From NCBI GenBank assembly GCA_002686085.1, contig NZAC01000006.1, positions 1 through 47,976 of the forward strand: a stretch of DNA of 47,976 nucleotides, written 5' to 3'. Of the stretch, positions 1 through 47,976 are shown one piece after another. Positions within the stretch are counted from its first letter, which is position 1, and the number at the start of each line of letters is the position of its first letter. The notes beneath the pieces are model-generated. The model searched no databases and had not been told where the DNA came from. It was given only the letters and a program-made list of their open reading frames with translations. The translations under genes were made by a program, and so were the position numbers. Source of the DNA: Roseibacillus sp. GTDB taxonomy: Bacteria; Verrucomicrobiota; Verrucomicrobiia; Verrucomicrobiales; Akkermansiaceae.

Positions 1-92
1 GGACCGGGCGTTTGCTTCTCTTCCGCACCGAGCGAAAGAATTCCTGCCAGGGACAACAATCCCAGCACCTTGTAACATCTCAGAGAGCTCAT
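1..92 (-). CDS. Partial secreted protein, N-terminus only
   Basis: An ATG on the minus strand at 92-90 opens a frame that stays open to the left edge (30 codons plus 2 bases). The first 24 or so residues form a convincing signal peptide: a short basic start (SSLRCYK), a hydrophobic stretch (VLGLLSLAGILSLG) and a small-residue cleavage zone before EEKQTPG. A purine-rich AGAAGG lies about 5 bases upstream of the ATG and supports this start. The gene is divergent from the GH43/transporter/fusion locus, so the 135-base gap between them probably carries promoters for both directions. The product leaves the cytoplasm; its function cannot be told because the mature domain lies outside the window. 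Confidence 0.6.
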   Translation of the reverse strand, partial: MSSLRCYKVLGLLSLAGILSLGAEEKQTPG

Positions 93-227
93 AGGCACCT
101 TCTTGAGCCCAAATCCCTTCGGCGGCAAGGACGATCGAGGCTCCTCATTATTTCCTCGCCCCGCTGAAGCAGCCCATCAAGATCGCCAAGGTCGATTTGT
201 GCATGAGAAACCATTAGCAGCCGGCAG

Positions 228-1775
228 ATGATCAAGAACCCCATTCTTTCTGGTTTCAACCCCGACCCATCAATCTGCCGGGTCGGGCAGGACTACTATA
301 TTGCCACCTCGACCTTCGAGTGGTTCCCGGGGGTCCAGATCCATCACTCCCGCGATCTCGTCAACTGGAGACTACTTGGACACGCTCTCGAGGAGAGCCG
401 GCTGCTCGACCTGCGTGGCGTACCCAGCTCTGGCGGAGTCTGGGCCCCGGCCCTCAGTCACCATGGTGGCCTCTTCTACCTATGCTATACCGTGGTCCAC
501 CAGCATGAAGCTGCCACCAAGGATACTCCCAACTTTCTCACCACCGCTCCCTCTATTGACGGGCCCTGGTCCGACCCGGTATTTATCAACTCCTCAGGAT
601 TTGATCCCTCTCTCTTCCATGATGAAGATGGGCGGAAATATTGGCTCAACATGGTCTGGGACCATCGTGCTGATCACAACCCCTTTCACGGGATCGTCCT
701 GCAGGAATACGACCATCAGGCCGAATCCCTGATCGGGGAACCCCGTATGATTTTCAAGGGGAGCAAGATCGGCCTCACCGAGGGGCCGCATCTCTACCGC
801 CGTAACGGATACTACTACCTTCTCACTGCCGAGGGTGGCACTGAGTATGACCATGCCGTGACACTCGCGCGCTCCCGCACGCTCGATGGACCATACGAGG
901 TGCACCCTGCCAACCCCATCCTCACCTCTTCCGGGCGCGACGATCTCACCCTCCAGAAGGCCGGCCATGCCAGCCTCGTGGAAACCCCCGGCGGCGAATG
1001 GTACATGCCTCATCTCTGCGGCCGCCCCCTGCCTGGGACCCGTCGTTGCAATCTCGGTAGGGAAACCGCGATCCAGCAGGTCGAATGGCGGGATGACGAC
1101 TGGCTCTACCTCGTTGAAGGTGGCAATGCGCCGCACGACGAAGTCAGCCCCCCGCAACTGCCCTCCCACTCGTGGCCTGACCTCCCGGACCGTCTTACCT
1201 TCGACTCCCTCCACTATGCCACTCCCCGGGGTCCTTCCGCCAACGTGATTCGGGACACGGAAAAGCTGGTCCTGCGCGGGTGCGAGTCTCTTGAGTCCAA
1301 TTTCGAGCAGGCCATGCTGGCCCGTCGCCTCACCTTCCAGCAGGCGACAATCACCACCTCCCTCGAGTTTGATCCGACTTCCTTCCAGCAGATGGCGGGC
1401 CTCGCCCTTTACTACAACACCCACCTTTTCCATTACCTCTACCTCTCCCAAGATGAGAACCTTGGACCTTGTCTCCAGATCCACTCCTGCGATGACGGTA
1501 CTTCCAACTTTCCTCTCGGTAAAAATCTCCTACCTGTTCCCCAAGGACCCGTCTACCTGCGAGCGACTCTTGACCATCGTGACCTCCAATTCTCCTACTC
1601 TACCGACGAGGCAAACTTTCACCCCGTAGGGCCGGTTCTCGACGCCTCCCTTCTCTCCGACGACCACGGAGATCACTGGGGCTTCACCGGAACCTTCGTT
1701 GCCTTGTGCTGCCAGGACCTGACTGGCGCCCGACTCGCCGCTGAATTCCACTTTCTCCAGATATCCGCCTCATGA
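228..1775 (+). CDS. GH43 family beta-xylosidase/alpha-L-arabinofuranosidase-type hydrolase
   Basis: This 515-residue protein is a family 43 glycoside hydrolase of the beta-xylosidase (XynB-like) type, expected to release xylose from the non-reducing ends of xylo-oligosaccharides. The N-terminus carries the family start NPILSGFNPDPS, with Asp13 as the likely general base. Asp126 in SGFDPSLF fits the pKa-modulating Asp and Glu185 in TEGPHLY the general acid. The five-bladed propeller fills about residues 1-310. A C-terminal beta-sandwich (about 320-515) is typical of the family and shapes the xylosidase pocket. There is no signal peptide, so it should act in the cytoplasm on imported oligosaccharides. 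Its stop overlaps the start of the sugar transporter (ATGA), which indicates translational coupling. No clear Shine-Dalgarno is visible. The family is firm; xylosidase rather than arabinofuranosidase activity is inferred. Confidence 0.93.
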   Translation: MIKNPILSGFNPDPSICRVGQDYYIATSTFEWFPGVQIHHSRDLVNWRLLGHALEESRLLDLRGVPSSGGVWAPALSHHGGLFYLCYTVVHQHEAATKDTPNFLTTAPSIDGPWSDPVFINSSGFDPSLFHDEDGRKYWLNMVWDHRADHNPFHGIVLQEYDHQAESLIGEPRMIFKGSKIGLTEGPHLYRRNGYYYLLTAEGGTEYDHAVTLARSRTLDGPYEVHPANPILTSSGRDDLTLQKAGHASLVETPGGEWYMPHLCGRPLPGTRRCNLGRETAIQQVEWRDDDWLYLVEGGNAPHDEVSPPQLPSHSWPDLPDRLTFDSLHYATPRGPSANVIRDTEKLVLRGCESLESNFEQAMLARRLTFQQATITTSLEFDPTSFQQMAGLALYYNTHLFHYLYLSQDENLGPCLQIHSCDDGTSNFPLGKNLLPVPQGPVYLRATLDHRDLQFSYSTDEANFHPVGPVLDASLLSDDHGDHWGFTGTFVALCCQDLTGARLAAEFHFLQISAS

Positions 1776-3328
1776 ATCTCCGCTCCTTTTTTATCGCTCT
1801 TACCGTATCGCTCGGAGGGTTTCTCTTCGGATTTGATGCCGGAATTATTTCCGGCGTCATGGAATATGCTGGCCCCTACTTTCAACTGGATGATGTCCAA
1901 ACCGGATGGGCTGTTAGTTGCACGGTCTTTATCGCCATGTTCGCCATGCTCGTGGCAGGAAGGTTAAGCGATACCTTTGGTCGCAAACCTGTCCTCCTCA
2001 CTGTGGCCTTTCTCTACGCGATCTCCGCCATCCTCTCTGCTTTGGCGAGCTCATACGAAATGCTCTATATCGCCCGAATGATTGGCGGGGTCGCCTTTGG
2101 AGCTGCCCTCGTAATCGCTCCCACCTACATCGCAGAAATTGCCGGGGCAAAAGACCGCGGCAAACTTGTATCTATTCAGCAGCTCAACATAGTTTTAGGA
2201 TTCTTTGCAGCCTTTCTCAGCAACTACCTGTTCAACCACCTGACTACAGAAGGAGCAGGGATCTTCTTCCAGTCGGGAAGTTTTGCAGGCGAAACAGTCT
2301 GGCGCTGGATGCTAGGTGTAGAGGCCCTGCCTGCGCTCCTCTATTTTGGCTGCCTTTTTCTTGTTCCGAGAAGTCCCCGCTGGTTACTGGCCAACGGGCG
2401 GGAGACTGAAGGTGAGAGGGTCCTGGCCAAGATCCACGGCACTGAGAACGCCCAGTCCGAGAGCGCGGATATCCGAAAAAGCCTCGCGGAAGAACGCCTT
2501 GTCGCCGGATCCAGAATCTCGGATCTCTTCCTTCCCGCCCTCCGCTTCATCCTTATTGTCGGCATTGTCATCGGCATCCTTCAGCAAGCTACCGGGATCA
2601 ACGCGGTCTATTTCTACGCAACCCAGATCTTCAAGCAGACCGGGGTGGGCGTCGACAATGCCTTCCTGCAAGGCGTGCTTCTCAGTCTCACCTCTGTGGT
2701 CTTCGCTACCATCGCCATTTTGACCATCGACAGAATTGGCCGAAGACCTCTGCTTCTTGTCGGCATCGCGGGAATTGCCATCTGTATGCTGCTCTGTGGG
2801 TTTGGCTTCCAAGGCGCCACTTATCAGCTGACCCCGGAGAAGATTGCGGCTCTGGAGGGAGTTGATCTGGCCAAGCTCTCAGCCGTGGAGAACAAGACCT
2901 TTACCTCCGACGTCGCTTTTAAAAATACCATGAGGGAAGTCCTTGGAACAGAGGCCTACAGCAAACAGGAGGGGGCCATCCTCGAAGCTGCGACCAACAT
3001 GAATGCCACGATCGTGCTGGTGGGCATTCTCGGGTTCATCGCCTGCTTTAATTTCTCCCTTGGTCCAGTAATGTGGGTAATGCTCTCAGAAATGTATCCC
3101 AACCGGATCCGGGGGCTGGCAATCGGTAGTATCGGCCTCATCAACTCCTTCACCGCCTGGATCGTCACCCAGATATTCCCGTGGGAACTATCAAATCTCG
3201 GGGCAGCGCCCTCATTCTTCATCTTCGGCGGGATCGCCCTCGTCGGATTCTTCATTCTCTTCCGCATTCTACCAGAAACCAAGGGCAAGACTCTTGAACA
3301 ATTGGAAGCAGACCTGGTACGGACTTAA
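1772..3328 (+). CDS. Sugar porter family MFS transporter
   Basis: A 518-residue, 12-helix major facilitator transporter of the sugar porter family (XylE/GLUT-like), expected to import a monosaccharide across the inner membrane, probably with protons. The first helix shows LGGFLFGFDAGIISG. The loop 2-3 signature GRLSDTFGRKP is at 63-73, PRSPRWL follows helix 6, the sugar-contact motif QQATGIN opens the second half, and PETKG is at 501-505 near the C-terminus. A hydrophilic insert of about 60 residues (around 350-410, between two late helices) is longer than in minimal sugar porters. It starts within the stop of the GH43 gene and is followed 16 bases later by the secreted multi-hydrolase, so the three probably form one operon. 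Xylose is the best substrate guess from the neighbours, but the sequence alone does not prove it. Confidence 0.93.
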   Translation: MNLRSFFIALTVSLGGFLFGFDAGIISGVMEYAGPYFQLDDVQTGWAVSCTVFIAMFAMLVAGRLSDTFGRKPVLLTVAFLYAISAILSALASSYEMLYIARMIGGVAFGAALVIAPTYIAEIAGAKDRGKLVSIQQLNIVLGFFAAFLSNYLFNHLTTEGAGIFFQSGSFAGETVWRWMLGVEALPALLYFGCLFLVPRSPRWLLANGRETEGERVLAKIHGTENAQSESADIRKSLAEERLVAGSRISDLFLPALRFILIVGIVIGILQQATGINAVYFYATQIFKQTGVGVDNAFLQGVLLSLTSVVFATIAILTIDRIGRRPLLLVGIAGIAICMLLCGFGFQGATYQLTPEKIAALEGVDLAKLSAVENKTFTSDVAFKNTMREVLGTEAYSKQEGAILEAATNMNATIVLVGILGFIACFNFSLGPVMWVMLSEMYPNRIRGLAIGSIGLINSFTAWIVTQIFPWELSNLGAAPSFFIFGGIALVGFFILFRILPETKGKTLEQLEADLVRT

Positions 3329-3344
3329 AAATCACTCCTCATTC

Positions 3345-6300
3345 ATGAAGCACCTTTTCCTCCTTCTTGCCCTCGCGGCGACCACTCTCTCCCTGTCCGC
3401 TACAGGCCAGCAACTTACCGGACGCTTTGCTCCTCCCGCTGGCAAGGTCCTCATCTTCGCAGGACAGGACAATGCCTCAGTCGGGGGCACTGCCAAATAT
3501 CGTAACGGATATATCGAAAACGTTGGGGTCCCGGCCGGGATCACGCACTACGTCTATTTCTCCGAAGGGTGGACCAACAAGTTCAACCGGACCTTCGGCA
3601 AGGGAGTTGCTGGTCTCAACACCGAGACCGAATGGGCCTCCGGCCCCATGCACCAGAAGGCCTACCTTGATTCTCCATCCCTTGACCGCTGCGTCATGCA
3701 CCTCTCCATCTCAATGGAGGGAAACTGTGAGGACAAGGTTGCCGACGGCACCTTTGACCACCTCATCGACGAGCTGGTCACCTTCGTCCGGGACCATCCC
3801 GAGCACCCCTTCCTCATCCGCATCGGCTACGAGTTTGATGGAAATTGGAACGGGTATGACCCCGACAACTTTAAGAAGGCCTTCCGTCGAATCGTAGACG
3901 GCCTGCGCAAGGACAAGCTTCCCAACGTGGCCACCTGCTACGCCTCCTCGAGCATGGCCACCCTTAAGCAGTTCGAGGAATATGATCCCGGGGCCCAGTA
4001 TTACGACTGGGTCGGCTACTCCTGGTGGGGAGGCGATAAGGACGGCGAGGCCGCCCTTGAGTTTGCCCGTCGTCTGCAGAAGCCAGTCTTTATCGCCGAG
4101 GCCACTCCTCGCGGACTCTTTTTTGACAAGGACGACCCGGAAGAGGTCTGGGATACCTGGTTTACAAAGTTTTTCCAACACATCGACGACAATCTCGACG
4201 TAGTCCGGGCCGCCTCCTACATCAATGCGGACTGGGACTCCCAGGAGATGTGGGACGGGTGGGGCCAGTCCAGACTCGAGACTGCTCCCCTCCTGCGGAA
4301 GCGATGGCTGGCGAAAATGGCCGAGGACCAGTTCCTCAATGCCAGTGACAAGCCTTTCGAATTGATCAACTTCCCCTCTCCTTTCGCCCTCCCAACCAAG
4401 CAAATACTACCCTACCGCAACCCCTCGCTTCCTGTCGAGGAGCGGGTAGGAGACCTCTTGGCTCGGATGAACCTCCAGGAAAAAGTCGCACAGATCACTG
4501 GCTGGTGGGATCCCAATGAGGAGAAACTGCGAGAAGAAGGAAAGATCTTCACCCCGGAATTCTACGCCGCGAACTCCCCTCACGGGGTGGGTGAACTCGG
4601 CCCTCTGCACAACCTCACCATCGCTGAGGACGTGAAGCAGTATCGTGCCGTGCAGGACTACTTCCGCCGGCAAACCCGGCTCGGGATTCCTGCCATCCTC
4701 CATGACGAGGCCGCCCACGGGTTCATGCGCTTCGAGGCCAATTCCTTCCCTGCTCCCATTGGTCTTTCCTGCACTTGGAATCCACGCCTTCTGGTCAAAC
4801 TCTACTCCCAAGCTGGCCGAGAGGCCCGCTCCCGTGGCATCTCGCATATCCTCTCCCCGATCGTTGATGTCGCGCGAGACCTTCGCTGGGGCCGCGTGGA
4901 TGAAACCCTTGGTGAAGATCCCTTCCTCGTTTCCCGCCTCGGAGCAGCCATGGTCGAGGGTCTTCAGGGCTCGCGGGACGGCACCATCGCGAAAGGTCAC
5001 GTTGCCGCCACCCTGAAGCATTTCGCCGGCTATGCCGGAACTGACGGAGGCCGGAACCGCTCTCCTTATTCCAACGGACCCCGACACCTTCTGGACGTCG
5101 ATGTGGCGCCTTTCCGTCATGTCATCGACCGCGTCAAGCCTGCTGCTGTGATGGCAGCTTTCAATGAGATCGATGGCCTGCCTTGTCACGTGAATCCGTG
5201 GATTCTGAACGAGGTCCTCCGTGGCCAGCTCGGCTTCGACGGTCTGACCGTGGGAGACTATCAGGGCATTGATCTGGTGCGTAAATACCAGAACATTGGA
5301 TCCTCTGACGCCGACGCGGCCCGCATGGCCCTGAACGCCGGCCTGCAACTTGAGTTGCCCAACCGGTTCGGATACCAGCACCTCCCTCGCCTCTTGCGCG
5401 AGGGGAAGGTCCAGATGGCGCAAATCGACGAGGCCGTCCGGGCGGTTCTCTCCCTCAAGTTTCGCCTCGGACTCTTTGAGGCGCCCTTCGAACTTGATGC
5501 CGAAAACGCTAATGCCTTGGCCCGCTCAGAGGAAGCCACCGAACTTGCCCGCGAGGCTGCGCGACAGTCCATTGTCCTTCTGCGCAACGAGGACAACCTG
5601 CTCCCCCTCGATCGCACCGCCTACAAAACTATCGCAGTCATCGGACCCAATGCTGCCACCTGCCGCCTTGGCTCTTACTCAGGGCGCCCCCTCAAAACCG
5701 TCTCCCTGCTCGAGGGCATCCGCGATCTTGTTGGGGAAAAGATTAAGGTCACCCACGCCGAGGGGTGCAAGATTGCCCTCAACGACACCGGGGACTCTTA
5801 TGCCAACTGGCGCTACGTCAACGAAATCGAATTCGCCACTCTGTCCGACAACGAGGACCTCATCGACGAGGCTATCAAGGTCGCAAGCGAGGCCGATCTC
5901 GTCATCCTCGCTATCGGCGAAAACGTGCTTATGGGTCGAGAGGCCTGGGGAGGTAATCACGTTGGGGATCGCAGTAACCTCGATCTCACTGAGTCCCAGC
6001 AGGCCCTCTCCAGGGCCATCCTCGATACCGGAAAGCCTGTGGTAGCCTTCCTGAACAACGGCAGCCCAATCACTCTTCACGACCTCGGCGAGCAATTTCC
6101 AGCTATTCTGACCGGCCACTACGCCGGACAGGAAACCGGCACCGCAGCCGCTGAAATTCTCTTTGGAGAAACCTCTCCTTCCGGAAAGCTCACCGTGAGC
6201 TGGCCCCGCAGCGTGGGGCACCTTCCCATCCACTACAGCCAGCACGGAAGCTCACAGGTTTTTGACTACGTCGATTCCCCTCGGGGACCGGTCTATCCCT

Positions 6301-9300
6301 TCGGGTATGGCCTTAACTACACGACCTTCGAATACTCCAATCTCACTCTCTCCGCAGAGGAAATCTACCCCGAGGATCTTATCCTCGTGGGATTTGATCT
6401 GACCAATACCGGGAAACGAATCGGCACCGAGATCGCTCAGCTCTATGTCAGCGGACAGGGCTTTCCTCTCGCCCGACCCGGCCTTGAGCTCAAGGGCTTC
6501 CAGCGGATCACGCTCATGCCTGGTGAGACCAAGAGGGTGAGCATCGAGATTTACGCCGAGGACCTTGTCTTCCACGACAGCGCGTTGCAAAGATCCTTCC
6601 CGGCAGGCACCTATCAGGTGCGCGTGGGAGGGTCCTCCACCACTCTGAGCAAGCCTCTTTCTCTGAAGACTATTCCAAGGGCGACAACCGCCAAGATCAC
6701 CGCTCATCCCTCGGGAGCTCACTCGGGATCCGGATCAAAATCCCTCAAGCCCGCCCGAAACACCGCTGCCAAAGAGCCTGCAGCCTCCATCAATTCCGAG
6801 TCCCTCCCAACTGCTCCCAGCGAAGATGTCCCTGCCGGGAAGCGCCCTAACGTTCTTTTCATCGCTATCGATGATCTGCGACCGGAGCTCGGCACCTACG
6901 GAGCCAAGGTCAAGACTCCGAACCTCGATAAGTTCGCCCGGAGTGGCACTCGTTTCGACCGCGCCTACGTCCAGCAAGCCGTCTGCGGAGCCTCCCGTCT
7001 TTCGATTATGACTGGGCTCTACCCCACCCTAACCGGGGAACAAACCTTCCATGTAAGCGGCTGGCGGAAGCGTCATCCCGATGTTCTGACCATGAACCAG
7101 CACTTTGGGCGTCAGGGTTACACCACCGTAGGACTGGGCAAGATCTATCACGGGACAGGAGGTTCCGGAGTCGATGAAGCAAACTGGACTCGCTGGATCA
7201 ACCTCAATGTTCCCGAGTATGCCGACGAGACCAATATCAAGATCCTGAAGGAAGCGTTGGCGCGGAATGAAGTGGGCACAAAAAACGACCCCCCTAAAGG
7301 GCCTACCACCGAATCGGCCGATGTCCCGGACGATACCTATGCGGATGGGCAGCGTGCCAACAGGGCCTGTAAGCTTCTCGAAAACTTTTCGGAGGCTACT
7401 GCCACTCCCTTCTTCCTCGCGGTAGGGCTCACTAAGCCCCACCTTCCCTTCGTTGCTCCCCAGAAATACTGGGATCTCTACGATCGAGAGGACTTCAAAA
7501 TGCCAGCCAACAAGGGCATCCCTCCCGGCTACCCCCTCGATGCTGCCAACCCCAAGGCCTACGAGTTGCATAAGTATAGTGATATCCTCGGCAAGGAACC
7601 GAAGGACTATCCCATGGAGGTGAACCAGCGCCTTCTACACGGTTACGCCGCCTGTGTGAGCTACGCTGATGCCTGCGTGGGAAAAATCCTCACTACTCTC
7701 GAAGAAACCGGACTCGACAAGAACACCATCGTAGTCCTCTGGGGAGACCATGGGTGGAAACTGGGTGACCATGGCTCCTGGTCCAAGCACACCAACTTTG
7801 AATGTGACACCCGTGCTCCACTCATTATCCGGGCCCCCGGCTACGAGGGAGGAACACCATGTCCACGCCTCGTCGAATTCATCGACCTCTATCCGACCCT
7901 CTGTGACCTGACCGGCCTTCCAGTCCCGGCTCACTGCCAGGGGCGCAGCTTCCGCACCCTCCTGGAAGATCCCACCGCGGGCCATCGCTACAATGCCTAC
8001 AGCTCCTATCCATCGTGGAAAGCGCTCGGTCACAGCATCCGCTTCAAAACCTTCCGCTATACCGAATGGCACGCGGAAGAGTCTGATGAGGTGGTCGCCA
8101 GTGTCCTGACAGATCTCTCCAAAGATCCCGGAGAAGTCACCAACGTGGTGAAGGACCCCGCCTTCGCGGAGACTCTCGCAGAGGCCCAGAGTCAGCTCAG
8201 CGAGCGCCTCAAGACTGCTCGGGCACCCGCTCCTCCCAGAAAATTGGGCGGGCGGAAAAAGGCCTCTTCCAGCATTCCTCCCGTGAGAGGAAACACCACT
8301 GCGCTGGTTATCGACCCCGAGCTCGCTCGCCAGAAAATTGACGGCTTCGGAGGTTCTATCGCATTCTGGGGAACCCGGGCAGACGACAAGGCCCTTACCG
8401 CCGCCCTCAAGGAACTGAACACCTCCATTGTCAGGGCTCAGGGAGAAGTGACCAAGAAAGGCGTGGTCGACCATAACCGGGATGTCCTCCAGCGAGCCAT
8501 GAAGATCAACCCAGACCTTCAGGTCCTCCTGAGCTTCTGGCAACCCCGCTCGTCCAAGAACCAGACACTGGATTACTGGCTCCAGACCGTCGAGATCAAC
8601 GGTGGCCCTCAGTATACCCTGCGACCGGAGCGCCGGGCCGAGTGGGCGAACGAAATGGTAGCTCGCGTCCAGCAATATCTCGACTGGGGCATCAACGTCA
8701 CCGCCATCGGAGTCCAAAATGAATCCAACTGGTCACACGAGGGCACTCAAACCTGCCGCTGGGAGCCCGGAGAACTTGCCTCCTTTATCGAGACGCTGGT
8801 CAAGCCTCGCCTTCGAAGGGCTGGTCTGGGCCAGCTCCGCATTGCCGCCCCCGATCTCGCGTTCATTGGTTCCGAGGCCAGTGAGCTAAAGAGCTTTCTC
8901 CCCGCCATCGCCAGTCCAGCCGTCGATATTGCGGCCTATCACATGTATGACAGTTATATTGACGGCGAGACCGGCCCTATCGATTACCTCGTGAAGGCAA
9001 CGAGGGCCATCGCTCCTCTCAAACGGGAGCACTTCCCTGATAAGAGCCTCTGGATGACCGAAACCACCGGAGCCCAGTGGAACGGCGAGCAGTGGCACAC
9101 CTACGGATGGACCCCCGAACTCACCGAGCACCAGAAGGCCATCAAGGCCGCACGCTACCTGCACATGACTCTCGCCGATGCCGGGGCTAACGCCTTCCTC
9201 TGGTGGGGCCTAGTCTATAGCCTCGCTCCCGAGACTGTCACGGACCGCAACACCCGGCAGAAACACCGCGATGAAGGACTCGTCCTCGTCAGCGAAAAAC

Positions 9301-9629
9301 GCGGAGAGAATGGCACCCAGGCCTTTGTTGAGCGAACCAAGAAGTTCTACACCTTTCAGCAGTATTCCAGATTCGTAGAACCAGGCTTTCGACGCCTCGC
9401 TGCCCCCACCAAGGATGGATTACAGATCTCCGCCTACCGCTCTCCCGACCGCTCGAAGGTTGTGGTAGTTGCCATCAATGACACTGCCTCGTCCCATCCT
9501 CTCAAGATTTCTCTGAAGGGAGGAGGAAAAGCCCGGGCTTGGCAGACTGACCAGAAAAGGAACTGTGAAGAGGTCGAGTCCACCGCCGCCATGCCACCTC
9601 TCTCGGTTCGCACCCTTGTGTTTGAGTAG
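3345..9629 (+). CDS. Secreted four-domain polysaccharidase: GH26 - GH3 - sulfatase - GH30
   Basis: One uninterrupted 2094-residue reading frame with a signal peptide (about 1-21, cleavage near SATGQQ) and four complete catalytic modules. Residues 25-345 are GH26-like; Glu163 in GYEFDGNWNG (acid/base) and Glu252 in FIAEATP (nucleophile) fit, and GQD, PAGIT and YINADWDSQ resemble marine beta-1,3-xylanases of this family. Residues 355-1108 are GH3 with a fibronectin-like C-terminus; Asp638 in VGDYQG is the likely nucleophile. Residues 1166-1625 are a sulfatase of iduronate-2-sulfatase type; Cys1214 in CGASR is the formylglycine site, and DD at 1176-1177 and GDHG are metal or active-site motifs. 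Residues 1652-2094 are GH30 with Glu1793 in QNES and Glu1906 in WMTETTG. Ser/Ala/Pro/Lys-rich linkers lie at 1110-1165 and 1625-1650. Start 3345 was chosen because the signal peptide begins there; an in-frame TTG at 3294 would add 17 polar residues inside the transporter gene. Role: extracellular or periplasmic desulfation and depolymerisation of a xylan-like polymer (inferred). Confidence 0.92.
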   Translation: MKHLFLLLALAATTLSLSATGQQLTGRFAPPAGKVLIFAGQDNASVGGTAKYRNGYIENVGVPAGITHYVYFSEGWTNKFNRTFGKGVAGLNTETEWASGPMHQKAYLDSPSLDRCVMHLSISMEGNCEDKVADGTFDHLIDELVTFVRDHPEHPFLIRIGYEFDGNWNGYDPDNFKKAFRRIVDGLRKDKLPNVATCYASSSMATLKQFEEYDPGAQYYDWVGYSWWGGDKDGEAALEFARRLQKPVFIAEATPRGLFFDKDDPEEVWDTWFTKFFQHIDDNLDVVRAASYINADWDSQEMWDGWGQSRLETAPLLRKRWLAKMAEDQFLNASDKPFELINFPSPFALPTKQILPYRNPSLPVEERVGDLLARMNLQEKVAQITGWWDPNEEKLREEGKIFTPEFYAANSPHGVGELGPLHNLTIAEDVKQYRAVQDYFRRQTRLGIPAILHDEAAHGFMRFEANSFPAPIGLSCTWNPRLLVKLYSQAGREARSRGISHILSPIVDVARDLRWGRVDETLGEDPFLVSRLGAAMVEGLQGSRDGTIAKGHVAATLKHFAGYAGTDGGRNRSPYSNGPRHLLDVDVAPFRHVIDRVKPAAVMAAFNEIDGLPCHVNPWILNEVLRGQLGFDGLTVGDYQGIDLVRKYQNIGSSDADAARMALNAGLQLELPNRFGYQHLPRLLREGKVQMAQIDEAVRAVLSLKFRLGLFEAPFELDAENANALARSEEATELAREAARQSIVLLRNEDNLLPLDRTAYKTIAVIGPNAATCRLGSYSGRPLKTVSLLEGIRDLVGEKIKVTHAEGCKIALNDTGDSYANWRYVNEIEFATLSDNEDLIDEAIKVASEADLVILAIGENVLMGREAWGGNHVGDRSNLDLTESQQALSRAILDTGKPVVAFLNNGSPITLHDLGEQFPAILTGHYAGQETGTAAAEILFGETSPSGKLTVSWPRSVGHLPIHYSQHGSSQVFDYVDSPRGPVYPFGYGLNYTTFEYSNLTLSAEEIYPEDLILVGFDLTNTGKRIGTEIAQLYVSGQGFPLARPGLELKGFQRITLMPGETKRVSIEIYAEDLVFHDSALQRSFPAGTYQVRVGGSSTTLSKPLSLKTIPRATTAKITAHPSGAHSGSGSKSLKPARNTAAKEPAASINSESLPTAPSEDVPAGKRPNVLFIAIDDLRPELGTYGAKVKTPNLDKFARSGTRFDRAYVQQAVCGASRLSIMTGLYPTLTGEQTFHVSGWRKRHPDVLTMNQHFGRQGYTTVGLGKIYHGTGGSGVDEANWTRWINLNVPEYADETNIKILKEALARNEVGTKNDPPKGPTTESADVPDDTYADGQRANRACKLLENFSEATATPFFLAVGLTKPHLPFVAPQKYWDLYDREDFKMPANKGIPPGYPLDAANPKAYELHKYSDILGKEPKDYPMEVNQRLLHGYAACVSYADACVGKILTTLEETGLDKNTIVVLWGDHGWKLGDHGSWSKHTNFECDTRAPLIIRAPGYEGGTPCPRLVEFIDLYPTLCDLTGLPVPAHCQGRSFRTLLEDPTAGHRYNAYSSYPSWKALGHSIRFKTFRYTEWHAEESDEVVASVLTDLSKDPGEVTNVVKDPAFAETLAEAQSQLSERLKTARAPAPPRKLGGRKKASSSIPPVRGNTTALVIDPELARQKIDGFGGSIAFWGTRADDKALTAALKELNTSIVRAQGEVTKKGVVDHNRDVLQRAMKINPDLQVLLSFWQPRSSKNQTLDYWLQTVEINGGPQYTLRPERRAEWANEMVARVQQYLDWGINVTAIGVQNESNWSHEGTQTCRWEPGELASFIETLVKPRLRRAGLGQLRIAAPDLAFIGSEASELKSFLPAIASPAVDIAAYHMYDSYIDGETGPIDYLVKATRAIAPLKREHFPDKSLWMTETTGAQWNGEQWHTYGWTPELTEHQKAIKAARYLHMTLADAGANAFLWWGLVYSLAPETVTDRNTRQKHRDEGLVLVSEKRGENGTQAFVERTKKFYTFQQYSRFVEPGFRRLAAPTKDGLQISAYRSPDRSKVVVVAINDTASSHPLKISLKGGGKARAWQTDQKRNCEEVESTAAMPPLSVRTLVFE

Positions 9630-9659
9630 AGCGGAAGAAAGCCCCGCTATCAGAAAAAT

Positions 9660-10463
9660 CTAAATCGCGCACCCGGGAAGGGGCCGCCCAGGACGGAGGT
9701 CCACGTAGTCCGAATCGCTGCCACCTCCTTCCCCGCGCACGAGATAAACCGGCACCCAATGCTCCTCGGTATTCACCGTAACCGTCCGGGCATTGGCATA
9801 ACGCATGGTATAGGCCGCTCGACGTCGGTTACTGGTATTAGGCTCACTTCCATGAAGGACATAGGAATCGTGAATCGACAAACTCCCCGCCCGCATCTCG
9901 AGCGGAATGGCGGCAGCTACCATGTCAGGAGTCACTTCCACGGTAAGCCCGAGAAGATCATTTTCCCCGGTCGAAACCTTATCCATCTCAGGATATCCCT
10001 CATGGGTAGATGGGATCACCTGCATACACCCATTAGCTAGATCCGCATCGTCCAAAGCGAGCCAGACCGTTCCCACATCCGTTCCCTGGACCGAGTGCCA
10101 GTAGGTATTGTCCTGATGCCACGCCACCGGCAACCCATCTCCCGGCCGCTTAGAGATCACATGAGACATGATCAGAATAAGGTCCGGCCCGAGAACTGCT
10201 TCCACCGCGTCGAGGATCCGAGGATGACGACAGAGCTCCAGCCAGGCGTTATTACTGGCATGAGGCTCGGTGAGATATTCGGGTCGCGCCGGGACCTCCT
10301 CATTCTTTCCATCCTTATAGATGACCATGGTGTCCGGCATGTTCCGCACGAGAGAATCCAGCTCGGCATTGAGCCTCAGGACCTCCTCAGGATCGAGGAC
10401 TTCGCGAAAAAGGCAGTAGCCAGCCGCCTTATAATCCACCGCGTTGGTATTGGGCCCATTCAT
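9660..10463 (-). CDS. Phytanoyl-CoA dioxygenase (PhyH) family protein
   Basis: A 267-residue Fe(II)/2-oxoglutarate-dependent oxygenase of the PhyH family. The iron facial triad is visible: His116 and Asp118 in AWHQDNTYW and His204 in DSYVLHGSEPN. The RRR cluster just after it (about 215-217) could supply the 2-oxoglutarate carboxylate contact. There is no signal peptide, so it should be cytoplasmic. It lies 105 bases downstream of the DUF1552 gene on the same strand and is probably the last gene of that transcript. It converges on the fusion hydrolase gene, with 30 bases between the stop codons. Homologues in Planctomycetota and Verrucomicrobiota are numerous and mostly of unknown substrate. 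Hydroxylation of a small molecule is the expected chemistry; the substrate is not deducible. Confidence 0.9.
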   Translation of the reverse strand: MNGPNTNAVDYKAAGYCLFREVLDPEEVLRLNAELDSLVRNMPDTMVIYKDGKNEEVPARPEYLTEPHASNNAWLELCRHPRILDAVEAVLGPDLILIMSHVISKRPGDGLPVAWHQDNTYWHSVQGTDVGTVWLALDDADLANGCMQVIPSTHEGYPEMDKVSTGENDLLGLTVEVTPDMVAAAIPLEMRAGSLSIHDSYVLHGSEPNTSNRRRAAYTMRYANARTVTVNTEEHWVPVYLVRGEGGGSDSDYVDLRPGRPLPGCAI

Positions 10464-10568
10464 CGTTGTTCAACGAAATCAAATTTCAGGTTCTCTTCGC
10501 GGGGAGCTTCACCACGTGTTTACTTTCCGATCCGGGCCGATCGAGCGCCATCCAAGCTCAGCCCCCGT

Positions 10569-11909
10569 TCAAATAATCAGCCCGTCAAGCGCTCCCGTAC
10601 TGTCAGCAAAGGAATCCGCCTTCACTCCCATCTGCTGCTGGATAGTCACAAACACGTTAGAGAATGGGGTCTTACTGTCGCATTTTAAGTACTGGCCGTG
10701 CCGGTAGCCCATCTTGTTCCCTCCGGCAAGAATCAGCGGATAGTTGGTGTTGTTGTGGGTCTTGCTGTTGCTGCTGCCGTAAAGAATGCAGGTATTGTCC
10801 AGCACGGACCCATCTCCCTCTTCAAACTCACTGAGTCTTTTCATCAGATAAGCGAGGCATTCAGCCTGATAACGGTCCCACTTTCCCTTGGCTTCGGCTC
10901 CCTTCCCTTTGCCCGCCCCATGAGCCAACCCGTGGGCATCCTTGTTGAAACCCAGGAGCGACGGGAACTTGTTCGCGATAGAGATTGCCCCGTGCATGCT
11001 CGCCAACTGATAGGTCACGAAGCGGGTCGAGTCGGTCTGAAATGCGAGGGCAATCAGGTCCAGCATGGTATGAATGAGCTTCCCCGGAGTCTCGTTGTCC
11101 GCATCAAGGCTAAGCCCCTCCGCATTGACCTTGGGACGGGGGACATTCAGCCATTGCGCGGAGCGCTCCACGTCCTGCTCGATCTCACGCACTGAGGTTA
11201 GATACTGATCCAGCTTTCCCTGATCTGTTCTGCCCAGTTTACGATGCAGGGTCCTCGCCTCTTCAAGAAGCAGATCAAGGTGGCTTCCGGTCCGGGTGAG
11301 CCCCTTTCTCTGGGCCTCGATGGAGTCGCCATTCAACCCAAAGAGACGTTCAAAGACAACGGCAGGCCGGTTCAGGGAAGGAATCGGCTGACCGCTACTG
11401 GAGTAGGAGAGCGTATTCGCCCTGGTAGGCATGCCGACCCCTCCATCCGAGGAGAGCACCAAGCTGCTGAAGCGAGTACTCGCACCCAGTCTATGCCTTT
11501 GCGCCATGAACTGATCCAAGGAAATGGAGTTCTTCAAACCCGTTGCAGACAGGCTCAACTCCTCCCCGGTCAGGAAGGTATCACCACTGTCATGACCTCC
11601 GATTCTGCGGACCTTGGGGTGGGAGAGCCCTCCAAGAACCGTGACATGATCACGGAACGGCTCCAGCACCTCAAGGGACTTGTTAAAGGTAAAGTCCTGG
11701 CCCGATCCGTTCGGAAACCAGTTCCACTCCCCGAACTCTCCCCCCTGCTTGGGCAGGCTCACTCCGTAGGGAAAATAAATGGAACAGAACCTTCTTGGAG
11801 GCACCTTCGACTTGGGACCCCCTAGAGACTCCATCCAAGGCAGCGCCATGGAGATCCCGGCGGCCTTTAGCATCGTCCTGCGGTTCATGTAGTGGGCGCT
11901 CTTACTCAT
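10569..11909 (-). CDS. DUF1552 domain-containing secreted protein
   Basis: A 446-residue protein of the DUF1552 family, found widely in Planctomycetota and Verrucomicrobiota next to DUF1592-type cytochrome-like proteins. The N-terminus MSKSAHYMNRRTMLKAAGIS carries a twin-arginine-like NRRTMLK followed by a short hydrophobic stretch and ALPWMESLGG, so Tat export is likely. Inner family features include FCSIYFPYGVS, TVLGGLSHPKVR, GGHDSGDTFLTGE, STRFVTYQLAS and NTCILYGSSNSKTHNNTNYPLILAGG; the general layout recalls DUF1501/alkaline-phosphatase-like proteins. Start 11909 was chosen over an upstream in-frame codon at 12017 because the latter lies inside the preceding gene and would bury the export signal. 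It follows the DUF1592 gene by 43 bases. No enzymatic activity is established for the family. Confidence 0.9.
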   Translation of the reverse strand: MSKSAHYMNRRTMLKAAGISMALPWMESLGGPKSKVPPRRFCSIYFPYGVSLPKQGGEFGEWNWFPNGSGQDFTFNKSLEVLEPFRDHVTVLGGLSHPKVRRIGGHDSGDTFLTGEELSLSATGLKNSISLDQFMAQRHRLGASTRFSSLVLSSDGGVGMPTRANTLSYSSSGQPIPSLNRPAVVFERLFGLNGDSIEAQRKGLTRTGSHLDLLLEEARTLHRKLGRTDQGKLDQYLTSVREIEQDVERSAQWLNVPRPKVNAEGLSLDADNETPGKLIHTMLDLIALAFQTDSTRFVTYQLASMHGAISIANKFPSLLGFNKDAHGLAHGAGKGKGAEAKGKWDRYQAECLAYLMKRLSEFEEGDGSVLDNTCILYGSSNSKTHNNTNYPLILAGGNKMGYRHGQYLKCDSKTPFSNVFVTIQQQMGVKADSFADSTGALDGLII

Positions 11910-11952
11910 CAGTTTCTCCCGTTCCTTGTCACTATAGCAGTTACCCCCGCCC

Positions 11953-14367
11953 CTATCGCGATAAAAAAGGCTCACTGCTGGCAATGCGGGCCATGAGGGA
12001 GGGCAACCGGTAGCCATCCCGGGCGAACTCCCGGCTCAATTCCTCGATCAAAGGCGCATCCTCCAGCATGGCACTTCGCCCCAAGGCGTAGACATACAAC
12101 TTGGTCACGAGGGCCCGGGTAAATTGTGCACGCCTCTCCGTAAGCATGTGGTCCTGCAGATCTGCCAGTCCCGCAACCTGGTGATTCCCAGGCAGGACAG
12201 TCGTGGTCGAGACCGCTTTCCGGCCCCGAGCGGTCTTCTCTCTTGGCAATCCGATCGCATCGAACCGTTCGAGGGCGATACCCCATGGGTCGATGCTGCG
12301 GTGGCAGTCCGCACAGGCTTCCTTTTTCCGGTGGAGCTCCATCTGCTCCCGGACCGGAAGCTTCTCAAAACCGCCGATACTTTCCTCAAGGGTTGGAACA
12401 TCGGGCGGAGGAGGATTGGGAGGATCATTCAGGAGGTGCTCCCTGATCCAGACCGCGCGCTTGATCGGATGGGAGTCCACTCCATCAGATCCGGCGAGAT
12501 GCACGGAAGCATGGCCCAGTAAGCCCCCCGGGCGACTTGTTCCCTCAAGAGGCACCCTCTCGAAGGCCTGAGATCGAGGTCCCTCCAACCCGTAATGTTT
12601 GGCCAAGCGGGCATTAAGCATGGTGAAGTCCGCATCGAGAAACTGCAGAGCCGAGGTGTTGCTCCGCAGAATTTCCCGAAAGAAAGCCTGGGTTTCCCGG
12701 ACCATCTCGGGCTTGAGGGAATTATCGAAATTCCGGTAATACTGTGGGTTGATGGCCACCCGGTCTACTCCATCCAGATCAAGCCATTGGCTGCTGAATT
12801 GCTCGGCGAAGCGATCCGCCTTCTCGTCTCCGAGCAAACGGTTGAACTCGCTCTGGAGCACCTCAGGAACCAGCAACTCTCCGGAATCGGCAAGGGAAGA
12901 AAGAGCCTCATCCGGGAGGGAGCTCCACAGGAAATAAGAAAGACGAGCGGCCAACTCATGAGCATTCAGCCTCCGCCGCTTCTCCAAGGATGAGGGCTCA
13001 GTGAGGTAAAGAAAATGAGAGGAGGACAGGACGGCCGACAGGGTCTCCTGGAGAGCCTCCACCGGATGGCCTGATTCCTTCCGCATCAACTCGTAGTGCC
13101 TGAGCCACTTCGCCAGTTCCATATCCTGCACGGGCCGTCGCCAAGCTCGTCGCAGAAAGCGTCCCAGAATAACCCGGAGAGCCTTTGGATCCTCCACGTC
13201 TTCCCCCTCCCGTATGATCCTGCGGTGCAGGGGTGGCGGCCAGGAGGCATAGTCGTTCCGTATGATCTCCACTGACTCAATGATAATGCGCGGAAAATCC
13301 GGGTCCTCAGGGAAGAACTTGACCTTCTTCTTCCTCACCTTCCCCTTCTTGTCCTTCTCCTCAATGACCTCCGTCACCTCCTTGGGCCGAGGTTCCCCGT
13401 CATCGAGAACATTCTGGAGCGTAATGACCCCATTAAGTTTGCCACCCGGAACATCGGCCTCCGGAAGGGGAAGAAACTCGGATCTCAGAGGAATATCGTA
13501 ATATTTCGGCGTTCTCGAGGAAACCTCGATTTCACCGGCATCATCCATGATGTTCAGGGTCAGACCCGAGACGAAATACCCATACCGAGCAAAGAGGATC
13601 GGGGCAGGCTGTCCTGGTTTCCGGTCGGTCGAGGCCTTCACCCGGATGGTGAATTGTCCCCGGCGCGGTGGATCCTTGAACGAACCATACCAGAAGTTCA
13701 CCCGGCCCAGGCGCTCGGAGGAGTTTCCAGCATAGCGCCGACGATTAGGCCCCCTGATCCCTTGCTTGTTTCTCTCCACCGGAGAAACACTGCGTTCCGG
13801 TGGGTCGCCTTCCACCAGGATAAGGTCGAGAGCTTTCCGGGCTGTCTTGAGATAGTTCTCGATCTGCAGGGCAGTCATACCGAGGGACGCCCCGTTGTTT
13901 TTGAAGCCCTCTGGAGAACGGGCATCGGAAGGAAGGCTTTCCCCATAATTCATCTCCAAGCCCAGCAAGTCGGTCATGGTATGCTGATACTCGGTCCGGT
14001 TCAACCGACGCATTACCACCTGCTTACCGGTATTCTTGCGGACCTCCGCTGCCCGGCGCAACTCCTTCGTTAACCAGTCAACGAGCACTCGACGATCCCC
14101 GGCAGGTAAGGGGGGAGCTTTCTCCGGGGGCATCTCGCCCCGGTTGATTACATCGAGGGCATCGTGCCAAGTCTCGCCGGCATTACCGTGAACCATGTCC
14201 GGGTCGAGCGAATCGAACCGGAGGTCTCCCTTCTGCTTTTCGGGGCCGTGGCAGGAAAAACAATGCTTCCGCAACACGGGTTGCACCTCGTTTTCAAAAA
14301 CTGTATCGCCCGTGGCACCCGAGGACAGGAGAGCAAGAAGAATACCGCTATGTCGCAGGGTGATCAT
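11953..14367 (-). CDS. DUF1592/DUF1588/DUF1587/DUF1585 (planctomycete cytochrome-like) protein
   Basis: An 804-residue exported protein with a signal peptide (about 1-20) followed by a cytochrome-c-like module holding C36-F-S-C-H40. The middle follows the usual order of DUF1587 (around RLNRTEYQHTMTDLLG), DUF1595, DUF1592 (RLSYFLWSSLPDEAL) and DUF1588 (GLLGHASV to HPIKRAVWIREHLL). It ends in DUF1585 with a second CxxCH at 685-689 (CADCHRSIDPWG). Both CxxCH motifs could bind haem c, which would place the protein in the periplasm as an electron carrier or redox enzyme; this has not been shown for the family. Its ATG overlaps the stop of the upstream LamG-like gene by 4 bases, and the DUF1552 partner follows 43 bases downstream. 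DUF1592-DUF1552 pairs recur in these phyla and are likely a functional couple. A lysine-rich insert (EEKDKKGKVRKKKVK) in the middle is unusual. Confidence 0.92.
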   Translation of the reverse strand: MITLRHSGILLALLSSGATGDTVFENEVQPVLRKHCFSCHGPEKQKGDLRFDSLDPDMVHGNAGETWHDALDVINRGEMPPEKAPPLPAGDRRVLVDWLTKELRRAAEVRKNTGKQVVMRRLNRTEYQHTMTDLLGLEMNYGESLPSDARSPEGFKNNGASLGMTALQIENYLKTARKALDLILVEGDPPERSVSPVERNKQGIRGPNRRRYAGNSSERLGRVNFWYGSFKDPPRRGQFTIRVKASTDRKPGQPAPILFARYGYFVSGLTLNIMDDAGEIEVSSRTPKYYDIPLRSEFLPLPEADVPGGKLNGVITLQNVLDDGEPRPKEVTEVIEEKDKKGKVRKKKVKFFPEDPDFPRIIIESVEIIRNDYASWPPPLHRRIIREGEDVEDPKALRVILGRFLRRAWRRPVQDMELAKWLRHYELMRKESGHPVEALQETLSAVLSSSHFLYLTEPSSLEKRRRLNAHELAARLSYFLWSSLPDEALSSLADSGELLVPEVLQSEFNRLLGDEKADRFAEQFSSQWLDLDGVDRVAINPQYYRNFDNSLKPEMVRETQAFFREILRSNTSALQFLDADFTMLNARLAKHYGLEGPRSQAFERVPLEGTSRPGGLLGHASVHLAGSDGVDSHPIKRAVWIREHLLNDPPNPPPPDVPTLEESIGGFEKLPVREQMELHRKKEACADCHRSIDPWGIALERFDAIGLPREKTARGRKAVSTTTVLPGNHQVAGLADLQDHMLTERRAQFTRALVTKLYVYALGRSAMLEDAPLIEELSREFARDGYRLPSLMARIASSEPFLSR

Positions 14368-15689
14368 GGATTTGCTTTCTCTCGGGCAAAAACTATCTCG
14401 AGCTCTCTGGCCTCTTCCATCACTACCTCTTTCTCTTTCCTTACCGCCTCCGCGACCGCTCTCGTCGCCAGTTTAAAATTCGGTGTATTTGCGACCTTCG
14501 AACGCGCCAACCTGCTCTCCGAAAGAAGCTCCTGATCACTCTTCTCCAGATGCGGATAGCGGGACCGCATCTTCCTCTCCATGATCTCTCGATTCGCTGT
14601 CACCAGCTGGAGAGCAGTGGTCTCCTTCGACTTTTCCCGGGCCTCTGCCAGAGCGGCGTGGTAGCGGGCTTCTGGCAAGTCCTTGAGCCCGGGGTGCAGG
14701 AGATGCAGGAGTTCCACCTCCGAGCGCTTGAGCTTGTTGATCCCATTTCTGAGGGCAAGGTATGCTGAATCCTCCGCGATCAACCGCTTGCTCTCCAACG
14801 CAATCTTCTTCCGCCGTTCCTTCACCGCTCTGAACACCTCCGGAAACTTCCGCGCAGCGGCTAACTTGCGCTCTTCTGTCTGGGCCACCAGATCACGGAA
14901 TACCGCACTCTCCCGGTAGAGCTGATCCCTCGCAATGATTTCCCTGATCTTCTGCTGCTCTCCCGGTTCGTGCGGAAGCCAAGGACGCCTCGCCTGAAGT
15001 TCCTCAAGCTTCCTAAAGCTGTCCTCCCACCCTTCCACTCTGCCAGTGGCAGAGGCTAGAACAACGTCATCAAATGCCGCTCCCGGCCGATCAACCTGAA
15101 AGGCGAAGTAGTCCCGCTCCCGGTCCAGAATGGGGTGACTCCCAACCACCATATGATTCTCGTCTCCTACCCGGACAAGAATCTCCTCCCCGAAAATCTC
15201 GATCATCACCTGATAAAACCGATGCCGCTCAAACTGATGGGCACACTCTCCATGGATAGTCGGAAAATGGGGAACGGTCTGATCCCGGGCCGTTGTGACG
15301 CGGAAGCCATGAGGCCAGAGAAGCACCACCGCGTTATATTTCCCGGGAGTGCCGGTCATAATTCGAATCTCCTCCGCCCCCTGGAAGGCCACTTTGAGCT
15401 CAATAATGCAGTCCCCATATCGCGGCTTCTTGACGAAGACCCGCTTGTTTTCTCCCGGTATCCCAGCCCGCATCAAAGCGCCTTGAGCCACGGTCCACTG
15501 CTCCCTGAAGAACCAGCGAGCAGGCACGTCCTCAAGACTCTCGAAATCATCCGCGAGGAGAACCTGACCCCGCTGGCAGAGCTGAGGCTCAAGGCCTGCC
15601 CTCAAGCATCCCGAAGACAGCATCAGCAAGATCCCCGTAGTCAAGGCTACCTGGCGTCTGGATCCAAATCTGACTGGATTGGCCCTCAT
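14364..15689 (-). CDS. Secreted LamG/DUF1080-like protein with long coiled-coil C-terminus
   Basis: A 441-residue protein not recognised as a named family. An N-terminal signal (basic region then TTGILLMLSSGCLRAG) may end at Cys of SSGCL, which could be a lipobox-like site, so a lipoprotein is possible. Residues about 45-220 read as a concanavalin-type beta-sandwich (VLLADDFESLEDVPARWF, IRIMTGTPGKYNAVVLLW, HRFYQVMIEI, FDDVVLASA), as in DUF1080/LamG modules. Residues about 230-440 are highly charged, rich in E, K, R and L and almost free of Gly/Pro, which suggests long helices or a coiled coil. ATG at 15689 was preferred over the adjacent GTG at 15692 because GAGGA lies 7 bases upstream of it. 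It is the first gene of the minus-strand operon with the DUF1592 and DUF1552 genes. A scaffold or substrate-binding role is speculative. Confidence 0.8.
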   Translation of the reverse strand: MRANPVRFGSRRQVALTTGILLMLSSGCLRAGLEPQLCQRGQVLLADDFESLEDVPARWFFREQWTVAQGALMRAGIPGENKRVFVKKPRYGDCIIELKVAFQGAEEIRIMTGTPGKYNAVVLLWPHGFRVTTARDQTVPHFPTIHGECAHQFERHRFYQVMIEIFGEEILVRVGDENHMVVGSHPILDRERDYFAFQVDRPGAAFDDVVLASATGRVEGWEDSFRKLEELQARRPWLPHEPGEQQKIREIIARDQLYRESAVFRDLVAQTEERKLAAARKFPEVFRAVKERRKKIALESKRLIAEDSAYLALRNGINKLKRSEVELLHLLHPGLKDLPEARYHAALAEAREKSKETTALQLVTANREIMERKMRSRYPHLEKSDQELLSESRLARSKVANTPNFKLATRAVAEAVRKEKEVVMEEARELEIVFAREKANP

Positions 15690-15894
15690 CACTACTTCCT
15701 CATCACTTCCAAGCTGGCTCTCTTCCGGGGCACGTCACTTCATCCCTCCTTCGAGTTTTATCGGGCCAGAACCCACGAGACGTAAAGCAGGTGTAATGGG
15801 TTTCACTGAACAGTTCTACAAAAGCCCACGGGGTAAAGGAAAGCCCCCTTATCAGCAATTCCCCATCGGTCCGGCACAAACTCTGAGGTGAGAG

Positions 15895-17538
15895 ATGACA
15901 AGCCTGCGTAATTCCCCCAGCATCCGGGGGATGTCGATTGATTCTGCTGGTCCAGAGAAAGAGAAACGATCCGGTTGGCTCGACTGGATCGAGCGGGTGG
16001 GCAACCGCCTGCCCCACCCCATGACCCTCTTCATCGCCGGGACGGTCCTGATCCTGGTCCTGTCGCAGGTCGCAGACGTCGGAAACTGGTCCGCCGAGAA
16101 AACCGTGATGAAACTCAATGCCGAGGGAGTCAAGGTCAGGACGGTGGAGACCGTCACCGCTACCGGCCTGCTCGCCGGGGACGGAGCCTTCTGGGCCATC
16201 AAGAACATGGTAAAGAATTTCACCGAATTCGCCCCACTCGGGGTCGTCCTGGTCGGCATGCTCGGAATCGGGGTAGCGGAACGGAGCGGAGCCATTGGAG
16301 CCCTGCTCAAGGTTTGCATGCTGATTACCCCCGCACGCCTGCTGACCCCTTCCATGATCGTGATCGGGATCATGTCCTCCATGGCCCTCGACGCTGGTTA
16401 CGTGGTCCTTCCCCCAATTGCGGCAGCCCTCTACAAGTCAGTTGGTCGCTCCCCCCTGGTGGGACTTGCCGCCGTCTTTGTGGGCGTGTCGGCAGGCTTC
16501 AGCGCCAATCTCTTCATCACCGGACTGGATCCACTGCTGGCAGGCCTGAGTACAGAGGGAGCCCAGATCCTCGAAGCCGATCGCGATCCAGTAGCCCCCA
16601 CCGCCAACTGGTGGTTCATGATTGTCTCCACCTTCCTTCTCACCCTTGTCGGATGGGGAGTAACCGCCTGGTTTGTGGAACCACGCTACGCCCGGAACAG
16701 TCCGGATCAGGGCGGACCCACACCCCTTACCGAGGAGGACCTCCTGGCTCGCAAAATCACCCCCGGGGAACGCCGGGGCCTGAAGGCCGCCGGGGCGGTC
16801 TTCACCGTCTTTTTCGTCCTGCTCCTCCTTATGATCAACCCGGGAGGTCATCTTCCCTATGACCCTCCCCTCGCCGGTAATGACGGCCCCTTCCCGCGCT
16901 GGGTCGCCGCTATCGTCCCCCTGCTCTTCTTCTGCTTCCTGCTGCCGGGGCTGGCCTACGGGATCGCGGCCGGGGAAATCAAGCGCGACCACGACGTAGC
17001 CCACATGATGGGTAAGACCATGGCCGATATGGGTCCGTATATCGTCCTGGCCTTCTTCGCTGCCCAGTTCGTAGCCTACTTCAAGCACTCAAACCTCGGG
17101 GAGATGATGGCCCTTGCTGGTGGCCAGGCCCTGGCCTCCGCCTCCTTCCCGCCCTGGGCCCTCATCGCGGCCTTCATCCTCCTCGTCATGGTCGCCAACA
17201 TGTTCATCGGGTCAGCCTCGGCCAAGTATTCCTTCTTTGCCCCGGTCTTTATTCCCATGTTCATAACCGGAGCCTCCATCAGCCCGGAACTGACCCAGGC
17301 TGCCTACCGCGTCGGGGACTCCTGCAGTAACATCATCACCCCGCTGAACCCCTACATGGTAATCATCCTGGTCTTCATGCAGAAGTATATGCCCAAGGGT
17401 GGCATCGGGACCCTCATCGCCCTCATGCTTCCCTATGCACTCGTCTTTGCGGTGGTGTGGACCGGCCTGTTGATCTTCTGGATGTCCACCGGATTTGAGC
17501 TCGGGCCAGAGGGCCCGCTCTGGCACGGTCAACCGTGA
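15895..17538 (+). CDS. AbgT family transporter
   Basis: A 547-residue inner-membrane protein of the AbgT (p-aminobenzoyl-glutamate transporter) family. The family opening WLDWIERVGNRLPHP is followed by a first membrane span (MTLFIAGTVLILVLSQVA). Later come GVVLVGMLGIGVAERSGAIGALLK, MALDAGYVVLPPIAAALYKSVGRSPL and GVSAGFSANLFITGLDPLLAGLSTEGA, then the C-terminal DSCSNIITPLNPYMVIIL. About 11-13 spans and two re-entrant hairpins are expected. Family members import aminobenzoyl-glutamate or export sulfonamides. The next gene encodes a DUF885 metallopeptidase-like protein, which fits uptake followed by hydrolysis of a peptide-like substrate. Start 15895 has a Shine-Dalgarno (GAGGTG, 4 bases upstream of AGATG); an internal ATG at 15931 lacks one. 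It is divergent from the coiled-coil gene across about 205 bases. Confidence 0.93.
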   Translation: MTSLRNSPSIRGMSIDSAGPEKEKRSGWLDWIERVGNRLPHPMTLFIAGTVLILVLSQVADVGNWSAEKTVMKLNAEGVKVRTVETVTATGLLAGDGAFWAIKNMVKNFTEFAPLGVVLVGMLGIGVAERSGAIGALLKVCMLITPARLLTPSMIVIGIMSSMALDAGYVVLPPIAAALYKSVGRSPLVGLAAVFVGVSAGFSANLFITGLDPLLAGLSTEGAQILEADRDPVAPTANWWFMIVSTFLLTLVGWGVTAWFVEPRYARNSPDQGGPTPLTEEDLLARKITPGERRGLKAAGAVFTVFFVLLLLMINPGGHLPYDPPLAGNDGPFPRWVAAIVPLLFFCFLLPGLAYGIAAGEIKRDHDVAHMMGKTMADMGPYIVLAFFAAQFVAYFKHSNLGEMMALAGGQALASASFPPWALIAAFILLVMVANMFIGSASAKYSFFAPVFIPMFITGASISPELTQAAYRVGDSCSNIITPLNPYMVIILVFMQKYMPKGGIGTLIALMLPYALVFAVVWTGLLIFWMSTGFELGPEGPLWHGQP

Positions 17539-17581
17539 CGCAAGCTCAAGGACTGGATATCAGAGCCCTCTTCCTGAACGC

Positions 17582-19273
17582 ATGTCTGACCAAAAGTTCT
17601 ACAAATTCTTCGATGATTATCTCGAGGAACACCTTCGCCAGCATCCGGTCTACGCCAGCCAGCTGGGAGACCACCGCTACGATGACCAGATCGAAGACCT
17701 CTCCGTCGAGGCGCGACAGAACCGGACTGCACTGCAGCACGAGACGCTCGCGAGGCTCACATCCGAAATCAATCGTGACGATCTAAGCCGCTCCGCACAG
17801 ATCGATCTGGAGGTCTTTCGCCACCATCTCGAGGAGCAAAGCTGGCTGGCTGAACATATTCCAGCATTCGAGGAGGACCCCCGAACCTACAACCACTACC
17901 TGAGTGGCAGTGTCTACAGCCTGCTCACCCAGTCGAGCCTTCCCCACGAGGAAAACATCTCCAATGTCATCGCACGAATTCGGCAACTCCCGGAAGTAGT
18001 CACTGAGGCCCGACGCACCCTGACCAACCCTCCCCTGCCTGTCCTTGAGACCAGTATCAACCAGAACCGTGGGGTGATCGGTTTTTACGAGAAGGGCATC
18101 TACGAACTGGCGGGGGATTCCCCGCAATGCACAGAGCTGAAAAAGGTCGCCGACGACCTGCTCGTTCACCTGCGTGCCTATCAGGAGTTCCTTGAAACCG
18201 ACCTTCGCGCCCGGGCTGGAAGTGAATGGCGACTGGGCAAGGAGAAGTTCGACCGCAAACTACAGTTCGCCGCCAACGGCGACATTACCGCCGACGAGGT
18301 CCTCGCCCGCGCCGAGGACGAATTCCATCGTGTCACGGGTGAAATGTACGTCACTGCCCGGCAACTCTGGGGCAGATATCACCTCGGGACGCCCCTTCCT
18401 CCCGATGATGCAATTGGACGCCATGAGACGATCACCCGGGTGCTTGATGCGGTCGGCAGGGAACACGGCGAACCGGCAAACCTCCTCGCTGATGCCCGGG
18501 CTACAGTCGAGAAACTGAAGGACTTCATCGCAAAAAACGATATCCTGCGTCTGCCAGACCCTGACCGGTGTGAGTTGAGGGAAATGCCGGAGTTTCACCG
18601 CGGAAACTCCTTGGCATACATCCAGCCCGCTCCACCCCTCGACCCGGAAAACAGGACTATTTATGCGATCAGCCCCCCTCCCGCTGACTGGGATGCAGAC
18701 CGGGTGGAAAGTTTTCTGCAGGAATACAACCAGCACATGCTGCAGATCCTCACCATCCACGAGGCATACCCGGGCCACTATGTGCAACTCGCCTACCACA
18801 ATCGGGAGACCTCACCGGTTCGCCGCCTTCTACTTTCTGGCGTCTTCATTGAAGGGTGGGCCGTATACACTGAGCAAATGATGCTCGACCAGGGATATGG
18901 TGAAGGAGACCTCTCCCTGCGTCTGACACAGCTCAAGTTCTACCTCCGTGCAGTAGCTAATGCGATTCTCGATCACCGTATGCACTGCACCCGGATGAGC
19001 GACGACGAGGCTCTCGGCTTCCTGATGGATCAGTCCTTCCAGTCGGAGGGAGAGGCCCAGCTCAAGATCATCCGCTCCAAACAGTCTACCGTGCAATTGA
19101 GCACCTACTTCGTGGGACGCATGGCTCTGTATGATCTACGCCGCGAGATCCAGAGAGAACAAGGAGCCGAGTTCGATCTTGGACGCTACCATGAGGCCGT
19201 TCTTGCCCACGGTTCTCTACCAGTGAAATACCTCGGAGAACTAGTCAGGGAACGGCTTAGTAGTCCCCGCTAG
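17582..19273 (+). CDS. DUF885 family metallopeptidase-like protein
   Basis: A 563-residue DUF885 protein, a family related to M2/M3-type zinc peptidases. The zinc signature HEAYPGH (His393, Glu394, His399) and the downstream FIEGWAVYTEQ (Glu424 as probable third ligand) are both present, so it should be an active zinc hydrolase. There is no signal peptide, which implies cytoplasmic action, unlike many DUF885 lipoproteins. Start 17582 gives MSDQKFYKFFDDYLEEHLRQHP, the usual family opening; a longer in-frame start at 17495 would overlap the AbgT gene and add a non-conserved leader. It lies 43 bases after the AbgT transporter and is probably cotranscribed. Peptide or amide-conjugate hydrolysis of a compound brought in by AbgT is a reasonable inference. 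Confidence 0.9.
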   Translation: MSDQKFYKFFDDYLEEHLRQHPVYASQLGDHRYDDQIEDLSVEARQNRTALQHETLARLTSEINRDDLSRSAQIDLEVFRHHLEEQSWLAEHIPAFEEDPRTYNHYLSGSVYSLLTQSSLPHEENISNVIARIRQLPEVVTEARRTLTNPPLPVLETSINQNRGVIGFYEKGIYELAGDSPQCTELKKVADDLLVHLRAYQEFLETDLRARAGSEWRLGKEKFDRKLQFAANGDITADEVLARAEDEFHRVTGEMYVTARQLWGRYHLGTPLPPDDAIGRHETITRVLDAVGREHGEPANLLADARATVEKLKDFIAKNDILRLPDPDRCELREMPEFHRGNSLAYIQPAPPLDPENRTIYAISPPPADWDADRVESFLQEYNQHMLQILTIHEAYPGHYVQLAYHNRETSPVRRLLLSGVFIEGWAVYTEQMMLDQGYGEGDLSLRLTQLKFYLRAVANAILDHRMHCTRMSDDEALGFLMDQSFQSEGEAQLKIIRSKQSTVQLSTYFVGRMALYDLRREIQREQGAEFDLGRYHEAVLAHGSLPVKYLGELVRERLSSPR

Positions 19274-19277
19274 CTCC

Positions 19278-19306
19278 AAAAAAAGGCTCCCCTGAGGGAG
19301 CCTTTA
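19278..19306 (-). terminator. Rho-independent terminator for the FKBP gene
   Basis: A perfect 10-bp stem, AAAGGCTCCC (19282-19291) with GGGAGCCTTT (19296-19305), closes a CTGA loop. Read on the minus strand, the stem is followed by a run of T (seven A on the plus strand ending at the stem), which is the classical intrinsic terminator layout for the FKBP gene ending at 19329. On the plus strand it lies just after the DUF885 stop at 19273 and may also stop that transcript, but with a weaker tract. This is the clearest terminator in the window. Confidence 0.85.
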
Positions 19307-19328
19307 GGAAAAATGGGTATGATGAAGA

Positions 19329-20045
19329 CTACTTCTTCTCTTCCTGCCCCTTGATCGAGAGCAGTTCTACTTCAAAGATCAGAGTGGAATTCGGTCCGAT
19401 ATCCCGCCCGGCCCCCGACTTTCCGTAGGCCAGATCTGCCGGGATGAAGAGCTTGTATTTAGCCCCGACCTCCATGAGCTGGAGCGCCTCGGTCCAACCC
19501 GCAATCACACCATTGACAGGAAACGTAGCAGGGGTTTTCCGGTCGACTGAGCTATCGAAAACCGCCCCGTCAATCAGAGTCCCATGATAGTGAACTGTGA
19601 CCGTATCAAGGGGAGTCGGCTTTGCCCCCTTGCCCGCCGAAATCACTTCATACTGAAGTCCTGACTTGGTCACCTTGACTCCCTCTCGCTTCTTGTTGTC
19701 CGCAAGGAACTTGGTCCCCGCTGCGAGGTTTTCTGCTGAAGCCGAAGCCGCCTTGGCCTCTGCCTGCTTTTGCATTTCAGCCTGAAATGTCTCCATAATC
19801 TTTACTGCATCAGCTTCCGAGATTTTTGAATCTTTCCCGGTGAGACCCTCACGCAGGCCCATGACAAGATTTTCGACATTCAGTTTTATTCCGTCCCGAT
19901 TGATTGTCTCCCCGATATTGCGTCCAATCAGGTAGGAGGCCTTGTCACGGTCGGATTCCAGTTTTGGTTCTTCTGCCTGAACCGACGTGGCGACGAAAGC
20001 CAACAGGAGTGAGGCAGCAGTGGCGTGCTTGAGCATGAAACGCAC
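19329..20045 (-). CDS. Exported FKBP-type peptidyl-prolyl cis-trans isomerase
   Basis: A 238-residue protein with a signal peptide (about 1-24, cleavage at SVQA/EEP), an N-terminal dimerisation domain (FKBP_N, about 30-120, starting DKASYLIGRNIGETINRDG) and a C-terminal FKBP catalytic domain (about 135-232). Catalytic-domain marks are VTVHYHGTLIDGAVFDSS, VIAGWTEALQLMEVGAKYKLFIPADLAYG and LIFEVELLSI. This is the FkpA/Mip-like periplasmic layout, which assists folding of exported proteins. That suits an organism that secretes many large multidomain proteins. It stands alone, with a divergent 83-base gap to the FMN reductase gene and a strong terminator downstream. Confidence 0.94.
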   Translation of the reverse strand: MRFMLKHATAASLLLAFVATSVQAEEPKLESDRDKASYLIGRNIGETINRDGIKLNVENLVMGLREGLTGKDSKISEADAVKIMETFQAEMQKQAEAKAASASAENLAAGTKFLADNKKREGVKVTKSGLQYEVISAGKGAKPTPLDTVTVHYHGTLIDGAVFDSSVDRKTPATFPVNGVIAGWTEALQLMEVGAKYKLFIPADLAYGKSGAGRDIGPNSTLIFEVELLSIKGQEEKK

Positions 20046-20092
20046 CCTTGGCCCGGAAATGGCAAAGTCAACTCATTCCTACCCACAGAGCA

Positions 20093-20120
20093 TTGAAACG
20101 TGCGGAGAATTATTGATACT
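20093..20120 (+). promoter_or_regulatory. Possible sigma70-type promoter for the FMN reductase gene
   Basis: TTGAAA (20093-20098) and GATACT (20115-20120) are separated by 16 bases and match five and four positions of the -35 and -10 consensus. Transcription would begin only a few bases before the ATG at 20129, and no Shine-Dalgarno is visible, so the message would be leaderless or nearly so. This is sequence resemblance only. Confidence 0.3.
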
Positions 20121-20128
20121 CAGATCAG

Positions 20129-20659
20129 ATGAAGATCCTGATTGTCTCCTGCAGCCTGCATCCAGAAAGCCGTAGCCGTTGTCTCGCCGGCGAACTGGAG
20201 TCCATCTGGCGAGCGTATGACCGGGCGGAAATATCCTCTCTCGACCTGCGGGATCTGAACTTGCCGATCTGCGATGGAACTTCCGCCTATGGGCATCCTG
20301 ATACGGCGATATTGCAAGAGCGCTTTACCAATGCGGACGCCGTGGTATTTGCCGTCCCGATTTACAATTACGACATTAACGCTGCCGCAAAGAATGCCAT
20401 CGAGCTCGCGGGACGCCAACTCACAGGTAAAGTCGCCGGCTTTCTCTGCTCAGCCGGAGGAGAGCGAAGTTACATGTCGGTAATGGCGGCGGCCAACAGT
20501 CTCATGCTCGACTTCCGAACTATTATTCTACCTAGGTTCGTCTACGCAGGGAAAGGGGAGATCTCTGACGCGGGTGAACTCAACAAGGATATCCGTGAGA
20601 GAGTTGCTCAATTCGGGGAGGAGTTCCTTCACCTCGCGGAGGCACTACACTCGGCCTAG
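20129..20659 (+). CDS. NADPH-dependent FMN reductase-like flavoprotein
   Basis: A 176-residue flavodoxin-fold protein of the NADPH-dependent FMN reductase/azoreductase-like family. The N-terminal strand and phosphate loop MKILIVSCSLHPESRSRCLA fit the FMN phosphate site (usual pattern GSxRxxS, here CSLHPESRS). AVVFAVPIYNYDINAAAKNAIELAG matches the family's flavin-contact PxYNxxxPxxLKNAID region, but PGVLKNAID is replaced by INAAAKNAIELA. GKVAGFLCSAGGERSYMSV is the usual third motif. It should be a cytoplasmic flavin or quinone reductase; the physiological acceptor is unknown. It lies 17 bases upstream of the DUF1501 gene and is probably cotranscribed with it. Confidence 0.88.
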   Translation: MKILIVSCSLHPESRSRCLAGELESIWRAYDRAEISSLDLRDLNLPICDGTSAYGHPDTAILQERFTNADAVVFAVPIYNYDINAAAKNAIELAGRQLTGKVAGFLCSAGGERSYMSVMAAANSLMLDFRTIILPRFVYAGKGEISDAGELNKDIRERVAQFGEEFLHLAEALHSA

Positions 20660-20676
20660 ATATTATCCTCCGCCAC

Positions 20677-22071
20677 ATGCGTATCGATCTGTCAGCTATC
20701 GCACGTCGCGAAATGCTCGTCCGTTCCTCGCTGGGATTCGGGTCTCTCGCATGCAGCGCCTTGCTCGATAAGGCCAGGGCCGGGGGCATGATCGAGCGGC
20801 ACCTCACGCCAAAGGCGCGCAATATCATATTCCTGTTCATGGAGGGGGGCGTGTCCCAGGTAGACTCCTTCGACTACAAGCCCATGCTCGAGAAGCACCA
20901 CGGCAAAGACCCCTACAAGGAAATCGGACAGATTGAAAAAACGCAGTTCGAGTCCATCGGCAAGGTCTTCAAATCTCCCTGGGCTTTCAGGAGGCGAGGT
21001 CAAACTGGAGCCTGGGTTAGCGACCTCTTTCCCAAAGTATCCGAAGTAGCGGACGAGCTCTGCATCGTTAAATCGATGACCTCGCGCTTTCCCGAACACA
21101 CCAGTGCTAACTTCTTTCTACACAGCGGAACCGGTCTTCAGGGAAGACCCAGTATGGGCGCGTGGGCCAGTTACGGACTTGGAAGCGACAACGATAATTT
21201 ACCCGGCTACGTGGTTCTCAATGGGGGCCAGATCCCCTCAGGAGGTCTCGATTGCTTCAGCAACGGCTTTCTGCCAGCAACTGCCCGGGGAAGTCTCCTC
21301 AATGCGATCGGTGCTCCTCTTGCCAACATCACCTCCAACGAACGTAGTGCCCATTCGCAGGCCCTAAAGAGACGATTAATCGGCCATCTCAACCAGCAAG
21401 TCCCGGAAATGTCGCCAGAGCTGGAGGCTGCCATTGCCAACTATGAACTCGCCGCCCGCATGCAGCTTGCGGTTCCCGAGGTTATGTCGCTGGAGGGAGA
21501 ACCTCAGTCCATCCGGCGCCTCTATGGCCTGAATGCCGACTACCCACACACTCAGACTTACGCCCGGCAATGCATTATCGCCCGCAGACTCGTAGAACGG
21601 GGAGTCCGCTTTGTTGAGCTCACCATTCCAATGGTCAACGGCTTTCAACGCTGGGATGCCCACGGCGATATCGTCAGGAACCATGGCGACAACGCCCGGG
21701 CAGTAGACCAGCCGATCGCCGCCCTATTGCGAGACCTCCGGAGTCGTGGAATGCTCGATGAGACCCTCGTCCTCTGGTCAGGCGAATTCGGTCGCACGCC
21801 TTTCGCACAGGGAGGGTCCGGTCGAGATCACAATGAGCACGGCTTCAGCCTCTGGATGGCAGGAGGAGGCATCAGGCCGGGCATGTCTTACGGAGAGACG
21901 GATCCATGGGGCTACAAGGCTGTCTCGGGGCGCTTGGAGATACATGATCTACACGCCACTCTCCTCCACCTCCTCGGAGTGGACCATGAAGCCTTTACTC
22001 ATCGATTTGGGGGACGGGACATCCGTCTCACCGATGTTCACGGCCGGGTTGTGAAAGAACTGCTGGCCTGA
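20677..22071 (+). CDS. DUF1501 domain-containing exported protein
   Basis: A 464-residue DUF1501 protein, a family with an alkaline-phosphatase-like fold abundant in Planctomycetota and Verrucomicrobiota and usually paired with DUF1549/DUF1553 or DUF1592-type proteins. The N-terminus has a twin-arginine-like ARREMLVRSSLGFGSLACSALL, so Tat export is likely. Family marks are NIIFLFMEGGVSQVDSFDYKP, SDLFPKVSEVADELCIVKSM, NFFLHSGTGLQGRPSMGAW, the late WSGEFGRTPFAQGGSGRDHNEHGFSLWMAGGG, and the closing DLHATLLHLLGVDHEAFTHRFGGRDIRLTD. The D/H/E-rich GRDHN and HATLLHLLG regions would be the metal or active-site area by analogy. No DUF1549/1553 partner is adjacent, which is unusual. It ends 14 bases from a convergent gene. 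Confidence 0.92.
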   Translation: MRIDLSAIARREMLVRSSLGFGSLACSALLDKARAGGMIERHLTPKARNIIFLFMEGGVSQVDSFDYKPMLEKHHGKDPYKEIGQIEKTQFESIGKVFKSPWAFRRRGQTGAWVSDLFPKVSEVADELCIVKSMTSRFPEHTSANFFLHSGTGLQGRPSMGAWASYGLGSDNDNLPGYVVLNGGQIPSGGLDCFSNGFLPATARGSLLNAIGAPLANITSNERSAHSQALKRRLIGHLNQQVPEMSPELEAAIANYELAARMQLAVPEVMSLEGEPQSIRRLYGLNADYPHTQTYARQCIIARRLVERGVRFVELTIPMVNGFQRWDAHGDIVRNHGDNARAVDQPIAALLRDLRSRGMLDETLVLWSGEFGRTPFAQGGSGRDHNEHGFSLWMAGGGIRPGMSYGETDPWGYKAVSGRLEIHDLHATLLHLLGVDHEAFTHRFGGRDIRLTDVHGRVVKELLA

Positions 22072-22084
22072 ATTGTGAGGAGTC

Positions 22085-22573
22085 CTACTCCGAACGCCTT
22101 ACCAGAGTGATTTTTCCCTCGTCGCCTGTGGTAACATTCTTGAGACCTACGATGAGCTTATCATTCTCAATCTGGTGACTCACCTTGACAGTCTCTTCTT
22201 TCTTATCACTGTCCACGCTCTTCAGGGTCAGCGTCGCTACTCCACCTTCGTCTGCCCATTGGCCCATACCCACGCCGCCATTTTCGTCGGCGCTTACGTG
22301 CATCACCTCTCCACTCTCAGGATCTACCGCGATCAGGCCTTCCGAATTGTCACCCGGCACCTTGATACTGAGACCCAGAACCCGGTCCTCAATCCGCCAG
22401 GTATAGGTGAGAGAGATCGCTTGGCCGTTGGTATCCTGGTCTACCCAGGTTCCGATCAGGGTTCCCAACCCGGCACTCTCAAGAATTTCTGCAAGATTTT
22501 CGGCTCGCGAGGATGCTCCAGAAATCAGGAACATGGCGGAAAGAACAAGGGCAAAAAGGGTGCTGTTTTTCAT
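22085..22573 (-). CDS. Small secreted beta-rich protein of unknown function
   Basis: A 162-residue protein with a good signal peptide (MKNSTLFALVLSAMFLISGASSRAE). The mature part (LIGTWVDQDTNGQAISLTYTWRIEDRVLGLSIK onward) alternates short polar and hydrophobic strands, with a GTW at the first strand as in lipocalin-like or DUF1579-like barrels. I do not recognise a family. ATG at 22573 was chosen because it begins the signal peptide; the in-frame codon at 22609 adds 12 non-signal residues. It precedes nothing on its strand except the convergent DUF1501 gene, and follows the symporter gene by 43 bases on the same strand, so they may share a transcript. Confidence 0.75.
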   Translation of the reverse strand: MKNSTLFALVLSAMFLISGASSRAENLAEILESAGLGTLIGTWVDQDTNGQAISLTYTWRIEDRVLGLSIKVPGDNSEGLIAVDPESGEVMHVSADENGGVGMGQWADEGGVATLTLKSVDSDKKEETVKVSHQIENDKLIVGLKNVTTGDEGKITLVRRSE

Positions 22574-22616
22574 CGCAAACCAGGTACACCCTGCCCTCTG
22601 GTGAATCAAGCTCCCG

Positions 22617-23618
22617 TTACTCGGAAAGAGTAGAATTTTTTACCCCCACACGCTCCTGTTCTTCGGGCGGGCGAGACCGCCACAAACTAGCCAGTATGCT
22701 CCCTATCAGGCAGTGGTAGAGAGCAGAAATCGCGCATACCATGGCCGCTCCGGGCTGGGCCGCAAAATGAACCTTGGCCAAGGTCGCCCCGAGGCCGGAA
22801 TTCTGCATTCCTACTTCGATGGAGACCGTCCTCCGCTCCTTTTCACCTAGGCGGAGGAGACGAGCCCAGAGGTAGCCCATCACAAATCCAGCAACGTGAA
22901 GAACAAAGACCGCAAGAAGTAACATGTTGAGATTTTCGAGGATGCGCTCCTTGTTGCCCCCAACAATCCCGCCGACAATGAGAACGATCACCGCAATGGA
23001 TAAAAGCGGCGAAACCTCTCCTGCCACCTTCCGGGCTTTTAACCCGAGAATACGGTTGAGAACCAGTCCTGCCACTACCGGCACCAGCACTACCGCCAGC
23101 ATCGCCTTTAGCATCGCCCACGCATCGACAGGAATGGGAACTGCCAGAGATGCATAGCCTTTGGTCAGATAGGGTGTCAGAGCAATCGCAAGCAGGGTTG
23201 AGCACATCGTCATCAGAACACTGAGAGCGACATTGGCCCGAGCAAGATAACTCACGACATTGGAGGCGGTTCCTCCGGGACAACAAGCCACGAGGATAAG
23301 TCCAAGTTTAAATTCGTCATCAAGCCCAAAGAGAGTAGCAACTCCCCACCCGAGGAATGGCATGATGAGAAATTGAGCCAGCACTCCGATGACCACCGCC
23401 CGCGGAACAGAAAGGGCCTGCTTCACGTCATTAAAACTCAGGGTCAATCCCATACCCAGCATGATCACTCCAAGCCCGAGAGGAACCAGCTTGAGGTCTG
23501 TTCCCGGAAAGGTCTCCCTGACGAACCATGTGAAATGAGCGGGATATATCCACGCCCACACGGTCCCGAGTAGGGTCCAGAGCCAGAAGAGCCTTGCTGC
23601 CGTTCTTACCAACCGCAT
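22617..23618 (-). CDS. Bile acid:sodium symporter family transporter
   Basis: A 333-residue, roughly ten-span inner-membrane transporter of the bile acid:sodium symporter (BASS) family. The sequence shows GLGVIMLGMGLTLSFNDVKQ, the sodium-site signature CCPGGTASNVVSYLARANVALSV in the fourth-span crossover, and VGMQNSGLGATLAKVHF in the ninth-span region. Bacterial members carry bile acids, pantoate, sulfated or organic anions; the substrate here is open. It begins with MRLVRTAARLFWLW, and the 78 bases upstream to the point where the opposite-strand frame opens contain no other gene. Confidence 0.93.
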   Translation of the reverse strand: MRLVRTAARLFWLWTLLGTVWAWIYPAHFTWFVRETFPGTDLKLVPLGLGVIMLGMGLTLSFNDVKQALSVPRAVVIGVLAQFLIMPFLGWGVATLFGLDDEFKLGLILVACCPGGTASNVVSYLARANVALSVLMTMCSTLLAIALTPYLTKGYASLAVPIPVDAWAMLKAMLAVVLVPVVAGLVLNRILGLKARKVAGEVSPLLSIAVIVLIVGGIVGGNKERILENLNMLLLAVFVLHVAGFVMGYLWARLLRLGEKERRTVSIEVGMQNSGLGATLAKVHFAAQPGAAMVCAISALYHCLIGSILASLWRSRPPEEQERVGVKNSTLSE

Positions 23619-23870
23619 TGGGGCCGAGACTCCTGTAATTTTGGCGTAAGGTCACGAACCGTTTTCTGTTCCGATGGGCAGATCCCCCGTGGGCTATTGT
23701 CCTGCGATACCGGGACGGGCTGCTACCCAAAACTTCGGTCCCTCTTCGAGATCCGGATTCGCTGCTATTGGCTCAGCATTCTTTTTCCCACCTTGGGGTG
23801 GACGATTCTTGTGGGCGACCAGCTACAAGTAGATTGCATTGCCTCTGACAGACCTTCAGATTCTCCTCCG

Positions 23871-24536
23871 TTGGATCTTCAATTCCCCATCACCCAGATT
23901 GCCCTCGATTACCAGTCAACCTCGGAAGCCCTCGAAATGGCTGCCATCGCGGTAGAGGCGGGCTTCGACTGGCTGGAAATCGGCACTCCTCTGGTCACCT
24001 GTCAGGGACTTGCGCCTGTGCGCGCCGTGGTCGACGCCTTCCCCTCCATACCAGTCGTTGTTGACTATAAAACCATGGATGGAGGTAGCCGTAATGTCCG
24101 ACACACTAAAGAAGAGGGCGCCCGAATAATGACGGTCTGTGGCAACGCCTCCGACGCTACGGTGCTCTCGGCGATTAGCGCAGGCAAGGAGCTCGGCATC
24201 GGGGTGGTCGTAGACACCATCGGCGCTGTAGACAAGCCCTCACGAGCGAGGCAGTGCCACATGTGGGGAGCAGACCTCGTTTACCTTCACTACAGCGCGG
24301 ATGAACGAAGTGCAGACCCAAACCGGGATTCCATCCAGTGGCTCTCCGCCACCCTTGATGCCACTTCCGGGCCGGTCGGCGTGTCAACCTTTGGGGTGAC
24401 TGATGCCGTTCAAGCCGCGCGCATGGGAGCAGATTACTTTATCATCGGGCATCCACTCACCGCAGCCAAGGATCCTCACTCCGCTCTCAAAAACTACGTA
24501 GAAGAAGTGAAGGGCAACTACCGCTCCCGTCACTGA
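23871..24536 (+). CDS. 3-hexulose-6-phosphate synthase / 3-keto-L-gulonate-6-phosphate decarboxylase family protein
   Basis: A beta/alpha barrel of the orotidine-phosphate decarboxylase suprafamily. The metal and catalytic motif DYKTMD (DxKxxD) follows VVV in the third strand. EIGTPLVTCQGL is the usual second strand, MTVCGNASDATV the fourth, and GVSTFGVTDAV plus DYFIIGHPLTAAKDP form the phosphate-binding end. Members either condense formaldehyde with ribulose 5-phosphate or decarboxylate 3-keto-gulonate 6-phosphate; no phosphohexuloisomerase gene is nearby, so formaldehyde fixation is not supported. The start is uncertain: no ATG fits. TTG at 23871 gives 221 residues, the normal family length. 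GTG at 23811, preceded by a GGGGTGGA, would add 20 residues. The reading frame is open from 23697. It is followed 13 bases later by a zinc dehydrogenase, so a shared sugar or sugar-acid route is likely. Confidence 0.85.
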   Translation: MDLQFPITQIALDYQSTSEALEMAAIAVEAGFDWLEIGTPLVTCQGLAPVRAVVDAFPSIPVVVDYKTMDGGSRNVRHTKEEGARIMTVCGNASDATVLSAISAGKELGIGVVVDTIGAVDKPSRARQCHMWGADLVYLHYSADERSADPNRDSIQWLSATLDATSGPVGVSTFGVTDAVQAARMGADYFIIGHPLTAAKDPHSALKNYVEEVKGNYRSRH

Positions 24537-24549
24537 CTTTTGTCCTGTC

Positions 24550-25599
24550 ATGCCCAATTCCAGAACTGACCTTGCTGTTGTCAACTATGCCGCGGAGCCC
24601 GACAGCGTCGAGCTGCGCGAAATTCCAAGGGCTACCATAAAATCCGACGAGGTCCTCTTGGAGGTAGAAGCAATCGGAGTCTGTGGAAGTGATCTCCATA
24701 TGTGGCAGGGCGGTGTGAGCTGGGAAATGAATTACCCCGTCGTGCTCGGTCACGAGTTCTGCGGAAGAATCAGGGAGGTTGGCAATGACGTCCAAGGTTG
24801 GCAGGAAGGCGATCGCGCCGTGAGTGAAACCTCTGCGATCATCGACCCACTCAGCCCTCTCAGCCGCAAAGGCTTATACAATCTTGATCCATCCCGCAGG
24901 GGCTACGGCGCTCTGGTCGATGGGGCTATGCGCAAGTTCGTCGCAGTGCCTCAGCGCATCCTGCACCGCCTGCCGGAGGGCGTGCCCTACGAACATGCCG
25001 CCCTGACCGAACCGTGCTGCGTTGCCTACAACGCTGTGGTGCATAACGGAAACGTCAGGCCTGGGGATCGTATTCTGGTGATTGGGCCGGGTCCCATCGG
25101 TATTTTCTCGGCTCACCTCGCAAAAATCGCAGGTGCGGAAGTGGCCGTGGCAGGACTGGCGTCTGATGCGACCCGTTTGCAGGTTGCCGAGAAGTATGGC
25201 TGCACCCCCTTGACCGAAGGAGTCGAGGAGTGGGCCCGAAGCGGAGATGGACTGGGTTGTGATGGCGTTATTGATGCCGCGGGAGCCTCCAGCGCCCTTA
25301 AGACCGCGATCGAGGTCGTGCGGCCCGCCGGCTGGATCAGCAAGGTAGGCTGGGGCCCTCAACCCCTGAACTTCAGTCTGGATCCCCTCGTTCAGAAAAA
25401 CGTTACTCTTCAGGGCAGCTTTAGCCACAACTGGCCCATGTGGGAAACGGTCATTGCAATGATGGCCAGTGGTCAACTTGATGTCACCCCCGCTCTCGGC
25501 GGAATCTGGCCCCTTAACGAATGGCATCATGCCTTCGATACAATGCACAACCGTCAGATCGTCAAAGCCGTCCTTACTCCAACGGCCAGCCATGAATGA
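24550..25599 (+). CDS. Zinc-dependent medium-chain alcohol/polyol dehydrogenase
   Basis: A 349-residue medium-chain dehydrogenase of the sorbitol/threonine dehydrogenase type. Catalytic zinc ligands are visible: Cys45 in GVCGSDLH, His68-Glu69 in GHEFCG and Glu154 in TEPCC. The NAD(P) fold has GPGPIG at 179-184. The lobe that normally carries four structural-zinc cysteines (about 90-130, VSETSAIIDPLSPL onward) contains none, so the structural zinc is absent. It is 13 bases downstream of the HPS/KGPDC-like gene and is almost certainly cotranscribed. It would oxidise a polyol or sugar acid, or reduce the corresponding keto sugar, to supply or use the substrate of its neighbour. The substrate is not identifiable from sequence. 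Confidence 0.9.
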   Translation: MPNSRTDLAVVNYAAEPDSVELREIPRATIKSDEVLLEVEAIGVCGSDLHMWQGGVSWEMNYPVVLGHEFCGRIREVGNDVQGWQEGDRAVSETSAIIDPLSPLSRKGLYNLDPSRRGYGALVDGAMRKFVAVPQRILHRLPEGVPYEHAALTEPCCVAYNAVVHNGNVRPGDRILVIGPGPIGIFSAHLAKIAGAEVAVAGLASDATRLQVAEKYGCTPLTEGVEEWARSGDGLGCDGVIDAAGASSALKTAIEVVRPAGWISKVGWGPQPLNFSLDPLVQKNVTLQGSFSHNWPMWETVIAMMASGQLDVTPALGGIWPLNEWHHAFDTMHNRQIVKAVLTPTASHE

Positions 25600-25695
25600 T
25601 TAATCCGAACTACCTTTGCCCTGCGCTTCATCTTGCCGGAAGAGCTTTGGCATTGCCCTTTGGTAAAACCATCCCTTCCCTCTTTTAACAGGGTT

Positions 25696-25701
25696 TATAA
25701 T
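25696..25701 (+). promoter_or_regulatory. Possible -10 element upstream of the epimerase gene
   Basis: A perfect TATAAT sits in the 178-base gap before the epimerase ATG at 25778. No good -35 is found at 16-18 bases (CCCTTCC lies there), so it may be used with an activator or be fortuitous. If used, the leader would be about 70 bases. Confidence 0.3.
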
Positions 25702-25777
25702 ATCCGGCGAGAGCTCGAATTCACCCGGTTCGCCAATGAGCGCCCCGCTAGCAACCCATACCCGACACTCTTACTCC

Positions 25778-26761
25778 ATGAAAATTCTAGTCACCGGCGC
25801 GACCGGCAAGGTTGGCCGAGCGTTTATCAACCGTATCATTAATGGCAACGAGCTCCCGGATGCCACTATTCGTGCCCTGTGTCACAACCGAACTCTTCCA
25901 GAGCAAGAGGGGCTTGAAATCATCAAGGGCGATATCTCGATCCGCTCTGACGTGGAAAACGCATTATGTGACATTACGCACGTGGTTCACCTTGCGACCT
26001 GTAAGGAGACTCCGGACAACGTCATGGATGTGACCGTCAAGGGGCTCTTCTGGCTCCTCGAAGGATGCCGCTCAAGTCAGTCCTTTGAGCAGTTCATTCT
26101 CATCGGGGGAGATGCGGGTATGGGCCACTTCTTCTATCCCCACCCTCTTCCCGTTACCGAAACTCAGGCTCATAGTGCCTACCCCGGGTGCTACGCGCTT
26201 TCCAAGGTGCTCGAGGAAGTCATGCTTGAGCAGTACTATATCCAGTATGATTTCGCCGGATGTTGCCTCCGAGCTCCATGGATTATGGAAAAAGACGATT
26301 TCCGCTATACGCTCACGTTCGGACAGGATGTATTTGGAGGCCCCCGGTGGTGCGACCTCGTAGATCCTCCAAGGGCCGCAGAGTATGCCTCCAGCGAAAC
26401 CATTCCTGTAATGCTTGACCCGGAAGGCGTCCCGGTAAAACGAAACTTCATCCATCTGGATGACCTGCTTTCTGCCATCATGGCGGCAATCCAGAATCCC
26501 GAGGCCTCTCATCAGGAAACGTTCAATGTGTGTATGGACGAGCCTGTCGATTACCGGGCCGTCGGCCAGTATCTCGCCACCTCACGGGACCTCCCCAGTG
26601 TTGAGATCACCACCGATTTCCACAGTACCTGGCTCGACAATTCCAAGGCTAAGTTTCTCCTAGGATGGCGTCCAACCGTAGATCTTCATACTCTCATCGA
26701 CCGGGCATGGGATTACCAGCGTGCCGAGGAGGATCCGCGAACGATCTGGTATCCTGGCTAG
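25778..26761 (+). CDS. NAD(P)-dependent epimerase/dehydratase (extended SDR)
   Basis: A 327-residue extended short-chain dehydrogenase/reductase. The N-terminal Rossmann motif GATGKVG is at residues 7-13, the acidic KGDIS near 50-54 and HLAT at 71-74. The catalytic pair is Tyr139 and Lys143 in YALSK. NFIHLDDLLSAI and LLGWRPTVDLHTLIDRAWDY are typical of NAD-dependent sugar epimerases and dehydratases. ATG 25778 begins directly with MKILVTGATG and was preferred over an in-frame upstream ATG at 25736. It lies 178 bases after the zinc dehydrogenase in the same direction and may form a sugar-conversion cluster with it. The exact reaction, an epimerisation, dehydration or lactone/aldose oxidation, cannot be decided. 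Confidence 0.88.
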   Translation: MKILVTGATGKVGRAFINRIINGNELPDATIRALCHNRTLPEQEGLEIIKGDISIRSDVENALCDITHVVHLATCKETPDNVMDVTVKGLFWLLEGCRSSQSFEQFILIGGDAGMGHFFYPHPLPVTETQAHSAYPGCYALSKVLEEVMLEQYYIQYDFAGCCLRAPWIMEKDDFRYTLTFGQDVFGGPRWCDLVDPPRAAEYASSETIPVMLDPEGVPVKRNFIHLDDLLSAIMAAIQNPEASHQETFNVCMDEPVDYRAVGQYLATSRDLPSVEITTDFHSTWLDNSKAKFLLGWRPTVDLHTLIDRAWDYQRAEEDPRTIWYPG

Positions 26762-26829
26762 TCTCAGCCTTCGAGCTCTTTTCAGAAAAGGGACAGAGAG
26801 ACTAACGGCTCTCGCTCCACAGACTATCC

Positions 26830-29800
26830 CTACTCTGCTACGATACCCACATTATCAATCGAGAGACCACTGTAGGGGTCAAGGCTCTGGTCGCTTGTGA
26901 AGTTCCACTCGATAAAGATCTCCTCACCTGCTGCCTGCAGAGGCAGAGGAATCTCTGTAGGAATCCAATCGATATCGAACACTGTCATATCGAGAGGCAC
27001 CTCATTCCCGAGCACAACTTCATCCGCAGCACGCAGGAACCGCACTACCCCGGCATCTGAGAATCCATCCGCATCACGATAGACCTCGAAGGTCAGGCGT
27101 GCAGCAGCCAGTCCCGACAAGTCAATTGCAGGGGAGCGCAATGTGACGTTGGAATTCGGGCCATAATCTCCAAGATTCGTCGACCAAGCATTCGCTGAGT
27201 TCCCGGCTCCCGAAATCGGCCCCGTCGTGCCTGATGGAGTTCCCAGCTCCCAGACGGTGTTCCGATCAGGATCATTCTCGAACGTCGTCCATCCCCCTTG
27301 ACCTGATTCAAAATCATCGAAGAAGGTCGGAGGAATTGGACCAGCAACCAGTTTGTACAGCCGGTTGGCATCCGCAGGTCTTGGGATCGAGACTGAGTTC
27401 ACCGGAGGAGTAGATGCAATTGCCTCAAGACCCGGGACGAGCTCCCAGGCAGAAGGGCTTGGATTACCAACCGGATCATCACTGCTCACGATGGAATATT
27501 CCTGACCGGAGAAACTGTTCCAGGTAAACTCAAGATTGTCTCCACCGTCGGGAGAGCTCACTTCAAAAAGATATCTGTCAGTCATTCTCGTTCCGATGGC
27601 ATAAACCGGTGGACTTCCATTCTCGACATCACCCAGCGCCACAATTCCCGGAATACCAGGACCGCTGATTGCTACGTCAGTCCACTCCCCGCCACCCTGC
27701 TCGCCAAACACATTATCAAACGGAAAAAGACCGGGAAGTGAGATAGCGAGGACCGCGGAAACTTCTCCACAACAGCTTGGATCTTCTACCACAAACCTTC
27801 CGTCCACGGTATCCATGACGAAGTAGTTGGTGTCGTCAGACTGGAGGTGGATGGTGTAGTCACCCGGAGCGTAATCCCTCATATCGAGATACCCGTTGTA
27901 GCGGACCGTAAAATTATCTCCTCCATTATCGACAAAGGGTTCATTCCTGGTGGAAAAGTTTCCTCCCCCTCCATGACTGGCATAGGGGACGATAGCAGTC
28001 ACCGAGGAGTTGGGAGCCGGGTCGCCGGAAACGTGAATGTCATAATTATTCCGACCCTGTCCGTTGAGAATCACTCCGCCATTATACTTGTTCTCCTGGT
28101 AATCGAGGCCCGGGGTCTCGAAATCTGGACCATATACGGCGCCATCCGGCTGCGGATTGATCGGAACAAAAGAGGGCTGAACGATTGGCGCGTCCGGCAA
28201 TGAGTCTTCATCGAGGGGATTACTCCGAAACACTATCTCTTGGCCATCTGCGAGACCGTCTCCATCAGTATCACTTTCAAGAGGATCAGTTCCTGTGTCT
28301 CCACCGCCAACAAAGGTGCCGGTGTTGGTTTCCACCCCATCACTCAAGCCGTCACCGTCAGTGTCGGGATTGGCTGGATCCGTCCCGATAGTGACTTCCG
28401 TGCCATCAACAATGCCGTCATTATCAGTATCCTCAGTCGTTGGGTTCGTTCCTCCGGTGTATTCCGCGAGATCAGAGAGTCCATCGTTATCAAAATCTCC
28501 ATTTGCAGACAGCTGGCTCAAGTCGTCGATATCAGCCCAGAGAAGCTCCCATCCATCAATGAGGCCATCATCGTCACTATCGGTAGAGTCCAGACCAATC
28601 GGATACACAGGCGGGCTCCCATTTTCGACGTCGCCAAGAGCTGCGATACCGTTGATACCGGGGCCGCTGATGCCGACATCAAACCAATCACCGCCACCCT
28701 GCTCGCCAAATACATTGTCAAATGGGAAGAACCCCACAGAGGTAATCGTAAAGGCTGTGGTCTGATTCTGGGGGCAGCAATTGTGCTGTGCGACAACCTG
28801 CCCATCCTCCGTATCCATGATGAAATAGTTGGTGTCATCGGCGCCGAGGTGGATGTTGTAGGTCCCCGGGGCAAAGGATGACATATCGAGGTATCCATTG
28901 ATCCGGACGGTGAAATTGTCACCCCCACCATCGAGCCAAGCGGCGTTTCGGGTGGAGATCTGGCCACCTCCATTCCCATAACTGGCCCAGGGCACGATAT
29001 CCGTCCGGGAGCGCAACGGGCTTGGGTTCCCGGAAACGTGAGCGTTATAATTGCCCTCTGCCTGATTGTTTAGGACCACCCCTCCACTATAGTGATTTTC
29101 CTGATAGTTGAGCCCAGCCTGACTCAGGTCAGGCCCGTAGGTGATACCAGCCGCGATCTCATTGATCGGAACAAAGGAAGGCTGGATTACCTCGAAAGAC
29201 GGAATACTGCTAGAGTCATTTGGATCAGTATTCTCTGACACTTCCAACCCGTCACTGACGCCATCATTGTCGGTATCAATATCAAGCGGGTCAGTTCCTG
29301 TATCGCCGGCATCCACAAAAATCCCGGTTCCGGTCTCGGCCCCGTCAGGTAGTCCATCGCTGTCGCTGTCCTCGTTGAGAGGGTTCGTCCCGGCAGTGAA
29401 TTCCACCCCGTCGGGAAGCCCATCGTTGTCAGAGTCCTCGTCAGTTGGATCAGTTCTGGCCGCATATTCCTCGAGGTCAGGAAATCCGTCATTATCAAAA
29501 TCCCCATCTGCAGTGAGCTGCGTCAGCTCATTGATGGCACCCCAGGAGACCTCCCATGCGTCCGGGAGACCATCTCCATCTTCGTCAGCGGCAGGCAGGC
29601 TGATGATGTAGACTGGTGGGCTGCCGTTCTCGGTGTCTCCGAGGGCCACGATCCCGGGAATGCCAGGTCCGCTGATCGCCACGTCGGTCCACTCACCGCC
29701 ACCCTGCTCGCCAAACACGTTGTCGAACGGGAAGAGGCCGGGGATCGAGATGGTGAAGGCCTGAATGCGCTCGGCGCAGCAGTTCGGATCATTCGCAATC

Positions 29801-32253
29801 ACAGTACCGTCCACGGTGTCCATCACGAAGTAGTTCGTGTCATCGGACTGGATGTGAATGATGTAGTCCCCGGCATCGTAGTCCCTCATGTCGAGGTAAC
29901 CGTTGTAACGCACGGTGAAGTTGTCACCACCACCGTCAACAAACGGGCTGTTACGGGTGGAGAAGTTTCCGCCACCACCGTGACTCGTCCATGGCTGGAC
30001 CGCAGTCACCGAGGAATTCGGTACCGGGCTGCCAGAGACGTGCACGTTGTAGTTGTTCAAGCTCTGACCGTTGGCAATCACACCGCCGTTGTACTTGTTC
30101 TCCTGGTAATCCACACCTGGAGTAGCGAAGTCAGGGCCGTAGATCCCGGAGGCTTGTGGGTTGATTGGCACGAAGGACGGCTGCACAACCGGATCTACCG
30201 GGAGGGAGGCCGCGTCAAGCGGATCACTGCCAAAGGCCAGCTCCTGACCGTCTGCCAATCCGTCACCATCGGTATCAGCGAGAGTTGGGTCCGTTCCGGT
30301 GTCGGCGCTTTCCAAGCCGTCATTGAGGCCATCCCCATCGGTGTCTGCATTAGCAGGGTCCGTTCCAGCAGTAGCCTCTGCACCATCAAGGAGTCCGTCG
30401 CCGTCAGAGTCGTCGTTCGTCGGGTCAGTTCCCGCGGTGTATTCCGCAAGATCGGTTGATCCGTCGTTGTCAAAGTCTCCTTCGCTGGAGAGCTGGGTGA
30501 GACCGTCGACCCCGTCCCAGAGGGTCTCCCATGCGTCGATTAGGCCGTCCTCATCGGAGTCATCAACATTGGTTCCAATCGGGTAGACTGTTGGGCTACC
30601 ATTCGCGGTATCACCAAGGGCTACAATACCGTTGATTCCGGGACCACTGATACCGACGTCATACCAGTCGCCGCCTCCCTGCTCGCCAAACACGTTGTCG
30701 AACGGGAACATCCCGGGAGTGGTGATGGTGAAGGCAGTAACCTGGTTCTGCGGGCAGCAGTTGTGCTGCGCGAGAACCTGTCCGTCAGGGGTGTCCATGA
30801 TGAAGTAGTTGGTATCATCAGCACCGAGGTGGATGTTGTAGGTGCCCGGGGCGAAGTTGGACATATCGAGATACCCATTGAGTCTTACCGTAAAATTTTC
30901 ACCAGCCCCATCGAGGAAAGGGGTGTTGCGCTGGGAAATGGCATTGCCACCAGCCCCATGATCGGCCCATGGAACTATCGCATCGAAGGAGCGGAGCGGA
31001 GTTGGATTCCCCGATACGTGGGCATCGTAGTTTCCCTGAGCCTGATTGTTGAAGACTACACCCTGGGTGTAATGGTTCTCCTGATAATTCAGGCCCGTCT
31101 GGGTCAGATCTGGCCCATAGCCGCCGGGAGTAAATTCGTTGATTGGAATGAAAGATGGTTGCACGACCAACGACTCCGGCCTGCTGTCAGGATCATTAGG
31201 GTCGGTGTTTTGCGCGATCTCGACACCGTCAGAAACATTGTCCCCATCAGTATCAGTATTGAGAGGGTCCGTTCCAGTGTCGCTGGCGCTGACGAAAGTT
31301 CCCGTGTCGGTCTCCACTCCATCAAGAAGACCGTCGCCGTCGGTATCAGGGTTGCCTGGGTCGGTCCCTGCGGCCTTCTCAGCACCGTCATTGAGCCCAT
31401 CATCATCTCCATCAGCTACCGTGGGATCCGTGCCATCAGCATACTCCTCGGCATCGTTCACTCCATCCTCGTCAAAGTCTCCTGGCCCAAGCTGGGTCAG
31501 GTCTCCGGGAAAGAACTGCTCCTCGTAGCCATCGGGTATACTGTCGCCATCAGTGTCAATGTCTGGATCAAAGCTATCTACGTAGGCCCCCCAGCTTTGA
31601 CCGTTGGCGTCGGTGTCAAATGCTGCAGGTGCGCCACTACTGATGCCAAAGGCGCCGACGTATCCGATGCCCCCGAAATCCGCGGTGTTGGTAGAAAAAT
31701 CATTGTAGTAGCCAAACCCGATGTCTGCTGCCGACTGCGCACCTCCACCATCTTCCACGAGCCAGATATCGACGTTGAACCAGCCTCCGCCACCCTCGGC
31801 AGAGAAGTCGAAGTTACCAAAGGTGCGGGTATTCCAGCTCACGTCCGTGTGCTCAAACGGAGCGCCTGTGCTCTCGAGGTTGCCTGATCCCGAAATTGGT
31901 GTGGCAACCACCTTGACACGATCGTCAAAGTTCTCCGTGAACGAAAACACTCCATCCTCGTCATAGAACTGAAAGATGAATGCGAGGTCGTAGTTATCAC
32001 CAAGAAGGTCAATTTCAGCGGTACCGGGTTCCCGGTCTACGTCGAGAGCTGAAATCAAACTTGAGGCAGGATCGTCCAGTTCTCCGAAAGGAGCTTCCTG
32101 GTCCACATTGGTAGGTAACGCTCCAGTAAAGTCCGCGCCCGGCAGGTTGTCTGTGCGGCGGAAAAGGAGCCTCTCTGGATTATGCTGCGCCATGACATGC
32201 GGCGACAGGATCATGAGGCAGAGAAGCAAGATGCGGAGCTGAGAAAGTCTCAT
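26830..32253 (-). CDS. Giant secreted protein: thrombospondin type 3 repeats alternating with four copies of a PA14-like domain
   Basis: An 1807-residue exported protein with a signal peptide ([23 protein letters not shown]). A unique N-terminal beta-rich region (about 24-230) precedes the first block of calcium-binding thrombospondin type 3 repeats (DxDxDG, e.g. [12 protein letters not shown]). Then come four homologous domains of about 198 residues, each starting QPSF(I/V)PIN and ending NGSP(P/T)VY. Three further TSP3 blocks separate them. Each domain contains YQEN(H/K)Y, NFTVR-NGYLDM, DDTNYF-MDT, a vicinal [15 protein letters not shown] and SGPGI-GI. This resembles a PA14-like ligand-binding sandwich. 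The last 160 residues ([15 protein letters not shown] onward) look like a MAM/concanavalin-type domain. Start 32253 begins the signal peptide. It is likely a cell-surface or extracellular calcium-stabilised adhesin or polysaccharide-binding stalk; no enzyme motif was found. Confidence 0.9.
27588..31166 (-). repeat. Four tandem ~1 kb coding repeats in ABAB order
   Basis: Within the giant gene, homologous domain units start (reading on the minus strand) near 31166, 30188, 29190 and 28182, a spacing of about 980-1010 bases. Units 1 and 3 share [37 protein letters not shown] and [10 protein letters not shown]. Units 2 and 4 share [39 protein letters not shown] and [11 protein letters not shown]. 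The alternation implies that a two-domain block of about 2 kb was duplicated. TSP3 blocks of about 130 residues fill the gaps. Confidence 0.88.
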
Positions 32254-32609
32254 AGCAGTGTTGAAATGTGTAGTAAACGGGTAACCATCCCCTTGAAAGT
32301 CACCCAAGGTCGAAGATTTCCAATTCATCACCCTGTCGAGAATGATAAAAGAATATTTCTGATGAAATCGGAACGTCCAGAAATTAGGACGTCGAGCGAG
32401 CTCCTCTGGTTACAGAAGTCCGCGTATCACTTTCGCTTCTCGCGAATTGGAAGAGACATCCCTGACCTCCCTCATGAGCTGTTGCAAAAACTCCTCATGG
32501 CGCAACGAATTTTGGGACCTTCTGGATGCACTAGGTGGTCCTCCAAGATCATGAAAAAAATTCCAGCATAGCCTCAGCGCTCTCGACAGCATAGAATTCA
32601 CCGCAGCGC
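32254..32609. other. Intergenic region between divergent genes
   Basis: This 356-base gap separates the giant secreted protein gene (minus) and the PdxA-family gene (plus), so it should hold both promoters. I see no convincing -35/-10 pair. An inverted repeat ACGTCC (32373-32378) with GGACGT (32387-32392), spaced by 8 bases, could be an operator half-site pair. Short reading frames on both strands (for example 32410-32601 minus, 63 codons) have no recognisable features. Confidence 0.4.
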
Positions 32610-33593
32610 ATGAGCCATCCCAAAATCGCCGTAACGATGGGCGATCCCGCCGGGGTCGGCCCGGAAATATGTCTTGAGCTGCTGGGCAACGGTAGAGTGT
32701 CGGAACATTGTGTCCCCGTCGTCTTTGGTGATGCTGATGTCCTCTACCGCTGCGCGGAGAAAACCGGGAAACAAAAACCCTCCAATGTGATTACCCGGGC
32801 GGAACTCAATAAGGTGGACGTTCCCTCTGTTCTGAGCCTCGAGGGAATCGATATCGACCAGCTGACCCCCGGTAGCATTTCTGAGGCCACTGGTCACGCT
32901 ACCTATCGATATCTCGAAAGCGCGATTATTGCGTGCCGCCGGAGGGAGGTAGATGCCGTGACAACCGCTCCCGCGAACAAAACGGCACTCCGCATGGCCG
33001 GAGTTACACAACCCGGCCAAACCGAAATCTTCGCAGAGCATACTGAGACGGACACTTTCTGCATGATGCTGACATCTGATATTCTTACCTGCAGCTTCGT
33101 CACAGTCCACGTCGGCTATCACGAAGTAGCAGGAATGCTCACTACCGAGCGAATCTTCGAAGTCATTGAACTAACCTACCGTTCAATGAAGCACCTCAGG
33201 AACAGGGAACCGCAACTGGCAGTCTGCGGACTCAATCCCCACGCTGGAGAAGGAGGGCTCTTTGGGAATAGCGAGGAAGAGCTTATCATTGTTCCCGCTA
33301 TCGAGCGAGCTCGCGCCGTTGGAATGAGAATCGAAGGCCCCTTGCCTCCAGATACTGCCTTCCTGCCAGAACGTCGCGCGGTGATGGACGCCTTTATCTG
33401 CATGTATCATGATCAGGGCCATATTCCTCTCAAGGCCCTCGCCTTCGATCGGGCGGTTAACTGTACTCTGGGGTTGCCAATTGTTCGCACCTCCGTTGAC
33501 CACGGCACAGCTCTTGATATTGCTTGGCAGGGAAAGGCCGGAGCAGAAAGCTTGATCGAGGCTGTCATTCTCGCCGCCCGGATGAGATCCTGA
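32610..33593 (+). CDS. PdxA-family 4-phospho-(hydroxy)threonate dehydrogenase
   Basis: A 327-residue PdxA-family NAD-dependent dehydrogenase. It has the family opening VTMGDPAGVGPE, TTAPANKTAL, CGLNPHAGEGGLFG, GPLPPDTAF, MYHDQGHIPLKAL and RTSVDHGTALDIA. The metal histidines expected in the HAGE and YHDQG segments are present. Classic PdxA oxidises 4-phosphohydroxy-threonine in pyridoxal phosphate synthesis; paralogues act on threonate or erythronate phosphate. Two sites differ from textbook PdxA: the usual GHTE is GQTE, and the THLPLRDV segment is VHVGYHEV. No other vitamin B6 or four-carbon sugar-acid gene is nearby. The family is sure; the assignment to B6 synthesis is not, so no symbol is given. 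Confidence 0.9.
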   Translation: MSHPKIAVTMGDPAGVGPEICLELLGNGRVSEHCVPVVFGDADVLYRCAEKTGKQKPSNVITRAELNKVDVPSVLSLEGIDIDQLTPGSISEATGHATYRYLESAIIACRRREVDAVTTAPANKTALRMAGVTQPGQTEIFAEHTETDTFCMMLTSDILTCSFVTVHVGYHEVAGMLTTERIFEVIELTYRSMKHLRNREPQLAVCGLNPHAGEGGLFGNSEEELIIVPAIERARAVGMRIEGPLPPDTAFLPERRAVMDAFICMYHDQGHIPLKALAFDRAVNCTLGLPIVRTSVDHGTALDIAWQGKAGAESLIEAVILAARMRS

Positions 33594-33644
33594 TTCCTCC
33601 ATAATTTTCTAATCTGTTTCCCTGCGATCTTAACAAAAATACCA

Positions 33645-34895
33645 ATGATTTTTCCCTACTCTAACTTCCGGATCTACCTTCTTACCTTCAGCCTGATTCT
33701 TGGAGGTTTCTCTCTTCCGGCATCTGCTGAAGACTGGCCACAATGGCGTGGGCCCGACCGCGATGGCCGCTCTCTGGAAACTGCCCTTCTCAAGAAATGG
33801 CCGGAAGGCGGCCCCCCTCTGGCGTGGAAAGCCCGGACTGCCGGTGCCGGGTTTTCCAGTATCTCCGTTTCAAAGGGTGTCATCTACACGCTGGGTGATT
33901 TGGCAGACGGGTGCCATGTGATCGCTCTCAAGGAAACGGACGGATCGCTGATCTGGAAATCGCGAACTGGAGAAGCCGGCGGGCATCGTGGCTATCCTGG
34001 CCCTCGGAGCACACCCACCGTGGATGGCGGACAGGTGTTCGCTCTCGACCAGCACTCCAATCTAATCTGCCTCAACGCAGCTGACGGAGAAAAGGCTTGG
34101 ACGGTTAACCTCCAAGAGGACTTTGATGGCAAGATGATGTCAGGATGGAGGTGGAGTGAATCCCCTCTCGTTGATGGCGAATCCGTAATCTGCACTCCCG
34201 GCGGAGCCAAAGGCACCGTTCTGGCTCTTAGCCGCAAAACCGGGAAAAAACTTTGGCAGACCAGTGAGTGGACGGATCCAACTGGCTATTCATCGGTTAT
34301 CATCGCAACCATAAACGGAACACGCCAATATGTCCAACTCACTGGCAAGAGCTTGGCAGGAATTGATCCCAAGTCGGGCAAAGTTCTTTGGAGGGTCGAG
34401 CGCATCGGCAAGACCGCTGTAATTACCACTCCTGTTGTTCATCAAAATATTGTCTGGGTCACTTCCTCTTATGGAGTCGGCTGCCACGCCTTCCAGATCG
34501 ACAGGAAAGGCGACAATTGGTCCGCCAAGGAAATTCATTCGAGCCGAAAATTCGCCAACCACCATGGCGGTGTCATCGAACTGGATGGGCACGTTTTTGG
34601 CTCAACTGGAGGGAGCTTTGCCTGCATGAACATCAGGAGCGGGGAACTCATCTACCGCGAGCGAAGCGCCGGAAAGGGAGCCACGACCTTTGCCGATGGA
34701 CACTTCTATCTCCGAAGCGAAAACGGTCCCGTAGCCCTGATTGAAGCTTCTTCGAAAGAATTAAAGGAAATCAGCAGCTTCGAGCAACCCGAGCGAAGCG
34801 AGAAAAAATCATGGGCTCACCCTGTGGTGGCCAATGGAAAATTGTACCTCCGCGATCAGGACCTGCTCCTCTGTTATGATATCTCAGAAAAATAA
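33645..34895 (+). CDS. Secreted PQQ-like beta-propeller protein
   Basis: A 416-residue exported protein with a signal peptide (MIFPYSNFRIYLLTFSLILGGFSLPASA/EDW). The mature chain opens with DWPQWRGPDRDGRS, the typical start of planctomycete and verrucomicrobial PQQ-binding-like propellers. Repeated blades show GDLADGCHVIALKETDGSLIWKS, ALDQHSNLICLNAADGEKAW, CTPGGAKGTVLALSRKTGKKLW and DPKSGKVLWRV (the A-x-D-x-x-T/S-G-x-x-x-W pattern). These predict a seven- or eight-bladed propeller. No PQQ cofactor residues can be identified, and many such proteins bind no PQQ and serve as periplasmic interaction modules. It begins 51 bases after the PdxA-family gene and may be cotranscribed. Function unknown. 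Confidence 0.88.
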   Translation: MIFPYSNFRIYLLTFSLILGGFSLPASAEDWPQWRGPDRDGRSLETALLKKWPEGGPPLAWKARTAGAGFSSISVSKGVIYTLGDLADGCHVIALKETDGSLIWKSRTGEAGGHRGYPGPRSTPTVDGGQVFALDQHSNLICLNAADGEKAWTVNLQEDFDGKMMSGWRWSESPLVDGESVICTPGGAKGTVLALSRKTGKKLWQTSEWTDPTGYSSVIIATINGTRQYVQLTGKSLAGIDPKSGKVLWRVERIGKTAVITTPVVHQNIVWVTSSYGVGCHAFQIDRKGDNWSAKEIHSSRKFANHHGGVIELDGHVFGSTGGSFACMNIRSGELIYRERSAGKGATTFADGHFYLRSENGPVALIEASSKELKEISSFEQPERSEKKSWAHPVVANGKLYLRDQDLLLCYDISEK

Positions 34896-34939
34896 GTGAT
34901 GGCCGCAGCGCATGCACTCTTCCATCGCAAGCACGCAAT

Positions 34940-36142
34940 TCAGTCCGCTTTCCCATCCTTGTCCTCATCCCGGATTCCCGAGTAGGGATTAGCGAGCACC
35001 GCCTGCCACGCGATTTTGCGAAACACTTTGTCGAGCTGCTCTCCCGGGAACCCCCCAGTCTCCACTTTCCCGCTAATCAACTCGGGGGATCGCCGGTAGA
35101 GAGACGCATAAAACACATAACCCTCCAGCCATTCAAATCCTGGCCCGAGGTGCCCCAGCTTATCCCGCCAGAGAGACTTCGCTTTGCCTCCCAGCGAGCG
35201 GTGCAGACCTTCCACTCCAGGCAGCTCACCCCGCTGAAAATATTGAGATGCCAGCACCATCGCCTCACAGGTCGGCATGATGACTACCCTTCCCGGATAT
35301 TTCTCATTGAGAGGAGCGATCAGCTCTCCATAAGCCTGTCCCTGTAACTCACCGAGCTGCTTGATCGTTTCCGGAACAAACCCCTTCTTTGTAGCTCCCT
35401 CGATTTTGTCCAAGTGCTCAATCTGAGGCCAGCCGTCGGAAAGGAAAAACTTCATGCCGGGGTTATACTTCAGGCAAAATTCAATCCAACATGAGTAGTA
35501 TTCCGGGCGGTCATTGAAATAAGGGCCCCACATCATGGCTTCCCATTCCGCATTGGCGATGGAGGCCAGAAGCTTTGGCTTCGCCTTCCCCTTAAACTGA
35601 AAGATGCCATTCTCCTGCTCCCACTTATAGCGGGTGCTACCCGTCATCCCCCCCCCGGTATGCAGATGCATCGGCTGCTGAAATCCAGCAGCCTGGCAGA
35701 TTTTAGGGAGAGTTTTATATCCGGGTCCCATAAAACTATGTCCCGTTCCAACAACCCGAAGCCCTCCATCTTTTGGTTTGGCGAAGGAAGTAACTGGATC
35801 CCTGCCAGAACCAAGAACCTTTGCGTAAGTTTCCCGGATGCGTTCCGGGGACTGGTAGCACACAGCATGCTCGGGGAATTTCTCCTTCTCCCATCCTGGG
35901 TGCACCTTGAAAGAACGCGCTGCTCCCCGTTGCGCACCACCCCCACCGCTTGCCTTGTCTCGAAAAGCGAGGGCCTCCGCTACCGTCAGTATTCCATCCT
36001 TGTTTGCATCAGCCTGCGGGAAACGCTTTAGTAACTGAGCAAGTTGGTCCTTGGCGGGATTGGCACAGGCAACACCGCCCGAGGCAATCAGGATGGCCAG
36101 AAAGGTATAAGCCCGTCTACGGCATCTGATCTTGATATTCAT
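34940..36142 (-). CDS. Secreted EF-hand protein with possible SGNH-like motif, function unknown
   Basis: A 400-residue exported protein. The signal peptide (MNIKIRCRRRAYTFLAILIASGGVACA) could end at the AC of GVACA and be a lipoprotein, or at ACA/N. A calcium-binding EF-hand loop DANKDGILTVAE starts at Asp45 (Asp45, Asn47, Asp49, Glu56 as ligands). A second DxDxDG-like RDEDKDGKAD closes the protein. The middle contains VGTGHSFMGPGYKTLP (about 131-146), like the first block of SGNH-type hydrolases (GxSxxxG), and later FFLSDGWPQIEHLDK and VIMPTCEAMVLAS. ATG 36142 was chosen over an upstream in-frame codon because it opens the signal. I cannot name the family with confidence; similar uncharacterised proteins occur in Planctomycetota and Verrucomicrobiota. 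It is convergent with the propeller gene and divergent from the GGT gene. Confidence 0.72.
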   Translation of the reverse strand: MNIKIRCRRRAYTFLAILIASGGVACANPAKDQLAQLLKRFPQADANKDGILTVAEALAFRDKASGGGGAQRGAARSFKVHPGWEKEKFPEHAVCYQSPERIRETYAKVLGSGRDPVTSFAKPKDGGLRVVGTGHSFMGPGYKTLPKICQAAGFQQPMHLHTGGGMTGSTRYKWEQENGIFQFKGKAKPKLLASIANAEWEAMMWGPYFNDRPEYYSCWIEFCLKYNPGMKFFLSDGWPQIEHLDKIEGATKKGFVPETIKQLGELQGQAYGELIAPLNEKYPGRVVIMPTCEAMVLASQYFQRGELPGVEGLHRSLGGKAKSLWRDKLGHLGPGFEWLEGYVFYASLYRRSPELISGKVETGGFPGEQLDKVFRKIAWQAVLANPYSGIRDEDKDGKAD

Positions 36143-36311
36143 ATGAGCGCCATGCTCCATCTCTCGCACCAGAGGTCCAATCAATTTCACAGAAAGAGGG
36201 GGAGTTTCCAACGCGAATAACGGGGAAAACCCGGCAAATCACCTCACAACGAGGAAGACCCATATTTCCGGATGTTCAGCCGGACTTCCACAAGGCAATA
36301 CTACGCGACAC

Positions 36312-38108
36312 ATGCGCTGCCTGCCCGTCTTTACCAGAATCCGTATGCCTGCCTTTTTTCTGGGAGCCATTTCTCTCTTTTTCGTTCCGCTGCTCGCTCA
36401 GAACACGAACACCCCCATACCTCAGACATCCTCTGCAAACCGGCCCGTCACGGGTCAGGGAGGCATGGTAGCCACTCAGGAAGCCCACGCCACCCGGTCC
36501 GCACTGGAAGTGCTCGCCGAGGGCGGCAATGCCGTCGACGCCGCGGTCACAGCCGGCTTTACCCTTGCCGTCACCCTCCCGCGGGCAGGCAATCTGGGGG
36601 GAGGAGGTTTTATGCTGATTCACCTCGCAAAAGAGAACCGGCAGATTGCTCTCGACTACCGGGAGAAAGCACCGTCGGCAGCTCAACGGGATATGTTTCT
36701 GACGAAGGAAGGCGCTCCTGACCCGAGACGTTCTCGCTTCACGCGGCTGGCATCGGGAGTTCCCGGCACTGTCCATGGTCTGGCGCACGCCCTTCGGCAC
36801 TACGGATCAATCTCAATTCGCAGGGCCCTTGCACCAGCAATCAAACTAGCAGCTGATGGATTTGTCGTAGGGCAGGCCCTTCATGATTCGCTGAAATCCT
36901 GCGCAGATGATTTATACGCAGACAAGGAAGCTCGATCCATCTTCCTCAACGCCAACGGAAAGGCTTGGCCGGTGGGCAGCACCCTCGTTCAGAAGGATCT
37001 CGCTCGCAGCCTGCGCCTGCTGTCTGAACAAGGGCCTGCCGCATTTTACCTTGGGGACATTGCGACCGCAATTGATCGTGATATGCGCGCTCATGGTGGA
37101 CTCGTCAGCCGCAAGGATCTCGCTGACTACCGCGCCGTCGAAAGGATGCCGATCCGGGGGCACTACCGTGGGTGGAAGATCATCTCCATGCCTCCCCCCA
37201 GCTCAGGTGGCATTCATCTCATCCAGATGCTCAATATTATGGATCATTTTCCGATAGGGAAATATGGCTCAAACTCGGACAAGACCATTCATGTCATTAC
37301 GGAGGCAATGAAAAGGGCCTACGCCGACCGTTCACGCTATCTTGGAGATCCTGACTTTTCCGAGATACCCGTATCTCAGCTCATCTCGAAGAACTACGCG
37401 CAGAAGCTAGCCAAGGGCATCACCCATGGACCCGCCACACCCAGCAGCCAGATCGCACCGGGACTGGGACCTCTCCCCCCGCCCGAGAGCAACGAGACCA
37501 CCCATTTTAGCGTCATCGACAAGGAGGGCAACGCCGTCTCCAACACCTACACCCTCAACTTTAGTTACGGATCACGGATTGTCATCCCCGGCACGGGAAT
37601 TCTTCTCAACAACGAAATGGACGACTTCTCCGCAAAACCGGGAACCCCAAATGCCTACGGCCTCATCGGGGGTCGGCGTAATGCCATCGAACCGGGAAAG
37701 CGAATGCTCAGCTCAATGACTCCCACTATTCTACTCGGTGAAGACGATACCGTTATTGCCACTGGAAGTCCTGGCGGAAGCCGGATCATCAATATCGTTC
37801 TGCAGATCGTCAGCAACATCATCGATCATGGCATGAATGTCGCGGAGGCAACCCGGACGACTCGTTTTCACCACCAATGGCTCCCTGATGAGCTGCTGGT
37901 TGAGGCCGGCCTAGAGGCAAACACTAGGAACCTTCTTAACAAACGGGGGCACGCCATCCGCCTCACCAGCCCCATTGGTTCTACTCAAACGGTCATGAAG
38001 AGGAAGGGGATCTTTCTCGGAGCCAGCGACCCCCGGATAGGCGGAGCACTCACCCTCGGACTTACCGGCAACTCTTTCCCACAGGACGAGGTTCTCCCCC
38101 GGGACTAA
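36312..38108 (+). CDS. ggt: Gamma-glutamyltransferase
   Basis: A 598-residue periplasmic gamma-glutamyltranspeptidase. A signal peptide (residues about 12-30, ending FVPLLAQ) precedes the heavy chain, which begins GMVATQEAHATRSALEVLAEGGNAVDAAVT. The autoprocessing and catalytic Thr396 lies in NETTHFSVIDKEGNAVSNT, so the precursor should cleave before Thr396 into heavy and light subunits. The light chain shows LNNEMDDFSAKPG, RMLSSMTPTILL and SPGGSRIINIVLQ (the oxyanion and glutamate contacts). The initial ATG at 36312 gives MRCLPVFTRIR before a second ATG (36345) that starts the hydrophobic core; either could be used. It cleaves the gamma-glutamyl bond of glutathione or gamma-glutamyl peptides. 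No glutathione genes are adjacent. Confidence 0.94.
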   Translation: MRCLPVFTRIRMPAFFLGAISLFFVPLLAQNTNTPIPQTSSANRPVTGQGGMVATQEAHATRSALEVLAEGGNAVDAAVTAGFTLAVTLPRAGNLGGGGFMLIHLAKENRQIALDYREKAPSAAQRDMFLTKEGAPDPRRSRFTRLASGVPGTVHGLAHALRHYGSISIRRALAPAIKLAADGFVVGQALHDSLKSCADDLYADKEARSIFLNANGKAWPVGSTLVQKDLARSLRLLSEQGPAAFYLGDIATAIDRDMRAHGGLVSRKDLADYRAVERMPIRGHYRGWKIISMPPPSSGGIHLIQMLNIMDHFPIGKYGSNSDKTIHVITEAMKRAYADRSRYLGDPDFSEIPVSQLISKNYAQKLAKGITHGPATPSSQIAPGLGPLPPPESNETTHFSVIDKEGNAVSNTYTLNFSYGSRIVIPGTGILLNNEMDDFSAKPGTPNAYGLIGGRRNAIEPGKRMLSSMTPTILLGEDDTVIATGSPGGSRIINIVLQIVSNIIDHGMNVAEATRTTRFHHQWLPDELLVEAGLEANTRNLLNKRGHAIRLTSPIGSTQTVMKRKGIFLGASDPRIGGALTLGLTGNSFPQDEVLPRD

Positions 38109-38117
38109 CCATTTCAA

Positions 38118-38131
38118 AACCCGTCCGGGTT
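38118..38131. terminator. Weak hairpin after ggt
   Basis: AACCCG and CGGGTT form a 6-bp palindrome around TC (38118-38131), 10 bases after the ggt stop. There is no T tract after it, so it may be only a weak or factor-dependent terminator. The rest of the 205-base gap to the CotH gene shows nothing I can name. Confidence 0.3.
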
Positions 38132-38313
38132 ACTCCTGATCATCATGACAGTCCCCGCGCGATCAATTGAAGCAGACCTGATATCCTGAAGCGGGAAGGC
38201 AAACACATTCCAGCCGGCTTCTACGTGCACTTCCACACCCGCAGGGCAGCATTGGAAAATAGACTCGCTCCCTACCATCCACGGGACCCACAATCCCCCG
38301 AGACCCGTTCATC

Positions 38314-41300
38314 ATGTCCCTCCCCCCCTCACTGCCCCGGGCAGTTCTCACTCTAGTCTTCCTTCAAGCTGCCGCCCTCGTGGCCGCGCCCCCCCGGATC
38401 ACTGAGTTCATGGCCAGCAACGATGGGATCGTCGCCGACGAGGACGGAGATTATCCTGACTGGATTGAAATCCACAATCCCAACCCGACCGCGATCGACC
38501 TCGCAGGTCACTCCCTCACCGATGACCCCTCGGAACCACGACAATGGGTTTTCCCTGCTGGCTCGGTCGTCAGAGGAGGCGGATACCTTGTGGTGTTTGC
38601 CTCTGGGAAGAATCGCACCCCCTCCGGAGCTGAACTACATACAAACTTCGAACTTAACGCAGGTGGCGATTACCTTTCCCTTCTTGCTCCTGATGGATCC
38701 AGCATTCTCACCGAGTTCGGCTCAGAGGTGGTTCCTTTTCCTCGACAACGGCCTGACATTTCCTACGGCACTGGGGAAGCCTCGCTCAAAATCAACCTCC
38801 TCGGAGAGACTCCCGAAGCCCGTTACCTCGTTCCTGCGAGCGAGAATGATCTCGACTCCCGGTGGCCCAATCTTCTTTTCGACGATACCACGTGGAACGG
38901 CGGAAGCCTTGCCCTCGGATTTGACCTTGATGGAAATGACGGAAGCGCCATTGCACCACAAAACCATTGGCCTCTCGATGATGGCTTCGGAAGCATCGCC
39001 CGCGACACCAGCGGGAATTTTCCGGGCTCCCTGATCGGCATACAGGGTGAATCATCACCGTGGGATCTCGATGCTCCACCCATTGCTGGCGGACCGGAGT
39101 CATCCCTGAGATTCGACGGCACCTCAACCTTTCTCCAAACCACCCTCCCCGGCATCGGAGGCTCCTCATCCCGCTCCATCGTGTTCTGGATCCGATCGGA
39201 TGACACCTCGAATCATGGAATCATTTCGTGGGGGAATCGGGACACTCCGTCGGGAAAGTTTCATCTTCGCCTCAACAGCAATCCGGATAGCGGAACTCTG
39301 GGGGCGATCCGATGTGACCTTGGGGGAGGAAGCGCCGTAGGCTCCACGAGTATCGCTGACAACCAATGGCATCATGTGGCCGTTGTGTTCGAAGAAGACA
39401 CCACACCTACGCTTTCGGATCTTCGATTCTATATCGACGGCATAGAGGACCTCGCCACTGGTCCGGCGAATGTTCCAGTCGATACTGATATTTCCAATAT
39501 TGATTCTCTCGAGGTCGCTATCGGCCGACGCGTCGAGAGGACTCCCCTCTATTTCTCTGGAAACCTCGCAGATGTCGCCCTTTACGAGGTCGCCTTGACT
39601 TCTGACGCTGTCACAAGTCTCGCGCAAGGCACCTTCCGCCCCTCCAGCTCTATTGGATTCGGCAGCTACATAACCACCAATGTCGAGAGTGAGATGCTCA
39701 ACCAAGGCTCATCACTCTTCGTCCGCACACGCTTTGATCTCCCCTCCGATTACTCGCTGGAGGGCCTCCGCCTCTTTCTTCGCTACGATGACGGAATTCG
39801 CGCCTTCATCAACGGCGAGGAAGTCGCGAGCGCGAACATTCCAGGGGAAAGTTCATGGAACATGACGGCACAAACAGAGCGGACCAATGTGGAGGCCGTC
39901 AGCACGGTTGAATTCAACGCCTCGCGAGTCCTGCCTGCCCTGCGTCCGACTGACAACATTCTTGCCCTGCACGGAGCAAACCTCAACGCCGGTGATCGTG
40001 ACTTCCTCATCAACGCCCGACTTGAAGGAATCGATCTTGGACAACGCTCTGCCGGCTACTTCCTGACTCCTACTCCGGGGGCGGAAAACACCGGGGAACC
40101 TGACACTGGGGCTTTTGTGGCCGATACAAAATTCGCGCCTAATCGTGGATTCTATGAGGAACCTTTCAATCTTACAATCAGCAGCAAAACCGAGGGCGCT
40201 TCCATCTATTACACCTTAGATGGGAGCGAGCCGTCCTCGAGCAACGGCATACTCTACAACGGCCCTCTTGCAATCGATGGCACCGCCACCGTTAGGGCTG
40301 TAGCGCTGAAACTCGGACTCGTTTCCACAAATATTGACACCCATACCTACATCTTTCCAGACAGCGTGCTCACTCAAAGCACAACGCCGCAGGGCTTTCC
40401 CACGGCCTGGGGAGAGCGCGCAACCGATTACGAAATGGACCCGGACCTGATAGGCACAGCCTACTCCCGGGAGGAGATCATCGATTCGCTGCGTTCTCTT
40501 CCCTCTATCTCGGTTGTCATGAACGTCGACGATCTCTTTGATGGGGAGAGCGGATTTTACGCCAATTCGGACCAACGCGGTGACGAATGGGAAAAGCGGT
40601 GCTCTTACGAGTTCTTCGATTTTCCGAATGGCGCGCAAACTCAATTAAACGGGGGAATCCGGGCGGTGGGCCGTGCGAGTCGCTCCGCCAATCGCGGCAA
40701 ACACAATCTCCGGGCAGTCTTCCGCTCAGAGTATGGCCCCACCAAGCTGCAGTTTCCCCTTTTTGCTGATTCCGAGGTTACCGAGTTTAACTCGCTGATC
40801 CTTCGGGGAGGGAATGGCGATTCATGGCTGAATCCGGGTGTGGTGGAGCGGGCGCAGTATATTCGCGATCAGTGGCACCGGGACGCGCAGCGCGCTACCG
40901 GGCAGCCTTTCCAGCACCAGATGTATGCCCATCTCTACCTCAACGGGCTCTACTGGGGCATGTATCATATTTTCGAACGTTTTGAGGACGATATGCTCGC
41001 AGAGCACTTCGGAGGCGAGGAAGAAGACTGGGACGCGATCAAAGATGCTGGGAGGGCGAGCGTTCTTGAAGTAGTCGATGGTGACCTGAGCGCCTGGAAT
41101 CGCACTTTAGCGGTAACAAGGCGGGATATGAGCAACCCCACAAACTATGCAAACGCCCTGATATTTATCGATCCCGATACGTGGATTGACTATTTTATCA
41201 CCAATTTCTATTCCGGAAATACCGACTGGGACCAGTCCAACTGGAGAGCAGCCCGGCGCAGGGAAAGGGACGCCAAATGGATGCTCTTCGCATGGGACTC

Positions 41301-43296
41301 CGAGCGGACGGACCTGAACGCGACTCAGGGCACAAACTCCAGTACCAACGATGCCACGGTTGAAAACACGCCGAACTTTCCATCGAGCGTGCATCAGCGA
41401 TTGACCGCCAACGAAGAATATCGCCTGCGCTTCGCTGACCGGGTCCGGCTGCACTGTTTTAATGGCGGAACCTTCACCCCGGAGGGAGCCGCTCAACTAT
41501 GGGACGCCCGAGCTGATGAGATTTATGAACCGCTCATCGTAGAGGCGATACGCTGGGGGGACCGCCATCGTTTCCCTCCCGCCCGCCGGGAAACCTTCTG
41601 GCGGCAGATGTATAATACCATGCAGAGCGATTTCTTCCCCCAGCGCACCGAAACATTGATCTCTCAACTCAGGGCTCGCGGACTCTATCCCTCGGTGGAA
41701 GCCCCGGACTTTACTCCTCACGGAGGCCTCTTCACCGATCAATCGGAGATCACGATCAGCGCGAGCACAGGAGGCACAATCTATTACACCACTGATGGAA
41801 GTGATCCCCGGCGGCCCACCACTGCGGGATCCGAATCCCTCCTGCTTCCGGAGGGATCTTCAGCCCTGGCGTTCGTCCCTACTGATGACTCCCTCGCAAT
41901 GACTTGGACGGAGCCAGAATTTGATGCCACCGGCTGGATAGGCGGGGCAAGCGGGGTCGGATTCGAGCTGGATACAGGCTTTGAAGGACTTTTCGGGGTC
42001 GACCTGAGTGAAATGCATTCTCTGAACTCCTCGGCTTACGCCCGGTGGGAGTTCGAAATTCAGGACCGAGTCCAGCTGGCTGCAATCACCTCCCTGACAC
42101 TCCGCGCACGCTATGATGACGGGTTTATCGCCTACCTGAACGGAGGAGAGGCGGCTTCCGCAAATCGACCAGCCAATCCCACTTGGAATTCCCAAGCCTC
42201 TGCTGCTCACCCGGACGGATCAGCGGTCGAATTCAGCACCTTCAATCTCAGCAATTCCATCAATCGCCTGCGACTTGGCACCAACGTGCTCGCCATTCAC
42301 TGCATGAACCAGCAATCGGACAGCAATGATCTTCTTTTCATTCCCGAACTGGTGGCAGCCACCGGAACCATTCCTGCTGGCGTTTCTCCCTCCGCCCAAG
42401 TTTACAATGGTCTGCCCCTTGCACTCGGAGAAAGCACCCGTCTGCAGGCCCGTTCATTAAGAAACGGAATATGGTCAGCCCTGACTACTGCCATCTTTAC
42501 GGTAGGAACCCCGGCCACCTCTGAGCACATCGCGATCAGCGAAGTGCATTATCACCCTCTCGGCGATTCTCCCACCGAATTCCTCGAGCTGATCAATGTC
42601 TCCGATGAAGTAGTGGACCTCACTGGACTCTCCTTCACCAATGGCATTGTATTCACCTTCCCCGAGGCCACCCTCCTCTCCCCAGGCGAACGCACGCTCA
42701 TCGTTGAGAATATCACCGCTTTCGAAATTGCCTACGGTCTCGGTTTGCCCATTGCCGGATCCTTTGCGAATGGAACGCGCCTCTCCAACGGAGGCGAGCG
42801 CATTACCTTGCTGGCCCGCGACGGCTCCACCATCTCCGACTTCCGTTACCGCGATTCCCACCCCTGGCCACAAGCCCCGGACCAGACCGGGCAAAGCCTC
42901 ATTCATGTCGCCCCCGGGGAATCCTCCCCTTCCAATCCGCTCAGTTGGCGCGCCAGTATCCTTCCCGGGGGAAATCCAAGCTCATCCGACTCCATCTCTT
43001 TCCTCGATGAAGAATCACAATCCCTTCTTAATTATGCACTTACAGATAATTCAGAGTTCCAGTTCTCGGTAGTGGAGGATCTCTCTGCTCTTTCCTTCCT
43101 TACCCGTAGCGCAGCAGATGACGCCACCATCTGGGTAGAATTTTCCACTGATCTTCGCACTTGGACAGATGCCCCGACCGAGTCTCTGGTTTCCCGGGAC
43201 GCTCGACCCGATGGAACGACCCTCTTCCGCTTCACCATGCCTTCTCCCCAGCGAGACTTGGTGAGATTTGCCCGCCTGCGTGTCGAACTGCGCTGA
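38314..43296 (+). CDS. Giant secreted lamin-tail / LamG / CotH-kinase-like protein
   Basis: A 1660-residue exported protein with a signal peptide (about 1-25). Domains, by eye: lamin-tail domain 27-135 (ITEFMASNDG, DWIEIHNPN, LAGHSLTDD); LamG 217-429 (NHWPLDDGFGS, WHHVAVVFEE, LADVALYEVAL); a ligand-binding sandwich about 469-572 (YDDGIRAFINGEEVASAN); chitobiase/hexosaminidase-C-like 608-684 (YYTLDGSEPSSSNG); CotH about 729-1130; a second chitobiase-C-like module 1131-1170 (YYTTDGSDPRRPTT); a second sandwich about 1178-1350 (YDDGFIAYLNGGEAASAN); a second lamin-tail 1409-1535. The CotH part shows GNTDWDQSNWR (968-978) and AWDSERT (993-999), equivalent to the nucleotide- and metal-binding residues of spore-coat CotH kinases. 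Such proteins are frequent in Verrucomicrobiota. Secreted protein phosphorylation is inferred, not shown; a surface role is likely. Confidence 0.9.
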   Translation: MSLPPSLPRAVLTLVFLQAAALVAAPPRITEFMASNDGIVADEDGDYPDWIEIHNPNPTAIDLAGHSLTDDPSEPRQWVFPAGSVVRGGGYLVVFASGKNRTPSGAELHTNFELNAGGDYLSLLAPDGSSILTEFGSEVVPFPRQRPDISYGTGEASLKINLLGETPEARYLVPASENDLDSRWPNLLFDDTTWNGGSLALGFDLDGNDGSAIAPQNHWPLDDGFGSIARDTSGNFPGSLIGIQGESSPWDLDAPPIAGGPESSLRFDGTSTFLQTTLPGIGGSSSRSIVFWIRSDDTSNHGIISWGNRDTPSGKFHLRLNSNPDSGTLGAIRCDLGGGSAVGSTSIADNQWHHVAVVFEEDTTPTLSDLRFYIDGIEDLATGPANVPVDTDISNIDSLEVAIGRRVERTPLYFSGNLADVALYEVALTSDAVTSLAQGTFRPSSSIGFGSYITTNVESEMLNQGSSLFVRTRFDLPSDYSLEGLRLFLRYDDGIRAFINGEEVASANIPGESSWNMTAQTERTNVEAVSTVEFNASRVLPALRPTDNILALHGANLNAGDRDFLINARLEGIDLGQRSAGYFLTPTPGAENTGEPDTGAFVADTKFAPNRGFYEEPFNLTISSKTEGASIYYTLDGSEPSSSNGILYNGPLAIDGTATVRAVALKLGLVSTNIDTHTYIFPDSVLTQSTTPQGFPTAWGERATDYEMDPDLIGTAYSREEIIDSLRSLPSISVVMNVDDLFDGESGFYANSDQRGDEWEKRCSYEFFDFPNGAQTQLNGGIRAVGRASRSANRGKHNLRAVFRSEYGPTKLQFPLFADSEVTEFNSLILRGGNGDSWLNPGVVERAQYIRDQWHRDAQRATGQPFQHQMYAHLYLNGLYWGMYHIFERFEDDMLAEHFGGEEEDWDAIKDAGRASVLEVVDGDLSAWNRTLAVTRRDMSNPTNYANALIFIDPDTWIDYFITNFYSGNTDWDQSNWRAARRRERDAKWMLFAWDSERTDLNATQGTNSSTNDATVENTPNFPSSVHQRLTANEEYRLRFADRVRLHCFNGGTFTPEGAAQLWDARADEIYEPLIVEAIRWGDRHRFPPARRETFWRQMYNTMQSDFFPQRTETLISQLRARGLYPSVEAPDFTPHGGLFTDQSEITISASTGGTIYYTTDGSDPRRPTTAGSESLLLPEGSSALAFVPTDDSLAMTWTEPEFDATGWIGGASGVGFELDTGFEGLFGVDLSEMHSLNSSAYARWEFEIQDRVQLAAITSLTLRARYDDGFIAYLNGGEAASANRPANPTWNSQASAAHPDGSAVEFSTFNLSNSINRLRLGTNVLAIHCMNQQSDSNDLLFIPELVAATGTIPAGVSPSAQVYNGLPLALGESTRLQARSLRNGIWSALTTAIFTVGTPATSEHIAISEVHYHPLGDSPTEFLELINVSDEVVDLTGLSFTNGIVFTFPEATLLSPGERTLIVENITAFEIAYGLGLPIAGSFANGTRLSNGGERITLLARDGSTISDFRYRDSHPWPQAPDQTGQSLIHVAPGESSPSNPLSWRASILPGGNPSSSDSISFLDEESQSLLNYALTDNSEFQFSVVEDLSALSFLTRSAADDATIWVEFSTDLRTWTDAPTESLVSRDARPDGTTLFRFTMPSPQRDLVRFARLRVELR

Positions 43297-43363
43297 GCAC
43301 CGAATATATTCTTGGACCGGCCTCGACGTGAGACCACCATATTCCTCCTTCCTCCAAAATCCC

Positions 43364-44089
43364 GTGAATAGACATTCCCTGACACTCCAGATCACAACCT
43401 TCTTTCTCTCTCTCCTGTTAACCGCCATGCCGGAAGCTCACGCAGGGGAACCGAGCCCCAATACCCTGACCAAGCAAGAACGAGCCGATGGCTGGCGTCT
43501 TCTTTTCGATGGAAAATCCGCGGGCTCTTGGCGCCAATTTGGAAAGGACGTCGCTCCCGCCAGCGGATGGGAGGTCACTCAAGGGTGGTTGATTAAAAGA
43601 GCCGGAGCCAAGCCGGGCAACATCGTCTCCCGGGAAGAATTCTCCAACTTTGAGTTTTCGTGGGAATGGCGGATGGAATCCGGGGGAAACAATGGCGTTA
43701 AATACTTCGTCGATGAAACCCGGGGCAATCTCGGCCATGAGTATCAGATGCTGGCCAAGATAGAGCAGAAGCCCAGCAAGAGCTCCACTGGAGGATTCTA
43801 CGCTGTCCTCGCACCAGCTGATCCCCCGCCGGTGCGATTCTACCCAAAGATCAACATTTCCCGAATCAGGGTAGAGGCCAATAAGGTCACCCATTGGCTA
43901 AATGGCCGGAAAATATTGGAGTATATCTGCGGCAGTGAAGACGTCCTCTCAAACGTGGCCTCCAGTAAATTCAAAAAGGTGGCGAGGTTTGGAGAGAAAC
44001 TAACTGCCCGCCTTATGCTCACCGACCACGGCAGTGAGTGCAGCTTCCGCAATCTCAAGATTCGCAAGTTGAAGGCCGACCCCAAATAG
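43364..44089 (+). CDS. Secreted DUF1080 (3-keto-disaccharide hydrolase-like) protein
   Basis: A 241-residue protein of the DUF1080 family, concanavalin-like sandwiches that include 3-keto-glycoside hydrolases and many extracellular sugar-binding proteins. GTG at 43364 was chosen because it begins a good signal peptide (NRHSLTLQITTFFLSLLLTAMPEAHA/GE); the frame is open further upstream into the CotH gene but without a start that fits. Family marks are DGWRLLFDGKSAGSWRQFG, NFEFSWEWRMESGGNNGVKYFVDE, GHEYQMLA, STGGFYAVLAPADPPPVR, ANKVTHWLNGRKILEY and CSFRNLKIRKL. The GNNGVKYFV and EYQMLA strands line the active cleft by family analogy. It lies 67 bases after the CotH gene in the same direction. 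It probably acts on sugars in the periplasm or outside the cell. Confidence 0.9.
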   Translation: MNRHSLTLQITTFFLSLLLTAMPEAHAGEPSPNTLTKQERADGWRLLFDGKSAGSWRQFGKDVAPASGWEVTQGWLIKRAGAKPGNIVSREEFSNFEFSWEWRMESGGNNGVKYFVDETRGNLGHEYQMLAKIEQKPSKSSTGGFYAVLAPADPPPVRFYPKINISRIRVEANKVTHWLNGRKILEYICGSEDVLSNVASSKFKKVARFGEKLTARLMLTDHGSECSFRNLKIRKLKADPK

Positions 44090-44476
44090 CCTCGGGGCTA
44101 CCTCCGAGAAGCCCCTCGCCGGGCCTCAGCGCTCCCTGCTGATCACTTTGTAGGGACTTCCATGGGCCACCTCGCTTTCCGCACCCCACAGGAGGCGGTC
44201 TTCCAGCATCCTTGTCCGCAGCGACTGTCGACTTCGATAACTGCAAAGAAAATAGGCGTTTTTGACGAAATTAACCCAAGAGCAAGGCTCCATCTCCGAG
44301 ACCCCTCTGACCCAAAGCATTTTGGCCGCCAAAAAGGTCAGGAAAACCCCTCCCAAGGTCTCGAGAACCCTTGACCCCTCGGATGAAATGGCGAGAATTC
44401 CATTCAGACGCTTGGAAGGTGCTTGTTCCATCAAATAGCTGTGGATCCAGCCCAAAACACCGACTCCGTCCAACAA
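44090..44476. other. Intergenic region with weak hairpin and an orphan minus-strand reading frame
   Basis: A 6-bp hairpin GGGGCT/AGCCCC (44094-44115) just after the DUF1080 stop may act as a weak terminator; it lacks a T tract. A 128-codon minus-strand frame (44126-44512) crosses the start of the next gene and encodes a basic, hydrophobic-patched sequence with no recognised family. It could be a gene remnant or chance. No promoter is convincing for the gene starting at 44477. Confidence 0.35.
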
Positions 44477-47400
44477 ATGAAAACCTTGTATTCTCGGGTA
44501 ATCGCTACCCACTTCGCCGCCTCTCTCCTGATCTTAAGTCCACCCGCCGATGCTCAACTGGCTGCCTCCGGCACTCCCGGTGATCGCGCCGTCTACACGA
44601 TTGGCACCGGGGCCAGTATCGAGCCCGGGCTGGGAAATTCTGTTGCTCATAATTTTGCCACTACCGCAGTCGAAGATACTGCCGATAGTTTCGATCTCCA
44701 AGCCGGTGGTGCCGTCAACCTCACAGCTGGCCACCATCTGGTCATCTATGGCACCCGCTACCTCAACACCAATCCCGGGATTGCAAGCCGTGCCGGTCTC
44801 GACAATACCATCCTGATCAATGGTTCGCCCATTTCCTACGGTGCGGCCTCGAGCTACTCCCGTGATGGCAGCAACAACAATAATTTCGTCCGCGGTGGCT
44901 CGATCGTAGAGGTAGCCCAAGGCGACTCTGTAGGATTTGAATCGAAGCGTACTGATAACAATGCTCAACTAAGAATCGCTCAGCAGGATGCTGACCTTCA
45001 GCTTGTTAAACTCGACGACAGCCTTAGTTACCTGCGCCTGAGAGCGAGCGCCAACGCTGCTAACCTGATGAGTAATACCTCAGCAGGCCCCTCCACAGTT
45101 AGTTATGACGTGCAGGACGAAATCGACGCGGGATTCACACACACTAGTGGAAGTGGCGATATTACCCTCGACGAAGCGGGACGCTATCTCGTCTTCGCCA
45201 ACACCGGCTTCCGAATCAGCGGCGGGAACCGCCACCGCCAGGCGATCACCCAGCGACTCGCCCTCGACGGAACTCCCGTAGAGGACTCCTCCACGGTGGT
45301 CTACATTCGCTATTCTGGCTCAGGGGACGGTCTTGGCGGTCTAATGGTGACCGGAGCGAGCTCCGTCGGCACCATCATCCAAACCACAGCAGATAACAGC
45401 GTTCTGAATGTTGAAGTTCTTCGGGACAACAATCCATCCACCACCAACACTGCGGTCGCACTTGAGGCCGCCCTGACTGGCCTGACTATCCTAAAGCTTC
45501 CCAACTACGGAGAGGTGATTCGCCTTTCTGGCCCATCGCAGGAAATTAGTGCTGCGCAAGGCAACCCCGAGACTCCTCTGAACCTCTCAGACGTTTCTCC
45601 AGTTTCAAACGCCTCCTTCAGCTACGACGCAGGATCCAGCGTTTCTCAGGTGACCGTGAATAAGGACGGGGATTACCTCTTCCTCGCCTCCCATTTCCTC
45701 GACGATTACGACACCCCTCCCGGCGAAGCCCGGACCATTACCCGCCAAGGATTCCAGACCATTCCGAACGGAGGGACCGCTGGCAAAATTTCCTATGGCA
45801 ATGGTGGAGCCTACAACCGCGACCGCACGGCCGGCAATGGCGGCGACCGCGCTCGGGATTCCGGGGACTGGGCAGGAGCAGTCCTTCCCCTCAGCCAAGG
45901 GGACGCTGTGGAAACTACCACCGCCCGCTTCGGGCTGAACAATTCCCTGATTGCGAATTCGATCGGCCTGCAAGCCCTCAATATCGGTAGTATCTCCTCC
46001 GCTCCAACCGCGCCCGTCGTGGAAGTGAACCTGCCCCTCAATGCGGTAGTCAATTCAACAGGCACCCTCATCACCGAAGCCAGCCTTCGAACCATCCACA
46101 TCAGCGATGGAGCTTCCGCCCTGTCCTATACTGTCGACACTGCGCCCGCAGGCGGAACACTCCTTCTGGGCGGAGCTGCCCTTGCCGCTGGTGACACCTT
46201 CACTCAGGCCGATATCAACGGAGAGCTGCTCTCCTTTGATGCAGGAGCCAACCCAACATCTGGAGGATTTGATTTCACGGTGCGAGACTCCAGCAGCAAT
46301 GCGGTCACGGGGTCCTTCACAATAAATGTGGGAGCTCAGACGGCCCTGAGCGCAGATGCGGGTTCTACCGACGAAGATACCTCAGCCTCCAATTCAGGAG
46401 CCTCCCTTCTGGATAATGACACCGGCAGCTCCCTTTCCGTCACCAACTTTGACGCCACCAGCGCCAACGGCGCGGTGGTTACGGTCACCGCAGGTGGGGA
46501 ATACACCTACGACCCGTCCGGATCCAATGCCCTCCAGGGCCTCGATGATGGTGAGCAGATCGCCGACACCTTCACCTACACGGTCACCGACATTTTCAAC
46601 CAGCAGACAACCGCCACCGTCACTATCACCGTGACAGGACTGAATGATGCCCCGGTCACAACCAACGAGGCCACATCCAGCGGGGAAACTCTCGCTACCA
46701 GCGGAAACCTGCTGAGCAATGACTCTGATGCAGACTCTGGCGATACCCTCTCGGTCAGCTCTGTGGCTGGAGGAGCTCCCGGGACTCTTGTGACTCCCGA
46801 AGGCGCAACCCTCACCGTTAATGCGGATGGATCATTCACTTATGATCCCTCCACTTCTGCTTCCTTGAGCGCTCTCGCAGTCGGTGCCAGTGCAGCCGAG
46901 ACCATCGCCTATGAGGTCACTGATGGAACGGCAACCTCTTCGGCATCTATTACCTTCACAACCTCCGGTGAAACTGGAGCCAGCCCTGACTTTGCAACCG
47001 TCGATGCGACCGGATCCAGCAGCGCGGTCATCGCCGCGCTTGCCAATGACAGCGTCGGCGGCGCCCTCGGGACCTCTACCGCAGGCGCACCCTTTGACCT
47101 CAATGCAAGTGATCCAGCAGCTGCAAACACCGATGGCAGCTGGAACAACAGCAACACTGCTTCAGGTAACTCTGTCACCATGGAGAATGCAGGATCGGGA
47201 TCAATTCTGCTTACCCCCCTGGACAACTCACCTCCCGGTATCACCCACGCCTATGACCTCTCGGGGACCGGAAGCGGTGGCCTCCTTGGAGACACCGACC
47301 AGACCACTGCCGCCAACCACCTTTACGGCGGCAACTTCAGCAACTCTTCTTTCTCGGTGGAAGCTCTCATCAGACCAGATGATCACGTGGGACCAGAGCC

Positions 47401-47976
47401 CATCTGGGGCTCCGGTGGAAACGGCACTGGATCATCCCTGATTCTGATCGATGACCAGCTGATTCTGACGATCGGAAACGGCACCCAGGTTGCTCAAGCC
47501 ATTGCCACCATCCCCGCAAATGGAATTGCCGGTGGAGATTACGTACACGTGCTGAGCTCCTTTGATATCGCTACCGACATCCTGTCTCTCTACGTCAATG
47601 GAGTGCTCGTGGACTCCCAAAGCGCAATCAACATCCTGAACGGGCAAGCTGGCAATGTTCTCGACTGGTCTGGATCTGACGATGAGGGACTCGGGCGTTC
47701 GCAAGGAACAACCGGCGGAGACGTGAATGTCGCGCCCTTCCTCGGAGCCTTCGGCACCACTAATATTCCTGACTTCAATGAGGCCAACGACCGCTTCGAT
47801 GGAGAGATCTCCATCGTGCGGGTCTATGACAGCGCATTGAGCGCTGCTGAGGTCACCGCCAACCTCGACGCGATCTTCGGAGCACCTGCTGCCGCACAGG
47901 TGGGTAACATCGCCAGCCTGGCCGGGGAAACCAACCTCGTTCCGGGAACTACGACCGTCACCCTGCCGTCTGGAGC
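44477..47976 (+). CDS. Large secreted adhesin-like protein, 5' part (runs off the window)
   Basis: The frame starts at ATG 44477 and stays open for 1166 codons to the right edge. A signal peptide (MKTLYSRVIATHFAASLLILSPPADA/Q) is followed by three related beta-sandwich repeats (about 50-180, 210-345, 378-505) that share a G-x-YL(V/I)-(F/I) strand, a YxRD or related segment, and an L-L-KL or LQALNI ending. After these come a CSPG/cadherin-like repeat (521-618), two VCBS-like cadherin repeats (about 626-730 and 731-830; GGEYTYDPSGSNALQGL, DGSFTYDPSTSASLSAL), and a LamG domain (about 945-1134; FSVEALIRPDDHV, DGEISIVRVYDSALSAAEV). The composition (rich in A, S, T, D, G) is that of secreted surface adhesins. 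The C-terminus, where an anchor or sorting signal would be, is outside the window. No catalytic motif was found. Confidence 0.85.
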   Translation, partial: MKTLYSRVIATHFAASLLILSPPADAQLAASGTPGDRAVYTIGTGASIEPGLGNSVAHNFATTAVEDTADSFDLQAGGAVNLTAGHHLVIYGTRYLNTNPGIASRAGLDNTILINGSPISYGAASSYSRDGSNNNNFVRGGSIVEVAQGDSVGFESKRTDNNAQLRIAQQDADLQLVKLDDSLSYLRLRASANAANLMSNTSAGPSTVSYDVQDEIDAGFTHTSGSGDITLDEAGRYLVFANTGFRISGGNRHRQAITQRLALDGTPVEDSSTVVYIRYSGSGDGLGGLMVTGASSVGTIIQTTADNSVLNVEVLRDNNPSTTNTAVALEAALTGLTILKLPNYGEVIRLSGPSQEISAAQGNPETPLNLSDVSPVSNASFSYDAGSSVSQVTVNKDGDYLFLASHFLDDYDTPPGEARTITRQGFQTIPNGGTAGKISYGNGGAYNRDRTAGNGGDRARDSGDWAGAVLPLSQGDAVETTTARFGLNNSLIANSIGLQALNIGSISSAPTAPVVEVNLPLNAVVNSTGTLITEASLRTIHISDGASALSYTVDTAPAGGTLLLGGAALAAGDTFTQADINGELLSFDAGANPTSGGFDFTVRDSSSNAVTGSFTINVGAQTALSADAGSTDEDTSASNSGASLLDNDTGSSLSVTNFDATSANGAVVTVTAGGEYTYDPSGSNALQGLDDGEQIADTFTYTVTDIFNQQTTATVTITVTGLNDAPVTTNEATSSGETLATSGNLLSNDSDADSGDTLSVSSVAGGAPGTLVTPEGATLTVNADGSFTYDPSTSASLSALAVGASAAETIAYEVTDGTATSSASITFTTSGETGASPDFATVDATGSSSAVIAALANDSVGGALGTSTAGAPFDLNASDPAAANTDGSWNNSNTASGNSVTMENAGSGSILLTPLDNSPPGITHAYDLSGTGSGGLLGDTDQTTAANHLYGGNFSNSSFSVEALIRPDDHVGPEPIWGSGGNGTGSSLILIDDQLILTIGNGTQVAQAIATIPANGIAGGDYVHVLSSFDIATDILSLYVNGVLVDSQSAINILNGQAGNVLDWSGSDDEGLGRSQGTTGGDVNVAPFLGAFGTTNIPDFNEANDRFDGEISIVRVYDSALSAAEVTANLDAIFGAPAAAQVGNIASLAGETNLVPGTTTVTLPSG

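Follow-up and report, generated by a model that had tools for sequence, protein, structure and literature searches.

A single exported chain with GH26, GH3, sulfatase and GH30 modules in Roseibacillus, putatively directed at sulfated algal xylan

The 47,976-nucleotide stretch of Roseibacillus sp. DNA analysed in this work (hereafter, the window) harbors a gene whose 2094-residue product, one exported chain, would carry every activity needed for the saccharification of a sulfated algal xylan with beta-1,3 linkages, probably one of the mixed-linkage beta-1,3/1,4 type; from the sequence comparisons and structure models described below, we assign this reading a probability of about 0.65. The gene is a single open reading frame on the forward strand, running from an ATG at position 3345 to a stop codon at 9627-9629 with no internal stop, and its product embeds, in this order, a signal peptide, a GH26, a GH3, an S1 sulfatase, and a GH30 module. 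The initial annotation had proposed four intact catalytic modules in one signal-peptide chain; the open frame and the Pfam, phmmer, and model evidence collected for each module agree with this, and the six key residues that it listed (E163, E252, D638, C1214, E1793, and E1906) are all present. The gene, its modules, and its two upstream neighbors are the following:

228..1775, forward strand: GH43 beta-xylosidase with a GH43_C2 domain and no evident signal peptide (cytoplasmic); Pfam PF04616, E 4e-103, and PF17851, E 6e-44.
1772..3328, forward strand: MFS sugar transporter (Sugar_tr); Pfam PF00083, E 1.8e-104.
3345..3407, forward strand: signal peptide region, residues 1-21, MKHLFLLLALAATTLSLSATG, read from the translation; no lipobox cysteine.
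3408..4379, forward strand: GH26 module, residues 22-345, of the predicted beta-1,3-xylanase/MLXase type; catalytic Glu163 and Glu252 (phmmer, model, invariant Glu).
4413..6647, forward strand: GH3 module with an Fn3-like end, residues 357-1101; nucleophile Asp638, candidate acid/base Glu866 (Pfam, 5Z87/7ZB3, model).
6648..6833, forward strand: GH3-sulfatase linker, residues 1102-1163, rich in Ala, Ser, Pro, and Lys; low identity among relatives.
6834..8219, forward strand: S1 sulfatase module, residues 1164-1625; formylglycine Cys1214 in CGASR, with D1176, D1177, K1266, H1269, H1366, D1468, H1469, and K1481 (6HHM, human IDS alignment).
8220..8336, forward strand: sulfatase-GH30 linker, residues 1626-1664; low identity among relatives.
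8337..9629, forward strand: GH30 module, residues 1665-2094, and stop codon; Glu1793 and Glu1906 (phmmer, model, invariant Glu).

The Pfam scan of the protein retrieved GH3 N (E 4e-62), GH3 C (E 4e-53), an Fn3-like domain, a sulfatase domain (E 1e-38), and SGSH_C; for GH30 there was a weak Glyco_hydro_30C match (E 4e-4) that fell short of the model's cut-off, and at E 0.001 the scan returned no GH26 model. Since Pfam is weak or silent on the two outer modules, these were secured by other evidence, including phmmer searches against solved structures and two AlphaFold2 models built from shallow alignments of the related loci (mean pLDDT 80 and 73). The GH26 module matched the beta-1,3-xylanase XYL4 (2DDX, E 1.8e-31) and the mixed-linkage xylanase AlXyn26A (7XJR, E 2e-25), the scores to both xylanase types being similar. 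Its model has a (beta/alpha)8 fold close to that of XYL4 (against 2DDX, Z 36.9 and rmsd 1.9 A over 294 residues), and E163 and E252, invariant in 26 sequences, align to the XYL4 catalytic Glu pair. According to the matches and the model, the module is assigned to the algal beta-1,3-xylanase/mixed-linkage xylanase branch; this, in turn, points to red- or green-algal xylan as the substrate, in line with the xylan-type substrate predicted in the initial annotation. Vibrio XYL4 and Algibacter AlXyn26A resemble the module in fold and in both catalytic Glu residues, at about 30% identity; unlike the window protein, they are not described in the accessible reports as fused to a GH3, a sulfatase, or a GH30.

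The GH3 module matched 5Z87 and 7ZB3 at E about 1e-144 (model against 5Z87, Z 42.6) and possesses the N and C domains and the nucleophile Asp of the GH3 family. Both the sequence and the model place it close to a Thermotoga beta-xylosidase; the closest structure, 5Z87, is named a beta-glucosidase, which counts against the xylan reading. Asp638 is kept in all the intact homologues except for L099, and the absence of the GH3 nucleophile motif from the latter suggests that not every module is needed everywhere. Concerning GH30, the phmmer matches among solved structures are mostly xylanases (7N6H, E 6.8e-18). The modelled fold, a (beta/alpha)8 barrel with a side beta-domain, is that of the family and compares well with XynC (3kl3; Z 39.8, rmsd 2.4, 365 residues) and AcXbh30A (Z 36.9), the structures nearest to the model belonging to subfamilies 8 and 10, and E1793 and E1906 are invariant in 16 sequences. 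The GH30 family embraces many specificities, which counts against a firm xylan assignment.

Several stretches of the sulfatase part were modelled with low pLDDT, and the role of this module is assigned from sequence. In the VIA-align comparison of the sulfatase-plus-GH30 model, the listed matches are taken up by GH30 and say nothing on the sulfatase; the top Foldseek match of this model was 6HHM (1.7e-30). The same structure, the S1_7 ulvan sulfatase FA22070, is the closest by sequence (E 6e-85), and residues 1164-1625 can be described as S1_7-like by this nearest structure. The alignment to human IDS (iduronate-2-sulfatase) revealed that D1176, D1177, C1214, R1218, K1266, H1269, H1366, D1468, H1469, and K1481 are conserved; the aligned human residues are those that we take to be metal or sulfate ligands, and the set is invariant in 16 homologues. 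CGASR at position 1214 fits the CxA/PxR motif of formylglycine (FGly)-type S1 sulfatases. Ulvan being the substrate of the nearest sulfatase of known structure, a sugar other than xylose may carry the sulfate. The need for a formylglycine-generating enzyme (FGE), also put forward in the initial annotation, is answered by the same genome, which encodes a canonical FGE (263 bits) with the GGSHLCHHTYCLRYR active-site motif, its Cys pair, and an apparent signal peptide; no anSME was retrieved from the genome above the cut-off. The simplest reading is that the sulfatase would be matured outside the cytoplasm by this O2-dependent enzyme.

The signal peptide predicts an exported protein. The Pfam scan of the protein recognised neither a dockerin nor a cohesin, the marks of a cellulosome component, nor any CBM or surface-sorting domain; with a signal peptide and no recognised domain of the latter two kinds, a periplasmic location is as possible as the action on particles outside the cell envisaged in the initial annotation. 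The MFS gene starts within the last 4 bases of the GH43 gene, and 16 bases separate its end from the fusion gene, so that the three genes are likely to be transcribed together. A GH43 gene occurs at 36 of the 46 related loci; in L050, the fusion has as its neighbor an XylR-like regulator (AraC HTH plus periplasmic-binding domain); and the window genome harbors a xylose isomerase gene (xylA).

According to these data, we can depict the following possible scenario. The exported FGE would oxidise Cys1214 to formylglycine before the chain folds, either in the course of Sec export or once it is completed. GH26 would then cut the backbone at or beside beta-1,3 linkages and GH30 the beta-1,4 stretches, the S1_7-like sulfatase would strip the sulfate groups blocking either of them, and GH3 would free xylose from the non-reducing ends. 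The MFS transporter encoded next to the fusion would import xylose and short xylo-oligosaccharides; in the cytoplasm, GH43 would finish the oligosaccharides, and xylose isomerase would feed central metabolism. The flexible linkers would hold the four sites together at a fixed 1:1:1:1 stoichiometry, which would limit the loss of products by diffusion.

We considered whether a chain of this kind might be an artefact of assembly or gene calling, fusing adjacent genes. When a public genome collection was scanned with each species represented by one genome, 46 loci were retrieved, including 16 further complete GH26-GH3-sulfatase-GH30 ORFs (2042-2240 residues) in independent Verrucomicrobiota and Planctomycetota assemblies, with 53-97% identity to the window per module. 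The misassembly, missed stop, or frameshift that the initial annotation had envisaged is contradicted by the independent assemblies. Among the three genomes of the same genus carrying the gene, Roseibacillus NP58 has a complete protein of 2094 residues with the same layout and 95% identity, and the copies of UBA5689 and UBA4145, both cut by contig ends, reach residue 1722 (inside GH30) and residue 466, respectively. Contig ends truncate 15 of the 46 loci; where enough sequence is left, the module order is the same. On the other hand, the fusion-bearing relatives are all draft records labelled MAG, and false joins do occur: L082, apparently a five-module fusion with GH43, was ruled out as such and left out of the 16, its join running through N gaps. 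Since 16 other complete ORFs, obtained by independent projects, show the same junctions (two of them, L070 and L089, bear isolate names that we presume to be typical of single-cell genomes) and the frame has no stop, we regard an artefact as extremely improbable; the recurrence of the same chain in many related ocean bacteria indicates a real, inherited tool. Two other records were set aside: L076, seemingly a GH26-GH3-only protein, ends a few bases from the contig end, in what is presumably adapter-derived sequence, and L087, seemingly a two-gene version, consists of two ORFs overlapping within GH3, for which a frameshift is the simplest explanation.

The chain might also be only a precursor, its linkers being cut by host or ambient proteases to release four free enzymes, so that the fusion would provide co-expression and co-export with no coupling. 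The linkers are indeed long, of low complexity, and fast-drifting: between the window and NP58, the four modules show dN 0.015-0.020 and dS 0.26-0.45 (dN/dS about 0.04-0.06), and the two long linkers have higher values (dN 0.10-0.14; dN/dS 0.23 and 0.34). In the complete tetramodular relatives outside the genus, identity falls to 12-34% for the GH3-sulfatase linker (20-125 residues) and to 7-22% for the sulfatase-GH30 one. The modules are thus under strong purifying selection, and the linkers drift. However, the modules are joined in 17 genomes of two phyla and are co-diverging (Mantel r 0.71-0.88 among the module distance matrices of the 17 complete proteins, each P 0.001), which implies that they mostly travelled together; moreover, operons already supply co-expression, and no processing site was identified. 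We therefore consider a mere precursor unlikely. The same four enzymes could instead be directed at another sulfated, xylose-bearing polymer (ulvan with Xyl2S/Rha3S, a xylogalactan, or a heteroglycan), with the sulfatase acting on a sugar other than xylose. The structure that the sulfatase matches best, that of an ulvan sulfatase, speaks for this, as does the presence of beta-xylose and Xyl2S in ulvan (PMC8511951). Nevertheless, no ulvan lyase, GH78, GH88, or GH105 is present among the families of the scanned locus proteins, the characterised GH26 enzymes of the XYL4/AlXyn26A branch cut consecutive xylose residues (PMC12706835), and a GH10 xylanase stands where sulfatase-GH30 would be in L080, and another is found together with GH26 and GH3 in L088. 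This alternative thus appears quite improbable, and sulfated, beta-1,3-containing xylan is retained as the probable substrate.

The carriers include Akkermansiaceae (Roseibacillus), Opitutia, and other Verrucomicrobiota, as well as the planctomycetotal Pirellulaceae, Mariniblastus, Rubripirellula, and Rhodopirellula. The spread is patchy: in the family of the window, 5 out of 195 genomes have a close GH26, and in a second family of the order 3 out of 75 do (a decayed copy included); a search of plasmid records gave no match spanning 80% of the query. In the trees, the sequences of Planctomycetota and Verrucomicrobiota are partly intermixed (Mariniblastus L093, for instance, lies beside the window group), which, with moderate support, suggests a transfer between the phyla. 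Partial forms also exist. In L088 (Lentisphaerota), GH43, the transporter, GH26, and GH3 are separate genes, with the GH10 gene on the opposite strand; L081 has GH26-GH3 only, and L078 and L079 likewise stop after GH3; in L080, GH26-GH3-GH10 form one ORF. The four-module form can accordingly be read, with no order of change implied, as composed of two parts, GH26-GH3 and a sulfatase-GH30 block, with GH10 as another possible partner of the former. A further scenario, which we put forward tentatively and hold to be somewhat less than an even chance, is that of a covalent, single-chain "xylanosome" for sulfated mixed-linkage xylan. It would have been assembled through successive fusions in marine PVC bacteria and later passed on whole between Planctomycetota and Verrucomicrobiota, and the physical tethering of one exo-type and two endo-type enzymes to a sulfatase would itself be under selection, as a means to channel or retain sulfated intermediates, perhaps in the periplasm.

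The initial annotation had regarded the architecture as very unusual. This holds for the number of catalytic modules; the joining of a sulfatase to a glycoside hydrolase is documented in PVC bacteria and Flavobacteria (PMC6388578, PMC4807772, PMC6794258, PMC8511951), and the exact architecture recurs in many marine genomes. P36 of Formosa agariphila, an S1_25 sulfatase-GH78 rhamnosidase, likewise fuses a sulfatase and a hydrolase for consecutive steps on a sulfated algal polymer, but it has two modules of other families, acts on ulvan, and belongs to Bacteroidota (PMC8511951). The S1_7 sulfatase-GH10 and -GH32 fusions of Kiritimatiellales, with similar genes in Polaribacter and Planctomycetes, join a sulfatase to a xylanase-type or other hydrolase, as here; the accessible text of these reports describes no GH26-GH3-sulfatase-GH30 chain (PMC6388578, PMC4807772, PMC6794258). 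In one of them, 34 and 21 sulfatase genes of two Porphyra-associated planctomycetes were judged multi-domain by length (PMC4807772). The predicted sulfated-xylan PULs of bloom Bacteroidetes comprise a sulfatase-GH10 fusion, GH3, sulfatases, GH30, and GH43 (PMC6794258); this matching inventory, in separate or pairwise fused genes (PMC6794258, PMC6298971), speaks for the sulfated-xylan reading. The beta-1,3-xylan utilisation locus of Vibrio sp. EA2 shares the GH26, GH3, GH43, and xylose isomerase logic and differs in having separate genes, an ABC importer, an intracellular GH3, and no sulfatase in the pathway described (PMC12125979). In the literature retrieved by a search with little subscription coverage, no GH26-GH3-sulfatase-GH30 protein with four catalytic modules is described as recurring across the PVC group, nor is any such protein described at all; two-module fusions being already known, the four-module version is apparently new.

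The use of sulfated xylan in plankton blooms has so far been inferred from gene clusters, with no defined enzyme set. The fusion chain would gather the proposed steps in one cloneable gene and names a likely backbone, a beta-1,3-containing xylan. It also poses a clean question on maturation, that is, how FGE acts on a sulfatase sitting third in an export substrate of about 230 kDa, and its natural variants (split genes, GH26-GH3-GH10, four-module, and decayed forms) are available for asking why enzymes fuse.

The following loci carried related ORFs (coordinates within each locus):
2588-9538, locus L082: apparent GH43-GH26-GH3-sulfatase-GH30 ORF
9935-16060, locus L099: four-module homologue (locus L051 holds the same gene)
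5520-10190, locus L052 (genome G556, same order as the window organism): GH26-GH3-GH30 ORF, 1557 aa
9812-14464, locus L080 (Pirellulaceae): single GH26-GH3-GH10 ORF, 1551 aa

The comparison of the L052 ORF with the window protein revealed that the sulfatase module is absent, that the residues corresponding to E163, E252, D638, and E1793 are all replaced or deleted, and that the E1906 equivalent is Asp; the reading frame is still open despite these losses, and the product is apparently a multi-module pseudoenzyme. No second copy decayed in this way was found among 34 genomes of the genus to which G556 belongs, two of which (G588 and G652) harbor the four-module form. L052 and L099 cluster together in both the GH3 and GH30 trees (0.975-0.977). 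In L099, the GH3 nucleophile motif GDYQG is changed to SEDHA, suggesting that this module may be inactive; the remaining modules appear intact.

The L080 chain represents an alternative fusion of three enzymes. The five-module reading of L082 was dropped because the ORF passes through N gaps, representing a scaffolding artefact, and this locus was excluded from the architecture counts.

The window also encodes two other large proteins:
26830-32331, minus strand: 1833 aa, internally repetitive; it contains bacterial TSP3 repeats and matches PA14 weakly
38314-43296, plus strand: 1660 aa, with lamin-tail, laminin-G, CotH kinase, and chitobiase C-terminal domains

Lastly, probing the whole genome G000 with the entire four-module protein retrieved 159 matches. 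Almost all fall in the sulfatase module, which indicates that this genome is very rich in sulfatases.
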